Source: Planctomyces sp.
GTDB lineage: Bacteria > Planctomycetota > Planctomycetia > Planctomycetales > Planctomycetaceae
Direction: 5' to 3'
DNA length: 64,000 bases
Assembly (NCBI GenBank): GCA_019636235.1
Contig: JAHBXW010000002.1
Location: 248,001 to 312,000 of the forward strand
The notes beneath the pieces were generated by a model that made no database searches, was not told the DNA's origin, and saw nothing but the letters and a program-made list of their open reading frames with translations. Positions 1 through 64,000 of this stretch are shown in pieces. The position numbers and the translations under genes were made by a program. Position 1 is the first letter of the stretch. Every line of letters starts with the position of its first letter.

Positions 1-212
1 GCCCTTACGCCACCGTGGCCAATACGCTGGGCGTCGCCTGCTGCCTGGACTTTGATCGCGTGGACCGCTGCCGTCCGGACTGCTACGAGCAGTACTTCGG
101 CGTGCGGGCGCCCGAGTCCAAGTTCGACTCGATACCGATGTCGGATCGCGAACGAGCCGCGTTCGCCCATGTTGTCGAGCTGACGGAGCAGCCGCTGACC
201 GTCAACGCGTGA
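1..212 (+). CDS. 3' end of an unrecognised gene
   Basis: The reading frame is open from the left edge (first full codon at base 3) and ends in TGA at 210-212, so only about 69 C-terminal residues are visible. I do not recognise the family. Four cysteines fall within about 20 residues (ACCL followed by RCRPDC), which could bind metal or be structural. The gene runs in the same direction as the ABC exporter operon and ends 37 bases before the permease start, so it may be that operon's previous member. The reading frame is credible because it stops just before the next gene and has GC-rich third positions like its neighbours. Confidence 0.55.
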   Translation, partial: PYATVANTLGVACCLDFDRVDRCRPDCYEQYFGVRAPESKFDSIPMSDRERAAFAHVVELTEQPLTVNA

Positions 213-249
213 TCGTCTCCGGCCCCTCGGAGAGATCGGACCCCTCGGG

Positions 250-1374
250 ATGCTGTCCTTCGCCTGGAAAACGCTGATCTGCGATCGCGGGAAAGTCCTG
301 ACCGCGCTGGTGGGCGTCGTATTCTCTGTGGTGCTGGTCGAGATCCAGGGGGGGCTGTACGTCGGCCTGATGCGCAAGGCCCGCATCCTCACCGACCATG
401 CCGGCGCGGAGATCTGGGTCGGACATCCCGACGTTCAACTGGTCGATCTGCCGCAGGCGATCCCGGAAACGCTCGTTAACCGGGTGCGTACCGCGCCTGG
501 CGTGCTGCAGGCCGAGCCCTATGTGCTGGGCAACGCCTTCGCGAGCTTTCCCGACGGCCATTACGAGAACGTGTGGGTTCTGGGAAGCAACCTTGCACGG
601 ATGCTGGGGACCGGCTGGAACTTCGTCGAGGGCGGACCGGCCGAGCTGCGGCGTCCCAACGGAGTCAGCGTCGACCGCCAGGATCGCGACAAACTGGGCG
701 ACCCGTCGATTGGCACGGTGTTCGAGATCAACGGCCAGCGGGCCCGGGTCGTCGCCCGGACGGACGGCATCCTGCCTTTCACGACGACGCCCTACCTGTT
801 CACGTCCATCGACAACGCCCGCCGTTACACCGGCACGCCGTCCGGAAGCTGCTCGTACTTCCTCGTGAAAGTCGCCCCGGACGCCGACCTGGCGACGGTC
901 GCCGCCAACATCCAGCAGCGGGTTCCCGAACTCAAGGCCTTCACCGCCGCGGAACTCGGACGGCGGTCGGAGAACTACTGGATGCAGCGGACGGGCATCG
1001 GCATCAGCTTCGGCGCGGCGACGCTGCTGGGGCTGTTTGTCGGGCTGTTGATGGTCGGCCAGAGCCTGTACGCGCTGGCCCTGGACCACCTGACCGACTA
1101 CGCGACGCTGAAGGCCATCGGCGCCGGCGAGGGACAGTTGCTGACCGTGGTGTTCGCACAGGCCTGCATCATCGCGGCGATCGGAGCGGCGATCGGCCTG
1201 AGTCTGGTGGCGCTGATCGTGAACACTCTGTCGACGCCGATCGCTCCGATCGAGATTCCCCGGGAGCTGCTGGTGGGCGCGGTGGCGCTGGTGCTGACGG
1301 TGTGCGTCAGCGCGGCGGTGCTGCCGTATCTGCGAATCCGGCAGGTCGATCCCGCGACCGTCCTGCAGGGGTGA
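250..1374 (+). CDS. ABC transporter permease, DevC/FtsX-like
   Basis: A 374-residue inner-membrane permease. One membrane segment lies near the N-terminus (about 17-36), then a soluble periplasmic domain (about 40-250), then three membrane segments (about 254-276, 297-322, 338-358). This is the MacB/FtsX topology, and the length and the C-terminal DPATVLQG ending match the heterocyst-type DevC family. The next two genes are the ATPase and a membrane fusion protein, giving a DevBCA-type tripartite export set. The ATG at 250 has no strong Shine-Dalgarno sequence. The family assignment is firm; the exported substrate is unknown. In cyanobacteria DevBCA exports glycolipids, but that cannot be carried over directly. 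Confidence 0.88.
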   Translation: MLSFAWKTLICDRGKVLTALVGVVFSVVLVEIQGGLYVGLMRKARILTDHAGAEIWVGHPDVQLVDLPQAIPETLVNRVRTAPGVLQAEPYVLGNAFASFPDGHYENVWVLGSNLARMLGTGWNFVEGGPAELRRPNGVSVDRQDRDKLGDPSIGTVFEINGQRARVVARTDGILPFTTTPYLFTSIDNARRYTGTPSGSCSYFLVKVAPDADLATVAANIQQRVPELKAFTAAELGRRSENYWMQRTGIGISFGAATLLGLFVGLLMVGQSLYALALDHLTDYATLKAIGAGEGQLLTVVFAQACIIAAIGAAIGLSLVALIVNTLSTPIAPIEIPRELLVGAVALVLTVCVSAAVLPYLRIRQVDPATVLQG

Positions 1375-1388
1375 GTGAATCAAACGCC

Positions 1389-2138
1389 ATGAGCCATCCG
1401 GCGATCCAGGTCGAACAGCTGACGAAGTCGTACCGCACGGGCGCGGTGACGACTCCGGTGCTGCGCGACGTGTCGCTGACGGCGACGCCGGGGGAGTGCC
1501 TGTTTCTGGCGGGGCCGTCGGGCAGCGGGAAGACGACGCTGCTGTCGATCCTGGGCTGCGTATTGAGCGCCGATTCCGGCCGGGTCCGGCTGTTGGGCGA
1601 GGACGTCTCGCGGATGCGTCCCCGGGACCTGGTGCGGTTTCGCCGGGAGCGGATCGGGTTTGTGTTTCAGCGGTTCCATTTGTTCGAAGGGCTGGAGGCC
1701 TGGGAGAACGTGCGTCTGCCGTGCGATCTGCTGGGCATTCCCCGGCGGGACGGACGTGAACAGGCGATGCAGCTGCTGCAGCTGGTGGGTCTGGCGGACC
1801 GGGCGCATCACCGGATTTCGCAGTTGAGCATGGGGCAGCGGCAGCGCGTGGCCCTGGCGCGGGCGCTGGCGGGGGGGCCCGAACTGATTCTCGCGGACGA
1901 GCCGACGGCGTCGCTGGACGCGGATTCGGGGGCTGTCGCGATGCATTTGTTGAAAGAGCTGTGCAGCGGTTTGAGGAAGACCGTGGTGGTGGTCACGCAT
2001 GACAATCGGATATTTTCGTTCGCCGACCGGATGCTGATGCTGGTCGACGGTCGCATTGCGAAAGAAACCGTTCATCGACGCGCGGATGAGGCTCAGGCGG
2101 AAACGCCGGCCGAGTATGCGGGCGTCGGGGCGGCTTGA
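1389..2138 (+). CDS. ABC transporter ATP-binding protein (DevA/LolD-like)
   Basis: A 249-residue ATPase with all motifs intact: Walker A GPSGSGKTT (42-50), Q-loop Gln94, signature LSMGQ (146-150), Walker B LILADE (166-171) and H-loop His204. The length and the FVFQRFHLFEGLEAWENV stretch fit the MacB/LolD/DevA class, which powers mechanotransmission-type permeases rather than importers. It starts 14 bases after the permease stop and ends 12 bases before the membrane fusion protein, so the three are almost certainly cotranscribed. The chosen start is the ATG just upstream of the conserved first beta strand; the frame is open further upstream but overlaps the permease gene there. Confidence 0.92.
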   Translation: MSHPAIQVEQLTKSYRTGAVTTPVLRDVSLTATPGECLFLAGPSGSGKTTLLSILGCVLSADSGRVRLLGEDVSRMRPRDLVRFRRERIGFVFQRFHLFEGLEAWENVRLPCDLLGIPRRDGREQAMQLLQLVGLADRAHHRISQLSMGQRQRVALARALAGGPELILADEPTASLDADSGAVAMHLLKELCSGLRKTVVVVTHDNRIFSFADRMLMLVDGRIAKETVHRRADEAQAETPAEYAGVGAA

Positions 2139-2150
2139 AGGGGCACGTCC

Positions 2151-3296
2151 ATGAAACTGGCGACCAACCTGCTGGTGGCGACCGCGTTCGGCGGAGCGCT
2201 GCTGAGCACCGCCTACATCCCCAAGGGGTCCCCGACTGCCCCGCTCGAACCGGTTCCGTCGCTGACGGGATCGGCGACTCCGCCGCGGACCACTCTGGAC
2301 CCCGCCGACTGCGTGTTCGCCGCCGGACTGGTCGAGGGGGCCGAGCGTGAATCGCTGCTGCAGTTCGAGGTCGAAGGGCGGATCGTGGAGATCCTGGTCC
2401 GCGAAGGCGCCGCGGTCGTGGCGGGGGATCCGCTGGCCCGGCTGGAAGACACCACCGCGAAGTCGCTGCTGTCCGAGGCACAGGGCAAGCTGGCGCTGGC
2501 GAAGGCGGAATACCTGCGACTGGTGAACGGCGCGCGGGAGGAGACGCTGCAGGTGGCCCGGGCCGAGGCGGAAGTCGCCGCCAATCGGCTGGCGCATGCC
2601 GACAGCGGCTGGACCCGAGCCCAAAGGCTGGCGAAGGAAAACGCGATCACCAAGGAACAGCTGGACACGTATCGTTTCGGCCATCGCCATGCGGAAGCCG
2701 AGTACGAACTCGCGAAGAGCCGCGTCGCGGAACTGGAAGCGGCGGCGCGGACGGACGATCTGAAAATCGCGGAAGCGAAAGTGGAGATCGCCGCAGCCGC
2801 CGTCGCCCAGGCCGAGGACATGCTGCGAAAATCGGTCCTGCGGGCGCCGCTGGACGGGATGGTGCTGACCGTATCGGCCGAGCCGGGCGAACTGGTCGGC
2901 CCGGGGCGCGGGCAGCCGCTGTTTTCGATCGCGAATCTCAGCCGGCTGCATGTCCGGGCGTATGTTGAAGAGTTGGACGTGCTGGAGCTGGAGGTCGGTC
3001 AGAAGGCGGCCGTCGTCGCGGACGCGCGTCCCAACCAGGAATACGGCGGGTGCGTGGTGTGGATCGCTCCGTCGATGCAGGAGAAGCGGCTGCGGCATCA
3101 CAAGCCGGGAGAGCGCAGCGACGTCCGCGTCCGCGAGGTGCTGGTCCAGCTGGACGAGGGATCGGACCTGGTGGTCGGCCTGCCGGTGGACGTGTTCATT
3201 ATGCGGGGCGGCGAGGCCGCGGAGGAAGGCACGTCCGGCCTGTCGATGTCGTGGTGGGAAACCGAGGAACTGACGGCCCCCACTCAAATTCAGTGA
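2151..3296 (+). CDS. HlyD/DevB-type membrane fusion protein
   Basis: A 381-residue periplasmic adaptor. It has a hydrophobic N-terminal anchor (about 5-20), a first half-lipoyl stretch (LLQFEVEGRIVEILVREGAAV), a long Ala/Glu/Arg-rich alpha-helical hairpin (about 100-230) and the returning lipoyl/beta-barrel half (APLDGMVLTV... and FSIANLSRLHVRAYVEE). It would link the DevC/DevA pump to an outer-membrane channel, which is not encoded nearby. A GAAGGGG Shine-Dalgarno sequence sits about 8 bases before the ATG. It is third in the exporter operon. The family call is strong; the substrate is unknown. Confidence 0.88.
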   Translation: MKLATNLLVATAFGGALLSTAYIPKGSPTAPLEPVPSLTGSATPPRTTLDPADCVFAAGLVEGAERESLLQFEVEGRIVEILVREGAAVVAGDPLARLEDTTAKSLLSEAQGKLALAKAEYLRLVNGAREETLQVARAEAEVAANRLAHADSGWTRAQRLAKENAITKEQLDTYRFGHRHAEAEYELAKSRVAELEAAARTDDLKIAEAKVEIAAAAVAQAEDMLRKSVLRAPLDGMVLTVSAEPGELVGPGRGQPLFSIANLSRLHVRAYVEELDVLELEVGQKAAVVADARPNQEYGGCVVWIAPSMQEKRLRHHKPGERSDVRVREVLVQLDEGSDLVVGLPVDVFIMRGGEAAEEGTSGLSMSWWETEELTAPTQIQ

Positions 3297-3346
3297 GCGA
3301 TCCGGCCGACTTCCGAGCCGCGGTCCGCGAACCCTTCGAGGCCCCC

Positions 3347-4042
3347 ATGTCGAATTCCACTCTCTCCGCGCCGCCGGACCCGAACGCGGCGCTGGAGCGC
3401 GTCGATCAGGCGTATTCGGACCCCGCCTGGTGGTACAACCTCCGCGGACTGGGGATCCTGACGTTCGCCTATCGCACGACTGTCTGGTCGCAGGTGGCGT
3501 TTCTCGATCGGAACATCAGCCCGAATCACCTGGAGATTCCCGTCGGCACGGGGACGCTGCTGGGAATGATTCTGCGCTGGCGGCGACTCCGGGGCCGGAA
3601 GAACGGCCGGATCGTGGCGGTCGACTATTCCGAAACCATGGTGGCCGCTGCCGCCAAGGCCTTCGCGAAATGGCCGGAGGTGACGGTCCAGCGCGGCGAC
3701 GTCGCCAACATGCCGTTCGGCGACGACGAATTCGATTCCATCAACGTGGCGAACGGGTTCCACTGCTTCCCCGATCCGGACGGCGCCCTTCGCGAGCTGT
3801 GGCGGGTGACCGCGCACGGCGGACGCGTGGCGACGAACGTGCTGCTGTATCCCCGCGGCATCTGGCCGCTGAAGCCCATCGCCCGGGCGATTGACGAGTG
3901 GGGCAAGCGCAAGGGGCTGCTCGTCGAGCCGTTCCACGCGGACGACATTCTGGCCCGGTTCCGGAACGTCGGCTTCCGGATCATCGGCGAGGAGATCCGG
4001 GGCAACACGATCAACATTCTCGCGGAGAAGCCCCGGCCATGA
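3347..4042 (+). CDS. class I SAM-dependent methyltransferase
   Basis: A 231-residue Methyltransf_11/UbiE-like enzyme. Motif I is EIPVGTGT (63-70), in which the usual E/D-x-G-x-G-x-G has become ExPxGTG. Acidic Asp93 (VDYSETM) should bind the SAM ribose. RGDVANMPFGDDEFD and the LRELWRVTAHGG strand follow. The ATG at 3347 has a GAGG Shine-Dalgarno sequence 5-6 bases upstream. Its stop overlaps the start of the E1-like gene (ATGA), so the two are translationally coupled. The substrate cannot be read from the sequence; context suggests modification of the molecule exported by the upstream ABC system. Confidence 0.82.
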   Translation: MSNSTLSAPPDPNAALERVDQAYSDPAWWYNLRGLGILTFAYRTTVWSQVAFLDRNISPNHLEIPVGTGTLLGMILRWRRLRGRKNGRIVAVDYSETMVAAAAKAFAKWPEVTVQRGDVANMPFGDDEFDSINVANGFHCFPDPDGALRELWRVTAHGGRVATNVLLYPRGIWPLKPIARAIDEWGKRKGLLVEPFHADDILARFRNVGFRIIGEEIRGNTINILAEKPRP

Positions 4043-4959
4043 TCGATTCGCTGCAGCTGCCGGCGTCCGACGCGCTCGACACAGGCTGGCGGGGCTGGAA
4101 CTACGAGCAGGCGTTCTGCCGCAACCTGGGGCTGGTGTCGCCCGCCGAACAACAGCGGCTGCGCGAGTCGCGAATCGCGATCGTCGGCATGGGGGGCGTG
4201 GGCGGCATCCACCTGGCGACGCTGGCCCGGCTGGGCATCGGCCGGTTCCACATCAGCGATCTCGACACGTTCGAAGTGGCGAACTTCAACCGCCAGTACG
4301 GGGCCCGGGTGGACACGATCGGCCTGCCGAAAGCGCAGGTGATGGCCGACGAGGCGCTGCGGATCAACCCGGAACTGGAACTGCGGGTGTTCGACGAGGG
4401 CATCCATCCGGAAACGGTCGACGCGTTCCTGGAGGGCGTGGATCTCCTGGTCGACGGGATTGATTACTTCGCGCTCGACATGCGGCGGCGGCTGTACCGG
4501 GCGGCGGCGGCGAAGGGCATTCCGGCCATCATGGCGGGGCCGATGGGCTTTGGCGTGTCGTGGCTGGTGTTCGATCCGCAGGGGATGCCGTTCGACCGCT
4601 ACTTCGACATGCACGACGGGCAGTCGGACGTCGACCGGTTGATCGCGTTCACGGTGGGGCTGTCGCCGGCCGGTCTGCATGCTCCGTACGTGGACATGAA
4701 CTACGTGAATCTGCGGGAGAAGTACGGCCCATCGTCCGGGCTGGCCTGCGCGCTGTGCGCGGGGGTGGCGGCGGCGGAATCGTTGAAGCTGCTGCTGGGC
4801 CGGGGCGCGGTGCGCTGCGTGCCGAAGTTCGCGCAGTTCGACCCGTATCGGGGCCGGCTGCGGCAGCGGACGCTGTGGGGGGGGAATCGTCACCCGCTGC
4901 AGCGGCTGAAGCGGTGGGTGCTGCGGGGCCGGGTCGCGAAGCTGCTGGCGGGAGAGTGA
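4039..4959 (+). CDS. E1-like ThiF/MoeB-family adenylyltransferase
   Basis: A 306-residue Rossmann-fold protein of the E1-like superfamily, which adenylates C-terminal carboxylates or similar groups. Visible motifs are GMGGVGG (50-56), the DLD-x-F-x-x-x-N-x-NRQ nucleotide segment (74-86), Lys98 and the LVDGID acidic pair (139/142). Only one CxxC (Cys237/Cys240) is present; the second zinc pair typical of ThiF/MoeB is absent. The gene begins in the stop codon of the methyltransferase and is last in the + strand operon. No ubiquitin-like or sulfur-carrier partner is visible in the window. Members of this superfamily also include TcdA, MccB and PaaA peptide-modifying enzymes, so a biosynthetic role is plausible. 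Confidence 0.82.
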   Translation: MIDSLQLPASDALDTGWRGWNYEQAFCRNLGLVSPAEQQRLRESRIAIVGMGGVGGIHLATLARLGIGRFHISDLDTFEVANFNRQYGARVDTIGLPKAQVMADEALRINPELELRVFDEGIHPETVDAFLEGVDLLVDGIDYFALDMRRRLYRAAAAKGIPAIMAGPMGFGVSWLVFDPQGMPFDRYFDMHDGQSDVDRLIAFTVGLSPAGLHAPYVDMNYVNLREKYGPSSGLACALCAGVAAAESLKLLLGRGAVRCVPKFAQFDPYRGRLRQRTLWGGNRHPLQRLKRWVLRGRVAKLLAGE

Positions 4960-4966
4960 GGGGACC

Positions 4967-6871
4967 TCAGCGAGCGGTCGCCTCGCCCGGCTGGCGGAAT
5001 CCCGCGGCGGTGATGTTGATCTGTTCCGAGGCGAGCACCCGTCCGATGATGCGGTGGCTTTCGACGGCGCTGGCGGGGGCGGCGTCCGCGAAGTAGATCG
5101 TCATCCCGTCGACGACGACTTCCGATTTCCCCATCTCCAATGCGCGCTTCGTGCCAGGCCGCATGTAGACGTCGCATTCCGCCAGGCTGCCGAGATGGCC
5201 TTTCGGAGCGGAATCCGCGCCCGATACGAATTCCGTGCCGATGAACTCGCGCCGGCAGGCGTTGTTCGTCATGTGAGCCACCACGTTCACATGATTCTGC
5301 AGCCGGCCGCCGATGAACTGCAGATGCTCATTCGCCGCCACCGAGGAGGGCAGGCGAACGCCGATGTTCCAGCCTGAGGCCTCGCAGTCCTCGAAGCGGC
5401 TGAGAAAGTTCTCGTAATTCTCGCTGGAGGCGTCGAAGGCGGCGTTCGTTCTGGCGATCGAGCCGGCGCCGGCGCCGCTGCACTGGCGGCTGATTTCCGG
5501 GCTGTTGTAGAGCCGGACGCGCCGAAACGTATGTCGTCCCGTGTGGTAGGACTCGATGCCGCTTTTCCAGAAATGCCAGCCCGTGAAATCCTCAATGGTG
5601 GACGGGTGGTAGGTCTTCAGGACGTTGTACTCGCCCTGCGGCCACGTCGCCCAGAGGCCCGTGCGGCTGGCGTAGGCTTCGTTGCCCGCGAACTCGCCGG
5701 GGCGCGGCAGGTTGGGCGGGGCCGGTTTCTTGTTGGCGTAGCCCTGGAAGTTGTATCCGAACCATTGGCAATCGGCCGCCACATTGTTCCGGCAGTGCGA
5801 GCCCATGCCGCGGAACCAGAAGCCCGATCCGTCGGCCCCGGTCTCGGCCGGGTTGGTCTCGGTCGCCTTGATGAAGGCCGACGTGCTCCAGCCGTTGCGG
5901 CACTTCATGGCGAGGTTGTGTTCCAGGGTCGCCGCTTCGCTGCCGTCCTCGCACACGAACGCGCCCCCCTGGATGTCGTAGGCCACGTTGTCCGAAACCA
6001 GCGGGCCCTGCGTGCCGTGCACGACGATCGCCCAGCCGGGAGATCGCCAGACGGCATTGCCTGAAATTGTCGCCTCGGCGCGGCCCATGAGGTGCATGTG
6101 CAGCGGATAGCGGCCGATCTGGTTCGTGCCGGGTTCGTCGCCGATGGCGTTGTGCAGCCGCCGGCCCTTGTCGGTCCGTCCCATGTCCCGGAATTCGACG
6201 TGGCGGATGTCGAGCGTGGCGCCCTTCATGGCCATGACGTGCCCACGCACGCCCTCCGGGTTCTCGCTGCGGATCACGATGTCCCGCGTGAGATTGGCGA
6301 CATGGGGAGTCAGAAAGTCGCGCGGGCCGACGTCGTGAGGGAACTGCGTGGGCGTGAACTCGATGCGGTTCCCGGAGACCTTCGTCAACGTGACGACTTC
6401 GCTTTGAGAATCCCCTGGGACCGTTTTCGTGTGGGGCTTCTGTCGGGTGTCGGGCAGGGCGAGAACGTCTCCCGGGTTCCAGCCCTGCGGGGCCTCGTTC
6501 AGCATGCAGGAAGTCGCGCCGGCGGGGATGCCCTGGGCCGCTCGCAGCCAGGACGTCTTGGCGGTCCCGGCGGCCTCGAACGTTCCGTGAATGAGGATGC
6601 CGTGCCCGAACTGCTCGGTGTCCATATCGGTGTCGATCGGCAGATCGGCGATGACGATTTCCGCTCCAGGGCGGAGCTGAAGGCGTCCACCGGCTTGCAC
6701 GACGATCGTTCGGAGGCGGACGGGGCCGTCAATCGACTGGGTTTCGCCGTCGCGGACGACCAGCACCAAGGGGTCGTTATTGCAGGGGCAGGCGGGCTTG
6801 CCGGTGACCGGGCAGGCGGGGAGATCGGGGCCGGGGGCGGCGAGAAGCGTGAGGGCGACGATCAAGTGCAT
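4967..6871 (-). CDS. secreted G8-domain / parallel beta-helix protein
   Basis: A 634-residue protein with an N-terminal signal peptide (MHLIVALTLLAAPGPDLPA) and a Cys-rich start (CPVTGKPACPCNND). A G8-like domain follows (about 30-160: VRLRTIVVQAGGRLQL ... GHGILIHGTFEAAG), then a right-handed beta-helix region (about 190-560). The RYPLHMH signature near residues 254-260 is characteristic of the CEMIP/TMEM2/PKHD1L1 type of G8 plus beta-helix proteins. In that group CEMIP degrades hyaluronan; whether this bacterial relative binds or cleaves polysaccharide is not known. It ends 7 bases from the convergent E1-like gene and lies next to surface-protein genes. The start is the ATG preceding the signal peptide. 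Confidence 0.78.
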   Translation of the reverse strand: MHLIVALTLLAAPGPDLPACPVTGKPACPCNNDPLVLVVRDGETQSIDGPVRLRTIVVQAGGRLQLRPGAEIVIADLPIDTDMDTEQFGHGILIHGTFEAAGTAKTSWLRAAQGIPAGATSCMLNEAPQGWNPGDVLALPDTRQKPHTKTVPGDSQSEVVTLTKVSGNRIEFTPTQFPHDVGPRDFLTPHVANLTRDIVIRSENPEGVRGHVMAMKGATLDIRHVEFRDMGRTDKGRRLHNAIGDEPGTNQIGRYPLHMHLMGRAEATISGNAVWRSPGWAIVVHGTQGPLVSDNVAYDIQGGAFVCEDGSEAATLEHNLAMKCRNGWSTSAFIKATETNPAETGADGSGFWFRGMGSHCRNNVAADCQWFGYNFQGYANKKPAPPNLPRPGEFAGNEAYASRTGLWATWPQGEYNVLKTYHPSTIEDFTGWHFWKSGIESYHTGRHTFRRVRLYNSPEISRQCSGAGAGSIARTNAAFDASSENYENFLSRFEDCEASGWNIGVRLPSSVAANEHLQFIGGRLQNHVNVVAHMTNNACRREFIGTEFVSGADSAPKGHLGSLAECDVYMRPGTKRALEMGKSEVVVDGMTIYFADAAPASAVESHRIIGRVLASEQINITAAGFRQPGEATAR

Positions 6872-6984
6872 GTCAGGGCCGTGGTCAAAGTGGCGCGAGG
6901 TATGGAGTCGCCGGTGCGAGCGGGATCGGAGGACGAAATCGGGATTCGCTGGCCGGCGAGAGAAACCGCCGCGGGCGCAAAGTT

Positions 6985-7016
6985 GCGGGGCGCTGCCTGG
7001 GTAGGCAACGCCCCGC
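6985..7016 (-). terminator. hairpin terminator after the PEP-CTERM gene
   Basis: Bases 6985-6998 and 7003-7016 form a 14-bp stem with a single mismatch (G:U or C:A depending on strand) and a 4-base loop. It begins 38 bases after the PEP-CTERM stop codon. Read on the minus strand it is followed by AACTTTG, so the T-tract is weak. It should end transcription from the promoter at 8563-8591 and separate this unit from the G8 gene. Confidence 0.7.
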
Positions 7017-7053
7017 GGTTCAGTTCAAGCGGCAGGTCTGATCGAGTGATCGA

Positions 7054-8022
7054 TCAGGCGGCCTGCTGCAGTTCCTTCTTGGCCAGCCGACGGCGACGAG
7101 CGCCGGCGAACAGGCCCGCGGCGCCCATGCCCAGCAGAACCATGCTGCCCGGCTCGGGAACCTTGGTGGCGGAAATGTACAGGTCCGTGTCGCTGACGAG
7201 GTGGAAGCTGGTATCAGGCGCTCCCGGCGGCTTGACGCTGCCGGTGACGAGGAGCTGACTCGAACCAGCCGGGATCGCCGGCCCAAAGATACTGGGAGCC
7301 GTCAAGAAGCTGTTGACGATCGGCGCCAGCACGTACAGGGAAGTCGCCGGGTAGGAATAGGTGACGTCCAGACCAGCCGCGAAGTTGGCGAAATTGCCGC
7401 TTCCCGTGTCCGGAATCAAGTCGCCGGAGACGCCGACAACCCAGAAGTTGTTGGCTCCGGTGAGGCCGAACTCCCACAACGGAGTCCCGCCAGGTCCGCC
7501 GGGGCCGGTGAGAACGTCGGAGACGGCATCGGCAGTCGTGCCTGGGTCGAGATTGTTCGGGTCGTCATACACGATCGCAACCGTGTCAGACGAGTTCCGG
7601 GTGAATCCCAGAGCATTCATGCCGATCGCTTCCCACTCGTCATCGTTGAGCGTTGTCGCCGTGTAGGTGTAGGCGCCCGGGAGAATCGTGTCTTTGGTCA
7701 AGACCTTGATCGCGAAGATCGCGGTGATCGTCTCGCCGGTTTCCGAGTAGTCGTGCAGAGTCGGGCTGCCGGTGCCGCCGTTGATCTGCGAAATTCGCAG
7801 CATGCCGACGAAGAAGTCGCCTTCTTCGATCGTCTTGGATTGGCCGGCGAGCGGGTCAAAAACCGTGCCGCCATCGGCCTTCACGAGGACTTCCCAGTCA
7901 TCGTCTTCGAGTTCGATGATGGTTCCGGTCGTCGGGATCGCGCTCAGCGCCGACGCTTCCGCCGACGAGTACGTTCCCAGCGCAATGGCGAACGCCATCG
8001 CAATCAGTGTGTACCTTTTCAT
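7054..8022 (-). CDS. PEP-CTERM sorting domain protein
   Basis: A 322-residue exported protein. It has an N-terminal signal peptide (MKRYTLIAMAFAIALGTYSSAEA) and a C-terminal exosortase recognition tripartite tail: VPEP (289-292), a hydrophobic segment (SMVLLGMGAAGLFAGA) and an arginine cluster (RRRR), then an unusually long tail of about 10 residues. Exosortases cleave at this motif and hand the protein to the surface or EPS matrix. The body is a beta-rich domain rich in Asp, Gly and Thr with no recognisable catalytic motif. A weak GGGA Shine-Dalgarno sequence lies about 7 bases before the ATG. It is followed by a strong hairpin and probably shares a transcript with the small secreted protein upstream. 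Confidence 0.9.
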   Translation of the reverse strand: MKRYTLIAMAFAIALGTYSSAEASALSAIPTTGTIIELEDDDWEVLVKADGGTVFDPLAGQSKTIEEGDFFVGMLRISQINGGTGSPTLHDYSETGETITAIFAIKVLTKDTILPGAYTYTATTLNDDEWEAIGMNALGFTRNSSDTVAIVYDDPNNLDPGTTADAVSDVLTGPGGPGGTPLWEFGLTGANNFWVVGVSGDLIPDTGSGNFANFAAGLDVTYSYPATSLYVLAPIVNSFLTAPSIFGPAIPAGSSQLLVTGSVKPPGAPDTSFHLVSDTDLYISATKVPEPGSMVLLGMGAAGLFAGARRRRLAKKELQQAA

Positions 8023-8111
8023 GTGTTTATCCCAAAGGTGTGAAAAATCAGAACTTCAGCAGCTGCCAGCCGGAAACGCCCGGCGCGCAGCATGGCCCTC
8101 ATGAAGTCCGA

Positions 8112-8531
8112 TCACACCCTTGGCGGCCTGAACAGGCGCGTCGCCAGCGGCGACGGTAGAGTCAGCTCGGTTTCGACAACAGATCCCCAAGACAATTCCG
8201 GGGCGCGGTCGCGATGGAACCCATCCGCGGCCGAAGCCGCGGGAGTCGCCGGCGAATTGCCGGGAACGTGCTGCGAACCCATGCCGTTCGACGACCCCGT
8301 CAGTGGGAAATCGATCGATGACTGGTTGAGCGGGCGATCGTCCAGAAAGACGCTGAGTCGCCGCGGCAGCGAATCGTCGGAGGGGACCGCCGAGCCCGTG
8401 CCCGTCGAAACGGATTCCGAAGCCAGCGGCAATTCCAGGTCGGTGGAGATGAACCCGGCCGCTGCGGAATCAGCGATGCTGATCAGCATCGCCGCCGCTG
8501 CAAGAGCCAGAGTTCGCCGAACTGTCATCAT
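8112..8531 (-). CDS. small secreted protein of unknown function
   Basis: A 139-residue protein. A signal peptide is clear (MMTVRRTLALAAAAMLISIADSAAA, cleavage likely after AAA). The rest is Ser/Pro/Leu-rich, low in Cys, with no domain I recognise. I chose the ATG at 8531 because AGGAG lies 12 bases upstream and a near-consensus promoter sits just before it; the ATG at 8528 is equally possible. The longer open frame upstream would read through the promoter and is unlikely. It precedes the PEP-CTERM gene by 89 bases, has no PEP-CTERM tail itself, and may be coexpressed with it. Confidence 0.6.
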   Translation of the reverse strand: MMTVRRTLALAAAAMLISIADSAAAGFISTDLELPLASESVSTGTGSAVPSDDSLPRRLSVFLDDRPLNQSSIDFPLTGSSNGMGSQHVPGNSPATPAASAADGFHRDRAPELSWGSVVETELTLPSPLATRLFRPPRV

Positions 8532-8562
8532 GGAACGACCCATCTCCTGACGGACGCTGCCG

Positions 8563-8591
8563 AAAATAACCGCCGGAACAACCGTTGTCAA
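8563..8591 (-). promoter_or_regulatory. sigma-70-type promoter
   Basis: On the minus strand the -35 element TTGACA (8586-8591, perfect consensus) is separated by 17 bases from TATTTT (8563-8568, 4 of 6 matches to TATAAT). The predicted start of transcription lies near 8556, about 25 bases before the chosen start codon at 8531. The -35 overlaps a 12-base sequence that is repeated in front of the PEP-CTERM gene. Confidence 0.65.
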
Positions 8592-8631
8592 AGGTGTGAA
8601 CGGAAAAATCGGCAAAGTCGGAAAACTACGG

Positions 8632-11600
8632 TCAGCGGCGGGCCTCCAGCTGCTGGCCCATTTCGGTCCAGTGCGACCGCTCCAGTGGGTGCAGGTCATC
8701 GGGCTTCAGACCGAGTTCCCGGGCGCGGGCCAGCGCCGACTCGGCGGCGGCCCGGTTCCCGATCAGCGAGTTGGCCCGCGCCAGGTGGAAATAGGCGACG
8801 GCTGTGGGCGCTTCTGCGACGGACGCCTCGAGGTCCTGAATCGCCTGGCGCACATTGCCGCGGGCGACGTACACCGTCGCCCGCGTGTCGAGGAGCTGCG
8901 GCAGCGGCCCCGACTGGGCGATCGCCCGGTTGACCAGGTCGAGCGCCTGGTCCAGCGACTTGTTCTGAAGCGCCAGCAAGAGCGCCAGGTTATTCAGCGC
9001 GACGGTCGAATCGGGATTCTTCTCCAGGACGAGCTGATACAGCGCGATCGCTTCGTCGTAGCGGCCCTGGACGTTCCGCAGCGACGCAAGTTGCGTCGCC
9101 AGGAACATGGAATCCTGCTTCCGCATGATAACTGCGCTGAGGATCCGGTCGATCCGATCGAGCTGCGCGGACGACGGCCGCTGTTCCTCGACAATCCGCA
9201 TGACGGCCGCGGCCACGGCCTGCGGGAGAGCATCGGCGGAGTTCTGCTCGATGACGTCGAGCGCCTGGTCGATGCCGCCCTGCCGGGCCATGAGTCCGGC
9301 GAGATTCAGCATCTCGGCCTTGCGGCCCGACTTCTCGACGTAGGTGCGGCACACGGTCTCCGCAGCGTCGATCCGGCCGATTTCCTCCAGCAGGTTGAGC
9401 GCCAACCGATAGCTCATTTCGTACAGGGCGCCGTTCAGGACCTGCGTGCGGACTTCCGGACCGAGGATCTGCACCGCCTCATTGGGATTCCCCAGGGCCA
9501 GCGCCTCCTCGGCGCGGGTCACGATCGTCGGATTCAATGTGCTGCCGTTCGCGTCCAGAAATTCGCGGATGACCTGTGCTGCGCGTTCCTTTTCGAGCTG
9601 ATTGGACAACAGGCTGAGCGACAGTTCGGTCGGATTCACGCGCAACGCCGCGAAGCTGGAGACGACCTGGCTGGCGGCCTCGTCGGTGCGGCCCTGGGAG
9701 TGGGCGAGCCGGGCTCGAAGGCAGGCGACGCCGAAGAAGTCGGGCACGAGCAGGGCCAGGTCCTCCAGCCGCCGCTGTGCGACGTCGATGCGATCGTGCT
9801 TGATGAGGCCGCCCACGAACTCGGCGAGGATGACGGAGTCCTCGGGGCGGGCCTTATGCAGTTCGGCGAACTGCGTTTCGGCCTTGGGCCAGTCGCCGAC
9901 GGATTCGTAGAGCTGGGCCAGCCGGAACTGTTCCGCGCTGGACAGCGGTTCCAGCGACAGGATTTCCTCGAGCAGCGCGATCTGGCGTCGCTGGGAATCG
10001 CGTCCGGCGAGCCGGGCGAGGATCAGCGACTGCGCCTTGAGGACGCGCGCGTGCCAGCTCTTGTCCGGGGTTTCGATGTCCCGGAGGAGCTGGATCGCGT
10101 GTTCGATGTCGGCGGGACGTCCCGAGACGCCGATGACGGCGGCTTTGGAAATCGTCGCCTGGACGCGGCCGGTGGCGGACAACAGGTTCGACGCGAGGAG
10201 TTCGTCGAAGATTTCCTGAGCTTCCGCGTTGCGGCCTTTCCGCATGTGGGCGGTGGCGACGGCGAAACGGATCGCGGGATGCGTCGATTCGGCCGCGAGG
10301 GCCTGCTCGTAGCGTTCGTCGGCGAGGGCCTGGAAGCGGCGGCGGTCATCGGCGGCGAGGCCGGGTCCGTTGGCGAGGAGTTCATAGCCATTGCCGGCGG
10401 TGAATGGCCGAATGTAAGGCGGGGCCTCCGGGAGTTTCTGTTCGCAGTCGGCGATGGCGGCTTCGGCCTGCTCGCGATTGCCGGTGCGGACGTAGTAGGT
10501 GATCAGCGCGACCCAGGCGTTCGGAAGTCCGGGGGCGTCGGTCACGGTTTCGCGCAGGAGTCGTTCCGCTTCGCGAACGGCGTTCAGCGCCGCCGGTTTG
10601 AGGGCTTCCGGATTTTTGTGGACGCCCGCCAGTTCCGCGTCGGTCAGGCCGGAGCGGGCCAGCCATTGCTGGGCCATCAGCAGCTTGTCGGCGGGAGTCT
10701 GGTTGGACAGCCGCTGGCCGATGCCGATGGCCTGTTCGACCTGGGCCTGCGACCAGAGCAACCGGTTGGCGACGCGGCCGACATCGCCGGACAGCAGCGA
10801 GGGCTTCTGGTTCTCGACGATATCGAGCAGCCGCTGGGCGTTCTCCTGCGCGGCCGTCTTTTCGTTGGCGCTGCCGGACAGGGCGGCCTGGCGATAGGCG
10901 TCGAGGACGCTTCCGACGACGAGTTCGGAGCGGTCGCCGAGGGCGATGGCGCGTTCGAAGTGGCGGATGGCGAGTTCGCGGTTGCCGAGGAGCAGTTCAA
11001 TGCCGCCCAGCGCGCGGGGGATCATGGACCAGGACGATCGCTGGCGGCCGGCGCCTTCCAGCTGCGCGCGGGCTGGCGCGAGGCGGGCCTGCAGGTTCGC
11101 CTGGCTGGACCGGAGGGAGTCATCGCGGAGGGCGGCGGCGATGATCCGCCGCGCGGTGAAGGCGGTGTAAAACGGGCCGCTGCCATTGCCGCCTTCGATG
11201 GCGTTGACTCCGTCAAGATGCCGGGTCCATTTCTCGGCGTCGACGTCCTTGGCGCTGACATTGCGGTCGAGGTCGTGGAGAAGGAGCTCGAGCACGGCGA
11301 CATGCGGCCGGATGTCCTTTTCGTCGAGGCCGACGACCTGTTCCCAGAGATCCAGGGCGATGTCGATGCGTCCCGCGGCGGCGTAGCTGGCGGCCAGCGC
11401 TTCATACAACGTGCGGCGGTCGTTGTCTTTGAAGCTGTCGATCTGGTGCCGGACGTCGTCCAGCATCTGCAGCGCGACCTCGGTCGGGAACGTCGAGGCC
11501 GTCCGGATGGCGGCCAGCCGGAGGTCCACGGAATCCCCCAACTGGTCGAGGGACGTGGTGAGCCGTTGCTGAGTGGCGGCGACGCGCGCCTCGGGTTCGA

Positions 11601-14070
11601 GATCGAACCGGCGGGAGGCGAGTCCGACCAGCGCGACGGACGCCTGCGAATCGTTGGGGAATTGCTCGCGCGCCTGTTTGAGGACGGCTTCGGCCTTCTG
11701 GATGAAGGCCAGCGCCGCGTCGCGGTGCTGTTCCGTGTTGCGGGCGGCGAACAGCTGCTGCTCGGTGATGGCGCGGAGGAAGGCGTGTTCGGCGGTCAGC
11801 ACGGCCATGCGCGGAGACGGCAGCGGGGCATCGGCGGGCCGGTCCAGGGGGGCCAGCTTGTCGAGCAACTGCCAGTTGCGGCGCTCGGGGAGCTGATTGG
11901 ACAGCTGGATCAGCATGAGTTCCGCGAGCCGTTCGATGGCTGCGGGCGTCGCGGCTGAGGCCACGACGCGGGTGTACTTGGCGACGGCATCGTCGAGCCG
12001 GCCGAGTTCGGCCAGCGCGGCGGCCTCGCCCAGTTCCCACTGCACGACCTGCGGCCAGATGGGGTCGGCCTGTGCGGCGATGCGGTAGGTTTCGAGAACG
12101 GCGTCGGGATTGCCGAGCCGCGAATGGCATTCGACGAGCTGCAGGATCGCGCGGCGCCAGAGGTCGGTCCGCCGTTCCATGGAGGTCAGCAAATCGCGGA
12201 TCGCGAGCTGTGCGGCGTGCCAGTTCTCCTGATCCATCAGCCGGCGAACTGCGAGCAGCTTGATGAGCACCGGCGGAGGTTCGGGCTTGATGGCCTCGAA
12301 TTCCGCGGCGGCCAGTTCCGCGGCGGCGCGGGCTTCCTCGGTTTTGTCCAGGCGGGCGATGGAGAACAGGACTTCGATCAGCGTCCAATGCAGGTTGACC
12401 CGGCGGGCTTCAGCGACGGCCGAGGCTTGACGTTCCGCGGGGGACTGAGCGAGGACGGAGCGGGCGGGGGCGTCGCCGATGGCGCGGGTGGCCAGTTCGA
12501 CGCCGCTGCGAAGCCGCCGTTCGGCCTTGCGGAGCTGGTCGAGGTGCTGGGCCTCGCTTTCGACGTCGGCCAGCGCGCGGAGTTCCAGTTCGGCGGCAGC
12601 CGCAACGAGCCGGGCGTCCGTCTGGGGGAGATCATCGCCGCGGGCGGCGAACTCGCGGGCGAGTCCCAGGTAGCGGTCGGTCGTGGGCTGCAGCGAATTC
12701 TGGCTGGCGGCCGATCCGCGGCCGGACTTCGCCTGATTTTCATCGTATCGGGAGAGATCGGCCAGCCCGGTGTAGACCTCGACGAGGGACACCAGGATCG
12801 CCGCCGGATCGACGGGGGGCGGCGTCTCCTCGGAGGCTTCGAGGCTGCGCCAGGCGACGAGCGCGGAGCGTTCCGCCTCGTTCAGGCGGGCCTGCGGCTC
12901 GCGGATGCGGACGCGGGCGATGAGTTCGCGGCGGTCGATGCGGCCATCGCTGTTTTCGTCCGCAATTACCGGAACCTTGGCGTTGAAGCGTTCCGCGCCC
13001 TGCAGCGTGCCGTTGCGGTTGGCGTCGGCGACGCGGAGGATGTCGTCCGCCATGTCGGCGGCAGAGGCGTCGTCCGTCGCGGGCAGCGATTCCGCGATCG
13101 TGGACCGTTCGAGCAGAAAGCGGGCGCGGCGCTGTTCGGCCAGCATCGCGGGCTGCACATTCTGGCGCATGACCTCGAGCAGCGCGACGGCGCAGTGGGG
13201 CGAAGCGCGGCGCAGGCCGTCAAACGTGCCGGGCAGGATGTCGCGGACGAACTCGAAACGCGGGGTCGCCAGCTCAGGGATAATGGCGGCGTCCAGCGCC
13301 TGTTCGGGGGCGTCGTACCAGAGTTCGGCGAGCGTCGTGTAGTTCTCCGGATTGCCCCGGTCGCGAGCGAGCGCTTCCAGGTAGCTGACCTGTGCGGGGA
13401 CAGGTTCGCCGAGCAGCAGGCGGCACTGCCCCTGCAGCCGGAAGAGTTCGGCGGCGTCCGGTTCGGCTCCGCTTTCCGTGGGAAGCAGCGACTGGAGGTG
13501 ATCGAGCGCATCGCGGTAGCGGCCGATCTGCATGGCCAGTTGCACGACCCGACGGCGAATTTCCTGGCGTTCGGGGTCGCGGCGGAGGACGTCTTCGTAG
13601 GCCCTGTAGACCTTGATCCAGCTCCGCATGGCCTTCGCGGGAGACTCCTCGGGATCGGCGTTCTGCGCGCCGGCGTCGTACAGGCCGGCGAGGCGCGCCA
13701 GCAGGTCGATGTGCTCCCGCTTCTGGTCCTCTTCGTCGCTTTCGCGGCCTGGCGGATGCCGCATCTGGAGGTACTGGTTGAGCAGCCGGACGGCGTCTCC
13801 GGATTTGCCGGCCTGCTCGGCTTCGTTGGCGCGGGCCAGGACGCGTGTCGCGTTCCGGTGCACGACGGCGTCGTGGGCGAACTTCATGCCCCCCGCGACA
13901 GCTCCGACGAGCACCAGCGAGATAATGATGAACTTCAGGTTCACGCGGCGCGCATGGCGAATCACCGGCTCCTCCGGGGCCGCCCCCGAGGCCGCGGCAG
14001 CGGTCGGCTGCGGAGGCCGCATGGACGACTGGAGCGGGACAGCCTTCGACTTCTTGTGTGCCCGAGACAT
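8632..14070 (-). CDS. giant membrane-anchored TPR protein with EF-hand pair
   Basis: A 1,812-residue protein. A short basic, Pro/Ala-rich cytoplasmic N-terminus is followed by one membrane segment (about 46-62); the rest is extracytoplasmic and almost entirely alpha-helical TPR-like repeats (for example LYQLVLEKNPDSTVALNNLALLL near the C-terminus). Two consecutive EF-hand loops interrupt it: DANRNGTLQGAE (349-360) and DENSDGRIDRRE (371-382), each with acidic or Asn ligands at positions 1, 3, 5 and Glu at 12. In exosortase loci a TPR protein (PrsT) is a typical companion; this one is about twice that size, so the parallel is only functional. No strong Shine-Dalgarno sequence is seen before the ATG (AGGTCAGGTC). 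Confidence 0.8.
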   Translation of the reverse strand: MSRAHKKSKAVPLQSSMRPPQPTAAAASGAAPEEPVIRHARRVNLKFIIISLVLVGAVAGGMKFAHDAVVHRNATRVLARANEAEQAGKSGDAVRLLNQYLQMRHPPGRESDEEDQKREHIDLLARLAGLYDAGAQNADPEESPAKAMRSWIKVYRAYEDVLRRDPERQEIRRRVVQLAMQIGRYRDALDHLQSLLPTESGAEPDAAELFRLQGQCRLLLGEPVPAQVSYLEALARDRGNPENYTTLAELWYDAPEQALDAAIIPELATPRFEFVRDILPGTFDGLRRASPHCAVALLEVMRQNVQPAMLAEQRRARFLLERSTIAESLPATDDASAADMADDILRVADANRNGTLQGAERFNAKVPVIADENSDGRIDRRELIARVRIREPQARLNEAERSALVAWRSLEASEETPPPVDPAAILVSLVEVYTGLADLSRYDENQAKSGRGSAASQNSLQPTTDRYLGLAREFAARGDDLPQTDARLVAAAAELELRALADVESEAQHLDQLRKAERRLRSGVELATRAIGDAPARSVLAQSPAERQASAVAEARRVNLHWTLIEVLFSIARLDKTEEARAAAELAAAEFEAIKPEPPPVLIKLLAVRRLMDQENWHAAQLAIRDLLTSMERRTDLWRRAILQLVECHSRLGNPDAVLETYRIAAQADPIWPQVVQWELGEAAALAELGRLDDAVAKYTRVVASAATPAAIERLAELMLIQLSNQLPERRNWQLLDKLAPLDRPADAPLPSPRMAVLTAEHAFLRAITEQQLFAARNTEQHRDAALAFIQKAEAVLKQAREQFPNDSQASVALVGLASRRFDLEPEARVAATQQRLTTSLDQLGDSVDLRLAAIRTASTFPTEVALQMLDDVRHQIDSFKDNDRRTLYEALAASYAAAGRIDIALDLWEQVVGLDEKDIRPHVAVLELLLHDLDRNVSAKDVDAEKWTRHLDGVNAIEGGNGSGPFYTAFTARRIIAAALRDDSLRSSQANLQARLAPARAQLEGAGRQRSSWSMIPRALGGIELLLGNRELAIRHFERAIALGDRSELVVGSVLDAYRQAALSGSANEKTAAQENAQRLLDIVENQKPSLLSGDVGRVANRLLWSQAQVEQAIGIGQRLSNQTPADKLLMAQQWLARSGLTDAELAGVHKNPEALKPAALNAVREAERLLRETVTDAPGLPNAWVALITYYVRTGNREQAEAAIADCEQKLPEAPPYIRPFTAGNGYELLANGPGLAADDRRRFQALADERYEQALAAESTHPAIRFAVATAHMRKGRNAEAQEIFDELLASNLLSATGRVQATISKAAVIGVSGRPADIEHAIQLLRDIETPDKSWHARVLKAQSLILARLAGRDSQRRQIALLEEILSLEPLSSAEQFRLAQLYESVGDWPKAETQFAELHKARPEDSVILAEFVGGLIKHDRIDVAQRRLEDLALLVPDFFGVACLRARLAHSQGRTDEAASQVVSSFAALRVNPTELSLSLLSNQLEKERAAQVIREFLDANGSTLNPTIVTRAEEALALGNPNEAVQILGPEVRTQVLNGALYEMSYRLALNLLEEIGRIDAAETVCRTYVEKSGRKAEMLNLAGLMARQGGIDQALDVIEQNSADALPQAVAAAVMRIVEEQRPSSAQLDRIDRILSAVIMRKQDSMFLATQLASLRNVQGRYDEAIALYQLVLEKNPDSTVALNNLALLLALQNKSLDQALDLVNRAIAQSGPLPQLLDTRATVYVARGNVRQAIQDLEASVAEAPTAVAYFHLARANSLIGNRAAAESALARARELGLKPDDLHPLERSHWTEMGQQLEARR

Positions 14071-14156
14071 GACCTGACCTGCCTTTCATTCCCGCCGGGA
14101 CCGGCCGGGACGTCCGTAAAACTTGAACTCCAAGCGAAGCTGCTGCGTTCCGCGAA

Positions 14157-14170
14157 CGACAGCCCTGTCG
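14157..14170. other. 14-base palindrome between the TPR and VanZ genes
   Basis: CGACAG and CTGTCG flank a 2-base centre, giving a perfect inverted repeat in the 116-base gap between the triplicated VanZ gene (stop at 14187) and the TPR gene (start at 14070). It could be an operator or a small transcript hairpin; nothing more can be said from the sequence. The rest of the gap shows no promoter I would defend. Confidence 0.3.
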
Positions 14171-14186
14171 AAAGACCGCGGCCCTC

Positions 14187-15677
14187 TTACTGTCGACGAT
14201 GACCCTGGAATCGGAGAACCGGCTCATTATGCGAGGCGCGGGGTCCGGACGCCAGAATCTCCGTCCGGGATCGTTCCGAGGGCGATTCGTCATCCCCCGC
14301 CGTCGTCATGTGGACGGCGAGCAGCCCCAGAAAGCCTCCGAATGAGGCGATCAGGACGTCCGCCAGGTCCGGGATTCGGGTCGGGACGAAAAACTGCCCG
14401 AACTCGATTCCCGCCGCCAGGCTCACGATGACCAGCGTTCCTAATGCGACACTCCAGCGACGATTCGCCCCCAGCCGACGATTCGCCAGCGACAACCCAA
14501 CCAACACGCCCAGCGGAAGATACAGCACCGACCGTTCGACAAACTGGGAGATGGAACGCGCGTACGACTGATTCAGCAGCAGGCCGTCCAACGGCAGCCG
14601 GGCAGCGCTCCGGAACTTGGACCGCAGCATGTCAGGCTCGGCCGAGAACTTCAGCGGCCACCAGAGCACACAGGCCGGGATCAACAGGTAGGCGGCCGTC
14701 AGCGCCTCCCAGGGCACGGTCCGGCCGGGCGACTCCGCGATGCCGGGCGATGGCTGCCGTCCGACGATCAGCCAACCGGCGAGGGCCGCTCCGGCGAGTC
14801 CCGCCAGTCCGCCCACGATGAGGTCCGTCGCCTCGGCGTATCGAGATTCGATCAACACCTGCCCGGCTTCGACGCAGCCGACCAGAAACAGGGCCGCGGC
14901 CGCGCCTCCCAGCACGGTCCGGGGCGGCGAGGAACTGCCGGGAAACCGCAGCACCCCCAGCAGCCCCAGCGGCAGCGTCAACAGAAAGAGCTGCAGCAGG
15001 CCGAACAGGCCATCCGCGGTCGGCGAGACGTTTTGGAACGGGACGAGGGAGATCCTTCCGTTCTGGAACTTGTGCCACAGGTCGACAGGGTGAATCGTGA
15101 CATCGAACGGGATCAACTGCACGACGACGAAGCCCGCGAAGTACAGGGCCAGGCAGGCGCGCAGCCGATCCGGACTGCGATGGGCCGTCCGGAAGCCCGT
15201 GATCCAGCGGTCGAGAGTCGCCCCGATGACCAGCCAGCCCAGAACGCCTGCCGACGACCCCGCGAGCTGGCAGACGACGTCAGACCGCGACGACGTGCGT
15301 GCGGCGATCCAGGCCTGCGCGACTTCGTTCATCGTGCTGATCATCGCGGTCAGCGACAGCGTGAGCAGGACGATGAAAACCGTCCGAATCGGGCGCGTCC
15401 AGCCGGCGTTCAGCCAACCGGCAAGTCCGAATCCCACGGGCATGAACAACATCGCATTGGCGAGGCCGTCGATTCGTCCGCGGCTCCAGGTCGGCGTCAA
15501 GGGGCTGTGCAGGAACGCGGTCCAGGCGTCCTGCAGCGTCGTCTCCCGGAAGCGGAACGGCAGCAGCGACCCATAGATTGAAAACGACGCGCACAAAACC
15601 GCCAGCAGCAGGTACAGCGCCGCATGAGTGCGGGGCCGGCCTGTTTGCGGGAGCGGCGAGCGGATGTCGACTGGCAT
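14187..15677 (-). CDS. VanZ-family membrane protein with three VanZ units
   Basis: A 496-residue polytopic membrane protein. The VanZ core signature, written E-x2-Q-x5-R-x5-D, occurs three times at exactly the same internal spacing: E118/Q121/R127/D133, E270/Q273/R279/D285 and E425/Q428/R434/D440. Each is preceded by a PLG/PVG turn in a membrane helix (PVGFGLAG, LPLGLLG, LPLGVLVG) and a P-[FL]-x-[FV] entry motif. The unit length is about 152-155 residues, so the protein is an internal triplication. VanZ confers low-level teicoplanin resistance in enterococci, but family members are widespread in polysaccharide loci and their biochemical role is unclear. The start ATG overlaps the stop of the upstream gene (TGATG). 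Confidence 0.85.
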   Translation of the reverse strand: MPVDIRSPLPQTGRPRTHAALYLLLAVLCASFSIYGSLLPFRFRETTLQDAWTAFLHSPLTPTWSRGRIDGLANAMLFMPVGFGLAGWLNAGWTRPIRTVFIVLLTLSLTAMISTMNEVAQAWIAARTSSRSDVVCQLAGSSAGVLGWLVIGATLDRWITGFRTAHRSPDRLRACLALYFAGFVVVQLIPFDVTIHPVDLWHKFQNGRISLVPFQNVSPTADGLFGLLQLFLLTLPLGLLGVLRFPGSSSPPRTVLGGAAAALFLVGCVEAGQVLIESRYAEATDLIVGGLAGLAGAALAGWLIVGRQPSPGIAESPGRTVPWEALTAAYLLIPACVLWWPLKFSAEPDMLRSKFRSAARLPLDGLLLNQSYARSISQFVERSVLYLPLGVLVGLSLANRRLGANRRWSVALGTLVIVSLAAGIEFGQFFVPTRIPDLADVLIASFGGFLGLLAVHMTTAGDDESPSERSRTEILASGPRASHNEPVLRFQGHRRQ

Positions 15678-16657
15678 CAGGACGCGTCGATCGTTCTGTG
15701 GGGAGCTGGTTGAAACGTGAATCCCGCTTCAGGCGTGGCACGGATCGGCGGCTGCGGGCGTTCCTGTTGACGGCGGGGGGCGGGCGCGGGGGCGGGGCGG
15801 TTGCCGCGGTTGGCGTCGAAGGCTCCGAACCGCGGAACGCCCTGCTCGTCGATCCGGAGTTCGGCGCCGCGGCTGCCTTCGGCGTTCGTGGCGGCGACGA
15901 CGGCCCGTCCGTCGGGCGAGACGACCATGCTGGCGCCCGGTTCGCCGCCGACTCGGCGGGCGGAGATGATCGTCATGCCGTCCGGCAGGCGAATCATCGA
16001 GGGGCCCGAGCCGTCGGACGAGCCGATGGCCATTTCGGCGACGCCATCTTCATGCGCGGCGAGGACGGGACCGCTCTGACCATCGCTGGCCGTTACGTGC
16101 ACTGATGCGAGACCGGCCGGATTGGCCCGCAGGAAGACATTGCCCTTGCCGGACTGCGGCCGAAGCAGGATGTGCGCTTCGCCAGTTGCGGTGCGGGACA
16201 AGGAAACCTGCGGCGACTGATCGGCGCCATCAAGGCGGACCTCCGACGCCCCGTCCACCGCGAGCGACAGCTGCATTCCGGCCCCGCCCGTGACGTTCAT
16301 GGCGATTTGCTGGGCGCCATTGCGGTCGGACGTCAGGGCCATCGTTGCTCCGTCCTCGCCGAGGACGATCCGCGCCTGCTGGTCAGCGAGCGCCTCCAGC
16401 TTGAGGGCCGTGGCCCCATCCCGGTGGCGGAGAGTGATGGCGGGCTGTCCCTCCGCATCGATGCCGATGTCTATGCGGACGCGCCCTGATTCGTCGCGAA
16501 TCTGCAGGCGGTCGCCATCCGGCAGGCCGCCTTCCGCAGCCGCTGGAGGATCGCTGAACGCGTGCGCCGTCTGGAACGGTCCGCGTTCGCCGGCGACGAG
16601 CAGCATCAAAAGTCCCAATGACGCGCCATACAGCATCAGTCTCTCGAGTCGGCTCAT
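15677..16657 (-). CDS. membrane-anchored beta-repeat protein, unknown
   Basis: A 326-residue protein of unrecognised family. An N-terminal membrane anchor or signal (MSRLERLMLYGASLGLLMLLVAG) is followed by about 230 residues of short beta-strand units separated by D-G, N-G or S-G turns (for example LQIRDESGRVRIDIGI and AVVAATNAEGSRGAEL). The unit spacing is roughly 20-24 residues, suggesting a beta-solenoid or beta-propeller. A Pro/Arg/Gln-rich C-terminal tail follows. The ATG at 16657 has a GGGAGG Shine-Dalgarno sequence 5 bases upstream, which decides it over the longer frame. Its start overlaps the stop of one VanZ gene and its stop overlaps the start of another, so it is translated with both. 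Confidence 0.65.
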   Translation of the reverse strand: MSRLERLMLYGASLGLLMLLVAGERGPFQTAHAFSDPPAAAEGGLPDGDRLQIRDESGRVRIDIGIDAEGQPAITLRHRDGATALKLEALADQQARIVLGEDGATMALTSDRNGAQQIAMNVTGGAGMQLSLAVDGASEVRLDGADQSPQVSLSRTATGEAHILLRPQSGKGNVFLRANPAGLASVHVTASDGQSGPVLAAHEDGVAEMAIGSSDGSGPSMIRLPDGMTIISARRVGGEPGASMVVSPDGRAVVAATNAEGSRGAELRIDEQGVPRFGAFDANRGNRPAPAPAPRRQQERPQPPIRATPEAGFTFQPAPHRTIDAS

Positions 16658-17244
16658 GGACGCCTCCCTGGCAGGATGGAAGAGGCGGGCGGGGCGGGCG
16701 AGCAGCCCCGCCGCGACGCGCCGGACGCGTCCGCGGTCAGACCGCGGCAACCGGCGAATGTCCAACCAACGGCGACAACGAGCGCGCCTGTCGCGATCCC
16801 GCTGAGGTTCGCCGCCAGATCATGCAGCGTGGCGTCCCGGCCGGGGACCCAGTGCTGAATTGTTTCGGTCGCGATGCCATGCGCCGCCGCCAGCGACAGC
16901 ATACGGATGATGCCGCGCTCCCGGCCGTATGTGATCAGCAGGAGCGCGGCAAACACGATGTAAACGCAGGCGTGCTCCAGCCAGTCGGCGACCGTCGACG
17001 AAATCGCGCTGTCGATCGCGGCGCCGGTCTTCCCCAGGAAAAACAACGGCTCCGGCGCCACCAGCAGCCAGGTCAGCCCCAGCGCGTACAGCGCCGTGGC
17101 GATCCTCAGCAGTCGCTGGCCGCGCGAGGACTGGACGATCGGGGCTTCGCCCGGATCCACTGCGGAACCGGCTCCGTCCAGGGGAGCGGACGACGGCTGT
17201 GCGTGAGGTCGCCGGCGCGACGCCAGTTTTCCGGAAGTCGACAT
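16654..17244 (-). CDS. VanZ-family protein (single unit)
   Basis: A 196-residue membrane protein. After a 40-residue polar N-terminus there are about four membrane helices, and the VanZ signature E127-x2-Q130-x5-R136-x5-D142 shows the same spacing as the three copies in the triplicated VanZ protein two genes downstream. The downstream gene starts inside its stop codon (ATGA). The C-terminus is a short Ala/Ser/Arg-rich tail. The substrate is unknown; a role with the undecaprenyl-linked glycan pathway is only suggested by context. Confidence 0.78.
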   Translation of the reverse strand: MSTSGKLASRRRPHAQPSSAPLDGAGSAVDPGEAPIVQSSRGQRLLRIATALYALGLTWLLVAPEPLFFLGKTGAAIDSAISSTVADWLEHACVYIVFAALLLITYGRERGIIRMLSLAAAHGIATETIQHWVPGRDATLHDLAANLSGIATGALVVAVGWTFAGCRGLTADASGASRRGCSPAPPASSILPGRRP

Positions 17245-17309
17245 GATTCGGGGGCCAGCAGCGGCGACGTGCGCGCCCGGCGGACTGAAAACGGAAGCGT
17301 GCGAAACGA

Positions 17310-17897
17310 TCAGCCCGCCATCCGCAGGACGGTTCGGGCCATCAGCGACAGATCCAACAGCAGCGACTGCCGCTGCAGGTACTCTTTGCCGAGGGCGATC
17401 TTGTCGGGCAGGATCTGGCGAACGTACATCGCCTCCGGGTCGGACGACTGGCCAAGCAGCTCGGACTCGTGGCGATACCGCAGGGAAGCGATATCGGTGA
17501 TGCCGGGACGGACCCGCAGCAGTTGCTCGTAGTCGTCGCGGAACAGCTCGACATAGCGGGGCACTTCGGGGCGCGGACCGACGAGGCTCATGTCGCCTTT
17601 CAGCACGTTGATGAGCTGGGGCAGCTCGTCGATCTTCGTGCGGCGCAGGAACTGGCCGACCGGAGTGATCCGCGGATCGCGCCCGGCGGTGAGTTGGGCG
17701 CCGCGGGCCTCCGCGTCCTGGACCATCGTGCGGAACTTCAGGATCTGAAACGGGGCGAAGTTCCGCCCGACCCGCGTCTGTCGAAAGAACACGGGCCCGC
17801 GGGACGTCAAACGCACCAGGAGCGCGGTCAGCGCGAGGAGCGGGCTGAGGACCAACAGTCCCGTCGCCGAGGCGAGGATGTCGACCGCGCGTTTCAT
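17310..17897 (-). CDS. small initiating sugar-phosphate transferase (PglC/WcaJ type)
   Basis: A 195-residue monotopic phosphoglycosyl transferase that would load the first sugar-phosphate onto undecaprenyl phosphate. It has an N-terminal re-entrant membrane helix (about 8-30), KFRTM (54-58), the catalytic Asp90-Glu91 pair in [23 protein letters not shown] (106-111) and a PGITDIASL segment. It lacks the extra membrane domain of WcaJ/WbaP and so matches the minimal PglC-like form. It overlaps the aminotransferase gene upstream by 4 bases (ATGA), implying coupled expression of sugar amination and priming. Confidence 0.9.
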
Positions 17898-19087
17898 CGG
17901 CGATGGCTTTCGACGATCTGCCGGATCGTGGCGGCGACGTAGTCGATCTCCTCGGCCGTCATCGTCGGATAGATCGGCAGTGAAATGATCCGGTCGAACA
18001 CCGACTGCGCGACGGGCAGTTGCTCCGGAGCGTATCCCAACCGCTCGCGGTACAGCGGGTGCATGTGCAGCGGCAGGTAGTGGACGCTGGTGCCGACGCC
18101 GGCCGCGTTGATGGCCTGGATGAACTCATTGCGGTTCAGCGTCAGTCGGTCGACGTCGACCTGAATGACGTACAGGTGCCACGCATGACCGACCTCGGGG
18201 CGCGTCGTCGGCAGTTTGAGCTCCGGGAGATCGGCGAACGCCGCGTCGTACGCGCGGGCGATTTCCGCCCGCCGCTGGTGGAACTGGCCGCTTTTCTCCA
18301 ACTGGTGCAGACCGATCGCGGCGGCCAGGTCGGTCAGGTTGTACTTGTAGCCGGGGGCGAGGATCTCGTAGTACCACGAGCCCTCGGCGCTGAACCGCTT
18401 CCAGGCGTCCTTGCTGATGCCATGCATCGACATCAGCCGGACGCGGTCAGCAAGCTGGCGGTCGTTAGTGGTGACCATCCCGCCTTCGCCGGTGGTGATC
18501 GTTTTGTTGGCGTAGAACGAGAAGCAGGTGAGTTCGCTGATCGCGCCGACGCGGCGGCCGTCGTATTCGGCCGGGATGGCATGGGCGGCGTCCTCGATCA
18601 CGTGCAGCCCCCGCCGGCGGGCGATCTCCTGGATCTGGTCCATGTCGCAGGGATGCCCCGCGTAGTGCACGGGCAGGATGGCGCGGGTCCGCTCGGTGAT
18701 CCGCGATTCGATCTGGTCCGAATCGATGCACAGCGTGTCGGCGCAGCAGTCCACGAGCACCGGCGTCGCGCCGAGATGCATGACCGTTTCGCCCGTCGAG
18801 GCGAACGTCAGCGTCGGGACCAGCACTTCGTCCCCCGGGCCGACGCCGATCGCCTCCAGCGCCAAATGCAGCGCCGCGGTGCAGGAGTTCACCGCGATGG
18901 CGAACTCAGCCCCCACGTACTCGGCGAACTGCTGCTCCAGCTTGCGGACCTTCGGACCGGTGGTCAGCCATCCGGAGCGAAGAGTTTCGACGACCGACTG
19001 AATTTCCTCTTCGCCGATCGTCGGACGGAAGAAGGGAATCTGGAACTGCTTCAGCGCCGCGGGCGCGGCGGTCACAGGCGACGACAT
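17894..19087 (-). CDS. DegT/DnrJ/EryC1/StrS sugar aminotransferase
   Basis: A 397-residue PLP-dependent enzyme that aminates a nucleotide-linked keto sugar. The PLP-binding lysine is Lys195 in FSFYANKTITTGEGG. The N-terminal FFRPTIGEEEIQSVVETLRSGWLTTGPKV and the conserved EDAAHA segment are typical of the ArnB/PglE/DegT family. It sits between a membrane-tethered SDR (123 bases upstream) and the sugar-phosphate transferase (overlapping downstream), the usual company for making an amino-sugar donor. The exact sugar cannot be told. The start ATG is preceded by GGAG in the reverse direction only at a distance, so the start is less certain than the rest. Confidence 0.9.
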   Translation of the reverse strand: MSSPVTAAPAALKQFQIPFFRPTIGEEEIQSVVETLRSGWLTTGPKVRKLEQQFAEYVGAEFAIAVNSCTAALHLALEAIGVGPGDEVLVPTLTFASTGETVMHLGATPVLVDCCADTLCIDSDQIESRITERTRAILPVHYAGHPCDMDQIQEIARRRGLHVIEDAAHAIPAEYDGRRVGAISELTCFSFYANKTITTGEGGMVTTNDRQLADRVRLMSMHGISKDAWKRFSAEGSWYYEILAPGYKYNLTDLAAAIGLHQLEKSGQFHQRRAEIARAYDAAFADLPELKLPTTRPEVGHAWHLYVIQVDVDRLTLNRNEFIQAINAAGVGTSVHYLPLHMHPLYRERLGYAPEQLPVAQSVFDRIISLPIYPTMTAEEIDYVAATIRQIVESHRR

Positions 19088-19183
19088 GCGAGGGAGTGCT
19101 CCGGGAGACGACTGCAGCGAGTGGAATCGGGAAACGAGGTGGAACGGAACCAGCGGGCGGAACCGCGGCCAGCGAGGGCGGGC

Positions 19184-19205
19184 GGGCGCTCCGGGTGGAG
19201 CGCCC
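19184..19205 (-). terminator. GC hairpin downstream of the SDR gene
   Basis: A perfect 9-bp stem (19184-19192 with 19197-19205) and 4-base loop lies 6 bases after the stop codon of the SDR gene. No T-tract follows on the minus strand, so it may attenuate or stabilise the transcript rather than end it. The remaining roughly 100 bases to the aminotransferase start hold nothing else I can name. Confidence 0.4.
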
Positions 19206-19210
19206 CCCTG

Positions 19211-20791
19211 TCAGGGAGCCTTCGCGGCGACTGTCTGAAGATCACGCGGGGCGCGAGCGCTGGCAAGGTGCTTCGTCCAGTCGTCGTCGACCCGGACGAT
19301 GTCGATCGCGCCGGAGTCCTTGAGGTGCTTGACATTGCTGTAACGGGCGTCGCGATAATCGACCACCTCATGCCCGGCGATCGCCTCCAGCACCTGCTGG
19401 ATGCCGGACTCGACGGTCCACTGCGGCTCGAAGTTCAGCAGCCGGTGGATTTTCTCGAAGCTCACGCGGTAGTTCCGCTTGTCGGGCGAGTTCTCGTCGA
19501 TCATCAGATCGGCTCCCATGACGCGCTCGTGCACGAGGCGGCCGATTTGCGAGATCGTATAGTTCTGGGCGTCGGATCCGACGTTGAAGATCTCGCCGCC
19601 GACGATGGACAGCGGGGCCTTGAGGGCGGTCGCCACGGCCAGCGCGGCGTCGTCCACATGCACGAACGGGCGCCACTGGTCGCCGCCATGCACGGTGATC
19701 ACCCCCTCCATCTTGGCCCGGGCGGCCAGCAGATTGACGACCAGGTCGAACCGCGTGCGCCCCGACAGGCCGTAGATCGTCGCGAACCGCAGGATCGTCG
19801 GCTGGAAGTTGCTGTCCGCCATCTGCTGCAGGCCCTGCTCGGCGGCCAGCTTGGTATGTCCGTACAGGGAGATGGGGTGCACTTCGGAGTGCTCGTCGAG
19901 CGTCTCATCGCAGGCGCCGTAGACTGAGCAGGTGCTGGCGAAGATGAACTTCGAGATGCCGCGGGCCTTGGCGACCTGGGCGATCATCTGCGTGGCGCTG
20001 AGGTTCACGCCGAGGGTCAGTTTCTCATCGAGGTCGCAGGCGGGATCGCCGACGATGGCCCCCAGATGGATGACCGAGTGCATGCCCTCCATCGCGGTGA
20101 CGACTTCCTGCACATGGCGGAAGTCCCCCTTGATAAGTTCCAGCCGCTCGTGATCAGCGACTGGCGCCAGCGGCTCGCGGCCGTACAGGAACATGTCCAG
20201 CACGCGCACGCGGTAGCCCTGATCCAGCAACTTGGGCACCAGGGCCGAGCCGATGTAGCCCGCGCCGCCGATGACCAGCACGTTCTTGCCCTGCTTGCGG
20301 CGGGGAACCTTCTTCTCCCGCTCGGGGCGGATGACCGTCTCCCACAGGAAGGTCCATGTCCGCGACACCAGGCAGAGGACCAGAGTGAACACGCCGGCCA
20401 GAAGCAACGCCCCGCGGGGCAGTTCCACCCAGCTGGGGACGTCCCACAGCAGGTAAGTCGCAAAGCCGAACATCAGGAAGCTCTGCAGGACGGCGCCGGA
20501 GATCGTCAGGGCCTTGTACTTGCCCTGATAAGCGCGGCCGTACGTGTAGAAGCCGAACCAGGCGAAAACCGCCAGCGACACGATCGTCAGCAGCGGCGCG
20601 TTCCAGCAGTACGCCTTCACATAGTGCTGCGTCAGGGCGGGGATGCCGACCTGTACCGCCAGCCGGGAACTGGCGTCGACCAGAAACCTCAGCAGCAGGG
20701 CGGCGACGAGCGCCATATTCACCATGGCGGCATCGGCCGCCATCCGGGCCAGCATGCCGCGGGTCACGCGGCGCCTCAGACGTTTCAACAT
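19211..20791 (-). CDS. membrane-tethered NAD-dependent epimerase/dehydratase
   Basis: A 526-residue fusion-like protein. Four membrane helices (about 21-38, 64-83, 95-116, 126-147) resemble the N-terminal region of WbpM/PglF/CapD enzymes, and a soluble extended short-chain dehydrogenase domain follows. The SDR part has GGAGYIGS (175-182), a conserved STCSVYG and the catalytic YGHTK (Y-x3-K), closer to GalE/UDP-sugar decarboxylase types than to the PglF 4,6-dehydratases. I chose the ATG at 20791 because GAGGTAGGA lies 6 bases upstream; the ATG at 20809 lacks a Shine-Dalgarno sequence. It probably supplies the keto or epimerised sugar for the aminotransferase gene downstream. Confidence 0.8.
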   Translation of the reverse strand: MLKRLRRRVTRGMLARMAADAAMVNMALVAALLLRFLVDASSRLAVQVGIPALTQHYVKAYCWNAPLLTIVSLAVFAWFGFYTYGRAYQGKYKALTISGAVLQSFLMFGFATYLLWDVPSWVELPRGALLLAGVFTLVLCLVSRTWTFLWETVIRPEREKKVPRRKQGKNVLVIGGAGYIGSALVPKLLDQGYRVRVLDMFLYGREPLAPVADHERLELIKGDFRHVQEVVTAMEGMHSVIHLGAIVGDPACDLDEKLTLGVNLSATQMIAQVAKARGISKFIFASTCSVYGACDETLDEHSEVHPISLYGHTKLAAEQGLQQMADSNFQPTILRFATIYGLSGRTRFDLVVNLLAARAKMEGVITVHGGDQWRPFVHVDDAALAVATALKAPLSIVGGEIFNVGSDAQNYTISQIGRLVHERVMGADLMIDENSPDKRNYRVSFEKIHRLLNFEPQWTVESGIQQVLEAIAGHEVVDYRDARYSNVKHLKDSGAIDIVRVDDDWTKHLASARAPRDLQTVAAKAP

Positions 20792-21013
20792 TGGTCCTAC
20801 CTCAAACATCGGTCGCGAGCAGAAATTTCAGCGCGGATGCGCACGCACCCGTCGAGCAATCGGCCTCTCGAAATCGAGCGGCCGCTTCAGTCAGGAAACA
20901 ATCAGGAGACAGTCATCAGACAGCAGTCAGAACCTTGGAAAGCAGCGGCCAGCGGTCCGCCGTCGGCGAACTCTGGAGCGGTGTGAGGGGCGGCGGCGCG
21001 CCGCCCGTCGGCG
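20792..21013. other. 222-base intergenic region with hairpin and short repeats
   Basis: The largest gap in the window. It holds a GC hairpin (20988-21006: 8-bp stem, 3-base loop) directly after the acyl-CoA ligase stop, a 12-base palindrome (20867-20878: CTCGA-AA-TCGAG), and a cluster of TCAG/CAGTCA repeats between about 20887 and 20930. No open reading frame or convincing promoter for the SDR gene was found. The hairpin has no T-tract, so termination there is uncertain. Confidence 0.4.
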
Positions 21014-22639
21014 TCAGGCGTTGGCCGGCCCCTGCGGGAGCTGGTGTTCCGCAGCGTTCGATTTCAATTGCGATCGCCGAACCTTGCCGCTGGCGGTGCG
21101 GGGCAGGCAATCCACGATCTCGACCTCGCGGGGCTGTTTGTGCCGGGCCAGCCGGACGCGGCAGTGCGTCATGACCCGCGCGGCGAGGTCGGCGGGCGCG
21201 TCGGCCGCGGGCACCACGAACGCGACGGGACGTTCCCCCCAGACAGGGTCGTCCATGCCGACGACGGCCGCTTCGGCGACCCCCGCCACCTCAATGATCG
21301 AGGCTTCGATTTCCAAGGGATGCACGCGGAAGGCGCCGCTTTTGATGAGATCGTTGCTGCGCCCGACGATGAAGATGAACCCCTCGTCGTCGATCGTCGC
21401 CAGGTCGCCCGTGTGCAGACCCTGCGGGCCGAGCGTCCGCTGGGTGCCTGCGGGATCGTTCCAGTAGCCCGCCATCACGTTGTCGCCGCTGGCGACGATC
21501 TCGCCCACTTCGCCCGGCGGGACCGAAACGCCCGCGTCGTCGAGAACCTGCAGCGTCACGCCGTCGATCCCCCGGCCGATGGACCCGGCCTTCCGATCAA
21601 GGTCCTCCGGCAGCAGCGTCGACAGCCGGGCCGTCGCCTCCGTCTGGCCGTACATCAGGAACAGTTCCGCCTTGGGCAGCGTCTCGCGGACCGCGTTGAC
21701 GTGCGCCCGCGGCAGCGAGCCCCCGGCGCACGTCAGGTAACGCAGCGAGGGAAACGTCCGGCTCTTCAGGTCGGACCGCTGCAGCAACAGCGCGTAGCTC
21801 GACGGCACGCCCGCGAAGCCGGTGACCTCCTGTTTCTGCAGCAGATCGAGGACACGGTTCAGGAACACGAAATCCGGCGCGAGGACCAGCCGCCCGCCGC
21901 ACGCCAGGTGCGTGAACAACAGCGAATTGCCGTAGGAGTAGTAGAACGGCAGCACGACCAGGACGCTGTCGTGCTCGGTGAGGCTCAGGTACGAGAGAAT
22001 CGCGGCGCAGTTGGCGGCGATGTTCGCGTGGCTGAGCATCACGCCCTTCGGTGGGCCGGTCGTCCCGGAGGTATAAATGATCTGCGCCAGCGAGTTGCCG
22101 GCGGGAAGCGGGCCAGCCGCCGGGGCGTCGGACGTCGCGAAGTCCCAGGGAAGGATGCGTCCGCCGCTGAGATCGGAAGCCGCGGAGGCCGCGCCCGTGT
22201 ACACGAGGTACAGCGGCAGCGGTTCGCCGAGCTGGTTCAGTGTGTGGAGCGCGTCCGCGAACCGCCCCATCCCCTTGGGATCGAGCACGGCGGCGACCGG
22301 CCGGCAGTCCCGAATCACAAACGCGATCTCCTCGGCGGTCGAATCGGGATTCACGGCGACGACAGCCGCGCCGGCTCGCAGAATCCCCAACCACGCCGCG
22401 ACGTACGTCGCCGAGTTCGGCAGCAGCAACACGACGCGGTCGCCCGGCAGGCAGCCGATCGACTCCAGCCAGGCCGCGAACCGTTCCGCGCGAGCGTGAA
22501 GTTCGCCGTAACTGACGTCGACTCCGCGGTCGTGGACGGCGGTGCGCTCGGGGGATGCCTCCGCGTGTTGCGCGAACTGCTCCCACAGGAGCGGCGGCGC
22601 GGTGCGCGGGGCGTTCAGGATTTCAGGGCCAGCAGACAT
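21014..22639 (-). CDS. acyl-CoA ligase (AMP-forming), EPS-associated
   Basis: A 541-residue adenylate-forming enzyme. AMP-binding motif IIYTSGTTGPPKG (188-198 region), YGQTEAT in the core and the catalytic lysine segment RTASGKVRRSQL near the C-terminus are intact, so activation of a carboxylate to acyl-AMP and on to CoA or an acyl carrier protein is expected. The ATG at 22639 fits the family's usual N-terminus (PPLLWEQF...); a longer start at 22756 is possible and neither has a good Shine-Dalgarno sequence. A stand-alone acyl carrier protein and a two-domain GNAT protein lie just upstream, the same company kept by exosortase-A-type acyl-CoA ligases. Confidence 0.88.
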   Translation of the reverse strand: MSAGPEILNAPRTAPPLLWEQFAQHAEASPERTAVHDRGVDVSYGELHARAERFAAWLESIGCLPGDRVVLLLPNSATYVAAWLGILRAGAAVVAVNPDSTAEEIAFVIRDCRPVAAVLDPKGMGRFADALHTLNQLGEPLPLYLVYTGAASAASDLSGGRILPWDFATSDAPAAGPLPAGNSLAQIIYTSGTTGPPKGVMLSHANIAANCAAILSYLSLTEHDSVLVVLPFYYSYGNSLLFTHLACGGRLVLAPDFVFLNRVLDLLQKQEVTGFAGVPSSYALLLQRSDLKSRTFPSLRYLTCAGGSLPRAHVNAVRETLPKAELFLMYGQTEATARLSTLLPEDLDRKAGSIGRGIDGVTLQVLDDAGVSVPPGEVGEIVASGDNVMAGYWNDPAGTQRTLGPQGLHTGDLATIDDEGFIFIVGRSNDLIKSGAFRVHPLEIEASIIEVAGVAEAAVVGMDDPVWGERPVAFVVPAADAPADLAARVMTHCRVRLARHKQPREVEIVDCLPRTASGKVRRSQLKSNAAEHQLPQGPANA

Positions 22640-22845
22640 AAAGGGGGTCCGCACGGGGCAACAGCGGCGCGGGATTCGGCGGGGCCGGTCCGCGCTCGCG
22701 ATCAGCGTCGGCGTTCCATCGTGAAACAGCGGGCGTCCGTTCCGGGCAGCGGGCATTCCAGGCAGCAGGTCGGCGAGTCGGGGGACGTCCGCCGGGATCG
22801 AAGCAAAGGCGGGGCGAGATGTCAGGGATGGCGGCAGCCCGCGGC
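22640..22845. other. 206-base gap between ligase and carrier protein
   Basis: No gene of its own. The frame of the ligase stays open here to 22756, so part of it could be an N-terminal extension. No terminator, promoter or repeat was recognised. Confidence 0.4.
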
Positions 22846-23082
22846 TCAGACCGTTTTGGCTGACACGTAGTCGACGATCGCCTGCACGGAGTCGAAGTTC
22901 TCCGGCGTCATGTCGTCTTCGGCAACCTTGATCTTGTATTGGCGTTCGAGGAACGCGATCAGGTCGACCATGGCGACCGAGTCGATGACGCCCAGCTCAA
23001 GCAGCGAGTCGGTGTCTGCGAACTCCGGACGGTCGCCGGAGGCGGAGTTTTCGGTAAGGAAGCGTCGGATGTCGTCGTGCAT
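22846..23082 (-). CDS. acyl carrier protein
   Basis: A 78-residue four-helix carrier protein. The phosphopantetheine attachment serine is Ser35 in LGVIDSVAMVDLIAF, where the usual DSL is DSV. The acidic helix 2 (VDLIAFLERQYKIKVAEDDM) and total length are standard. It would carry the acyl group activated by the adjacent acyl-CoA ligase. The ATG at 23082 gives the canonical length; the frame is open further upstream but that part is Pro/Arg-rich and not ACP-like. No Shine-Dalgarno sequence is evident. Confidence 0.9.
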   Translation of the reverse strand: MHDDIRRFLTENSASGDRPEFADTDSLLELGVIDSVAMVDLIAFLERQYKIKVAEDDMTPENFDSVQAIVDYVSAKTV

Positions 23083-23159
23083 GGGCGTCGAACAAGCGGC
23101 CGGTTGAGGGATCGGATGGCTGGGGAAAAACGCGAACGCAAAGGGGCGGGCGGGGGCAA

Positions 23160-24221
23160 TCATACGTCGCGGTCTCCCACGGAAATCCGCCAGCTGGATT
23201 TGTCGAACAGGGCCTCCGCCCAGGGGCGGTCGGCCGGACAGTAACCGAACATCTGCGACGTCTCGGCGCGACGCCGAAACCCCCACCCCTGCAACGTCGC
23301 CGCCAGCGGATGCGACTCAAGCAGCGTCGCGCTGACCGATTGCGCGCCGGTCCGAAAGCCGACGCGGATGGCCTCGGCGAGGAGTTCCTGCGCCAACGCC
23401 GCATCGTCCGTCGGGAACACGTCCTTGATGTGCACAGACTCATTCCGCGACAGCAGCGCGTAGCCGACAAGTCGGCCGGACTCCTCGGCGAGGATGGCTT
23501 CGGTCTGCTGCAACGGATTGCGGCCGTAACGCCAGCTGAGGTATCGGGAATCACGGACGCCCAGAATCGTCGACGATCCGGCGGTCGCCCGCTCGAACAG
23601 GCCGTCGAACCGGGCGTCGAACACGGGCTCGGCGACATGCGACAGCGCCACGCGCCGGCGACGCCAGGTCGTGCGGTCGACGAATCGGAGCAGCGGGTCG
23701 ACGACGGCCCCCGCAACGGCCCCCAGCCGCGGCGAGGAGGTCGCTTCGGCGACATGCGGGGCGATTCGCAACGGCCGGGCGAGGCGGATCATCTGGCCGA
23801 TCGGCGAGTGCCCGACCTTCGAGTGAATCACCGCCATCCGGTCGTTCGGATGGGCGTACAGGAACTCAGCCCGGCCGGCGTCGATGCCGTCTTTCGCCGC
23901 CCGCCGCAGCTTCAGCGCCAGTCCCAGCGTCCGATACTTCGGCAGCACCGAGAAGTCGGACCCGATCCAACACATCCGCTCCTCCCCAAGCACCCGCATC
24001 CGCCGGGGCAGGGCGGCGGTGAAGCCGACGGACTCGTTCGAGTCCTGGTCCCGCAGCAGCCAGATGACGGCGTCGCCGTCCGGATTGTCGCGGTACAGCC
24101 AGGGCATGCGTTCGGGCGGGACATCATGTTCGCGCGTCGCGGCCAGCAGCCGCGCGCAATCGGCTTCGACGTCCGCGGGAGCGGCTTCAACGACTTCGAT
24201 GGATCCGGTTTTCAGGAGCAT
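23160..24221 (-). CDS. GNAT-family acyltransferase with two GNAT-like halves
   Basis: A 353-residue protein. The N-terminal half contains a GNAT core (VGFTAALPRRMRV ... SDFSVLPKYRTLGLALKLRRAA, the last stretch being the acyl-CoA pyrophosphate loop region). The C-terminal half repeats the fold more weakly (GRLVGYALLSRNES ... DAALAQELLAEAIRVGFRTGA) and ends in WRISVGDRD, an ending common in EPS-associated N-acyltransferases. It follows the acyl carrier protein and acyl-CoA ligase genes, so it is a candidate for transferring the activated acyl group to a sugar or peptide amine. The substrate is inferred from context only. Confidence 0.72.
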   Translation of the reverse strand: MLLKTGSIEVVEAAPADVEADCARLLAATREHDVPPERMPWLYRDNPDGDAVIWLLRDQDSNESVGFTAALPRRMRVLGEERMCWIGSDFSVLPKYRTLGLALKLRRAAKDGIDAGRAEFLYAHPNDRMAVIHSKVGHSPIGQMIRLARPLRIAPHVAEATSSPRLGAVAGAVVDPLLRFVDRTTWRRRRVALSHVAEPVFDARFDGLFERATAGSSTILGVRDSRYLSWRYGRNPLQQTEAILAEESGRLVGYALLSRNESVHIKDVFPTDDAALAQELLAEAIRVGFRTGAQSVSATLLESHPLAATLQGWGFRRRAETSQMFGYCPADRPWAEALFDKSSWRISVGDRDV

Positions 24222-24240
24222 GGAGCTGCAGGTCTGCGTT

Positions 24241-25899
24241 TCAGTCGATCGTCGGCTGCTGGAAGGCCGGGAGTTCGTGCTGCTCGTCCACGGCGACAGG
24301 CAGCAGTTCCGGTTCGAGCGCGGCGCGTAGCTCGTTGGGCCGGGTTTTGAGGTACAGGGCGAGCCGACCCTGACGATGGACCGCGTCGAAACCGCTGTTG
24401 ACGACCAGCGTCGCCAGTTCGTCCGGCGCGCCGAACATCAGCACGGCGTCGTAGGCCTGCTGGAGTTCGGCCGAGAACCGGCCGCTTCGCGAGTCCCAGC
24501 GGGGCAGGCGGTTCTCGACGGGATACTGGCGATACCACATGATCGACAGAGTGTTGAGCGCCGGCAGGCTGTACAGGTTCGCGCCCCCGCGCTCGATGTG
24601 GTAGTGCTCGTGGGCGCGGGTCACCGGGCGGACCTGTCCGAACCGCGGATTGGCGCTGTGCACTACCAGGACGCGAGCGCCCTGGGGCAGATGCGGAATG
24701 CCGGAGCGGTACTCCTGGATGACGGCGCCCATCGCCCGCACCTCGGGCGTCAGGCAGGTCGAAATGCCGATCGTCAGCATCGAAACGGTCGTGATGAACG
24801 TCCGCCGCCAGCGGCGGGTCAGCGACAACGCTGGCAGGGAGGCCACGGCGGCCAGCGCCAGCCCGAGGATGAAGGGCGTCAACCGGATGTTCACCTTGTG
24901 CCAACCGATCAGCTTGTCCGGCAGGACGAGGTAGGCGACCGCCAGAAACACGACCAGCGATCCCAGCGGGCTGCCAAGAGTCGACCGGACGGCGGAGGCG
25001 ATCGACTTGCCCGAGGCCCGCCAGCCCCGGATCGCCAGCACGGCCAGCCAGATCCAGGCCAAGACGGCCAGCACGTAAGCCGGCGTCGAAATCGAATGGA
25101 AGTACTGCCGGATGAAGTTCTCGACCGTCCAGTGCAGCGGCAGCCACGACGTGTCCGACGGGCGGACCCAGGTCGCGCCGGAGCTGAGCCGGATGTAGTT
25201 CGCCGTCAGCAGCCATCCCGGCCACGTCACGCTCAGCGTCGTCAGACAGGCGCGTCCGAGACGCCCGCTGTTCCACAACTCCAGCCAGCCGATGCAGCCC
25301 GCCAGCAGCGCGAATGTGAACAAGTGCGACAGCCACGTCAGCGTCGTCAGCGCCAGGAGCCCGACCAGATGGCCGGCGTTCCATGTCGTCCGCGTCTTCC
25401 ACCACATCGTTAGTGAGAAGAAGAACAACGGGATCGACAGTGTGAAGTCGTGATAACCGCGGAAGAACGGGTAGCTGAGCATCATCGGAAACGCGAGCAG
25501 GCCGAGAATCTGCCGCTGCGGCGCCGCCACTGACAACACCGCGAACACCGACGCCGGCAGCAGCAGCGCGTTCAGCGTCAGGACCAGCTTTTCCGCGGTC
25601 TGCAGCGGAACGGCCAGCGCGGCCAGTCCGACAAGGATGTCGTGGAGCATGTGCGGAATCGGCTGCCACACCCGCACGAAGTGCTCCTGGTAATCCCAGC
25701 GGGGATCGTCGTAGTGCAGGAACATGTGCGTCGGAAGCAGAAACCACGGACCGTTCTGCGACGGAAACCACTCCGCCGCCCAGATCGGCAGAATGCTGAT
25801 CAGTGCCAGCGCCGCGACCAGCAGCCGTTCGCCTCGCGACAGAGTCGGGGACGGAACGGAAGCGGGAACGCCGCTGAGGATGGTCTCGGTCACGGTCAT
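24241..25899 (-). CDS. polytopic membrane protein, probable GT-C-type
   Basis: A 552-residue integral membrane protein. About ten to twelve hydrophobic helices fill residues 25-410, with acidic/aromatic loops after the first helix (FLHYDDPRWDYQEHF), as in GT-C glycosyltransferases that use polyprenyl-phosphate sugars. A soluble C-terminal domain (about 420-552) follows. No diagnostic GT signature is clear, so the family call is tentative. It begins within the stop codon of the YdjC-like deacetylase gene (ATGA) and ends 19 bases before the GNAT gene. Confidence 0.6.
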   Translation of the reverse strand: MTVTETILSGVPASVPSPTLSRGERLLVAALALISILPIWAAEWFPSQNGPWFLLPTHMFLHYDDPRWDYQEHFVRVWQPIPHMLHDILVGLAALAVPLQTAEKLVLTLNALLLPASVFAVLSVAAPQRQILGLLAFPMMLSYPFFRGYHDFTLSIPLFFFSLTMWWKTRTTWNAGHLVGLLALTTLTWLSHLFTFALLAGCIGWLELWNSGRLGRACLTTLSVTWPGWLLTANYIRLSSGATWVRPSDTSWLPLHWTVENFIRQYFHSISTPAYVLAVLAWIWLAVLAIRGWRASGKSIASAVRSTLGSPLGSLVVFLAVAYLVLPDKLIGWHKVNIRLTPFILGLALAAVASLPALSLTRRWRRTFITTVSMLTIGISTCLTPEVRAMGAVIQEYRSGIPHLPQGARVLVVHSANPRFGQVRPVTRAHEHYHIERGGANLYSLPALNTLSIMWYRQYPVENRLPRWDSRSGRFSAELQQAYDAVLMFGAPDELATLVVNSGFDAVHRQGRLALYLKTRPNELRAALEPELLPVAVDEQHELPAFQQPTID

Positions 25900-26894
25900 G
25901 AAAGTGAACTGGCCCCGGAGCCGGCGATGCGCGGCGCTTCTGCGAATGTCGCCAGGCGGATGAACCCGGTGTCCCGGAGCGCGAGAACCTGGCGGTCGAC
26001 GAGCGCCTGAAACTCCGTCTCGCGGAACCGGGACGCGGCGAATCGGCGATCCGCTGCCGACCAGTCGTCGGGAATGTCCTGACCCGCGACGGCCGGATGC
26101 GTGACGACCTCCGTCACGCCGGGGGCGGTCGCGTCGAGCAGTGTCCGCAGCGTGGGGGCCGTCATCCGTCCGCTGTCGAGCAGACCGCGATATGCGGCGT
26201 GCGCGCCGGGGCGGTCGGCGACCGGGACCTGCTGCGCGAACCGCTTGAGAACGAGCCGCTTCGGGAGATTGCACAGGCGGCGAACGGCGGCGGCCGGATG
26301 CCGCCAGACGCGGATCGGTCCCAGGGATTCGACGGGTCGCCGGATCCAGATGTGTCCGAGAGGGCGGGCCAGCCGCTCGACGATCGCATGAATCGCGGGA
26401 ATCGTGTGCACGTAGCGGTGGCTGTTGACGTGATCGATTCGCCGGGGGACGGCGTGGAGGCGCTCGAACTGAGCGGCGAGTTCTCGTTCGACCTGTTCCA
26501 GGAAGGTCGCATTCCCAGACCCGCAGCGCGCCGCGATCTGCAGGAATCCCAGCCGGAAACGCCCGTTCGAATCAGTGAGCGCGGGGACGTCCCGGTGCGG
26601 CAGCAGGCTGCGGCCGCTGGTGAGGCACAGGTGCAGGCCGATGCCCAGCCGCGGCGCTCGCGCCAGACAGTCAAGGGCATGGTCGAACGCGGCGCCGTTG
26701 GTCATCAGGCTGGCGCTCGTGAGCACGCCTTCCCGGGCCGCGCGCTCCACGGCGATGTTCACGCCCGTCGAAAAGCCGAAATCATCCGCGTTCACGACGG
26801 CGCAGCGTTCCCGGCGCTCGCCGGAAGCCGGCGCTGCGGGGGCCGCAAGCGTGCGGGCCGGCTGACTGCGGGTGTGATGGATGACGATCGTCAT
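25896..26894 (-). CDS. YdjC/ChbG-family carbohydrate deacetylase
   Basis: A 332-residue protein of the ChbG/HpnK family, which removes acetyl groups from N-acetylated sugars with a metal-dependent mechanism. The N-terminal metal motif is VNADDFGFSTGVN; IGLHLCLTSG and IDHVNSHRYVH carry the other histidines. The ATG at 26894 leaves about 30 residues before the first motif; GTG/ATG starts further upstream would overlap the neighbouring GT2 gene. No clear Shine-Dalgarno sequence. The stop overlaps the next gene's start. It may deacetylate a lipid-linked intermediate. Confidence 0.85.
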   Translation of the reverse strand: MTIVIHHTRSQPARTLAAPAAPASGERRERCAVVNADDFGFSTGVNIAVERAAREGVLTSASLMTNGAAFDHALDCLARAPRLGIGLHLCLTSGRSLLPHRDVPALTDSNGRFRLGFLQIAARCGSGNATFLEQVERELAAQFERLHAVPRRIDHVNSHRYVHTIPAIHAIVERLARPLGHIWIRRPVESLGPIRVWRHPAAAVRRLCNLPKRLVLKRFAQQVPVADRPGAHAAYRGLLDSGRMTAPTLRTLLDATAPGVTEVVTHPAVAGQDIPDDWSAADRRFAASRFRETEFQALVDRQVLALRDTGFIRLATFAEAPRIAGSGASSLS

Positions 26895-26922
26895 GGTGAA
26901 GGCGTCGGGGCGCCGACGGCGG

Positions 26923-27957
26923 TTATTCTTGAACCGCGAGTTCCACGGTTTCGTCGCTGGCATCCTCGATCGCACGGGCTCCCCCCGGGCGGCGTGCGGA
27001 GGGGGCTCGCGCCGCGTCGGTGCGGACGCCCAGCGACTCGCGAACGATGTACATCGGGCGGTTCTTGACTTCGTCGTAGATGCGGCCGATGTACTCGCCG
27101 AGGATCCCCAGGCCGATCAGCTGGACCGACCCCAGGAACAGAATCGCGACGATCAGGGCGCTCCAGCCGGGAACGTACGATTCCGTGAACAACCGGCCGT
27201 AGATGGCCCACAGCGTGTAAGGGATGCAGGTCAGGGCCACAAGGAAGCCTGTCGCCGTGCAGATCCGCAGGGGCTTGCAGGTGAAGGCGGTGATGGCGTC
27301 GACGGCGATCGACCCGAGGTTCCACAACCGGAACTTGGTCCGACCGGAATGCCGCTCGGGGGCGACATAGCCGATCGCGGTCTGACGGAACCCCGTCCAG
27401 GCGACGAGATACCGGAAGAACCGGTTGCGCTCCCGGACGGCCTTCAACTGATCGATCACGCACCGGTCCAGCAGCACGAAGTCGGACGGATGCGGCGTCC
27501 TGGGCAGATGCACGAGGCTGCGGAACACCCGGGCGAAGGCGCGCGACGCCCAGGCGGACATCCGCGACGTGCCTGTGATCGATTCCCGCACCGCGAACAC
27601 GACATCCTGTCCTTCGCGCCAGGCGGCGATCAGCCGCGGCAGAACGGCCGGGGGATGCTGCAGGTCCGCGTCCATCACGATGGCCGCATCGCCGCGGACG
27701 TGTTCGAGGCCGGCGAACAACGCCGTCTGCTTGCCGAAGTTGCGGGACAGGGAGATCAACTTGACTCGCGGATCGTCCTCATGGAGTTCGCGGGCGACCT
27801 CGGCCGACTGGTCGGAACTGCCGTCATCGACGAACAGCAGCTCGAAGTCGCAGAACGCGCCCTCGAGTTCGGGAACGAGCGCTGCGTGCAGCGGACGGAG
27901 GTTGCCCTGCTCGTTGTACACGGGAACGATCACGGAAATGGACGCGTTCCGGGTCAT
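26923..27957 (-). CDS. DPM1-like family 2 glycosyltransferase with two C-terminal helices
   Basis: A 344-residue protein. The GT2 domain shows SVIVPVYNEQGN at the start, LLFVDDGSSD, VMDADLQHPP (metal DxD) and the GRTKFRLWNLGSIAVDAI segment; two C-terminal membrane helices follow (about 235-300), as in GtrB/DPM1-type enzymes that make polyprenyl-phosphate sugars. The start ATG overlaps the stop of the NodB deacetylase gene. The C-terminal 40 residues are charged and disordered-looking. It could feed the polytopic GT-C-like protein two genes downstream. Confidence 0.9.
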   Translation of the reverse strand: MTRNASISVIVPVYNEQGNLRPLHAALVPELEGAFCDFELLFVDDGSSDQSAEVARELHEDDPRVKLISLSRNFGKQTALFAGLEHVRGDAAIVMDADLQHPPAVLPRLIAAWREGQDVVFAVRESITGTSRMSAWASRAFARVFRSLVHLPRTPHPSDFVLLDRCVIDQLKAVRERNRFFRYLVAWTGFRQTAIGYVAPERHSGRTKFRLWNLGSIAVDAITAFTCKPLRICTATGFLVALTCIPYTLWAIYGRLFTESYVPGWSALIVAILFLGSVQLIGLGILGEYIGRIYDEVKNRPMYIVRESLGVRTDAARAPSARRPGGARAIEDASDETVELAVQE

Positions 27958-29006
27958 CGCACCGCCTCCGTCCGGGGCGAGGAAGCGGACGTCGCCATGG
28001 TCGAGTCGGCGACAGCTGACTCCCAGACGCGTTGTTGCGCGGGCAGGTCGCTGAGCGTCGCGGCGGTCAGGCCGCGGTCGTTCAGGCAGTGGGCAAAAAC
28101 GGCCGTCAAGCGGTCGCAGAAGGCGTCGAGATCGACGGGCGTCCGCACGTACGGCGAACAACCGGGCAACAGGGAGGAACTGTGAAACATCAGGACGAGC
28201 GCGGTCGGCCGTTCCGCCGCCCGCAGGGCCGCATCCGCCAGTTGGACCAGTTCCCTGGACGTGGCCTGCTCGGGGCTGAACTTGATCCGCCGCGCCACGC
28301 CCAGCCGGTCCAGCAGCCCCTCGATTCGCAGTTGCCGCAGTCCCCGGATGCGGGCTGTCTCCTGCAGCCGGTGGGCGAACGCGAACCGCGAGTGGCTGAA
28401 GCCGACCGTCACCGGGGCTTCGAGCAACGCCCCCGCGTCGCCAGGCGCGCACAAGTCGGCCCCATCGAACCAGTAGGGGGTGAAGGGCGCCTCACGAAAA
28501 TCGGGACCCTGCTGCGATGCGTAGTTCGTAAAAGGGATCACGCTGGAATCAACGGCGTAACCGAGTTCCTCCAGGATGCGGGCGCCGACGGCGTCGAGGC
28601 CATAGCGGCCGGCCCGGAACGACGTCGGGCGTCGTCCGAATCGGCGCTCGATCGTGTCCGTCAGCCATTCGAGCTTCGCCCGTTGCGCCGGCTCGGGCAG
28701 GTTGCACAGAAACGATTCGGCGGTCGTCGCCGGGCGATCCGTCAGCGGCGGCGTGCACCAGGGATGCAGGTGCGCCCCCACTTCGCAGCGCCCATCCGCC
28801 TGCAGGTCGGCCAGCAGGCCGGCGCCAAAGTCGTCGTTCGCCACCGGCGCCGTCACGAGGTAGGTGGGCTGCACGCCGAACCGGTCGCAGAGTTCCTGAA
28901 ACCGCGGCACTCCGCGCAGATTTTCCACGCTATGGCCCGTGGGACGGTATTGCCCGCCCCACAGCCCTTCCTCTTCGGTGTCGATGGTGACGACGAATCG
29001 GGACAT
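27954..29006 (-). CDS. NodB-type polysaccharide deacetylase
   Basis: A 350-residue protein of the polysaccharide deacetylase fold. The catalytic Asp and metal-binding motifs are visible as VVTIDTEEEGLWG at the N-terminus and GAHLHPWCTPPL (H-x-H). SFRAGRYGLD corresponds to the third family motif. No signal peptide is present, so it is either cytoplasmic or acts on a lipid-linked precursor. Its start overlaps the sugar dehydrogenase stop (TGATG), and its stop overlaps the GT2 start. It differs from the XrtA-type deacetylase near the right edge. Confidence 0.85.
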   Translation of the reverse strand: MSRFVVTIDTEEEGLWGGQYRPTGHSVENLRGVPRFQELCDRFGVQPTYLVTAPVANDDFGAGLLADLQADGRCEVGAHLHPWCTPPLTDRPATTAESFLCNLPEPAQRAKLEWLTDTIERRFGRRPTSFRAGRYGLDAVGARILEELGYAVDSSVIPFTNYASQQGPDFREAPFTPYWFDGADLCAPGDAGALLEAPVTVGFSHSRFAFAHRLQETARIRGLRQLRIEGLLDRLGVARRIKFSPEQATSRELVQLADAALRAAERPTALVLMFHSSSLLPGCSPYVRTPVDLDAFCDRLTAVFAHCLNDRGLTAATLSDLPAQQRVWESAVADSTMATSASSPRTEAVR

Positions 29007-30307
29007 CAGACGGCGATGGCGGCATCCCGCGGCGTGGACGTCAGGTCCCGCCGGAGGTCGAACACGTCTCCGCGGAACACCGCGCGGAGGTCGAGGTTGT
29101 CGACGGCGTCGCTGCCGAGCAGCAACAGGTCGGCGTGTTCCAGCACGGCGGCCGGCGAGTCGACCATCAGCGCCGACAGATGCGGCAGGTGTTGATCGAC
29201 GTAGCTGAGGTTGCTGCCGACGAGTCCGGACACGCGGACGTAGGGGTCATAAATGCGGAGGTCGTACCCGCGGCCGTACAGGATTTCCGCGAGGCGGGCC
29301 ATCGGGCTTTCGCGGAGGTCGTCGGTGCCGGGCTTGAAGCTGAGGCCGACGAGGCCGATCCGCCGCTGGCCGCGATCTTCGATGGCGGCCACCGCCCGCT
29401 GCAGGTGCGCCTCGTTCGAGGGCAGAACGGAGGCCAGCATGCGGGTGTCGAGCGCTTCCCGTTCAGCGAGCCGGTTGAGGGCCCTGAGATCCTTGGGCAG
29501 GCACGAGCCGCCGAACGCGAACCCGGGCTTCAGGTAGGCCTTCGAAATGTTGAGCCGCGTGTCCCGGCAGACGATGTCCATCACGCGGTCGCCGTCGGTT
29601 CCCAGCACCTGCGCGAGCGTGCCGATTTCGTTCGCGAACGCGACCTTCACCGCGTGGAAGGCATTGCAGGCGTATTTCACAAGGCCGGCCGCACGGGTGT
29701 CGGTGACGATCCGTTCGGCGGCGATGCCCGCGTACAGGGCCAGCACATCCGCCGCGGCCTCTTCGCAGTCGGCTCCGACGACGATGAACGGCGGTTTGTC
29801 GTAATCGCGGATGGCGGTCGCCTCCCGCAAGAACTCGGGGTTGTTGCACAGCCGGATCTGCCGGCCCAGCCGGAACCCGCTGGCTTCGTCCAGGGCCGGC
29901 CCCAGGCGCTCTTCGAGGATGCCCGGCAGCAGCGTGGAGCGGATGACGACGGTGTACTCGCGGTCGGTCCCGGCCAGTGCTTCGCCGATGCCGCGGACGA
30001 CGCGCTCGACCGCCGAAGCGTTCACGCTGCCATCCCGGGCGGAGGGCGTGCCGACGGTGATCAGCGCGACATCGGTGGCCGCGACCGCTTCCGCGAGGCT
30101 GGTCGTCGCGGTGATGCTGCCGCGTTCGACGCCCTGCAGGATGAGGTCATCCAGCCCCGGCTCGGACACGGGCGCCACGCCCGCGAGGATCGTTGCGACC
30201 TTCTCCTCGCTGACGTCGACGCCGACCACCTGATGGCCGTCGCGGCTCAGGCAACCCGCCGAAACGCAGCCCACATAACCCAGCCCGAAAATGGCGACTC
30301 GTGACAC
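29006..30307 (-). CDS. nucleotide-sugar dehydrogenase (GDP-mannose/UDP-glucose 6-dehydrogenase)
   Basis: A 433-residue enzyme producing a nucleotide-linked uronic acid. N-terminal NAD site FGLGYVG, the central dimerisation helix region and the catalytic cysteine Cys269 in FGGSCLPKDLRAL are intact. The N-terminal stretch (GCLSRDGHQVVGVDVSEEKV...EPGLDDLI) is closest to AlgD-type GDP-mannose dehydrogenases, but UDP-glucose cannot be excluded. Translation starts at GTG (30307), supported by AGAGAGG 7 bases upstream. The 88 bases upstream to the FemAB gene show no firm promoter. Confidence 0.9.
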   Translation of the reverse strand: MSRVAIFGLGYVGCVSAGCLSRDGHQVVGVDVSEEKVATILAGVAPVSEPGLDDLILQGVERGSITATTSLAEAVAATDVALITVGTPSARDGSVNASAVERVVRGIGEALAGTDREYTVVIRSTLLPGILEERLGPALDEASGFRLGRQIRLCNNPEFLREATAIRDYDKPPFIVVGADCEEAAADVLALYAGIAAERIVTDTRAAGLVKYACNAFHAVKVAFANEIGTLAQVLGTDGDRVMDIVCRDTRLNISKAYLKPGFAFGGSCLPKDLRALNRLAEREALDTRMLASVLPSNEAHLQRAVAAIEDRGQRRIGLVGLSFKPGTDDLRESPMARLAEILYGRGYDLRIYDPYVRVSGLVGSNLSYVDQHLPHLSALMVDSPAAVLEHADLLLLGSDAVDNLDLRAVFRGDVFDLRRDLTSTPRDAAIAV

Positions 30308-30395
30308 GACGATGCCTCTCTAACAGTGACGAAAACAAACAACTGCACGCTGACCGGCGACGGTCTCTGCGGCGGCGCGCCGCACTCCATCGAAT

Positions 30396-31469
30396 TCAGG
30401 GAATGCCCGCCATGATCTTCGGGCCCACCCGGCGGCTGACCGCCAGGGGCAGCCGCTGCCAGATGCGGCCGGCCCAGCCGAGGCGTTCCTGCGGGGGCGC
30501 GGCGGCGGCCTGGGCCTGCTCCGCGGATTCGCTGAGGAAGTACCAGTGGAGCGGCGTCTCGGCCGCGCCCCACTGCTTCTTGAAGTGATGCTGGCCGGAC
30601 CCCTCGGTGCTGCGTCCGAAGCGGAACGTTGCGAACCCGTCCCGGCAGGCCTGTTCGAGGATCCGCCAGTACATCAGGTGATTCACGCACAGGGAATTGG
30701 CTTTGCGCAGGCTCGAGGCCCAGGGGATCTCGAGCGCCGTCCCATTCGCGAGGGTCAATCCCGCGCCCACCGCCTGGCGGCCCAGTCGCACGATCCACAC
30801 CCGGACCTCCGCGGGAAACGCCCGGGCCACCGCCAGGAAAATGTCCGGCGAGTGGCTGGGGCTGCCCAGGTCCCGCATGTTGCGGGAGTAAACCTCGAAG
30901 AATTCGTCCAGCAGTTCGGCCTTGCCGACCGCCACGTGCAGGTCCGATTTCTCAGCCTTGCGGACCTGATTGCGGACCTTGGAAGACAGCCGCTTCCAGA
31001 GCGTTTCCGACGAGCGCTCCAGCGGCAGTTCCATCAGCAGCTTGTCGGTCCGGACGTGCGGCGACAGATTCGACGCGTTCCGCTCGCGGATCTGCACCGA
31101 GTCGGCCTTCCAGTCCCGGGTCAGCCCCATCGCCGCCTGGGCGAGCGCCGACCGGGCCGCGTCGTCGTCGGCGAGAATCCCCACTCCATCGCACCACGGC
31201 AGCGACACCAGTTGCCGACCGGTCAATCGGCTGGCCTGACGAACCAGCGGCAGCACGCCGACGATCCGGCCATTTCGCCAGGCCGCCAGAGGCAGGGATG
31301 GCAGGCCGTAGACGTTCCACACCGTCCGCCACGCCGCGCGGTGAAACAGCGGACATTCCGTGCGGGCCAGCACGTAATGATCCCAGGCGGCGACGTCATT
31401 GCAGACGGAAACGTCCGTCAACACGGCGTCGGCGGCGCGCGGCAGCGGCTGCAGGGCGACGGGAGTCAT
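30396..31469 (-). CDS. FemAB-family protein, exosortase/EPS-associated
   Basis: A 357-residue protein of the FemAB/GNAT-like fold that transfers acyl or aminoacyl groups. Visible are the double-GNAT layout, LSSKVRNQVRKAEKS (binding loop) and the C-terminal FRFGRSTEGSGQHHFKKQWG, a hallmark of FemAB proteins from PEP-CTERM loci. It likely decorates a glycan or peptide at the membrane. The ATG overlaps the stop of the GT2 gene upstream (ATGA). No peptidoglycan substrate is implied. Confidence 0.85.
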   Translation of the reverse strand: MTPVALQPLPRAADAVLTDVSVCNDVAAWDHYVLARTECPLFHRAAWRTVWNVYGLPSLPLAAWRNGRIVGVLPLVRQASRLTGRQLVSLPWCDGVGILADDDAARSALAQAAMGLTRDWKADSVQIRERNASNLSPHVRTDKLLMELPLERSSETLWKRLSSKVRNQVRKAEKSDLHVAVGKAELLDEFFEVYSRNMRDLGSPSHSPDIFLAVARAFPAEVRVWIVRLGRQAVGAGLTLANGTALEIPWASSLRKANSLCVNHLMYWRILEQACRDGFATFRFGRSTEGSGQHHFKKQWGAAETPLHWYFLSESAEQAQAAAAPPQERLGWAGRIWQRLPLAVSRRVGPKIMAGIP

Positions 31470-32734
31470 ATCAGTTCGATCCGAATCCGCTCGCGGCTCG
31501 ACCCCGCGACCGAGTGCGGCTGGTCCGCGCCTTGCGGCAGGCCGTTCACGGGGCAGGTTTCCGATGTTTCGACGTCCGGGGAGGCGACGGGCGTCCGGGA
31601 TGTGCGGCGCCAAATGCCGCTGGGCCGGCAGACGAGTCCGCGGACAAGTCCCACGACCATCGCGATGTGGCTGAGCGTGAAATAAAACGCCATGCCCCCC
31701 AGCCGCGTCCGCCGCACGGTCTGCGAGGCCAAAGCCAGCACCGCGAGTCCGTAAAACGCGAGCTGGCTGTACAGCGCGACCTGATAGATCAGTCCCGCAT
31801 TCCGCAGCCGGATCGAGGCGATCATCAGCAGGACCAGCCACACCGGCCCCAGCCAGCGGAGCAGTTTGTGGGACAGGTACTTCCAGACCTCGAGCGGCTG
31901 GCTGGCGCGGGGCCACAGGCCGCGTTTGAGGGATTGCACGACGCCCGTCTTCACGCGGATGCGCCGCACGAACTCCTGCTTCCAGGTCGGCGTTCCATTC
32001 TCGGTGGCGATCGCGCGCGGTTCGTAGATCAGCCGGGCGCCCTGGCGGATGACGCGCAGCGAGGTTTCGAAGTCATCGAGAATCGTGTCGGGGCGCAGGT
32101 CCTGGAACAGTTCCCGGCGCACGACGTACATCCCGCCGTCGACGCCGATCGTCGATCCGAACCGCGATTCTCCGAGCTGAATCCGGCGCTCGATCGAGTA
32201 ATAGCTGCGTTCGCCCGTTTCGAAGTCCGACTCTTCGCTGGCGATGCGGACGTCGCCGGTCACGGCGCCGATCCGGGGGTCGTCGAAGTGTGCGACCATG
32301 CGCCGCAGGGCGTCGGGCCGAAACAGCACGTTCGCATCGCACAGGCAGAGCACATCGCCCCGGGCCTGCGCCGCCGCCGCGTTGAGCGCCGTCGACTTGC
32401 CCCGATTGGGCTGCAGGTCCAGCACCTCGACGCCTTCGGCCCGGAATCGTGAGGCGATCTCCACTGTGGCGTCCGTGCTGCCGTCGCTGGCGACGATCAC
32501 GTCCAACCGATCGGCGGGGTAGTCGAGGGCCAGCACATTGCGGAGCTTCGCGGCGATCACGAGCTCCTCGTTGTGGGCGGGGATGATCAGGCTGACCGAC
32601 GGCCAGTCGCGCGGCGCCGCCGGTTCAATCGGACGCGCACGGCGCGCGATGACCCACATCAGCAGCGGGTAGCCGACCAGCGCGTACGCCAGCGTCCCGG
32701 CAGCGATCCAGAACATCACGAACCACACAGTCAT
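31466..32734 (-). CDS. membrane family 2 glycosyltransferase (chitin/cellulose synthase-like)
   Basis: A 422-residue processive-type GT2: one N-terminal helix, the catalytic domain (VSLIIPAHNEE, IVASDGSTDAT, LCDANVLF, DDFETSLRVIRQG) and three C-terminal helices. It resembles PgaC/NodC-like enzymes that add GlcNAc or similar. The next gene upstream encodes a paralogue of the same architecture. It lies 36 bases downstream of that gene and its stop overlaps the FemAB start. Donor sugar unknown. Confidence 0.9.
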   Translation of the reverse strand: MTVWFVMFWIAAGTLAYALVGYPLLMWVIARRARPIEPAAPRDWPSVSLIIPAHNEELVIAAKLRNVLALDYPADRLDVIVASDGSTDATVEIASRFRAEGVEVLDLQPNRGKSTALNAAAAQARGDVLCLCDANVLFRPDALRRMVAHFDDPRIGAVTGDVRIASEESDFETGERSYYSIERRIQLGESRFGSTIGVDGGMYVVRRELFQDLRPDTILDDFETSLRVIRQGARLIYEPRAIATENGTPTWKQEFVRRIRVKTGVVQSLKRGLWPRASQPLEVWKYLSHKLLRWLGPVWLVLLMIASIRLRNAGLIYQVALYSQLAFYGLAVLALASQTVRRTRLGGMAFYFTLSHIAMVVGLVRGLVCRPSGIWRRTSRTPVASPDVETSETCPVNGLPQGADQPHSVAGSSRERIRIELI

Positions 32735-32770
32735 CAGCCAGCAGACCTTTTCAGCAGGAAGAGGAGTGAG

Positions 32771-33982
32771 TCAGGCGACGCCGGACGGCTGTTCGCGCGG
32801 CGAGTTCACCGGCGCCTGAGACGGCAAGGCTTCCGCACGCTCGGGCTGCCAGACAGCGATCCGGCTTCCGAACAGGCAGCTCAACACGCCGAAGAACGCC
32901 GCCAGATTCATCAGGCAAAAGTACGAGGCGAGGTACACCGGTTTGATCGAACCGATGCCCGCGACCGGCCGCAGGCAGGCCAGGGAATAGAACGCGATCT
33001 GCAATCCCAGCAGCCACTGGTAGAACGTCTGGCCCCTCGCCGCGAGCGGAATGTTCGCCAGCAACGCGGCGATCAGCAGGAACGGCACGAACCAGCGGAG
33101 GACCTTGTGGATGCCGAGCTGCCATGCGAACCGCCCGACGCGGAACGGATTCAAAACCTGCGGCACGCGGAGCACCGCCCTGAGGCTGCGGTTGATGATG
33201 CGGACCTTGCGGCGGAACTCTCCGGAGAATGTCGCGGCGGTGCGTTCGTAGCAGACGGCCTCGGCGTCAAACACGCCCCGGAAGCCGCGGGCCACGATTC
33301 GCAACGGCAGATACAGGTCGTTGATGTCATCGGCCCGCAACGGCTCGAACAGTTCCCGGCGGATGGCATAGATCGCTCCGTCGCCGCAGACGACCGAACC
33401 GATCCGGCTCTCCTGGATCTTCAGGAATGTTTCATAGCGCCAGTACAGGGACTCGGAAGCCGCCGCGTCGGTGCCATCGGCGTAATACCGCTGATGCCCG
33501 ACCGCGAAACCAACGGACGGATCGGCGAAATGCCGGACCAGCTTCCGGACGGCGTCCCGCTCGTACATCGAGTTCGCGTCGCTGAAGACGACGAACTCGC
33601 CGGTCAGCTGCGGCACGAACCGGGTCAGGCCCATCGACTTGCCCGTTCGGGGGGACTGCCGGTGCAGGGCCACGCCCCGGTCGGCATAGTTCGCGACGAT
33701 CCCGTCCGTCCCGTCGTCGGACGCGTCGGAAATCACCGCCACTTCCAGGCGGTCGCGGGGGTAATCGAGGGTCAGCGTGTTGTCGAGCTTGTCGGCGATG
33801 ACGGCGGCCTCGTTGAAGGCGCTGATGACGAAACTGACGGTCGGCTCGCTGTCGACGATTCGACGGGGGCGGGCCAGGGGACGCGCGGCGATCAACAGCA
33901 GCGGATAGCCGACGTAGGTCAACAGCACCCCCGCGAGGGACGCCCAGAGCAGGATTTCGAGGACGAGTTCCATGGCGTTCAA
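32771..33982 (-). CDS. membrane family 2 glycosyltransferase, paralogue
   Basis: A 403-residue GT2 with the same plan as the neighbouring downstream gene: one N-terminal helix, a catalytic domain (VSFVISAFNEAAVIADKLDNTL, AVISDASDDGTDG, VFSDANSMYE, DLYLPLRIVARGFRG) and three C-terminal helices. The aligned motifs show clear common descent, but divergence is large, so this is an old duplication. The ATG overlaps the stop of the adenylating enzyme gene. It may act in turn with the paralogue on a disaccharide repeat. Confidence 0.9.
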   Translation of the reverse strand: MNAMELVLEILLWASLAGVLLTYVGYPLLLIAARPLARPRRIVDSEPTVSFVISAFNEAAVIADKLDNTLTLDYPRDRLEVAVISDASDDGTDGIVANYADRGVALHRQSPRTGKSMGLTRFVPQLTGEFVVFSDANSMYERDAVRKLVRHFADPSVGFAVGHQRYYADGTDAAASESLYWRYETFLKIQESRIGSVVCGDGAIYAIRRELFEPLRADDINDLYLPLRIVARGFRGVFDAEAVCYERTAATFSGEFRRKVRIINRSLRAVLRVPQVLNPFRVGRFAWQLGIHKVLRWFVPFLLIAALLANIPLAARGQTFYQWLLGLQIAFYSLACLRPVAGIGSIKPVYLASYFCLMNLAAFFGVLSCLFGSRIAVWQPERAEALPSQAPVNSPREQPSGVA

Positions 33983-35301
33983 CGCGCGGCGGCCGTCTCG
34001 CTGCCGGCGGGCGCCGCGGGCATCGTGTTCGTGAAGTGCCTCAGCTTGCCGTTCCGGCCGCGCTGGATGGCATCCACGTAGTTGATCTCAAAGGTCAGGC
34101 CCGGTTCGAGATACCGGTCCATGTTGTCCTGCATCTGCGCGAGGTCGTCGGTCGTCAGCGGCTGCCGCGCGACGACGTCGAACACGAACGCGCCCGGCCC
34201 CACCTGGCGGACGACGAACTCGCGAATGCGGTCGCTCGTTTCCAGGGCCCGGCGGGCGATGTAGTAAAACGTCAGCCCTGCCGAGACTTTCCCGGACGGC
34301 AGGACGGCGAAGTCGTTCACGCGGCCCTCGATCGACCGGATGACGGTTCGCCCCTCGACGCGATCAAGCTCCACGGCGTCGCCGATCGCATAGCGGATCA
34401 TCGGGAACGCGGTGTTGGTGAGCGACGTGCACAGCAGCCGCGGAATGCCGTGCTCATCAGGGGCCGTTTCGAGGTGCACGAGTTCATCGCTGCCGCGCAT
34501 CACGCCGTCCGGCCATTCGAAGCCGAGGACACCGAGTTCGGACGCCCCGTATTCGTTGACGACCGGCGGCCCGCCGAGGGCGCGGGCGATGGTCGCGCGA
34601 TCCTCCGGCGTGCAGACTTCCGACGTCACGATCCCCGCCTTCAATGTCGGGCAGAGGTCCTTCAGCGTCGTGTTCCGCGTCAGCACGAACTCGCACAGCC
34701 GCGCGACGGCGCTGGTGTAGCCATAGACGTATTCGAACCGGCGGCGTGCGAACTCCGCGAGGAATCTCGCCAGAGCCTCCTCGGACAGATCAAACACCGG
34801 CAGCCGCACCCGATTCGCGATCCAGTCCTTCAGCCGCTCTTTCCAGTAGCCCGACGCGTTCAGCGGAATGCCGTACACCCGCGCCTGCAGTCCATTCATC
34901 CGCACGCCATGCAGGGCGTACCGCTGCCGGACCAGCTCCCACGACAACGCATGCGACAGCTTGTCCTTCGCGAAGAAGAACGGATGGCCGGTCGACCCCG
35001 ACGTGCTGCTGACGTACAGCCGGTTCTGCGGGACGCCCCGTGCGATGAGTTCCGACAACGGGCGCTGGAGGTCGTACTTCGTGACGCACGGCAGGTCGGT
35101 CCATGCCGACGGAAACGCGCCGCCGACGAGCGACCGGTAGAACGGGTTGTGATCGTAGTGATGCCGCGCGATGGCCCAGCGCTGCGATTCGTTGTGCGCC
35201 TGCAAGTCGTCCGCCGACAGACGCGTGAGCGCCTGCATGCGGGTCCGGGCCTCCCCGACGGGAAAACCCTGAACAATCATGGCTGTGTCGAACAGGCTCA
35301 T
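33979..35301 (-). CDS. CapK/PaaK-like adenylate-forming enzyme
   Basis: A 440-residue member of the phenylacetate-CoA ligase family. The AMP motif is SSTSGSTGHPFFF; VVNEYGASELGVLG and the C-terminal GRNGKLRHF lysine region are also conserved. Members called CapK occur in capsule clusters, where their substrates are mostly unknown. The ATG at 35301 (alternatives at 35307 and 35280) has no strong Shine-Dalgarno sequence, so the exact start is open. Its stop overlaps the GT2 start. With the acyl-CoA ligase at 21014 this gives two adenylating enzymes in the locus. Confidence 0.85.
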   Translation of the reverse strand: MSLFDTAMIVQGFPVGEARTRMQALTRLSADDLQAHNESQRWAIARHHYDHNPFYRSLVGGAFPSAWTDLPCVTKYDLQRPLSELIARGVPQNRLYVSSTSGSTGHPFFFAKDKLSHALSWELVRQRYALHGVRMNGLQARVYGIPLNASGYWKERLKDWIANRVRLPVFDLSEEALARFLAEFARRRFEYVYGYTSAVARLCEFVLTRNTTLKDLCPTLKAGIVTSEVCTPEDRATIARALGGPPVVNEYGASELGVLGFEWPDGVMRGSDELVHLETAPDEHGIPRLLCTSLTNTAFPMIRYAIGDAVELDRVEGRTVIRSIEGRVNDFAVLPSGKVSAGLTFYYIARRALETSDRIREFVVRQVGPGAFVFDVVARQPLTTDDLAQMQDNMDRYLEPGLTFEINYVDAIQRGRNGKLRHFTNTMPAAPAGSETAAAR

Positions 35302-35341
35302 GGGCATTGCACGTGTCCGCCGCAACAGGCGGCGCGACTCA

Positions 35342-36367
35342 TCATCCGGCTGGCTGAAGTTCGGCGGATCGGGCCGTCGGCGCCGCGACCTGCGGCAACT
35401 GGAACCGAGTGCACAACGCCTGAGCGGTCCGCGCCCAGGTTTCCAGCTTTTGTTCGCGGAGCAGCAGGACCTGTTCCGCCAGCAATTCGCGGTTGCGGAC
35501 GAATTCGGCGATGCCGTCGCGGATGCCGGATTCGGTCGGTTCGACGTGCACCGTGCCGAGGGGAAACGCGGAGCGGAGAATCGGGAAATCCGACGTGATG
35601 ACGGGCGTGTTGAGGTAGACCGCCTCATACGCCGCCCGCTGCATCGTGTGGTCCATCGTCGTCAGCGCCATGACGCCGTCCGCCGCCTGGATCAGTCCGA
35701 CATATTCCGCGTCGGACAGGAAGCCGGTCAGCCGCACGTTGGGTGGGGCGAGCCGGCGAATCTCGGCGGCCAGCCCCTTGGGATTGCCGGTGATGTGAAA
35801 GTGCACGTCCGGATGCGCGGCGGCCGCCCGCAGGAACTCGGCGATCGGCTCATCGCTGCAGAAGCTGCACACGAGGACCAGGTTCACCCCCGCGGGGAGG
35901 TCGACGGGCTGCGGCTCGGCGAACAGGACGGGGACGTCGGTGACGATCGTCGCGTCCGCGCCCCAGGATTCGACAAGCTTCCGAAAATGGTCCCCCGTGA
36001 CGATCGTCGTCGCCGCCCGCCGCGACAGGAACCGCTGCAGCCATTGCAGGCCCTTCCAGCGCGGATTGTCGAACGCGCCGCTGTGGGCGTCGAGCACCAG
36101 TTCCGCGCCCGTCAGCAGGCAGTACAGCCAGACGGGAATCGCGGCGATGATCGGCGGAGCCATCACGAACACGACGGACGGCCGCTCGCGAAACAACGCC
36201 CAGAGCGTCTTGAACGTCTGAGACACGTACTTGAACGCAACGGTCGCATAGCGACTGCCCCAACGCGGGCTGTAAATCATCCGGGACTGCCCGCCCAGTC
36301 GGACGGCGATGCCGTCGCTGCGGCTGCAGTAGGGCGCCCAGGAGATGAAGAGCAAACGGGAATTCAC
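35342..36367 (-). CDS. glycosyltransferase, GT4-like
   Basis: A 341-residue GT-B-fold enzyme. The N-terminal half carries the acceptor domain (VVFVMAPPIIAAIPVWLY, ELVLDAHSGAF); the C-terminal half contains NLVLVCSFCSDEP, RLTGFLSDAEYVGLIQAADGVMAL and a donor-binding YEAVYLNTPVITSD segment in which the usual second Glu is placed as in GT4 enzymes. The gene ends 40 bases before the CapK-like gene. The donor is unknown. Confidence 0.82.
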   Translation of the reverse strand: MNSRLLFISWAPYCSRSDGIAVRLGGQSRMIYSPRWGSRYATVAFKYVSQTFKTLWALFRERPSVVFVMAPPIIAAIPVWLYCLLTGAELVLDAHSGAFDNPRWKGLQWLQRFLSRRAATTIVTGDHFRKLVESWGADATIVTDVPVLFAEPQPVDLPAGVNLVLVCSFCSDEPIAEFLRAAAAHPDVHFHITGNPKGLAAEIRRLAPPNVRLTGFLSDAEYVGLIQAADGVMALTTMDHTMQRAAYEAVYLNTPVITSDFPILRSAFPLGTVHVEPTESGIRDGIAEFVRNRELLAEQVLLLREQKLETWARTAQALCTRFQLPQVAAPTARSAELQPAG

Positions 36368-36422
36368 GATGTGGACTCGAAGGGTGGCGGAGCAGACGGG
36401 CGCCGCGGATCGGAACCGGGAC

Positions 36423-37448
36423 TCAATGGGCGGGAGACGCGGGGCGCGCCAAGCGGCGCATCGCCGTCGTCAGACGGAGTCGCGCCCGATACACATTGTC
36501 CGCCAGGTGATCGGCCCGCAGCAGGTTCCGGAACGTGCTGTCGAGCCGCCAGTAGCCGTCCGACAGCCAGTTGCGTCGGGCGGGTTCCGCGGCGGTGCAT
36601 TCGTAGCCGTAGCGGCGGAGAAAGTCGCAGGCGACGCCGTCGAACCTCGCGATCTGACGCGGCGTGAGCCGCTGCTTCCATTTGTTGAAGTTGCCGAGCA
36701 TCAGGCGGTCGTTGATCGTCGCGTCGATGTGCGCGAGCAGGCGGCCGTCGGCGTCGTCGATGTCCAGGAACTCGATCAACCGGTTGAACTCCCGGGTCGG
36801 CTGAGTCAGCAGATCCTCGTAGCGGATTTCGATGAGCTGATCGGCCGGCACGGTTTCGGCGAAGCGGCAGGCCTCGCGCATGGCCGTGGTCCAGTCGACC
36901 GCCGCCATGTACACGTTCTTCTCGCCAAAGGCGGTCTCGAATCCGGACAGCGCGACATCCCGACCGTCCCGCACCATGTGGATGAACTTCGCCTTTGGGA
37001 ACAGGCTCAGCAGCACGTCCAGATCGTGGTGGTATTCGGGAGTCTTGTCGCCCCAGCGTTCGAGGCCGAAGTGCTTCGCCAACTGGCGAAACGTCGCGGC
37101 GAGGACGCCGGGGTACGTGAATTCACGGATGTCGGCGAGGATCGCGTCGGGCGTCGTCGTGAACCGGAACCGCTTGTAGCACCGCTGGAACCAGCGTTCG
37201 GTGCAGATGTGCTCGACGAGCCTGCGGCGGTTCGACTCGACAGTCAGGTCGCCGTAGCTGGCCAGGTTCTGATGGAACCGAATGATGAACTGGCTCTCGG
37301 TGCCAAACGAGATCCGCAGGTAGTCGCGCAGCAGCCGGACCATATTGCTGGTTCCCGAGCGGCCATGGCCGATGATATGGACCGGCTCCAGGCTGCGATG
37401 GACGACGGGGACGACTTCAGGGGCGATGATCGGCGAGGCGGCGGACAT
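36423..37448 (-). CDS. sulfotransferase
   Basis: A 341-residue PAPS-dependent sulfotransferase. The 5'-phosphosulfate loop is HIIGHGRSGTSNMVRLLRDY, and the 3'-phosphate site is HMVRDGRDVALSG. The GDKTPEYHHDL stretch is a further family signature. It should sulfate a hydroxyl or amine on the polysaccharide or its precursor. The ATG at 37448 was chosen because the frame upstream is Ser/Pro/Arg-rich and lacks homology-like features. No PAPS synthesis genes lie in the window. Confidence 0.9.
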   Translation of the reverse strand: MSAASPIIAPEVVPVVHRSLEPVHIIGHGRSGTSNMVRLLRDYLRISFGTESQFIIRFHQNLASYGDLTVESNRRRLVEHICTERWFQRCYKRFRFTTTPDAILADIREFTYPGVLAATFRQLAKHFGLERWGDKTPEYHHDLDVLLSLFPKAKFIHMVRDGRDVALSGFETAFGEKNVYMAAVDWTTAMREACRFAETVPADQLIEIRYEDLLTQPTREFNRLIEFLDIDDADGRLLAHIDATINDRLMLGNFNKWKQRLTPRQIARFDGVACDFLRRYGYECTAAEPARRNWLSDGYWRLDSTFRNLLRADHLADNVYRARLRLTTAMRRLARPASPAH

Positions 37449-37506
37449 GGCGAACGCTTTAAGGAATCGTGAGTGATTGTTGGGGTCGCTGCGGCAGCGC
37501 AGGAGT

Positions 37507-39663
37507 TCACAGCTCGATGGGCAGCGGTTCTCCGAGCCGCGCGCTCTCAATGAGCCGGATGCAGGCCACGGCGGCGATGATGCCGTCATGGGCGTCGATC
37601 AGCGGCGGCTCTTCGCCGCGAACCGCCCGGGCAAAATGCTGAAGTTCGGCGCCATGTCCCTTGTCGATCTGCTTGACCTTCGCGTCGATCGTGCGGGCGC
37701 CGCGGACCGTCAGCGTGCGGTAGTCGTCGAGCAGGACCGACGTGCCGTCGCAGAATACCTCCAGCCGCTCCTTGCCGACGGCCGGCGACCCCTGCGTGAC
37801 GTACAGCAGCGTGGCCACCGAGCCATCACTGAACTCAAAGTTGGCCGACACGTCTTCCGTGCGGTCCGCGGACCGGGGGTCGCCCAGGTGGGCGGCTGTC
37901 ACCCGCACCGGCTCGGCGCCCGTGAGATGGCGGAACAGGTCGATGAAGTGGCAGGCCTCGCCGATGATCCGCCCCGCGCCGTGCGCCGGATCATGGATCC
38001 AGCTGTCCTTCGACGCCGGGCCGGCGTTCACGCGGTACGTCATCAGCTTCGGGCCGCGGCACTGCGCGAGGACGTCCCCGGCCTGCACGAGCAGCGGCGC
38101 GAACCGGCGGTTGAAGCCCGTCATGCAGACGCGGCCGGAGGTCGCCGCGGCCGCCGCGATCTGTTCGCATTCCTCGATCGTCGTCGCCAGCGGCTTCTCG
38201 CAGAACACGTGCTTGCCGGCGTTGAGCGCCGCGACGGTCAGCCCCGCGTGCGACTTGTCGCGAGTGAAAATCATCACCGAGTCGATCGACGCGTCGTTCC
38301 AGACTTCCGCGACGTCGGTGGCGCACGATTCGGCGCCGTAGCGGTCCGCCATCTCGCGGGCGCTCTGACCGCTCGACGCGACGAGCGTTCGGAACCGCAG
38401 ATCCTTCGACCGCTTCAGATTCGGAAGGTGGAACTGCCGGGCGAATGATCCGCAGCCGATGACGGCCACGTTTCCGGCCGAGGCGGTCGTCGCCCGGGGC
38501 CTGGCGGAGGCCGGCGTCTTCCGGCGCGGCTGCATCGCCGCAGCCTCGTCATACTTCAACAGCACGCCCAGGCAATCCGCCTTCCGCTCCATCAGCAACT
38601 GGTAGGCCTCGTCGGCGGCCTCGACGCCAAATTCCTGGGTGATCAGCGGTTCGAGGCGGACCTTGCCGGCGCCGACCTGCCGCAGGAATTCCTGCATGTT
38701 CCGCTGTTCCGTCCAGCGGACGTAACCGATCGGGTAGTCGCGGCCATGCTCCTCGTACTGCCGGTCATACCGGCCCGGCCCGTAGGAGCGGCTCATCACG
38801 AGTTCGAGTTCCTTCATGTAGAACTCATGATGCGGGGCATCGATGCCGATCGCGCCCACGACGCAGATGCGGCCCCGGTCGCGAGTCATCGCCGCCGCCT
38901 GCCGCATGATGTCCGCTCCGCCGCCGGCGGCGCAAATCACGACGCGGTCGACCCCCACGCCCCCGGTGTAGCGGAGAATCTGCCGATCGCAGTCCTCGCC
39001 CGCCGGGAAGGCCGCTTCCAGCCCCAGAGATGTCGCCAGCTCCAGCCGCTTCGCAACCATGTCCGATCCAACGACCCGCGCCCCGGCCGACTGCAGCAGC
39101 TGGCTGACGAGCTGACCGACCAGGCCCAGCCCCAGGACGGCCACGACATCCCCCACCTGCGGCTCGGTGCGACGGACCGCCTGCAGGGCGATGCTGCCCA
39201 CCGCGACGAAGGCCGCCTCGCGAAGCGGCACCCCCTGGGGCACCGGCACGCAGAGGTTCTTCGCGGCGCGAATCAGCTCGGCGTGGCTTTCGCCGCCATA
39301 GGCGACCAGGTCCCCCGGCTGAATCCCCTCGATGTCGCGGCCGACCTCAATGGCCACACCGGCGCCGCTGTATCCGAGCGGCGTCCATTTCGTCATCTCG
39401 AACTGGACGCGGTCGGCCGTCTTGCGGAGGCCGTCCTGCACGAGCATGTCGACGACGCTCTGGCGCAGTTCGGGGCTGCGGAGCGCCTTGACGACCATGT
39501 CGCGCTTGTTGCGCTTCACGGCGGCCGTTTCGGTCCCGGCGCTGATCAGCGAATAGCGGTTCGCGATGAGCACGCTGGAGGGGCCGCAGCGGGGCGCGGG
39601 AACCTCCTCGATCGCCACAGCGGCCGCCCGCAACGCATTCTTCTTCATGAAGACCTGTTTCAT
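37507..39663 (-). CDS. two-domain oxidoreductase (Zn-ADH-like plus Gfo/Idh/MocA)
   Basis: A 718-residue fusion. The N-terminal half (about 1-370) is a zinc-type alcohol dehydrogenase/threonine dehydrogenase-like domain (GYSGAGVAIEVG, VVAVLGLGLVGQL). The C-terminal half (about 395-718) is a Gfo/Idh/MocA domain (NVAVIGCGSFARQF, HVFCEKPLATT with the catalytic Lys). Such fusions occur in capsule and O-antigen loci, probably for oxidising and reducing a sugar in one protein. It ends 58 bases before the sulfotransferase start. Confidence 0.9.
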   Translation of the reverse strand: MKQVFMKKNALRAAAVAIEEVPAPRCGPSSVLIANRYSLISAGTETAAVKRNKRDMVVKALRSPELRQSVVDMLVQDGLRKTADRVQFEMTKWTPLGYSGAGVAIEVGRDIEGIQPGDLVAYGGESHAELIRAAKNLCVPVPQGVPLREAAFVAVGSIALQAVRRTEPQVGDVVAVLGLGLVGQLVSQLLQSAGARVVGSDMVAKRLELATSLGLEAAFPAGEDCDRQILRYTGGVGVDRVVICAAGGGADIMRQAAAMTRDRGRICVVGAIGIDAPHHEFYMKELELVMSRSYGPGRYDRQYEEHGRDYPIGYVRWTEQRNMQEFLRQVGAGKVRLEPLITQEFGVEAADEAYQLLMERKADCLGVLLKYDEAAAMQPRRKTPASARPRATTASAGNVAVIGCGSFARQFHLPNLKRSKDLRFRTLVASSGQSAREMADRYGAESCATDVAEVWNDASIDSVMIFTRDKSHAGLTVAALNAGKHVFCEKPLATTIEECEQIAAAAATSGRVCMTGFNRRFAPLLVQAGDVLAQCRGPKLMTYRVNAGPASKDSWIHDPAHGAGRIIGEACHFIDLFRHLTGAEPVRVTAAHLGDPRSADRTEDVSANFEFSDGSVATLLYVTQGSPAVGKERLEVFCDGTSVLLDDYRTLTVRGARTIDAKVKQIDKGHGAELQHFARAVRGEEPPLIDAHDGIIAAVACIRLIESARLGEPLPIEL

Positions 39664-39672
39664 GCCTGACCT

Positions 39673-41007
39673 TCAATCACTCTTTCTTGACATTGACTCG
39701 GTGCGAGCGACGCCCAATCTGGATGCGGGGGCCAGCCCCCCTTCTTCGGCGGCGCGGCGCAGCACCTCATCCACGTTGCGAGCCGTCACCTGCCAGCTTT
39801 GCTGTTCCATGACCTCGCGGATGCCATCGCGATCCCAGTTTCGGCCCAGGGCCGCGCACAATCCGGCCGCGGCCGCGTCGGCCGAACGCTCCGGCAGCAA
39901 CTGCCCCAGCCGTGCGTCCTGCAACACGTCGGGAATGCCGCCCACTGACGTCGCGACCGCCGGCAGTCCGCAGGCCAGCGCCTCCATGAGCACGTTCGGC
40001 GAACCCTCACGCGATGAGAGGATCGCCAGCACGTCGGCCGCGCTGTACCAGTCCGCCAATTCGTCCTGCGGACGATTCCCGGCGATCAGGACATGCTCGC
40101 CGACGTTGTTCGCCTGGATCCGGGATTCGATCACCGGTAGGAAGTCGGCCGCCCAGCTCGCCTCGCCCCCGACGATCGCCACCAGGGCGTCCGGAAAGGC
40201 CTCGCGGATGCGCGGCAGGGCATCGACGAGAATGTGAAAGCCCTTGAGTTCCAGACGGTATCCGACCGCGAGGATGATCCGGCGTCCCTGCGGGAGGCCG
40301 AGGCGTTCCCGGGCGGAGGCCTGCGATGTGGGGCGAAACCGCTCGCAGTCCACGCCATTCGGGATGCAGGTCACCCGCTCAGGAGCGCCCCCCTGCCGCA
40401 CGATCTCGTCGGCGATCGGACGGCTCACGCCGATCAACTGATTGGCCGACCGCAGGGCTCGGCGAATCTGATCCCCGACGATCGGCAGGCGCGGAAAGCG
40501 CTCGATGTCCTCGCCGCGGCAGGTGATGACAACAGGTTTTCCAAGCGCCTCGCCCAACATGACGGCGACGATGCCAGAGGGGTATACGAAATGAGCGTCG
40601 ATGACGTCAAAGTCCGCCACCTCACGCAGCCGCTCTGCGATCCTCCGGACGCCGCGGTACATCAGCCGTGGACTGATGTAACCGCCGATCTTCGGCGGCA
40701 GCACGTAGCGCGGCCGATGCACGTCGAGGCCATCGATCCGCTCGAACCGGGACATCTGCGACCACGGGTACCAGCGCTTGAAGGCGCGGATCGGCGGGAA
40801 ATAAGGAATCGGCGAGATCACCCGCACGCTGACGCCCGGCAACTGCGAGACGAACCGCAACCGCTCCTTGACGAACACGCCATGAACCGGGCGGATGCTC
40901 GACGGAAACGCCCCGCTGATCGACAGGACGCGCAGCGGACGCGCCGCGGCGGAAGCGGACCGGGCAAGTTCCGGCGCGGGACGGGCGATGGCGGAAGCGG
41001 GATTCAT
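39673..41007 (-). CDS. family 4 glycosyltransferase
   Basis: A 444-residue GT-B enzyme. Acceptor domain features: VLSISGAFPSSIRPVHGVFV, VIDAHFVYPSGIVA. Donor domain: CIPNGVDCERF, ILAVGYRLELKGFHILVDALP, and the E-x7-E motif in SREGSPNVLMEALACGLP. About 24 basic/Ala-rich residues precede the fold, so an internal start is possible. It starts 19 bases after the heparinase-like gene and ends 9 bases before the two-domain oxidoreductase gene. Confidence 0.92.
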   Translation of the reverse strand: MNPASAIARPAPELARSASAAARPLRVLSISGAFPSSIRPVHGVFVKERLRFVSQLPGVSVRVISPIPYFPPIRAFKRWYPWSQMSRFERIDGLDVHRPRYVLPPKIGGYISPRLMYRGVRRIAERLREVADFDVIDAHFVYPSGIVAVMLGEALGKPVVITCRGEDIERFPRLPIVGDQIRRALRSANQLIGVSRPIADEIVRQGGAPERVTCIPNGVDCERFRPTSQASARERLGLPQGRRIILAVGYRLELKGFHILVDALPRIREAFPDALVAIVGGEASWAADFLPVIESRIQANNVGEHVLIAGNRPQDELADWYSAADVLAILSSREGSPNVLMEALACGLPAVATSVGGIPDVLQDARLGQLLPERSADAAAAGLCAALGRNWDRDGIREVMEQQSWQVTARNVDEVLRRAAEEGGLAPASRLGVARTESMSRKSD

Positions 41008-41026
41008 GTGAAAGTGGTGGATCGTC

Positions 41027-43138
41027 TCAGCGAAAATCGGCGCCGGGGGCGAACGTCAGGGTGAAAGCCGCGCGAGGCGGGCCGTTCGTCAATGGCGACG
41101 CCGGGGATGCGGACGATTGCTCCAGTGCCGGCGGCAAGTCGCCCGGGAATTGAACGCCGACCCAGGTCGAGATCCGCACTGGTCCGTCGCAGTAGAGGCG
41201 GCCGATCAGCCGGGGCGCGGGAGCGTGCTGTCCGTATCCGGTCGATTGCCGTGCCCGAGGCGCGCCGTCGACGGCCGTTTCAGGGCTCAACTCCATGTCT
41301 TTCACGTCGCACCACACGGCCAGGGCGGCCTGCGATGAATCCGGATTCGTTTCAAAACGCTCGATGGGAGCGAGCATGCAGCCGCCAGAGAACTGCCAGG
41401 TCCAGCGAACCTCGCGTCGCCGGGTCGGACGCAGCGTGTCGATGATCCAGAAGCCGTGGCTGGACGAGGCGAGCAGCCGCCGTTCCAGACTGTCGCCGGT
41501 CGGCCACTCGACCCGACCGATGGCTTCCCAGCGATCGGCATGCGCCTGGGCCGTCAGGAACGCCTGAAAGTTGACGTGAGACCAGGCCAGCACCCCGGCG
41601 TCCCGGGCGTACGGCAGGTCGGCAAACTCGATCGTGTTGTGCGCGTCCCGTCCCCGGAAGTGCCGCACCCAGTCGCGGTCCCCGAAGTAGAACGGCATGC
41701 CTGGATCGACCAGCACGGGCTGACCGGCAAGGCAGACCAGCGCCTGCAGCGGATCCAGGTGTCCGTGAGCCGTCGACGGCGTGCCGTTGGAATGCAGGCC
41801 ATGCGCGATCGGCCCGGCATCCAGCAGCGCCCAGTCGCCGTTCCGGCGGTGAATCGCATACCCCGACTCCGGCAGCACGGTCATGCCGTCCGGGGATGTG
41901 CTCTCCAGCCGCGACCACGCCTGCAGTCCCTCGTCCCCCAGCAGCCAGAAGAGTTCCGGCCCGGGTGGCGAGCCTGCCAGCTTCAATGCGGAATCCTGAA
42001 ACAGCACCGCGCCGAGCGAACACAATCCGTTGAAGTCCCAGAAGTCGGGCGCGTGAATCGGCAGGGCGCGGGCCGAATCGACATCGCCGATCGCCGGCCA
42101 GCGGCCATCAGGCTGGCGGAAAGCGAGGCCGGCGGCGAACGCCCGGTGTGCGCAGGTCTCGACAGCTTCCAACGGCGACTGCTCCGCTCGCGCGGCGAGC
42201 AGGGCCAGCGTCAGAAAGCCCAGTGTGAAGTAGTGATACCCGGTTGCCTGCTCGACGCAGAAGCCATCGCCGTAAAACTGCTGGGGGCCGTGGACGCTGA
42301 GCACGTCGCGGGCCTTCGATCGCCACTCGGCCGCGCCCTTGGCGTCGGGCAGGACCTGGGCAATCCAGTACAGCCCGGTCGCTTCTCCGATGAGATGGTT
42401 GTACGGGCTGGAGTAATGCGAGAAGTGGGCCTCCAGGTAACGGGCGTGATCCGCGAGGCTGGTCGCGATGCGCTGCAGCGTTTCGCCCGCCAGTCCCGGC
42501 CATGCGGCGAGCGTCGCCAGCGTCCAGATCCAGGAGATCGCCCGGACGGCGACTTCCAGTCCGCTCGTCCAGTGAATCCCCTGGTGCAACGGGTTCTGGT
42601 CGATCCAGCTCAATATCAGTTCCGCCGCGTGGCGGGCGAACGCCTCGTTGCCGGAGAACGCCCAGCCCCGGGCCAGCTCGGCGACATACTGGCAGCGTCC
42701 CAGTTCCCAGACGTACTTGACGTCGATCGGTCCGCCGGACGTCTGATGGCGGGGCACGTCGGCGTAGAACACGCTGGGGAACCGGTGGCCGGTGCGCGGG
42801 TCGGCATGCCAGTCGAAGCCGCCGCCGAGACGGTATTCGTGTCCCAGCATCGCCCAGCGACCGCTCAGAATGGCGGACGCGTTGGCGACTGATGCTGCCG
42901 CGTGATCGCGAAAGGCGGGGGGCAGCAGCGATGCATTGCGAAGCTGTTCGACGGGCGCCCCGGGAACCAGCGCCGCACAGGCCTGCAGCAGGCCGGAAGC
43001 ATCGGGAAGCGACGCGGGGGCCCGCATGGCGCCGAAGGCCTTTCGCTCGCGGCGCTGACGCAGCGCGGAACGAATGCGCACGGAAACCTCGTCGGCCGAC
43101 ATGGCTTTGAGTTTCCGGGCTGTGGCGAGGAGCGACAT
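41027..43138 (-). CDS. heparinase II/III-like polysaccharide lyase
   Basis: A 703-residue protein. An all-helical alginate-lyase-type toroid (about 90-370: WELGRCQYVAELARGWAFSG, SSPYNHLIGEATGLYW) is followed by a beta-sandwich heparinase II/III domain (STAHGHLDPLQALV, VDPGMPFYF, DAHNTIEFAD). No signal peptide is visible, which is common for EPS-locus members of this family; they are thought to edit or clear uronic-acid polymers, or lack activity. The ATG at 43138 is preferred to the longer frame because the preceding residues are Pro/Arg-rich. Substrate inferred from the dehydrogenase in the same locus. Confidence 0.85.
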   Translation of the reverse strand: MSLLATARKLKAMSADEVSVRIRSALRQRRERKAFGAMRAPASLPDASGLLQACAALVPGAPVEQLRNASLLPPAFRDHAAASVANASAILSGRWAMLGHEYRLGGGFDWHADPRTGHRFPSVFYADVPRHQTSGGPIDVKYVWELGRCQYVAELARGWAFSGNEAFARHAAELILSWIDQNPLHQGIHWTSGLEVAVRAISWIWTLATLAAWPGLAGETLQRIATSLADHARYLEAHFSHYSSPYNHLIGEATGLYWIAQVLPDAKGAAEWRSKARDVLSVHGPQQFYGDGFCVEQATGYHYFTLGFLTLALLAARAEQSPLEAVETCAHRAFAAGLAFRQPDGRWPAIGDVDSARALPIHAPDFWDFNGLCSLGAVLFQDSALKLAGSPPGPELFWLLGDEGLQAWSRLESTSPDGMTVLPESGYAIHRRNGDWALLDAGPIAHGLHSNGTPSTAHGHLDPLQALVCLAGQPVLVDPGMPFYFGDRDWVRHFRGRDAHNTIEFADLPYARDAGVLAWSHVNFQAFLTAQAHADRWEAIGRVEWPTGDSLERRLLASSSHGFWIIDTLRPTRRREVRWTWQFSGGCMLAPIERFETNPDSSQAALAVWCDVKDMELSPETAVDGAPRARQSTGYGQHAPAPRLIGRLYCDGPVRISTWVGVQFPGDLPPALEQSSASPASPLTNGPPRAAFTLTFAPGADFR

Positions 43139-43184
43139 GGGAATGGGCAGTGGAGAAGGACGACTGGACGTCGGCCGAGGGGGA

Positions 43185-44252
43185 TCAGTTCGGTTCGGGA
43201 ATCGCGACCGTTGTGGAGGAGGGCAGTGGGCCGGCAACCCGCGACGCGACTTCGCGGTTCATCCAGACCAGCGCCGGAGCGCCGATCAACATCGTCAGCG
43301 CCAGCAGGATCGCCCGTTCCAGCGAGGCGACGAGCAGGCTGAGTTCAAAGTTCACTCCGAACACGGCGCCCGCGGCGGCCATGCTCGCCTCACGCACGCC
43401 CAGCGCCCCGGGCGTCGGGGCGATCAGCATGCTCAGCGCCCCGGCCGCCGTGACGAAGATCGTGGCCCACACGGACACCGGCGCGCCGAACGCCCCGTAA
43501 ATCATCCACAGCCGCACCGCCGCGCACACGACGCTCAGGAAGTGCCACAGCGAGGCGGCCAGAAGCGTCCGCGGCGAACGCCCCAGGACCACGATGCTGG
43601 CCAGCACCCGGCTGACGAGCGACGGCAGTCGCACGTTCCGACGCAGCGCGTCGAACAGTCCCGGAAGCAGCAGCAGGCCGACCGGCGACAGCGTCATCAC
43701 GGCCGCGACCGCCAGCGTCCGTCCAGTCTCATCCCCCGCCATCCGGCTGCCCGCGGCGAACGCGCCCAGCAGCACGGCCGCGGCCACCGCGCCCCCCACG
43801 ATCGCCTGTGCCAGCATCACTGAGAAAAACTCGGCGAACGGCATTCCGAAACAGGTCTTCACGTATACGGCCCGGCAGATGGTCCCGATCCGCATGGGCA
43901 GGTAGTTTCCGGCGTTCCCGGCGCAGATGCTCAGGTATTGCTCGCGCAACGGCAGACGGCAGCCATGGGCCAGCATCAGGGTGCTCGTCAGGCTCGACGT
44001 GAACTGCCATCCGAGAATTGTCGCCAACGCGCAGATGGCCAGCCGCGGCGCGCTGAGCACATCGGCATCGGCGAGCAGGTCCCGCCGCTGCCAGGCGAAC
44101 GCGGCCAGTGCCACGATCATCAGCACGCCCAGGACGGAACTCGCCAGCCGCCAGGCCGAGCGCCACCGCCCGCCGCGCGGACCGGTCGCCGCCACGGACG
44201 CGGGGGCCGCGCCATCGTCTTGGATTTCGATCAGGGTTTCGTGGGTCGACAT
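43185..44252 (-). CDS. LPG-synthase TM / AglD-like flippase-type membrane protein
   Basis: A 355-residue protein with about eight membrane helices. The conserved segments GNAGNYLPMRIGTICRAVY and APTPGALGVREASM identify the lysylphosphatidylglycerol-synthase transmembrane family (UPF0104). Members lacking the aminoacyl-transferase domain, as here, are found in glycan loci and are suspected of moving or regulating polyprenyl-linked sugars. It ends 46 bases before the heparinase-like gene. Confidence 0.85.
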   Translation of the reverse strand: MSTHETLIEIQDDGAAPASVAATGPRGGRWRSAWRLASSVLGVLMIVALAAFAWQRRDLLADADVLSAPRLAICALATILGWQFTSSLTSTLMLAHGCRLPLREQYLSICAGNAGNYLPMRIGTICRAVYVKTCFGMPFAEFFSVMLAQAIVGGAVAAAVLLGAFAAGSRMAGDETGRTLAVAAVMTLSPVGLLLLPGLFDALRRNVRLPSLVSRVLASIVVLGRSPRTLLAASLWHFLSVVCAAVRLWMIYGAFGAPVSVWATIFVTAAGALSMLIAPTPGALGVREASMAAAGAVFGVNFELSLLVASLERAILLALTMLIGAPALVWMNREVASRVAGPLPSSTTVAIPEPN

Positions 44253-44267
44253 CAGTAATGGCGCCGC

Positions 44268-46007
44268 TCAGGGTCGGAGCAGCTGGTCGATGCCGTAAAT
44301 ACGCAGGACTTCGTTGGCCACGCTGTAGGCCCGGCGATGACCGGAATGCTTTCGAAACCGGCCGATGAGGTACCGGCGCAGCGCCGAAACGTTCCAGATC
44401 GGCGACTTCAGATCGTCGACCAGGTTCAACAGCTGACGGCCGTCCCTCAGGAACTCAAAGTCGTCCCAGCGATAATGTCGATAGGCCTCGACCCCGCCGG
44501 TCCGCGTGTGACGCGTCCAGCTGAATCGCTCGCTGGCATACACGAACATCCGCGATGCCTCCTGCAGCAACATCGGAGCATTGCATGCGAAAACCGTGGC
44601 GCCGGTGGCGAACCGCAGGAGCTGCGGGGCATGCCGCTGCAGCAGCAGGCGATTGAGTCGGTTGTAGGTGCGCTTGCTCGGCGCGATCCGGGTGACGAGC
44701 TGCAGCAATTCGACATCGAGGAACGGCTGCACGGGTTCCACCCGCGCGGCCGCACTGCGGGGCTGGCCGGAAATCCACTGGGCGCCGCGATGTTCCGTTG
44801 TGAAGGCCTCCACGAAGGCGTCGTCCCCCTCGACTCCGCGTGCTTGGAGACGTCGGAATTCCCAGTCCACGTCCGCGGCCGTCGCCTCGCCCAGACGGTC
44901 GCGGTCCGACAGGCCCGGAGCAAATGCCATCGCCTTCGAGGATTGCAGCCGCGTTTGCAGCGTCGCGCTGCCCGACGTCGATTCGCGATGGATGCCCAGC
45001 AGTCCGAACAGCACTCCCAGGGCCTTCCGGCCTCCCTGCTGCTGATTCGCCGCCAGGTAGTGTCCGCCCAGAATCTCGCCAAAGTCGCCCGACAGGACTC
45101 CTCGGACGCCCAGCTGGGCGAAGTGCTCGCCGGCGGCCGACCAGTACGGAAACGTCGCCGTCTCCGTGACCGCGAAATCGCGCTGGATGAATGTCGGCGT
45201 GAACCAGTCTTCGGAGATCGCCGACTCGTGCAGCGGCACGTTGCGGCTGCTGCACAGCTCGCGCGTGATCCGCAGTTCGCGGCTCGCCAGGTCGCCATGG
45301 GTGTAGGCCGTCAGGGGAACTTCCGCGGCGGCCAGCAGCGTCCGGGAATCCCAGCCCGCCGACATCATCAGTCCCAGCGGCGCCGCGTCGACGTGACTGT
45401 TCAAGGCCGCCTGCAACGCCTCCCAGATCCGATCGAGCGCGGACTGACCGGCCGGCACGGCGCGTTCCGGGTTCGCCCACAGCCTTGAGGTCTCCTCGCA
45501 GCGAGTCGACTGTCCGTCATGCACGAACCGCTGGCCTCCCAGCAGCCGACGGATGCCCGAAAAGACCGTCCGGCCCGCGAGCGTGAAGTTGTGACGCAGC
45601 AACTGGGAAATCCCGACCGGATCGGCGGCCGCGTGCACCGCCCGGGCCAGCGGCCGGAGATGCGTCGACGCAATGAACGCCCCCCCCTCCGACCACACAT
45701 GCATCGGAGCGCTGCCGACGAGGTCGGTGGCGGCCGTCAATGTGCCTTCGGACCAGCCGACCGTGGCCCCCTCCGCACGTTCCTTGCCCTGAACGCCCCG
45801 CGCCCCATAGTTGAACGCCGTCCAGCGCGTTGCGGGGAACGCGGCGTCCACCTCGGCCCGAAAACGGGCTTCGCGCTGCGGATCGCATCCGGCGAACGCG
45901 AACGCGGCGAACGGCACGTGCTGCGCAGCGGGCGCCTCGACGGCCGGCCGGGAAACGGGCTGCGGCGTCGTGGTCAGGGGCGGCGACAGGGGGGACAGGG
46001 AAGTCAT
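44268..46007 (-). CDS. asparagine-synthase-like protein without glutaminase cysteine
   Basis: A 579-residue protein. The ATP-pyrophosphatase core of asparagine synthetase is recognisable (LGLMMSAGWDSRTLLAAA, where the PP-loop S-G-G-x-D-S reads SAGWDS; GVLSGDFGEILGGHY). The N-terminal amidotransferase-like half lacks the Cys2 nucleophile, since the protein begins with a Pro/Thr-rich stretch rather than MCG. Such proteins are typical of exosortase/EPS loci and are thought to amidate or transfer amines to a glycan or peptide; this one would need ammonia. ATG at 46007 lacks a Shine-Dalgarno sequence. Confidence 0.82.
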   Translation of the reverse strand: MTSLSPLSPPLTTTPQPVSRPAVEAPAAQHVPFAAFAFAGCDPQREARFRAEVDAAFPATRWTAFNYGARGVQGKERAEGATVGWSEGTLTAATDLVGSAPMHVWSEGGAFIASTHLRPLARAVHAAADPVGISQLLRHNFTLAGRTVFSGIRRLLGGQRFVHDGQSTRCEETSRLWANPERAVPAGQSALDRIWEALQAALNSHVDAAPLGLMMSAGWDSRTLLAAAEVPLTAYTHGDLASRELRITRELCSSRNVPLHESAISEDWFTPTFIQRDFAVTETATFPYWSAAGEHFAQLGVRGVLSGDFGEILGGHYLAANQQQGGRKALGVLFGLLGIHRESTSGSATLQTRLQSSKAMAFAPGLSDRDRLGEATAADVDWEFRRLQARGVEGDDAFVEAFTTEHRGAQWISGQPRSAAARVEPVQPFLDVELLQLVTRIAPSKRTYNRLNRLLLQRHAPQLLRFATGATVFACNAPMLLQEASRMFVYASERFSWTRHTRTGGVEAYRHYRWDDFEFLRDGRQLLNLVDDLKSPIWNVSALRRYLIGRFRKHSGHRRAYSVANEVLRIYGIDQLLRP

Positions 46008-46012
46008 GACCG

Positions 46013-47119
46013 TCAGGCGACGGCGTCCGAAGGAACCGGGGACTGGCTGGAAGTTTGAACGGAGATCGCGGACGTCCGCTGCGGGACCGGTTCGCGACCC
46101 AGCAGCTCGTCGACATGCCGCGTCAGCAGTCCGACGACGTCGTCCCATTCAGCGAGCAGCCGAGAGCGGAGCTCGGCCTGGGCAGCGGGAGTCCGGGAGG
46201 ACTGGCGGATCCACTCCAGGCACGCGGTCGGATCGACTTGATGCGCCAGCAGCTCCTGGTCGAGCAGAAACCGATTCGCCGGCATCTCGCGGATCCCCGC
46301 GTAGACCGCGGGACGGCCCAGCATCGCCCCTTCGCGGGCCATGCTGTCGCCGTTGGAAATCACGGTGCGGCTGAAGTGCATCAGGGAGTGAATGTCCTCG
46401 ACCGGCTCGTCGAGGATCGACCAGTTGGGAAACAGCGACTTCCGCGACTTGTTCTCCAGCGACAGCACGACGCGCGAATCGCGCAGGCCCAGGTTGTACA
46501 GGGCTTCGATGCTGCTGACCGTCTGGCCCATGTAGTTCAGGGTGCGGGCGTCGACTTCGCGGACAAACTCGTATTCATAGGGTCGCAGTCCCAGCCGCGT
46601 GACGGCCGACTCATCCGGGACGAACCGGGCGGGGGACAGGTAGGCCCACTCTTTCAGGCCCTGGAATGGAACCCGGTTGCCCTCCGCGTCGCCCAGGCAG
46701 GTCGGAACCAGAAACCGGGACAGCAGCCGGCAGGACATCGAGTAATTGATCCGGTGCCCCGGGTCGTCGTAGATGCCGAGCGACGGGCGACCCAGCATCC
46801 GGCACCACAGCCCGCCCTGGTACGCGACCGCGCCCAGAGCCAGCGAAACGTTGTTCCGGAGGATGTGCCAACCCAGCTTCAGCGTCCGCAGGACGCCCGT
46901 CCGCAGGTAAATGCCCGCGCGGGTCACGCCCTGCGTTCCAATCACCACGCAGGGCGTCTCGGGAATTTCCCGCCGGATGATGGCCGGGAGCCGCCCGCGA
47001 TTCAGCGTCGTCACCGTCACCCGGAACCCTCTGCGGTCCAGCTCCCGGACCACGTGCTTGAAACAGTTCACGTGCGCAGGATGCGTGAGGTCGACGAGGA
47101 TGTGCGGCTGGGAAGCCAT
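46013..47119 (-). CDS. DUF354 family protein (UDP-GlcNAc 2-epimerase-like fold)
   Basis: A 368-residue GT-B-fold protein. The opening HILVDLTHPAHVNCFKHVVREL, the GIYDDPGHRIN stretch, LKEWAYLSP and the C-terminal VISNGDSMAREGAMLGRPAVY match DUF354. The fold is shared with NeuC/WecB-type 2-epimerases and some glycosyltransferases, so it could supply ManNAc or a related sugar for the NeuB-type synthase, or be a glycosyltransferase. It ends 5 bases before the asparagine-synthase-like gene. Confidence 0.78.
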   Translation of the reverse strand: MASQPHILVDLTHPAHVNCFKHVVRELDRRGFRVTVTTLNRGRLPAIIRREIPETPCVVIGTQGVTRAGIYLRTGVLRTLKLGWHILRNNVSLALGAVAYQGGLWCRMLGRPSLGIYDDPGHRINYSMSCRLLSRFLVPTCLGDAEGNRVPFQGLKEWAYLSPARFVPDESAVTRLGLRPYEYEFVREVDARTLNYMGQTVSSIEALYNLGLRDSRVVLSLENKSRKSLFPNWSILDEPVEDIHSLMHFSRTVISNGDSMAREGAMLGRPAVYAGIREMPANRFLLDQELLAHQVDPTACLEWIRQSSRTPAAQAELRSRLLAEWDDVVGLLTRHVDELLGREPVPQRTSAISVQTSSQSPVPSDAVA

Positions 47120-47148
47120 GGAAAACGGCGCGTGGCTGACGCGGACTC

Positions 47149-47874
47149 TCAGGCGGACGCCTTGTCGATGATGCAGATCAGATTCGCGGAGAAGCGGCGC
47201 AGACCGGGCAGGGACGTCAACAGCCGGTCGGCCGCTGACAGTCCGGGAATCCTTGAGACGAACGTGCCCGGGATCAGGAATCGGTACTGCAGCGACAACC
47301 GGCAGTCGTTGCGGGAATCGCAGAGGTCTTCAAACAGACTCTGCCGGATGAGGCGGATGTTGCGTTCGTTGAGCCACTTCTCGCGAGTGTCAAGGAGGCG
47401 GTATCGGACGAACCAGTGGGGCGCCAGACCGTTCGGTTCGAACATCACGATGCGCCCGCCGGCCGGCAGGCGATCGAGCGTCGCGTGCAGGGCGGCGCGA
47501 ATGTGGTCCCGATCTGGAAAGTGGTGCAGGACCTTGATGAACGTCGCCGCCTGAATTGGATCCGCGACATCGGCCAGCGCGGACACATAGTCGCCCGGCG
47601 CCAGCGACAGTCCGTCGGCCAGGCCGGCCGCCTCCATAGTGACCTTGAGTCGTTTCAGGGCCAGCAGCGAAATGTCGTTCGCCACGACCCGGTAGCCAGC
47701 CTTCAACAGCGGCAGCGTGTACAGGCCGGTCCCGGCGCCGCATTCGATGATCCGTGCGCCGCGGGGAATCGCTTCAAAGTGCGGCGCGATGGCCGGCCAC
47801 TTGTCGACGGAACTGTCGACGCCGACTGCGGCGGACTTGTCGAAGTGCTGTTGTGTTTCGAGAACAGTGGGCAT
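47149..47874 (-). CDS. class I SAM-dependent methyltransferase
   Basis: A 241-residue protein with motif I IIECGAGTGLYTLPLL, acidic VVANDIS, and HHFPDRDHIRAALHATLDRLPAGGRIVMFEPNG. The C-terminal 90 residues (arginine-rich, YRLLDTREKW ... YRFLIPGTF) may shape the substrate site. It lies between a DUF354 gene (29-base gap) and a GT2 gene (39-base gap). Likely methylates a sugar or lipid-linked intermediate; substrate not determined by sequence. Confidence 0.85.
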   Translation of the reverse strand: MPTVLETQQHFDKSAAVGVDSSVDKWPAIAPHFEAIPRGARIIECGAGTGLYTLPLLKAGYRVVANDISLLALKRLKVTMEAAGLADGLSLAPGDYVSALADVADPIQAATFIKVLHHFPDRDHIRAALHATLDRLPAGGRIVMFEPNGLAPHWFVRYRLLDTREKWLNERNIRLIRQSLFEDLCDSRNDCRLSLQYRFLIPGTFVSRIPGLSAADRLLTSLPGLRRFSANLICIIDKASA

Positions 47875-47913
47875 GTAACGGGGCGATCAGGCTGCGGCTG
47901 CGAGGCTGCTCGA

Positions 47914-48921
47914 TCAGGGGGTCGTCGAGCGGGCCGGGCGGGGACGGGACTTCTTCACCCGCGGACCGTTCGACCGCCGCGAACGCGATAACTCCATCCG
48001 TCGCACTTTCTCCAGCGTCTGCTCCAGCAACTGCCGATTGAACGAAATCAGATCGGCCAGCAGGCCCGCGGCCAGCGTCAGGCAGCCCATGATCACCAGC
48101 GCCCCTCCGAGCACCAGCGACTGCACGTGCCCCCCCGCATCCCCCTGCAGCCAGTAATACAGGAACCGGACAATCGGCGCGCAGCCGATCAGCATCAGCA
48201 CCGCGCTGATCGTGCAGAACACCTTCAGCGGGTAGTACATCGAGTACATCCGCACGATCGTCGCCGCCGACCGGCTGAGGAACTGCGGAATGCTCTTGAA
48301 CAGCCGCGACTCGCGCGTCTTGCCGTTCGTGCGGATCGGCACGGACGTGATGGCGATCTGCTTGCGCCCCGCCTGGATGATCGTCTCGATCGTGTAGCTG
48401 AACGACGAGACGACGTTCAGTTGGAACGCGGCCTCGCGGGAGAACGCCCGGAAGCCGCTCACCGCGTCCGGCACCGTCGTTCCGGACAGCCGCCGTACGA
48501 CGCTGCTGCCCACCGTCTGCAGCAGCTTTTTCTTCTTTGAAAAGTGCGGCACTTTGGAGGTCTCGCGGTCGCCGATGACCATCTCCGCCTCGCCGCGGAG
48601 GATCGGGCCGATGAGCTTGGGGATGTCCTGTCCGGCGTACTGATTGTCGCCGTCGGTGTTGACGATGATGTCCGCGCCGAGGCGGAGGGCGGCGTCGATC
48701 CCGGTGCGGAAGGTGCGCGCCAGGCCGCGGTTGCAGGAGTGCGACACGATGTGGTCGACCCCCAGGCTGCGGGCGGCCATCACCGTGCCGTCGGTGCTGC
48801 CGTCGTCGACGACCAGGATTTCGACCGAATCAACGCCGGGAATCTCGCGGGGAATGTCCGCGACGGTCTGCGGCAGCGTGTCGGCTTCGTTGAAGCAGGG
48901 AATCTGAACGATCAGTTTCAT
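47914..48921 (-). CDS. DPM1-like family 2 glycosyltransferase
   Basis: A 335-residue GT2 starting LIVQIPCFNEADTLPQTV with ILVVDDGSTDGT, IVNTDGDNQYAGQD (metal motif) and VSGFRAFSREAAFQLN, followed by two C-terminal membrane helices (about 240-310) and a basic tail. This is the polyprenyl-phosphate glycosyltransferase layout. The gene lies 54 bases after the GT39-like gene, whose protein could use its product. Confidence 0.9.
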   Translation of the reverse strand: MKLIVQIPCFNEADTLPQTVADIPREIPGVDSVEILVVDDGSTDGTVMAARSLGVDHIVSHSCNRGLARTFRTGIDAALRLGADIIVNTDGDNQYAGQDIPKLIGPILRGEAEMVIGDRETSKVPHFSKKKKLLQTVGSSVVRRLSGTTVPDAVSGFRAFSREAAFQLNVVSSFSYTIETIIQAGRKQIAITSVPIRTNGKTRESRLFKSIPQFLSRSAATIVRMYSMYYPLKVFCTISAVLMLIGCAPIVRFLYYWLQGDAGGHVQSLVLGGALVIMGCLTLAAGLLADLISFNRQLLEQTLEKVRRMELSRSRRSNGPRVKKSRPRPARSTTP

Positions 48922-48975
48922 CGGTGCTGAAATCCCGCGGGGAGTTGTCTCAAGGGCAGTGAGCCGAGGGCTCGG

Positions 48976-50364
48976 TCAGGCGACGGCGGCATTCGCCGGT
49001 TGATCAATTTGGACGGTCGCGCGGCGACTGCGAATCCGGTCCAATGCGGCGAACGTCATCGCCGAGGTCAGCATGTACATCAGCGGCAGCAGCGGCGCGC
49101 GATACCGCGGAATGCCGTGCAGCAGCGAGTAGATCGCCAGGAAATACAGGACCGTCGCGGAGACGACCCACAGCTCGCGACGCGTCCAGCGAAGCGACCA
49201 GACCAGCGCCGCAAGACCCGCCAGCATCGACAGAACGTCCGCCCCCAGCAGGCCGGCCTTCACGACCAGGAGCGCTTTCCCCGCGCCCCCCTTCAATTCG
49301 TCGAAATCCCGATCGAGGCCGAACGTGCCGCTCCACGACGTCGGCGTCATCAGACCCAGAAACCGGACGCCCGTGTACTTCGCCAGCAGCCCCGGATGCG
49401 TCAGCCAGAATTGGACATGACTCTGACTCGGGTCTTTCACCGGTCCGGCAATCGCCGCCTGCCAGCGGGCCTCGGCCTGTTCCCAATCTTTGCCGTACAT
49501 CCATGTGTACCGCTCGGGCCAGAAAGCCATTCCGTTCTCCGCGACGAGCCGGTAGTTGCGGAGATACTGACCGCCTTCCCCATGGACTTCATCCCGGTTG
49601 CCGAACTGCAGGGACGCACGGCCGCAGACGTAGTAATTCCGCGCGACCCAGGGGCCCACGCAGGCGGCCACTACGGCGCCAGCGGCCAGCGAATGCATCA
49701 CGGCCCGCATTTTCGATGGCGACAGCACGATCACCGCCAGCCCCGCGGCCGCCGGCAGCAGCAGCGACTCCGGTTTAATCAGGCTCAGCCCGCCCCACAG
49801 CAACCCCGTCGTCAGAACCCACCCCAGGCGCCCCGTCGTCTGCCACCGGACGGCCGTCCAAGTCGCCCCCACAAGGAGCGGAGTGAACAAGGCTTCGAGG
49901 CTGATCTTCGCGCTGAACAGGATCAACGGCGGAGACAGGGCCGTCAAAGCTGTGGCCAGCAATGCCACGCGGTCGCTGCCGGCGACGTCCCGCGCGAGGC
50001 GCCACGTCAGCCAGCAGGCGAGCACGCCGAGCAGGACCCCAGCGAACTTTCCGGCCGTCGGATCCGCGGCGCCGTGCAGCTTGTAGACCAGCGACAGAAA
50101 CGCCGGGTAGCCGGGCATCCGTCGAGCGCTCGGCTCGAACGGTTCCTCGCTCTTCGTCGAATAGATTCCCTCGAACGCCAGATTGGCGCCCAGCCGGTGG
50201 TACTGCGCGGAATCCTCTTTCGGTTCGCCCTGCGGATCGATCGACAGCACCCACAGCCGCAGCCCCAGCGCAGCCGCCAGGATCGCGATGAGCGCGACGC
50301 GTGCCGGGAGGCTCGGCTGGCAGTCGGCGGTCGAATTCAGAGTGCGTTCGCTGCGGAGCGACAT
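48976..50364 (-). CDS. GT39/ArnT-like membrane glycosyltransferase
   Basis: A 462-residue protein with about ten membrane helices. The first periplasmic loop carries EDSAQYHRLGANL and RRMPGYPAFLS, the acidic and basic motifs of the PMT_2/ArnT family, which transfer sugars from polyprenyl phosphate. The start ATG overlaps the stop of the O-antigen ligase gene (TGATG). It sits beside a DPM1-like enzyme that could make its donor. The acceptor, lipid or glycan, is not visible. Confidence 0.82.
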   Translation of the reverse strand: MSLRSERTLNSTADCQPSLPARVALIAILAAALGLRLWVLSIDPQGEPKEDSAQYHRLGANLAFEGIYSTKSEEPFEPSARRMPGYPAFLSLVYKLHGAADPTAGKFAGVLLGVLACWLTWRLARDVAGSDRVALLATALTALSPPLILFSAKISLEALFTPLLVGATWTAVRWQTTGRLGWVLTTGLLWGGLSLIKPESLLLPAAAGLAVIVLSPSKMRAVMHSLAAGAVVAACVGPWVARNYYVCGRASLQFGNRDEVHGEGGQYLRNYRLVAENGMAFWPERYTWMYGKDWEQAEARWQAAIAGPVKDPSQSHVQFWLTHPGLLAKYTGVRFLGLMTPTSWSGTFGLDRDFDELKGGAGKALLVVKAGLLGADVLSMLAGLAALVWSLRWTRRELWVVSATVLYFLAIYSLLHGIPRYRAPLLPLMYMLTSAMTFAALDRIRSRRATVQIDQPANAAVA

Positions 50365-51674
50365 CAGATGCGAATCGGTGAGGGACGGGAGGGAAGCCGC
50401 AGCGGCTCGTACAGAGGGGCCCGGTCCAACGTCGGCAGGGCGATTTCCTGCTGCGGGAACCGTTTGTGGAGCCGCGTCATGATCACGCCGAACGAAACGA
50501 ACCAGTACACCGGGTCCGTCTCATGGCCGTTGTGAAAGCAGTCCCCGGCCAGCGTCCCGTACAGGCCGATTTCGAACCCCATGCCGTACAGGGCCAGACG
50601 ATCGATGTTTCGGAAGTTCAGCCGACGGCGCACCCGGCGGAACAGCACCAGGGAGCCGAACACCGCCGTGCTCCACAGGCCGAATCCGAGGAATCCCGTC
50701 TGGCAGGCCACCGAGAAGAATGTGTTGTGGGCCGCCTTCGTCATGTCGCCGTCGATGTAGCGGTTCATCACCCGCGCGTAGTTCTTGTAGCCGACTCCCA
50801 GCGGGTAGTCCTTCAGCATCTCCAGGCTGGCCTTGTTGATCACAAACCGGCTGTTGGCGGAACTCTCCTCCGTCGGACTCGTGATCGTGGCCATCCGGTT
50901 CCAGTACTGCGGCGGAGTCAGCACGAACACGAACAACAGCACCCCCGCGAGCATGATCGGCATCACTTTCACGACCACTCGCTTCGGCAGCAGGATCGCG
51001 AACAACCCCATCTGCACGATGATCCCCACGAAGTACGCTCGATGGTTGTTCCGGATGATCACGTCCAGGATCAGCGGCACCATCCCCCAGCACATCAGCC
51101 GTTCCCACTTCTTGCCGTACATCCCCAGCAGCAGCGTCAACGGCAGGAACAGCAGCAGCACCGAGCCATGCCGGTCCGTCAGAATCCGCTGCGCCTTTCC
51201 AACCAGCGACGTATGGTGCTTGCCGATCGTCTCCAGGAACGCGAAGTGCGCCACGCCGATCAGGCAGGCCACGACCAGCAGGTCGAAGTCCCGGCGGTTC
51301 CGCACCACGAATGGCAGCAGCCCGGCGACCATGATCGTCTTGAAAAACTCCGTCGACACGGCATACGCGACTTCCGCATCGACGACTGCCCACAGGCTGC
51401 TGGCGATGCACACCAGCCCGTACAACCACATGCAGACGACCGTCCTGCCCTCGTTGCCGACTTTCCGCAGCCGGCCTGTTCCATAAATCAACAGCGTCGA
51501 CGGCAGCAGCATGAAGCTGATGAACTGGTACCGCTGAAAGTCGCTGTCGCGGATCATCACCTTCGGATCCACGAAGTACATCTGCAGGTTGACGATGGCC
51601 GCATGCAGCGGCGCGCCCAGCCCCCACAGGAACCCCAGTCCGACGAGCACGATGTACAGAAGCGACTTGAGCAT
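50364..51674 (-). CDS. O-antigen ligase / Wzy-type polymerase family protein
   Basis: A 436-residue polytopic protein. About ten helices and the Wzy_C periplasmic loop are seen (WNRMATITSPTEESSANSRF, LKDYPLGVGYKNYARVMN, AAHNTFFSVACQTGFLGFGLW). Members of this family in exosortase loci are annotated as O-glycosylation ligases; others polymerise or ligate O-antigen. It is the only such protein in the window and is therefore the best candidate polymerase or ligase for this glycan. Confidence 0.88.
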   Translation of the reverse strand: MLKSLLYIVLVGLGFLWGLGAPLHAAIVNLQMYFVDPKVMIRDSDFQRYQFISFMLLPSTLLIYGTGRLRKVGNEGRTVVCMWLYGLVCIASSLWAVVDAEVAYAVSTEFFKTIMVAGLLPFVVRNRRDFDLLVVACLIGVAHFAFLETIGKHHTSLVGKAQRILTDRHGSVLLLFLPLTLLLGMYGKKWERLMCWGMVPLILDVIIRNNHRAYFVGIIVQMGLFAILLPKRVVVKVMPIMLAGVLLFVFVLTPPQYWNRMATITSPTEESSANSRFVINKASLEMLKDYPLGVGYKNYARVMNRYIDGDMTKAAHNTFFSVACQTGFLGFGLWSTAVFGSLVLFRRVRRRLNFRNIDRLALYGMGFEIGLYGTLAGDCFHNGHETDPVYWFVSFGVIMTRLHKRFPQQEIALPTLDRAPLYEPLRLPSRPSPIRI

Positions 51675-51701
51675 GATCTGCGTTTCTGGACGCGCGGCGG
51701 T

Positions 51702-52919
51702 TCAGCCGGCGGCCAGCGTCTCCTCCCTGACGAACGCGGCGTGCGGCGCTGCTGCGCTGCCCGTCGCGGCCGGCCGGCCGATCAGCGAGTCGTAGAACGC
51801 CTCGTATTCGCTGACCATCCGGCCGATATCGTAGTTCTCCGCGTAACGGGCCTTGCTCGCGTCCGACCGCTGCTGCCGCAAAGACGGGCGCGCGGCGAGT
51901 TCCGCCAGGCAGCCGGACAGCGCCGCCGCATTGCCGGACGGCACGACCGAACCGCCGGCCGCGCCTCCCGCCAGCACCGCATTGTCGCCGACGTCCGTCA
52001 CCACCAGCGGAAGACCGGCCGCCATCGCCTCCACGATCGACTGGCTCATCCCCTCGCTGAGGCTGGTGTTGACGTACGCATCCATCGCCAGCAGCCAGTC
52101 GCCGATGTTCGATTGCGGCCCCACAAGGTGCACCCGGTTCGCAATCTCGCGCTCGGCCGCGAAGGCCGACAGCCGCGCCTGCTCGACCCCCGTCCCCACC
52201 AGAATCAGATGCGCCGCGTGCGGACGCAGTGCGGGCTGGCACAACGCGTCGATCGCCAGCGTGAAGTTCTTGACGCCCACGAGACGCCCGACGCTGCCGA
52301 CGACGAACGCGTCGGTGGGGATGCCCAGTTCCCGCCTCAGCCTGTGGCGCGCCTCGGGATCGCTCACACGCGGAACTTCCACGCCATTGGGCACGATCGT
52401 CACCCGCCGCTGTGGAAACCCGCAGGCGTCGGCGATGCGGCGCGACGTGTTCTCCGCGTTGGTGATGACGGCCGTGCACCGCCGCAACGACCAGTTCATG
52501 ATCCGCGACCGCAGCCGCGGACGGAATCCGGTTCGCTCCAGCGTGCCCATCACCGTGCCGCGCTCCGCATGCACGTGCACCGGCACGCCCGCCCAGCGCC
52601 GCGCCAGCACCGTTTCCGCCAGCGTCCCCCAGTTGTGCGAATGGACGATGTCCGGCCGCTCCTCGCGCAGCATCCCGGCGAACCGCCGCACGGCGACGAT
52701 GTCGTTCCCGGTCGACTTGCGGATCTCGAGAATCTTCACGTCGTCCCGCTCGATCCACCCTGCCGCCGATCCCGACCGCGACATGCACACGATCAGCGGC
52801 TGGAACTTCGAACGGTCCAGCCGGTTCGCGAGTATCGCGACCGACCGCTCCAGCCCGCCCACGTCAAACGTGTGGACCACGAACGCGATCTTCCTCGGGC
52901 GGCCAGGGGAGTCGCTCAC
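51702..52919 (-). CDS. family 4 glycosyltransferase (XrtA-locus type)
   Basis: A 405-residue GT-B enzyme with VVHTFDVGGLERSVAILANRL, HSHNWGTLAETVLA, IVPNGVEVPRV, GSVGRLVGVKNFTLAIDAL and SEGMSQSIVEAMAAGLP (E-x7-E). The opening FDVGGLE motif and the SEGMSQ stretch resemble a GT4 subfamily often seen in PEP-CTERM/exosortase A loci. It overlaps the preceding GT4 gene by 4 bases and ends 27 bases before the O-antigen ligase gene. Confidence 0.92.
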   Translation of the reverse strand: MSDSPGRPRKIAFVVHTFDVGGLERSVAILANRLDRSKFQPLIVCMSRSGSAAGWIERDDVKILEIRKSTGNDIVAVRRFAGMLREERPDIVHSHNWGTLAETVLARRWAGVPVHVHAERGTVMGTLERTGFRPRLRSRIMNWSLRRCTAVITNAENTSRRIADACGFPQRRVTIVPNGVEVPRVSDPEARHRLRRELGIPTDAFVVGSVGRLVGVKNFTLAIDALCQPALRPHAAHLILVGTGVEQARLSAFAAEREIANRVHLVGPQSNIGDWLLAMDAYVNTSLSEGMSQSIVEAMAAGLPLVVTDVGDNAVLAGGAAGGSVVPSGNAAALSGCLAELAARPSLRQQRSDASKARYAENYDIGRMVSEYEAFYDSLIGRPAATGSAAAPHAAFVREETLAAG

Positions 52920-54340
52920 GAGTTCACCCCCGCGAGCGACCGCCGTGCGGACGTCTCTTCGGCCGCCGATCGCGCCACGCAGTGCTCCCGCACGCCAGAC
53001 GCCGCATCCAGCACGCGGGCCAAGTCGGCAGTCAGCCTCCGACCCTCGTATCGCTCAATTTCCGCCGTGTCCGAAGGCTCGATCGTCCCGGACGAAATGT
53101 CAGCAATCATCGATTCCAGTGAATCGGCGATCCTCGCGATGTCGTCCGGCGGCGCCACCCGGCCCGTGCGCGTCCGTCGGATGATGCTCGCGGCGTCCCC
53201 CTCCGGAAGCAGTCCCAGAATGGGCGTCCCCGAGCCCAGATACTGGTACAGCTTCGACGGGATCCAGCCGTCGCTCTCCTCGCCGCGGGACAGCACCACG
53301 CAGTTCAAATGAGCCGCCTGCAGCATCTGCATGCTGTCTGCGTGCGTCAGCCAGCCGAGTTGAGTGACGCGGTCTTCGATGCCGGACTCCCGCGCCATCG
53401 CGCCGATCGCGGAGTTCTTCGCGCCGGCCATCCGCACTTCGACCCGGCTGCGCAACTCCGGCCGGCGACGGAACAGCTCCGCCAGCCCCTGGAACAGGAA
53501 CCGCGGCGAATGCGTTTCGTAAAGTTCCTCGCGTCGTCGATCGAGCCCCAGCAGCCGGCGATACAGTCCCGTCTTCGCCTGCTTGCGGAAGTAGAAGTTC
53601 CCCGCATAACCGATCACGAAACGATCCGGCGTCTTCGGCGTTTCGGCGGCAAAGTCGTCCCGGTCGAACCCGTTGGTGATCGTCACAAACCGGTCCGCCG
53701 GGCATTCCGGATAACGTTGGCGAAAGTCCTCTCGGTTCCCCGGCGTGTTGGCGATCACGGCGCTCGCGCTGTGCACCAGCCGCCGCTCCATCCAGGACTC
53801 GATTCGGCCGTGCAGCCGCGACTTCGGTTCGATCCGGCGATTCAGCGTCCACAGGTCGCGAAGGTCCATGACCCACGGAATGCCGAACCGACGGCTGAGC
53901 CGATGGCCGATCCAGAACGACGAAAACGGCTTGCCGGTCACGAAGATGGCGTCAAACGACTGCTGCCGCAGCAGCCGGGCGCCGGCGCGAACGGCCGACG
54001 GGACCCAGCCCAGCTTCTCATCGGGCAGGGCGAGGTATCGCCACAGGTCGCGCGGCGGCTGCAGCAGGGTTTCCATCCAGCCGTTGCCCGAAGGGGATTC
54101 CGAGTCCAGCGACCGGCCGTAATTCAACAGCTCCATCGAACCAGTGCGCACGACCGACAGGCCGGAGTCCAGTCGCTCGACCAGCGACGGCTCGACGCCC
54201 TGCACCTTCGGGCGATCGGGAGTCAGCACCGTCGGCATCCAGCCGCACTCCGGCAGCGACTTCAGGAATCGCACCGTGCGATGCACCCCGACGTTGTTCG
54301 CTGGCGGAAACAGATACGTGATGTACAGCAGGCGTCGCAT
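52916..54340 (-). CDS. family 4 glycosyltransferase
   Basis: A 474-residue GT-B enzyme beginning LLYITYLFPPANNVGVHRTVRFL, a start common to WbuB-like GT4 enzymes. WVMDLRDLWTLNRR and ITNGFDRDDF lie mid-protein; the donor domain includes FVIGYAGNFYFRKQAK and PSKLYQYLGSGTPILGL. An insertion of about 50 residues (LYRRLLGLDRRREELYETHSPRFLFQGL) enlarges it relative to the family. It starts 29 bases after the AAC(3)-like gene. Confidence 0.9.
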   Translation of the reverse strand: MRRLLYITYLFPPANNVGVHRTVRFLKSLPECGWMPTVLTPDRPKVQGVEPSLVERLDSGLSVVRTGSMELLNYGRSLDSESPSGNGWMETLLQPPRDLWRYLALPDEKLGWVPSAVRAGARLLRQQSFDAIFVTGKPFSSFWIGHRLSRRFGIPWVMDLRDLWTLNRRIEPKSRLHGRIESWMERRLVHSASAVIANTPGNREDFRQRYPECPADRFVTITNGFDRDDFAAETPKTPDRFVIGYAGNFYFRKQAKTGLYRRLLGLDRRREELYETHSPRFLFQGLAELFRRRPELRSRVEVRMAGAKNSAIGAMARESGIEDRVTQLGWLTHADSMQMLQAAHLNCVVLSRGEESDGWIPSKLYQYLGSGTPILGLLPEGDAASIIRRTRTGRVAPPDDIARIADSLESMIADISSGTIEPSDTAEIERYEGRRLTADLARVLDAASGVREHCVARSAAEETSARRSLAGVNS

Positions 54341-54369
54341 GAATTTACTGGCAGGTCGCCCGCGCGAAG

Positions 54370-55209
54370 TCAGTGGCCGAACCGCAGAAGGTATTCCGGA
54401 TCTTCCGCCAAACGGCTCAACAGGAAGTCGCGAAACGTGCGACCTTCGAGCAGGAAAGACGGCGCCTGGCCGATCCGTCCCGTTCTTAGGATTCCCTCAG
54501 CGGCCAGGACGTCCGCGAGGTCGTCAAACCGGTATTTCTGCGGGCGGGCATGCATTTGCACGTGCAAGCGGCGACTGCGACCTTCGGCGTCGACGATTGC
54601 GAATTCGTCCGTCTCACCCTTCAACAGGTATGGCAGAGCCGCGAGGGCTTCGACCGCATGGAAACATGTGTTGCGACGCAATCCGACGCCCAGCAGCAGG
54701 ATCTGGCCGCTGGCGTCCATCAGCCGGGCATAAGGAGTGCCGGCGCCGCAGGGTGAGGCGGCCAGTTCGTGCCCTTGTGTGAACTCCCGCGCCTGCGGTC
54801 CTCGCGCGGCCACTGAATGGGTGGGATGCAGGCTGCGGATCGCCTCGAGATCGCGGCGGAAACACTCGGCGATCGCTCCGACCTGCGCCGGAGTTTGCCG
54901 AACGTCGAACTCCCGGCAGCCGCGATTCATGAACCACCACGTGTGCGCCGGCATCATCAAGGTCCCTTCGAAGCCGACAGCCTTGACGAGCGCCCCGCAG
55001 ACGGTCGACGGCCCCCCTTGAACATTGCCGATCGCCGACAACGAGGAGTGCACCAGCAGCACGCCGTTGCGACGGACGCCGATCGTCTCAAAATCGCGAG
55101 CCAGGTCCGCGGCCGTCACCGTCGGGCAGGTGAACTGGCGGACCAGCGACTGCGCGAACCGCCGCAGGCGTCGCCGGGCCGACTGGATGGAGCTGGCTTC
55201 CGCGGTCAT
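54370..55209 (-). CDS. AAC(3)-fold N-acyltransferase
   Basis: A 279-residue member of the aminoglycoside 3-N-acetyltransferase family. VLLVHSSLSAIGNVQGG, GTLMMPAHTWWF, LHPTHSVAARGPQA and the mid-protein HELAASPCGAGTPYARLMD segment are intact. In surface-glycan loci this fold acetylates or acylates amino sugars; antibiotic resistance is an unlikely role here. Its start overlaps the stop of the large GT-B-like gene, and it lies in the nonulosonate cassette. Confidence 0.85.
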   Translation of the reverse strand: MTAEASSIQSARRRLRRFAQSLVRQFTCPTVTAADLARDFETIGVRRNGVLLVHSSLSAIGNVQGGPSTVCGALVKAVGFEGTLMMPAHTWWFMNRGCREFDVRQTPAQVGAIAECFRRDLEAIRSLHPTHSVAARGPQAREFTQGHELAASPCGAGTPYARLMDASGQILLLGVGLRRNTCFHAVEALAALPYLLKGETDEFAIVDAEGRSRRLHVQMHARPQKYRFDDLADVLAAEGILRTGRIGQAPSFLLEGRTFRDFLLSRLAEDPEYLLRFGH

Positions 55210-57302
55210 CCATGCGCCTCCGACGCGGCGACGGAATCGGAATTGGCTGGCTTCTCGAAAAGTCGCGAGCCGACGATCGAGCCCTTGCGGGCCCGGACCG
55301 GCGTTCCCTTCTGCGCCGACGCGGCTGCCGTCGGGATCTCAACGGCCGGGAGCGCGAAGCCGCACGCTTCGGCAAGCTGCTCGATGAATGTCCGCGTTCC
55401 GCGACCGTTCAACGTCGGGCCGACATGGTTCAACAGAAATGCCTCCCGTCGATCCCGGCCCCGATCGTCCGCCTGGCGGAGCGCCTCGTCGAGCGCCATT
55501 CCGATCTCCTCCCGCGAACGCGCCGCAAGCGACGGACCCTCTTCCGCATAGGGATACCAGTCCGGCTCCGTCGAGAAGTTCAGGCAGACTGTCCGTTTCC
55601 CCGCCAGGATCGCTTCCAGCATCGTCGTCGATGAGGCACTCACGAGCACGTCGCAGGCCGCCAGGAGCTCATCAAAGCGATCATCAAAGCATTGAATCCC
55701 GCAGCTCGCTTCTCCAGCGATCCGCTGCAATTCGGCGACGGAAATGCAGGCCGCCTTCGGGTGCGTCTTGACGCAGACCACGCACTCCGGCCGGCCGGCC
55801 AACGCCTCAAGCACAGTCGCGACGGCGCGCGGAAACCAGGGATACGTCTGCATCGTGATCAACACGATCGGCCTATCAGCCGGGAGACCGAGTGATTTCC
55901 TCGCCTCGGCGCCGCACAGCGGCTGAGACACGAGGCGATCCAGCCTCGACGCGCCGCTGTTCCACACGCGGTCCCGCGGATACGCGCCCAGCCCGCTGAC
56001 GATCCCGACCGAATACGGACCATACGCCGCAAATCGGTCGGGAACCGGAGCCCCCGCGATGTGCCCGCGAGGAACCGTGTAGATGTAGTGCGTCGGCATG
56101 ATCGTGCCATGCTGCACGCCGATGGTCAAAAGCCCCAGTTCCTTCGCGGCGGCCAGTTCAGGCATCGCCGGCGAATAGAATTCCTCTCCCACGAGGACGG
56201 CAGCGACCCGCCCTGCCTGTTGTAACGCCGTCCGGCAGTCCGCCACACGTTGCGTCCAGTCCGCGATGCCCTCCACGGATCGCCGCAAAGCGGGCTGAAA
56301 CAGTCGTTCGACATCGCTGTTGGCAAACCGGAATGACGACCGCCAGGCCGACGTCGATTCGAGCCGTCGCAGCCGCCACAGCCCTGCAAGCTGACTCGGC
56401 AGGCTGCGAAGATAGGCTCCAACTCCTCTCTGAGTCTTTGGCGACACGACGGGCAACCGCAATCCCTCCGGCATCGCGTCGCGACGAACCGCCTTGTCGT
56501 CGCGGATGATCGCGATTTGCCGGAGGTTCGGCAGGTACCGCCGGAGTCCATCCGACAGGCTCTTCCAAATGACCGGCGCCGCTCCCGCTTGATCGACATC
56601 GAAATACCGGCTGCCCCTCGACGCAAAGGCGACGCTCGGGCGATCCGCGCCGGGCAGCGTGGCAGGAGAGGGACGACGCCACGCCCCAAGCGTCAGCCGG
56701 ATCCCGCGCGCCAGGCATTTCAGGCTAGACGCCCGGAACCACGCGCCCGGATTCTCCGTGATCGCGGATTTCGGCTCATCGAACCACTCGCAGGACAATC
56801 CCTCCGACTCGCAACGCGATCTCAGCACGGCCCCGCGCGACGCGTCCGGACAGTTCAGGACGATCGCCGTCGGCCGGACCTCGCGCAGCACGCGATCCAG
56901 GAGCCATGCCGCGCGGAGCGCGGGCACGATGCCTCGCATCGGCGTCCTGGCCGCTGCCGGCCCCGTCCACCACAGCGAGTAGCCGCCGCGGAGCCGGAAC
57001 AGCTCGTCGAACGACTTTCCCTTCCAGATCGGTTTGCGGGGCCACTCTTCCAGAAACGTCAGGAAATCCGTTCGAAAGGCGTCCGCGTCGAAGAACTCGG
57101 CTCGCGGAAGGATGGTCCATTCCCCCGGCGCCTCGAATTCCAGTCCCTCGTCCGACAGGTCCAGAAACTGGACCGGCCGGGCCGCGGCCGCGCACCGTGC
57201 CACGGTCTCCGGGGAGGGAGCGACTGTGGCGATGATCAGCAGGGACTGTGTATTCACGAGAAGTGCGTTCAACATCCAAGGCCGGAGTGCGGCCAGCGAC
57301 AT
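55206..57302 (-). CDS. large GT-B-like / surface carbohydrate protein
   Basis: A 698-residue protein. The C-terminal half has features of CDP-glycerol-phosphotransferase/Kdo-type transferases: VGVQHGTIMPTHYIY, PIVLITMQTYPWFP, VCVKTHPKA, DVLVSASSTTMLEAILAGKRTVCLNF. The N-terminal half is divergent. Such proteins are often found beside NeuB/NeuA pairs and may transfer a nonulosonate. The start may be 57302 or 57275; neither has a clear Shine-Dalgarno sequence. The gene ends in an overlap with the AAC(3)-like gene. Confidence 0.65.
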   Translation of the reverse strand: MSLAALRPWMLNALLVNTQSLLIIATVAPSPETVARCAAAARPVQFLDLSDEGLEFEAPGEWTILPRAEFFDADAFRTDFLTFLEEWPRKPIWKGKSFDELFRLRGGYSLWWTGPAAARTPMRGIVPALRAAWLLDRVLREVRPTAIVLNCPDASRGAVLRSRCESEGLSCEWFDEPKSAITENPGAWFRASSLKCLARGIRLTLGAWRRPSPATLPGADRPSVAFASRGSRYFDVDQAGAAPVIWKSLSDGLRRYLPNLRQIAIIRDDKAVRRDAMPEGLRLPVVSPKTQRGVGAYLRSLPSQLAGLWRLRRLESTSAWRSSFRFANSDVERLFQPALRRSVEGIADWTQRVADCRTALQQAGRVAAVLVGEEFYSPAMPELAAAKELGLLTIGVQHGTIMPTHYIYTVPRGHIAGAPVPDRFAAYGPYSVGIVSGLGAYPRDRVWNSGASRLDRLVSQPLCGAEARKSLGLPADRPIVLITMQTYPWFPRAVATVLEALAGRPECVVCVKTHPKAACISVAELQRIAGEASCGIQCFDDRFDELLAACDVLVSASSTTMLEAILAGKRTVCLNFSTEPDWYPYAEEGPSLAARSREEIGMALDEALRQADDRGRDRREAFLLNHVGPTLNGRGTRTFIEQLAEACGFALPAVEIPTAAASAQKGTPVRARKGSIVGSRLFEKPANSDSVAASEAHG

Positions 57303-57315
57303 CTGGTCCAGCGGC

Positions 57316-57990
57316 CTACCAGCCGCGATTCAGGCCCGTCTGTTCGAGCACCTTGACGATGCGTTCCGCGCGGGCGACATCCCCCGCCTGGTTGATTCCG
57401 TGCGGGTGATAAATCGAAGCGGACGGCTCGTAGGCGATCCGGTAGCCCATTCCCAGAACCTGCCGCGCCCACACGCGGTCCTCGACGCCGTTGACCTGCT
57501 CGTCGAAGGGGACTTTGGACCACACTGACCGGCGAATCATTGCATTGGCGTTGTGGAAGAACGGGTCCTGCGTCTGCACCTTCCGCTCGGGGCCGAACAT
57601 CGTCCACAAATCCCGCTTGTCCAGGGGATGCGTCGACTGGATCGGCTTCTGGCGGCCGTACACGCCGGCGATCGCCGGATCGCGCAGCGTGCTGCGCAGC
57701 CAGAACAGCCAGTGCGTGTTCTCCGGAAAGCAGTGGCCGGACAGGCAGCAGATGAAGTCGCCGCGGGAGGCCTCGATGCCGCGATTCAGCGCCCGCCCGT
57801 ACGTGAATTCGTCCTGCGGAATCGAAACCACCTCGACGTCGAATTCCGACGCGATCTGCAGCGTGCGGTCGGTGGACTGGTTGTCGACGACGATCATCTC
57901 GAAGTCGACATAGTCCTGGCGCGCAACGGTCGCCAGACACTGCCGAATCCACTGCTCCTCGTTCCGCGTCCGGATGATCACCGAGATCAT
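57316..57990 (-). CDS. short family 2 glycosyltransferase
   Basis: A 224-residue GT2: MISVIIRTRNEEQWIRQCL, MIVVDNQSTDRT, FICCLSGHCFPENTHW and GVEDRVWARQVLGMGYRIAYEP. No membrane segment, so it is a soluble or peripheral enzyme. The start ATG overlaps the stop of the NeuB-type gene, placing it in the nonulosonate cassette. Substrate unknown. Confidence 0.9.
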   Translation of the reverse strand: MISVIIRTRNEEQWIRQCLATVARQDYVDFEMIVVDNQSTDRTLQIASEFDVEVVSIPQDEFTYGRALNRGIEASRGDFICCLSGHCFPENTHWLFWLRSTLRDPAIAGVYGRQKPIQSTHPLDKRDLWTMFGPERKVQTQDPFFHNANAMIRRSVWSKVPFDEQVNGVEDRVWARQVLGMGYRIAYEPSASIYHPHGINQAGDVARAERIVKVLEQTGLNRGW

Positions 57991-59072
57991 AGCCTCACCA
58001 TCGAAAAGGTGATGTGCGTGTCCGCCGGGATGTCCTCCATGGCCTCTTTCCCGACAATCTCGGGAATGAACCGCGGAGCCAGCCCCCGATTCGGCGCTTT
58101 CGTCGTCAGCATGTCCCGCGTGAACATCTCGCCCCGCCGGATGGCGCGCGTCGAGCACACCGTCGGACGCTTCTGGTCGAAGCATTTCAGCTCGCAGGGC
58201 AGCACCTCGCGATGGCTGCTCAGCCCCTTCATCGCCGCTTCGACCTTGCGGATGTCGCGGATGCACTTCTTCAGGCCGGCCGGCTCGAGGCTCATCGCGT
58301 GGTCGAAGCCGGGCAGCGCCCGATTCAGCGTGTAGTGCTTCTCGATGACGCGGGCCCCCAGGGCGACCGCGATCGGCGCCAGGCTGATGCCCACTTCGTG
58401 ATCGCTCCAGCCCACCGGGCGGCCGAACTTCTTCAGCCATTCGATCAGCCGCAGGTTCGCGTCCTCCGGCTTCATCGGGTAGCAGGAAATGCAGTGCAGC
58501 AGGATCAGGTCGTTGTTCCGCAGAATCTCCAGCGCCCGGCGCAGCTCGTCCTCGGTCACCATCCCGGCCGACATGATGATCGTCTTCGACGTCCGCGACA
58601 GCTCCTCAAGCACCGGCAGGTCGGTGACGGTGAACGCCGCCACCTTGTAGGCGTCCACGCCGATGTCTTCGAGCACGCGCACCGAGGGGATGTCGAACGG
58701 CGTGCAGACGAAGTCGATCCGGCCCTTGCAGTAGTCCCTGAGCTCCGCCATCTGGTCGGCGTCGAGCTCGATGTGCTCGCGGACCTTGCGGTACGTGTCG
58801 CCCCATTCCTCAGCGCCGGGGACGCTGAACGGCCGGTCCAGGAACTCCGTCGTCTGCATCGACGGCACGTCGCGCTTCTGAAGCTTGATGGCGTCGGCGC
58901 CGCACTCCACGGCGACATCGACCATCTCCTTCGCCAGCTCAACGCTGCCGTTGTGGTTGTTGCCCGCCTCGGCCATCACATAGGTGTGGTCCGGGGGGAG
59001 CTTCGCGTAGCCCTCAGCGAGGGTTTCGCGCGGCGCCTTACGGGCGGACCGGGGTGTCGCCGTCGTGCTCAT
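57987..59072 (-). CDS. neuB: NeuB-family nonulosonic acid synthase
   Basis: A 361-residue aldolase-type synthase that condenses phosphoenolpyruvate with a six-carbon sugar. N-terminal TIM barrel: HTYVMAEAGNNHNGSVELAKEM, GADAIKLQKR, FVCTPFD, HCISCYPMKPEDANLRLI, GWSDHEVGISLAPIAVALGARVIEKHYTLNR. C-terminal SAF antifreeze-like domain (about 295-361: TRAIRRGEMFTRDMLTTKAPNRGL). About 15 residues longer at the N-terminus than usual. Whether it makes neuraminic, legionaminic, pseudaminic or another acid is not decidable. It overlaps the CMP-sugar synthetase gene by 35 bases, so the exact start could be later. Confidence 0.9.
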   Translation of the reverse strand: MSTTATPRSARKAPRETLAEGYAKLPPDHTYVMAEAGNNHNGSVELAKEMVDVAVECGADAIKLQKRDVPSMQTTEFLDRPFSVPGAEEWGDTYRKVREHIELDADQMAELRDYCKGRIDFVCTPFDIPSVRVLEDIGVDAYKVAAFTVTDLPVLEELSRTSKTIIMSAGMVTEDELRRALEILRNNDLILLHCISCYPMKPEDANLRLIEWLKKFGRPVGWSDHEVGISLAPIAVALGARVIEKHYTLNRALPGFDHAMSLEPAGLKKCIRDIRKVEAAMKGLSSHREVLPCELKCFDQKRPTVCSTRAIRRGEMFTRDMLTTKAPNRGLAPRFIPEIVGKEAMEDIPADTHITFSMVRL

Positions 59073-59766
59073 TGGGAATCGCCCAGCCTTTCTCGATCAG
59101 AAAATTCGCCAGCCGCAGGTCGTCGGCGGTGTGGATGTCGATGAACTCGCCGCGGGACTCGTGGGGGACGATGGCGACCCGGTCGCCGATTCTTCGCCCG
59201 GAATGGATGACGCTGGCGCGGCTGGCCAGCGCGATCCCGGTGTCCTCGCGGTACACCGGAGGTTTCTGCTGCCGGGGCAGGTGGCTGTGCCGGCCCAGTC
59301 GGGCGAGGCCGTCCTCCAGCTGCACCCAGTAGTTCTTGTGTTCGCGCTTCGCGGCGAACGCGGTGTCCAGCCCGTCGTCGGCCAGCAGCGTCCGGACCAC
59401 GCGGTCGATGATGCCCGGCTGCCGGAAGGGATCGGTCGGCTGCAGGTAGACCAGGACGTCGTACGCGCGGCGTTCGTGCTCGCGGGTCCAGTCCAGGGCG
59501 TGCCGCAGGACGACTTCGCTGGTGGCGAGATCTCCGGCGAACTCGGCGGGACGCAGGAAGGGGACTTCGGCGCCGGCCTCGACGGCGGCGCGGGCGATGG
59601 CTTCGTCATCGGTGCTGACGATCACGCGCTGCACGGTTTCGGCGCGGCGTGCGGCGTCGATGGTCCAGGCGATCAGGGGCCGCCCGCCGAGGGGCGCGAT
59701 GTTCTTTCCCGGGAGGCCCTTGGAGCCCCCGCGAGCGGGAATGACGGCGATGACGGAAACGGACAT
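59038..59766 (-). CDS. neuA: CMP-nonulosonate cytidylyltransferase (NeuA type)
   Basis: A 242-residue enzyme that activates the NeuB product with CTP. It has the N-terminal AVIPARGGSKGLPGKNIAPLGG signature, VIVSTDDEAIARAA, LVYLQPTDPFR and FIDIHTADDLRLA. The ATG at 59766 overlaps the stop of a possible 44-codon reading frame upstream (TGATG). The gene overlaps the NeuB-type gene by 35 bases. It is short like bacterial NeuA without extra domains. Confidence 0.92.
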   Translation of the reverse strand: MSVSVIAVIPARGGSKGLPGKNIAPLGGRPLIAWTIDAARRAETVQRVIVSTDDEAIARAAVEAGAEVPFLRPAEFAGDLATSEVVLRHALDWTREHERRAYDVLVYLQPTDPFRQPGIIDRVVRTLLADDGLDTAFAAKREHKNYWVQLEDGLARLGRHSHLPRQQKPPVYREDTGIALASRASVIHSGRRIGDRVAIVPHESRGEFIDIHTADDLRLANFLIEKGWAIPNEHDGDTPVRP

Positions 59767-59900
59767 CAGGCGACACGTTTCCGAAACACCGCTCGCTGGC
59801 ACGGCTCGTGTCCCGCGGGGAAGACTCTGTGATGCAGCCAGTCCCCCCCGGCGGCATCCAGGAGCAGCATGTGAGTGGTTTGATGAAGGTTCTGCTTCAC
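59766..59900 (-). CDS. possible small protein upstream of neuA
   Basis: A 44-codon frame starting at GTG 59900 with GGGG about 8 bases upstream. Its TGA shares its last base with the neuA ATG, the same coupling used by other genes in this locus. The peptide (MKQNLHQTTHMLLLDAAG and onward) is of average composition and ends in basic residues; I recognise no family. The third-position GC is lower than in neighbouring genes. It could be a genuine small protein or a gene remnant; the frame also stays open upstream into the flippase region. Confidence 0.35.
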   Translation of the reverse strand: MKQNLHQTTHMLLLDAAGGDWLHHRVFPAGHEPCQRAVFRKRVA

Positions 59901-59918
59901 GTTCGATGCCCCAACGGG

Positions 59919-59930
59919 AGTGACGTCACT
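59919..59930. other. 12-base perfect palindrome at the flippase stop
   Basis: AGTGACGTCACT spans the stop codon of the flippase gene (59926-59928). It is too short for a strong terminator and may be a binding site or chance. Confidence 0.25.
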
Positions 59931-61554
59931 TCACGCGAACGAGCCCAAGCGATGCGGCGATGTCCCTCCGTGTGCCCCGATCCAGGCAAACGACGAGCGC
60001 CGTCAAGCCAATCGGGGCTGCCACGACGATCGCCATCGGAAACCACTCCAACAACCGTGTCGGCGGCGACTGCCCCACCGCCCACCAGCCCGCCACAAAC
60101 CCGGGCAGGCAGGCCGCCAGCGGAGGAGTCAGCACGAGCGCCAGAAACTTCCAGTACGAATACCCGTAAATCCGGCACGTCATCAGCGGGCAGATCACCA
60201 CGTTCACAATCACGCTCGAGATCAGCAGCGCCCACGCCATCCCCATCACCCCGATCTGCCACACCAGCGCCGCACCGAACAGCACCGTCGTCCCTGCCGT
60301 GATGAAGTTCAGCTTCGTCACGAACTCGATCCGGTCGATCCCCGTCAGCATCTGTCGCATCCCGCCGCTCACGCAGTCCGCCACAAACACCAGCGACAGC
60401 ACCCGCAGCACCGGCTCGACCCGCTCCGCGTACCCCGGACCCAGCCACAGCTCGATGAACGTGCCACCCAGGAAGAACAGCACCACCGCCACCGTCATCG
60501 CCAAAAGCACCATCATCCGCGCCGACAGCACCATCATTCGCAACAGCGCGTCATGCCGCTTCTGCGCGTCCAGCTGGCTGGCCACCGGCATCACCACGCT
60601 GCTGACGCCCATCGTCAGCGAATGCGCCTTGCCGATCAGCGACGACGCCAGCGTGTAAAACGGCACCACCGCCGGCCCCGACAGCAGGCCGATGATCAGC
60701 GGCGCGGACTTGTGGTGAATGCGATTGGCGACCTGTCGGATCACCGTCCACGAGCCGAACCGGAAGAACCGCCGGAACATCTCCCGGTCGAACCCCCACA
60801 TCCGCTCCCGCGGCGAGCCTCCCAGCAGCCAGTTCGAGGCCCAGACGTCCGCGCCGCGGTTCAGAATCGTCGTCGCCAACAGCGCCCAGGCCATGCCCAC
60901 CAGGCCGTAGCCAAGCGTCACCGCGGCGATCATCAGCCCCGCCTGCAGCACCTGCGTGACGACCGAAATCAGGTTGTCCACATCGAACCGCTTGAGAGCC
61001 TTGATCGACGCGCCGAACACCTGCGACTGCAGTTTGACCGCGATGCTGGCCCCCGTCAGGAACGTCGCCCAGCGGACCGTGGACACCGACTGTTCGGTGA
61101 TTTCGAAGATCAGCGGAAACGCCCAGGCCACCGGCACGGCCGCCAGCAGCACGACCAGCGCCATCACGCTGTACAGCACCAGCGACGTCGAGAACAGGCG
61201 GTTCGTCGCCGCGCGGTCCCCCTTGGCCTCGAACTCGGCGATGTACTTGACGCAGGCCGACTGCATGCCGACGTCGGCCAGCGAGTAATAGCTGCCGACC
61301 GACATCACGATGGCCCACAGTCCGTAGGCCTCGTTGCCCAGCCGCGACAGGATGATCGGCGTGGCGACGAACGTCACCAGAAACGAACAGCAGCGGCCGA
61401 TCCAGTTGAACGCCACGCCACGAATGGCGAGCGCCTTCGTCGAATGCTTCGCGCGCTTGCGGCGTCGGGGCTGTGCGGCATCGGCCGGGACCGGAGGCGC
61501 GGCAGGCGCGTCGGCCGGCAAAGCCGCTTCGGGAAGGGTGGTGGTGCTGTCCAT
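59926..61554 (-). CDS. Wzx-like polysaccharide flippase
   Basis: A 542-residue member of the MATE/polysaccharide transporter (RfbX/Wzx) fold that moves lipid-linked repeat units across the membrane. A cytoplasmic Ala/Pro- and basic-rich tail of about 38 residues precedes about 12-14 membrane helices (GVAFNWIGRCCSFLVTFVATPIIL, LWAIVMSVGSYYSLADVGMQ, and so on). The ATG overlaps the stop of the deacetylase gene (TGATG). It is the only Wzx candidate in the window. Confidence 0.9.
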   Translation of the reverse strand: MDSTTTLPEAALPADAPAAPPVPADAAQPRRRKRAKHSTKALAIRGVAFNWIGRCCSFLVTFVATPIILSRLGNEAYGLWAIVMSVGSYYSLADVGMQSACVKYIAEFEAKGDRAATNRLFSTSLVLYSVMALVVLLAAVPVAWAFPLIFEITEQSVSTVRWATFLTGASIAVKLQSQVFGASIKALKRFDVDNLISVVTQVLQAGLMIAAVTLGYGLVGMAWALLATTILNRGADVWASNWLLGGSPRERMWGFDREMFRRFFRFGSWTVIRQVANRIHHKSAPLIIGLLSGPAVVPFYTLASSLIGKAHSLTMGVSSVVMPVASQLDAQKRHDALLRMMVLSARMMVLLAMTVAVVLFFLGGTFIELWLGPGYAERVEPVLRVLSLVFVADCVSGGMRQMLTGIDRIEFVTKLNFITAGTTVLFGAALVWQIGVMGMAWALLISSVIVNVVICPLMTCRIYGYSYWKFLALVLTPPLAACLPGFVAGWWAVGQSPPTRLLEWFPMAIVVAAPIGLTALVVCLDRGTRRDIAASLGLVRVK

Positions 61555-62405
61555 CAGGCTGCCTGCTCCGTCCGCGCGCCCGAGGCCGCCCGCGTCGCCT
61601 CGTCGTCCAGCACGTCGGCGATGGCGCCGAACCGGAATTCCTGAAACATCCGCCGCAGCCGCGGAGCGACATGCCGGCGGTTCAACCCCTGGGTCAACCG
61701 CGTCCGGAACGGAATCGGGAGCCGCAGCTCGCGGAGTTCGGCGGGATCGACTTCGTAGGGGTGCAGATACACGATGGCGGGCAGCCGTTCGGATTCGAGG
61801 CGGCGGATGGCGGCCCGCGTCAGGGCATAGGGAAACAGTCGGAAGTAGCCGCCCCCGGCGACCGGCCAGCGCCGGCCTCCGAACGGCACGCAGGACATCG
61901 GCACTTCCCACAGCCCGTTCGGCAACTGGTGGATGGCCCGCGGGGCGTCGTCGATGCCGTATCGCCGCATCTTCACCGGCATAATGCTGGAGTCGTACCG
62001 CAGGCCGCGCTCGGCGAGGATGTCCAAGGCCCACAGCGACTCTTCCGTGATCGAGAAGTCCGGCGCCCGGTAGCCGCGAACCGCCTGTCCGGCAATGTCT
62101 TCGAGCAGCCCCACCGACCGGTCGAGCTCGTCGCGAAACGCATCCGGACCGATGTGGAACACCGCCTTGTGCGATTGGCCGTGACTGCCGATTTCATGGC
62201 CTGCGCCGGCGATCTCCCGAACGACTTCCGGGAACCGTTCGGCCAACCGGCCCAGGATGAAGAACGTGCCCCGCACCTGATGTTCGGCGAACAGCTCGAG
62301 CAGCCGGCGCGTGTTCACGACCGACCGCTCGGTGATGGGCAGATCGTGGTCGAGCGTGGACTGCGGCCAGTCCTCGACGTCGACGGAAATCGCGTGGCGG
62401 ATCAA
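61554..62405 (-). CDS. XrtA-type polysaccharide deacetylase
   Basis: A roughly 283-residue NodB-fold enzyme of the type found in exosortase loci. Motifs: AISVDVEDWPQS (catalytic/metal Asp), GHEIGSHGQSHK (H-x3-H), RGYRAPDFSI and VYLHPYEVDP. No in-frame ATG precedes the fold: I propose TTG at 62405, giving the typical short N-terminus before VDVEDW. A TTG at 62459 that overlaps the EpsI stop codon (TTGA) is a second option. Its stop overlaps the flippase start. Confidence 0.85.
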   Translation of the reverse strand: MIRHAISVDVEDWPQSTLDHDLPITERSVVNTRRLLELFAEHQVRGTFFILGRLAERFPEVVREIAGAGHEIGSHGQSHKAVFHIGPDAFRDELDRSVGLLEDIAGQAVRGYRAPDFSITEESLWALDILAERGLRYDSSIMPVKMRRYGIDDAPRAIHQLPNGLWEVPMSCVPFGGRRWPVAGGGYFRLFPYALTRAAIRRLESERLPAIVYLHPYEVDPAELRELRLPIPFRTRLTQGLNRRHVAPRLRRMFQEFRFGAIADVLDDEATRAASGARTEQAA

Positions 62406-62455
62406 TTCAGTGCGGATGAGAGGACAGGACGGAAGCTCGCGGCGACGGAGCGAGG

Positions 62456-63121
62456 TCAATTCGCGGACGTGTCGCGGAGGGCGTCCGGGATTCGCGCCAG
62501 GAAATCCTCGACGAACTGCTCGACTTCCGGAAGAATCGTCGGCGGCGCTGCTCCCTCCTTCGCATGTTCCGTGGCAGTCAGAATGTACATCTTGTAGAGA
62601 AACGGATAACCCGAGAACTCCATCCGCGGCTGCTTCGGGTTCGTCCACTGCTTGCCGTCCGGACTCCAGGCCCAGAACGTCCGAATCGGCGCCGAGAACT
62701 CCGCCGGCGGCAGGAAATCCACCGTCGTGAACTTCGACGTCACTCCGGCGTGCTCGAACTTCGTCGTCTCTTCCTTGGTCAGCATCTTCATGCCGCTGTT
62801 CGTAAAGCAGACCGTCGGCGGGTGCAGCGAAATCGGGCCGTGCCGCCCGCACAAGATCGAGATCTGAACCGAATTCCCCGCGGAGTCCCGGTAGTTCCGG
62901 GCGAAGTAGCCGGCCGCTCCAGCGCCGTGCAACTGCCCCGGAGAGATCGTCTCCGGCGTGCTGGTCCAGCCCTCGACGACCGTCGGAATCCGGCTCAGCC
63001 GATCGGCCGCTTCGAGGACGACGATCGACGGACCCCAGCGGTCGGCGGAACGGCCATAGACGATCCCGAAGGCGGCGACCGCGACAACGGCGACGACGAC
63101 GGCTGCGATGCGATTGGTCAT
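62456..63121 (-). CDS. EpsI-family exosortase-associated protein
   Basis: A 221-residue membrane-anchored protein. One N-terminal helix (MTNRIAAVVVAVVAVAAFGIVYG) is followed by the EpsI core: IPTVVEGWTST, YFARNYRDSAGNSVQISILCG, HPPTVCFTNSGM (Cys conserved), and FLYKMYIL. EpsI is normally fused to or next to an exosortase, and here it is free-standing. No exosortase lies in the window, so it may be just beyond the right edge. It is followed by the XrtA-type deacetylase. Confidence 0.85.
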   Translation of the reverse strand: MTNRIAAVVVAVVAVAAFGIVYGRSADRWGPSIVVLEAADRLSRIPTVVEGWTSTPETISPGQLHGAGAAGYFARNYRDSAGNSVQISILCGRHGPISLHPPTVCFTNSGMKMLTKEETTKFEHAGVTSKFTTVDFLPPAEFSAPIRTFWAWSPDGKQWTNPKQPRMEFSGYPFLYKMYILTATEHAKEGAAPPTILPEVEQFVEDFLARIPDALRDTSAN

Positions 63122-63182
63122 GGAACTGCCCGATGAAATGCGAGGGAAATGTCACGCGGCGGCGGCGTCCCGCCCCCGGCCG

Positions 63183-64000
63183 TCAGGACGCCGATGTGGT
63201 GGTCGTCTGGTCCGGCGCCGGCAGCGTCCGCGACCGGTAGCCGTAGGTCGCGTAGTAGTGCGAGTAGCGGTACGACTGCGCCTGCGAGTCCAGGCCGATC
63301 GTCACGACGCCGATGATCGGCGCCCCGACCAGCGACAGCCGCTGGACCGCGGCCGACACCTTCGTCACCCGGCTGACGTCCCGGCGGACGGAGAACATCA
63401 CGCCGTCCACGTGCTGGGCGAGCATCAGCGAGTCCGTCACCGGCAGGATGGGCGCGGAGTCGACGACGATGAAGTCGTAGTCGGCGCGGACCTCGCGGAT
63501 CAGCGACTCGAACTGGTCCAGCGCCAGCCGCTGCAGCGTCTCGTGGTCCATGTGTCCGGCCCGCAACAGGAACAGCCCCGCCTGCGGCGACGCGATGATG
63601 CAGTCCTCCAGCGTGGCGCGTTCGCACAGGACTTCGCAGACGCCCGCCGTGTTCGGCACGTCGAACACCTCGTGGACCGACGGGCGGCGGATGTCGCAGT
63701 CCATCAGCAGCACGCGGCGGCCGCCGCGGGCCAGACTGGACGCCAGGTGGCAGGCCAGCGTCGTCTTGCCCTCGCCCCCCGTGGCGCTGGCGATCATCAC
63801 CGTCTTCAGGCCATCGGTCTTGGCCAGCCGCAGCAGCATCGTGCGGGCGGAATCGATCGACTCCGTCAACACGCTTTGCCAGTAGGCTGTTTTCGGGTTC
63901 CCGGGGGTCGCCCGGCCGGAGGTGATGAACCGCGGCATCAGCGGGATCGTGCCCACGACCCGCATCTTCAGGTTCTGCTCGACGTCCTCCGCCGAGTTGA
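63183..64000 (-). CDS. BY-kinase / Wzc C-terminal part, cut by the window edge
   Basis: The frame is open to the right edge (residues NSAEDVEQNLK precede the first in-frame Met at 63965), so the visible 271 residues are the C-terminal part of a longer protein, probably Wzz-plus-kinase (Wzc/CapAB). Kinase motifs: Walker A ASATGGEGKTTLA, Walker A' VLLMDCDIRRPSVHEVF, Walker B FIVVDSAPILPV. The C-terminus has a Tyr cluster (SYRYSHYYATYGYRSR), the usual autophosphorylation tail that controls chain length and export. It is the most upstream gene of the locus in the window. Confidence 0.88.
   Translation of the reverse strand, partial: NSAEDVEQNLKMRVVGTIPLMPRFITSGRATPGNPKTAYWQSVLTESIDSARTMLLRLAKTDGLKTVMIASATGGEGKTTLACHLASSLARGGRRVLLMDCDIRRPSVHEVFDVPNTAGVCEVLCERATLEDCIIASPQAGLFLLRAGHMDHETLQRLALDQFESLIREVRADYDFIVVDSAPILPVTDSLMLAQHVDGVMFSVRRDVSRVTKVSAAVQRLSLVGAPIIGVVTIGLDSQAQSYRYSHYYATYGYRSRTLPAPDQTTTTSAS

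Follow-up and report, generated by a model that had tools for sequence, protein, structure and literature searches.

A VanZ protein of three unequal units in an exosortase-type exopolysaccharide locus of Planctomyces sp.

Genes at the locus

The gene under study lies on the reverse strand of a 64,000-nucleotide stretch of Planctomyces sp. DNA, which as a whole is referred to here as the window (Table 1). The Pfam VanZ profile (PF04892) matches the encoded protein in three stretches with 91.8 bits (cut-off 30.1), and the pattern E-x2-Q-x5-R-x5-D starts at residues 118, 270 and 425, exactly as a sequence-only reading of this DNA had described. That reading had also placed the pattern once in the separate VanZ gene nearby, where it indeed starts at residue 127. 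The source genome holds four VanZ matches (E <= 0.001), three in the triple-VanZ protein and one in this neighbour. The neighbour scores 26.8 bits against the Pfam profile (below the cut-off of 30.1) and 29 bits against NCBIfam vanZ_1 (cut-off 20). For the protein encoded between the two, no family was found above cut-off in profile searches; its likely start is the ATG at 16657, not the TTG at 16765. The genes for the single VanZ, the middle protein and the triple VanZ each overlap the next by their stop and start codons (ATGA and TGATG), the ATG of the triple-VanZ gene overlapping the stop of the gene before it (TGATG), and the order of single VanZ, middle protein and VanZ array was found again in two relatives (L023 and L025).

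Table 1. Features of the window around the triple-VanZ gene and along the exopolysaccharide locus
Feature	Position	Strand	Remarks
TPR-repeat protein	8632..14070	-	like PrsT of XrtA/PEP-CTERM systems, below curated cut-off
Triple-VanZ protein	14187..15677	-	496 aa; Pfam VanZ in three stretches
VanZ unit 3	14295..14726	-	residues 318-461
Motif copy 3	14358..14405	-	residues 425-440
VanZ unit 2	14760..15179	-	residues 167-306
Motif copy 2	14823..14870	-	residues 270-285
VanZ unit 1	15210..15629	-	residues 17-156
Motif copy 1	15279..15326	-	residues 118-133
Protein between the VanZ genes	15677..16657	-	hydrophobic N-terminus; homologues at the equivalent position in L023 and L025
Companion single VanZ	16654..17244	-	196 aa; His for Asn at the helix-2 position
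Initiating polyprenyl-phosphate sugar transferase (Bac_transf)	17310..17897	-	
DegT/DnrJ sugar aminotransferase	17894..19087	-	
NAD-dependent sugar epimerase/dehydratase	19211..20809	-	
Acyl-CoA ligase	21014..22756	-	like exosortase A-associated ligase, below cut-off
FemAB family XrtA/PEP-CTERM-associated protein	30396..31916	-	294 bits (cut-off 260.35)
O-antigen-ligase-like protein	50364..51674	-	like TIGR03097, 68.9 bits, below cut-off 188.1
Polysaccharide deacetylase, XrtA type	61554..63155	-	274.4 bits, just below cut-off 276.2

By its gene content the window is a long exopolysaccharide locus of the exosortase type. Glycosyltransferases are also found among its exopolysaccharide genes, and several assignments in the locus fall below curated cut-offs. 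The FemAB protein scores above its cut-off, and an exosortase gene stands beside the exopolysaccharide genes, 1.6 kb past the end of the window (G000:C12:313627-314544; 170.9 bits against a cut-off of 25.7 at G000:C12:313627-314247, the frame running on to 314544). The product of the gene at 7054-8022 is similar to PEP-CTERM families but scores under their cut-offs (29.3 bits, with 80 required).

Three homologous units

When the 496-residue protein was shuffled 20,000 times, a single copy of the motif arose in 15 shuffles and two or more copies in none, so that a chance origin can be set aside. Local alignments of unit against unit gave z scores of 5.9 (units 1 and 2), 4.2 (units 1 and 3) and 6.6 (units 2 and 3), matched by 0, 1 and 0 of 300 shuffles, respectively. 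The companion single VanZ aligns with unit 1 (z 5.8) and unit 3 (z 3.7) and does not rise above shuffles against unit 2 (z 0.3).

An AlphaFold2 model built from 76 sequences (mean pLDDT 86.5, pTM 0.81) shows four long helices in each unit, with one helix order three times over: a long helix, a short handle and three long helices. This corresponds to the four core helices and the helical handle between helices 1 and 2 that characterize the VanZ-1 family. In unit 1 the helices span residues 16-38, 48-56, 68-90, 96-124 and 131-164; units 2 and 3 have the same order, and unit 3 has one extra short helix. Since the units align beyond the motif and the helix order is repeated, similarity confined to the short motif does not describe this protein, and the triplication proposed from the letters holds for both alignment and predicted structure.

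The loops that share a membrane side with the termini are richer in Lys and Arg (0.112-0.197 per residue, means over the 76 proteins of set A3) than the motif and handle loops (0.046-0.092). Under the positive-inside rule this places the termini inside and the three motif loops toward the periplasm; the motif loops thus appear to lie on the periplasmic side. An outward-facing site has been predicted for most membrane lipocones in the main text of PMC12419801.

Sequence searches of solved structures gave no match up to E 10, and a Foldseek search with the model gave none at E <= 0.001. The best VIA match pairs residues 14-155 with chain 9n9j_N (Z 8.3, rmsd 3.5, 102 residues aligned), which for helical bundles is under the level of much significance.

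Distribution and origin of the three-unit protein

The sequence-only reading had noted that most VanZ proteins have one unit, which is borne out in 59 related genomes, the source genome included. Of the frames that contain their 108 Pfam VanZ matches, 73 have one match, one has two, 11 have three and none has more; one of the 73 single-match frames (in G294) is nonetheless spanned end to end by profile A3. Over the phylum, profile A3 (E <= 1e-15) matched at least 13 of 392 genomes, the source genome among them, a lower bound because four candidates per genome were scored. Ten of the 13 matches span nearly the whole model, and an eleventh, in G102, does so in two pieces; G298 carries a two-unit form, and the match in G071 is limited to units 2 and 3.

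Proteins with the same order of units also occur beyond the Planctomycetota. A scan of named contigs, with a query drawn from five relatives, gave 211 pattern matches with 113 relatives among them, of which 80 were kept as loci. The carriers include Singulisphaera acidiphila, Rhodopirellula and Pirellulales among the Planctomycetota, Methylomonas, Methylobacter, Nitrotoga and Rhodoferax among the Gamma- and Betaproteobacteria and, outside these, Desulfacinum; many of the named relatives are metagenome assemblies. When each unit was given its own profile, a frame starting with units 1, 2 and 3 in that order was found in 76 of the 80 loci, and for the first proteins found, from which the unit profiles were seeded, this order is given by construction. 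The other four comprise two loci with a split unit-2 match and two broken by contig ends. Over loci L021-L117 and the window together, 87 frames are exactly unit 1-unit 2-unit 3, including two second copies. Four more are unit 1-unit 2, and of these L086 and L097 are incomplete at contig ends.

Several single loci deserve mention. One metagenome assembly with a triple VanZ (L058) is titled Klebsiella pneumoniae, which may be a mislabel. At L023:7542-12902 two VanZ arrays adjoin, one of three units with an FHA domain and one of two units with a right-handed beta-helix. An HtrA-like serine protease family lies near the triple VanZ at L047:11380-12228 and in 14 further named loci. Among the 38 named loci of at least 18 kb, an exopolysaccharide-type marker was seen in 25, none in 13 and an exosortase in 8, all of these being raw counts.

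In a careful tree of 70 unit rows, units 1, 2 and 3 each lie on one side of a branch, with supports of 100/98, 99/95 and 99/95, respectively. This tree drops 17 of the 87 rows (all rows of L031, L032, L034, L036 and L085, and four single proteins). A quick tree of all 87 rows required five label changes, not three, against a mean of 47.1 after shuffling, and in it the three unit groups and the deep branches are weakly supported. Because each unit position forms its own group, the tree indicates that the three-unit protein was assembled once and that its units have kept their places. Recent local tandem duplication is excluded, as the units group by position and not by protein. Four single VanZ proteins from Proteobacteria join unit 1 in the careful tree (95/89).

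Unequal sites in the three units

At the positions named for VanZ-1 in PMC12419801, unit 1 of the window protein has D70, N74, E118, Q121, R127, S130 and D133, with Q137 at the helix-4 Asn position. Unit 2 retains E270, Q273, R279 and D285, with Gly and Leu at the two helix-2 positions, and unit 3 retains E425, Q428, R434 and D440, with Gln and Arg there. Thus the helix-2 Asn typical of VanZ-1 is present in unit 1 (N74), with Leu in its place in unit 2 and Arg in unit 3, and the helix-3 ExxQ, which is common to the Skillet families too, is present in all three. The helix-4 DxDDxxxN is complete in no unit: the third Asp alone is kept in every unit (D133, D285, D440), the first position being occupied by S130, E282 and D437, the second by S132, T284 and A439, and that of the Asn by Q137, G289 and A444 in units 1, 2 and 3. 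Since this motif is incomplete, the units are called VanZ-1-like here, which is short of a proven assignment to VanZ-1.

The same inequality was found in the relatives. Among 16 three-unit proteins collected without residue patterns, the full set of D, N, E, Q, R and D is present in unit 1 of 14 and in unit 2 or 3 of none; the two incomplete unit-1 sites are those of L031 (Asn for Asp) and L034 (Gly and His). This count covers all 16, 13 of which make up set A1 (without L031, L032 and L035). In set A3 the full set is present in 76 of 76 first units, a figure biased because A3 was gathered with patterns that include unit-1 site residues, and in none of the 76 second or third units. A3 leaves out L057 (close to L055), L081 and L084 (split unit-2 match) and L086 and L097 (contig ends); set A4 is without L115 and set A5 without L057. 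At the helix-4 Asn position, 64 of the 76 A3 proteins have Glu and 7 have Gln in unit 1; among single VanZ proteins, 15 of 16 retain the Asn. Every one of the 76 second units has the helix-3 Glu, as have 75 of 76 third units (one gap). Overall, unit 1 is the most conserved, with a mean majority frequency of 0.564, compared with 0.395 and 0.389 for units 2 and 3.

Single VanZ proteins serve as a reference. Near triple-VanZ loci, all nine with the helix-2 Asn carry the full set. In the planctomycetal companion singles, His for the helix-2 Asn occurs together with E, Q, R and D in six of six, and the helix-2 Asp in four of six; L089, incomplete in the alignment, is counted in neither group.

The six companions with His are those of the window (16654-17244), L021:7794-8285, L023:14040-14633, L024:9904-11772, L025:2-430 and L070:6093-6575. 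Five of them form one group in the careful tree (100/96), from which L025 is absent. The L024 companion forms a fusion with a PHP/CehA-type metallohydrolase; in L070 and its relative L021 a part resembling this protein precedes the triple VanZ.

Strictly constant spacing had been taken to mean that all copies carry the same functional core. This is not supported, since the full site with the helix-2 Asp and Asn is found in unit 1 (14 of 16) and in none of the second or third units. What the constant spacing shows is, as judged by sequence, common descent of helices 3 and 4, not a shared function. We infer that one unit is catalytic and that the other two have diverged into accessory units, which may yet have functions of their own in view of their class-specific conserved residues.

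These residues also bear on a reading in which all three sites work, each unit being catalytic or a carrier site and having its own substrate or step in a three-stage relay along the lipid-linked glycan. They do not look like random decay: at position 230 of unit 2, 26 of 27 ligase-fused proteins have Glu and 17 of 22 module-a-fused proteins have Asp, and at position 382 of unit 3, 20 of those 22 have Lys; moreover, the helix-3 Glu survives in every unit. We nevertheless regard three working sites as rather unlikely. The helix-2 Asp/Asn pair is gone from units 2 and 3 (full set in 0 of 76 each). Proteins fused to the ligase, 27 in number and all with an intact unit-1 site, have lost more site positions in units 2 and 3, with the unit-2 Arg replaced by Gly in 22, the unit-2 Asp by Ser in 26 and the unit-3 Gln by Lys in 24.

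The unequal sites likewise weigh on the earlier suggestion that VanZ may act as an oligomer, taken here as a trimer of like units general to VanZ proteins, which would have been fused into one chain. Nearly all multi-unit proteins found have three units, not two or four, and the single-chain model is confident (pTM 0.81), which speaks for such a fusion. Yet the units have diverged, group by position and differ in their sites, and two-unit forms exist (L037 and L023:10695-12902), which makes this the least probable of the readings considered. Three units that have diverged while retaining their positions within the chain point instead to an assembly inside the protein whose parts divide the work, and a general VanZ oligomer does not follow from the three-unit protein.

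Fusions to an O-antigen ligase and other partners

A C-terminal tail of one family is present in 27 triple-VanZ proteins. When the tails were scanned alone, the O-antigen ligase domain Wzy_C was found (E <= 0.01) in 26 of 26, the incomplete L115 lying outside the scan; at the same threshold, whole-protein Pfam scans did not list it for the ligase-fused L085, L098 and L107. In L025 Wzy_C is N-terminal to the VanZ units, and eleven loci (L040, L041, L044, L045, L050, L053, L056, L058, L059, L092 and L104) have a separate open reading frame resembling the ligase-type tails. O-antigen ligases and polymerases act on polyprenyl-diphosphate-linked glycans. The fusion places the triple VanZ at the polymerisation or transfer step of a polyprenyl-linked glycan, and it is the strongest hint to its function.

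A membrane module of about 350 residues is fused before or after the VanZ units in 23 proteins (e.g. L063:11303-12376, from the triple-VanZ carrier Methylomonas sp. LW13). It has an invariant TDN and other invariant residues, and its model (pLDDT 83.8, 22 sequences) gave no Foldseek match at E <= 0.001; in Pfam at E <= 0.01, one of the 22 aligned members was matched (Abhydrolase_9_N, 0.0012). FHA and, in two-unit forms, a beta-helix occur less often as partners.

Such varied partners (O-antigen ligase, the membrane module, FHA and the beta-helix of the two-unit forms) would also suit a platform, that is, a non-catalytic sensor or scaffold that positions a polymerase or ligase or reports on the lipid carrier, its VanZ sites merely binding. 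The absence from unit 1 of the helix-4 Asn of single VanZ proteins agrees with such a role. The remaining polar site of unit 1, however, is intact in all three fusion classes, as expected of an enzyme, and we consider a non-catalytic role of this kind improbable.

A possible function in the exopolysaccharide pathway

Our preferred reading, to which we give about an even chance (roughly 0.5), is that of a 12-helix inner-membrane protein, a once-assembled trio of VanZ-1-like lipocones, in which unit 1 would be catalytic on a polyprenyl-linked exopolysaccharide glycan. Assembled once in an ancestor, the protein would then have spread among several bacterial phyla, by movement or through great age. 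A catalytic unit 1 would fit the chemistry predicted for VanZ families in the main text of PMC12419801, in which carrier lipids of the outer leaflet have their phosphate-linked head groups cleaved or exchanged, as predicted there from kin such as TelC and PTDSS1/2. Units 2 and 3, as diverged lipocones that retain the helix-3 Glu, would be accessory, holding lipid or stabilising the assembly.

The protein would act outside the inner membrane, on its outer face, and its substrate would be a polyprenyl-(di)phosphate-linked glycan at the polymerase or ligase step of the exosortase/PEP-CTERM route to exopolysaccharide. There, it might cleave or transfer the phosphate-linked head group, or hand the glycan to an enzyme of the O-antigen-ligase type and aid recycling of the carrier. 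Unit 1 might also act on the released carrier, and in either case the triple VanZ would work together with the ligase. A more specific version makes the protein a dedicated processor of the lipid carrier in polysaccharide pathways of the exosortase type, in which unit 1 cleaves or transfers the polyprenyl-phosphate-linked glycan and units 2 and 3 hold other lipid-linked chains or the freed carrier and pass them to the fused or neighbouring ligase. We expect this version to be unlikely as a whole; if true, the triple VanZ would be a missing partner of the O-antigen-ligase-type enzyme, with a built-in division of labour.

VanZ is widespread, and a chain with one nearly complete and two incomplete sites comes with built-in controls, as unit 1 can be compared with units 2 and 3. 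The physical fusion to an O-antigen ligase in the relatives ties VanZ to a particular step and offers a concrete handle on VanZ function.

Comparison with known systems

In the open-licence literature of PubMed Central, no description of a triplicated VanZ was found among titles and the beginnings of abstracts, nor a paper on VanZ with exosortase and exopolysaccharide or with PEP-CTERM. The main text of PMC12419801 contains neither 'triplicat' nor 'exosortase', and 'planctomycet', absent there, has one occurrence by text search; its supplement may list such proteins.

Three known systems come close. Unit 3 aligns with VanZ-A of vancomycin and teicoplanin resistance (NF033125) over residues 338-454 with 27.8 bits. 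The triple VanZ nevertheless differs from VanZ-A in its gene context and stays far under the 250-bit cut-off of that family; on the low score and the exopolysaccharide context, we reject a reading as a glycopeptide-resistance gene. O-antigen ligases and polymerases (Wzy_C, PF04932; TIGR03097) are fused to the triple-VanZ units or lie near them in relatives. They are nonetheless another family, and the triple VanZ of the window lacks such a domain, the ligase-like gene of the window lying 35 kb off.

The closest likeness is to the VanZ-1 family of the Lipocone superfamily (PF04892), as set out in the main text of Burroughs, Nicastro and Aravind (2025, PMC12419801). Its members share with the triple VanZ the four-helix units with a handle helix, the helix-2 Asn, the helix-3 ExxQ, the helix-4 Asp, the predicted outward site and a context of polysaccharide genes. 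A betaproteobacterial duplication whose C-terminal copy is inactive is also mentioned there. Unlike the VanZ-1 lipocones described there, the triple VanZ has three units in one chain, in a fixed order, of which the first alone has a nearly complete site.
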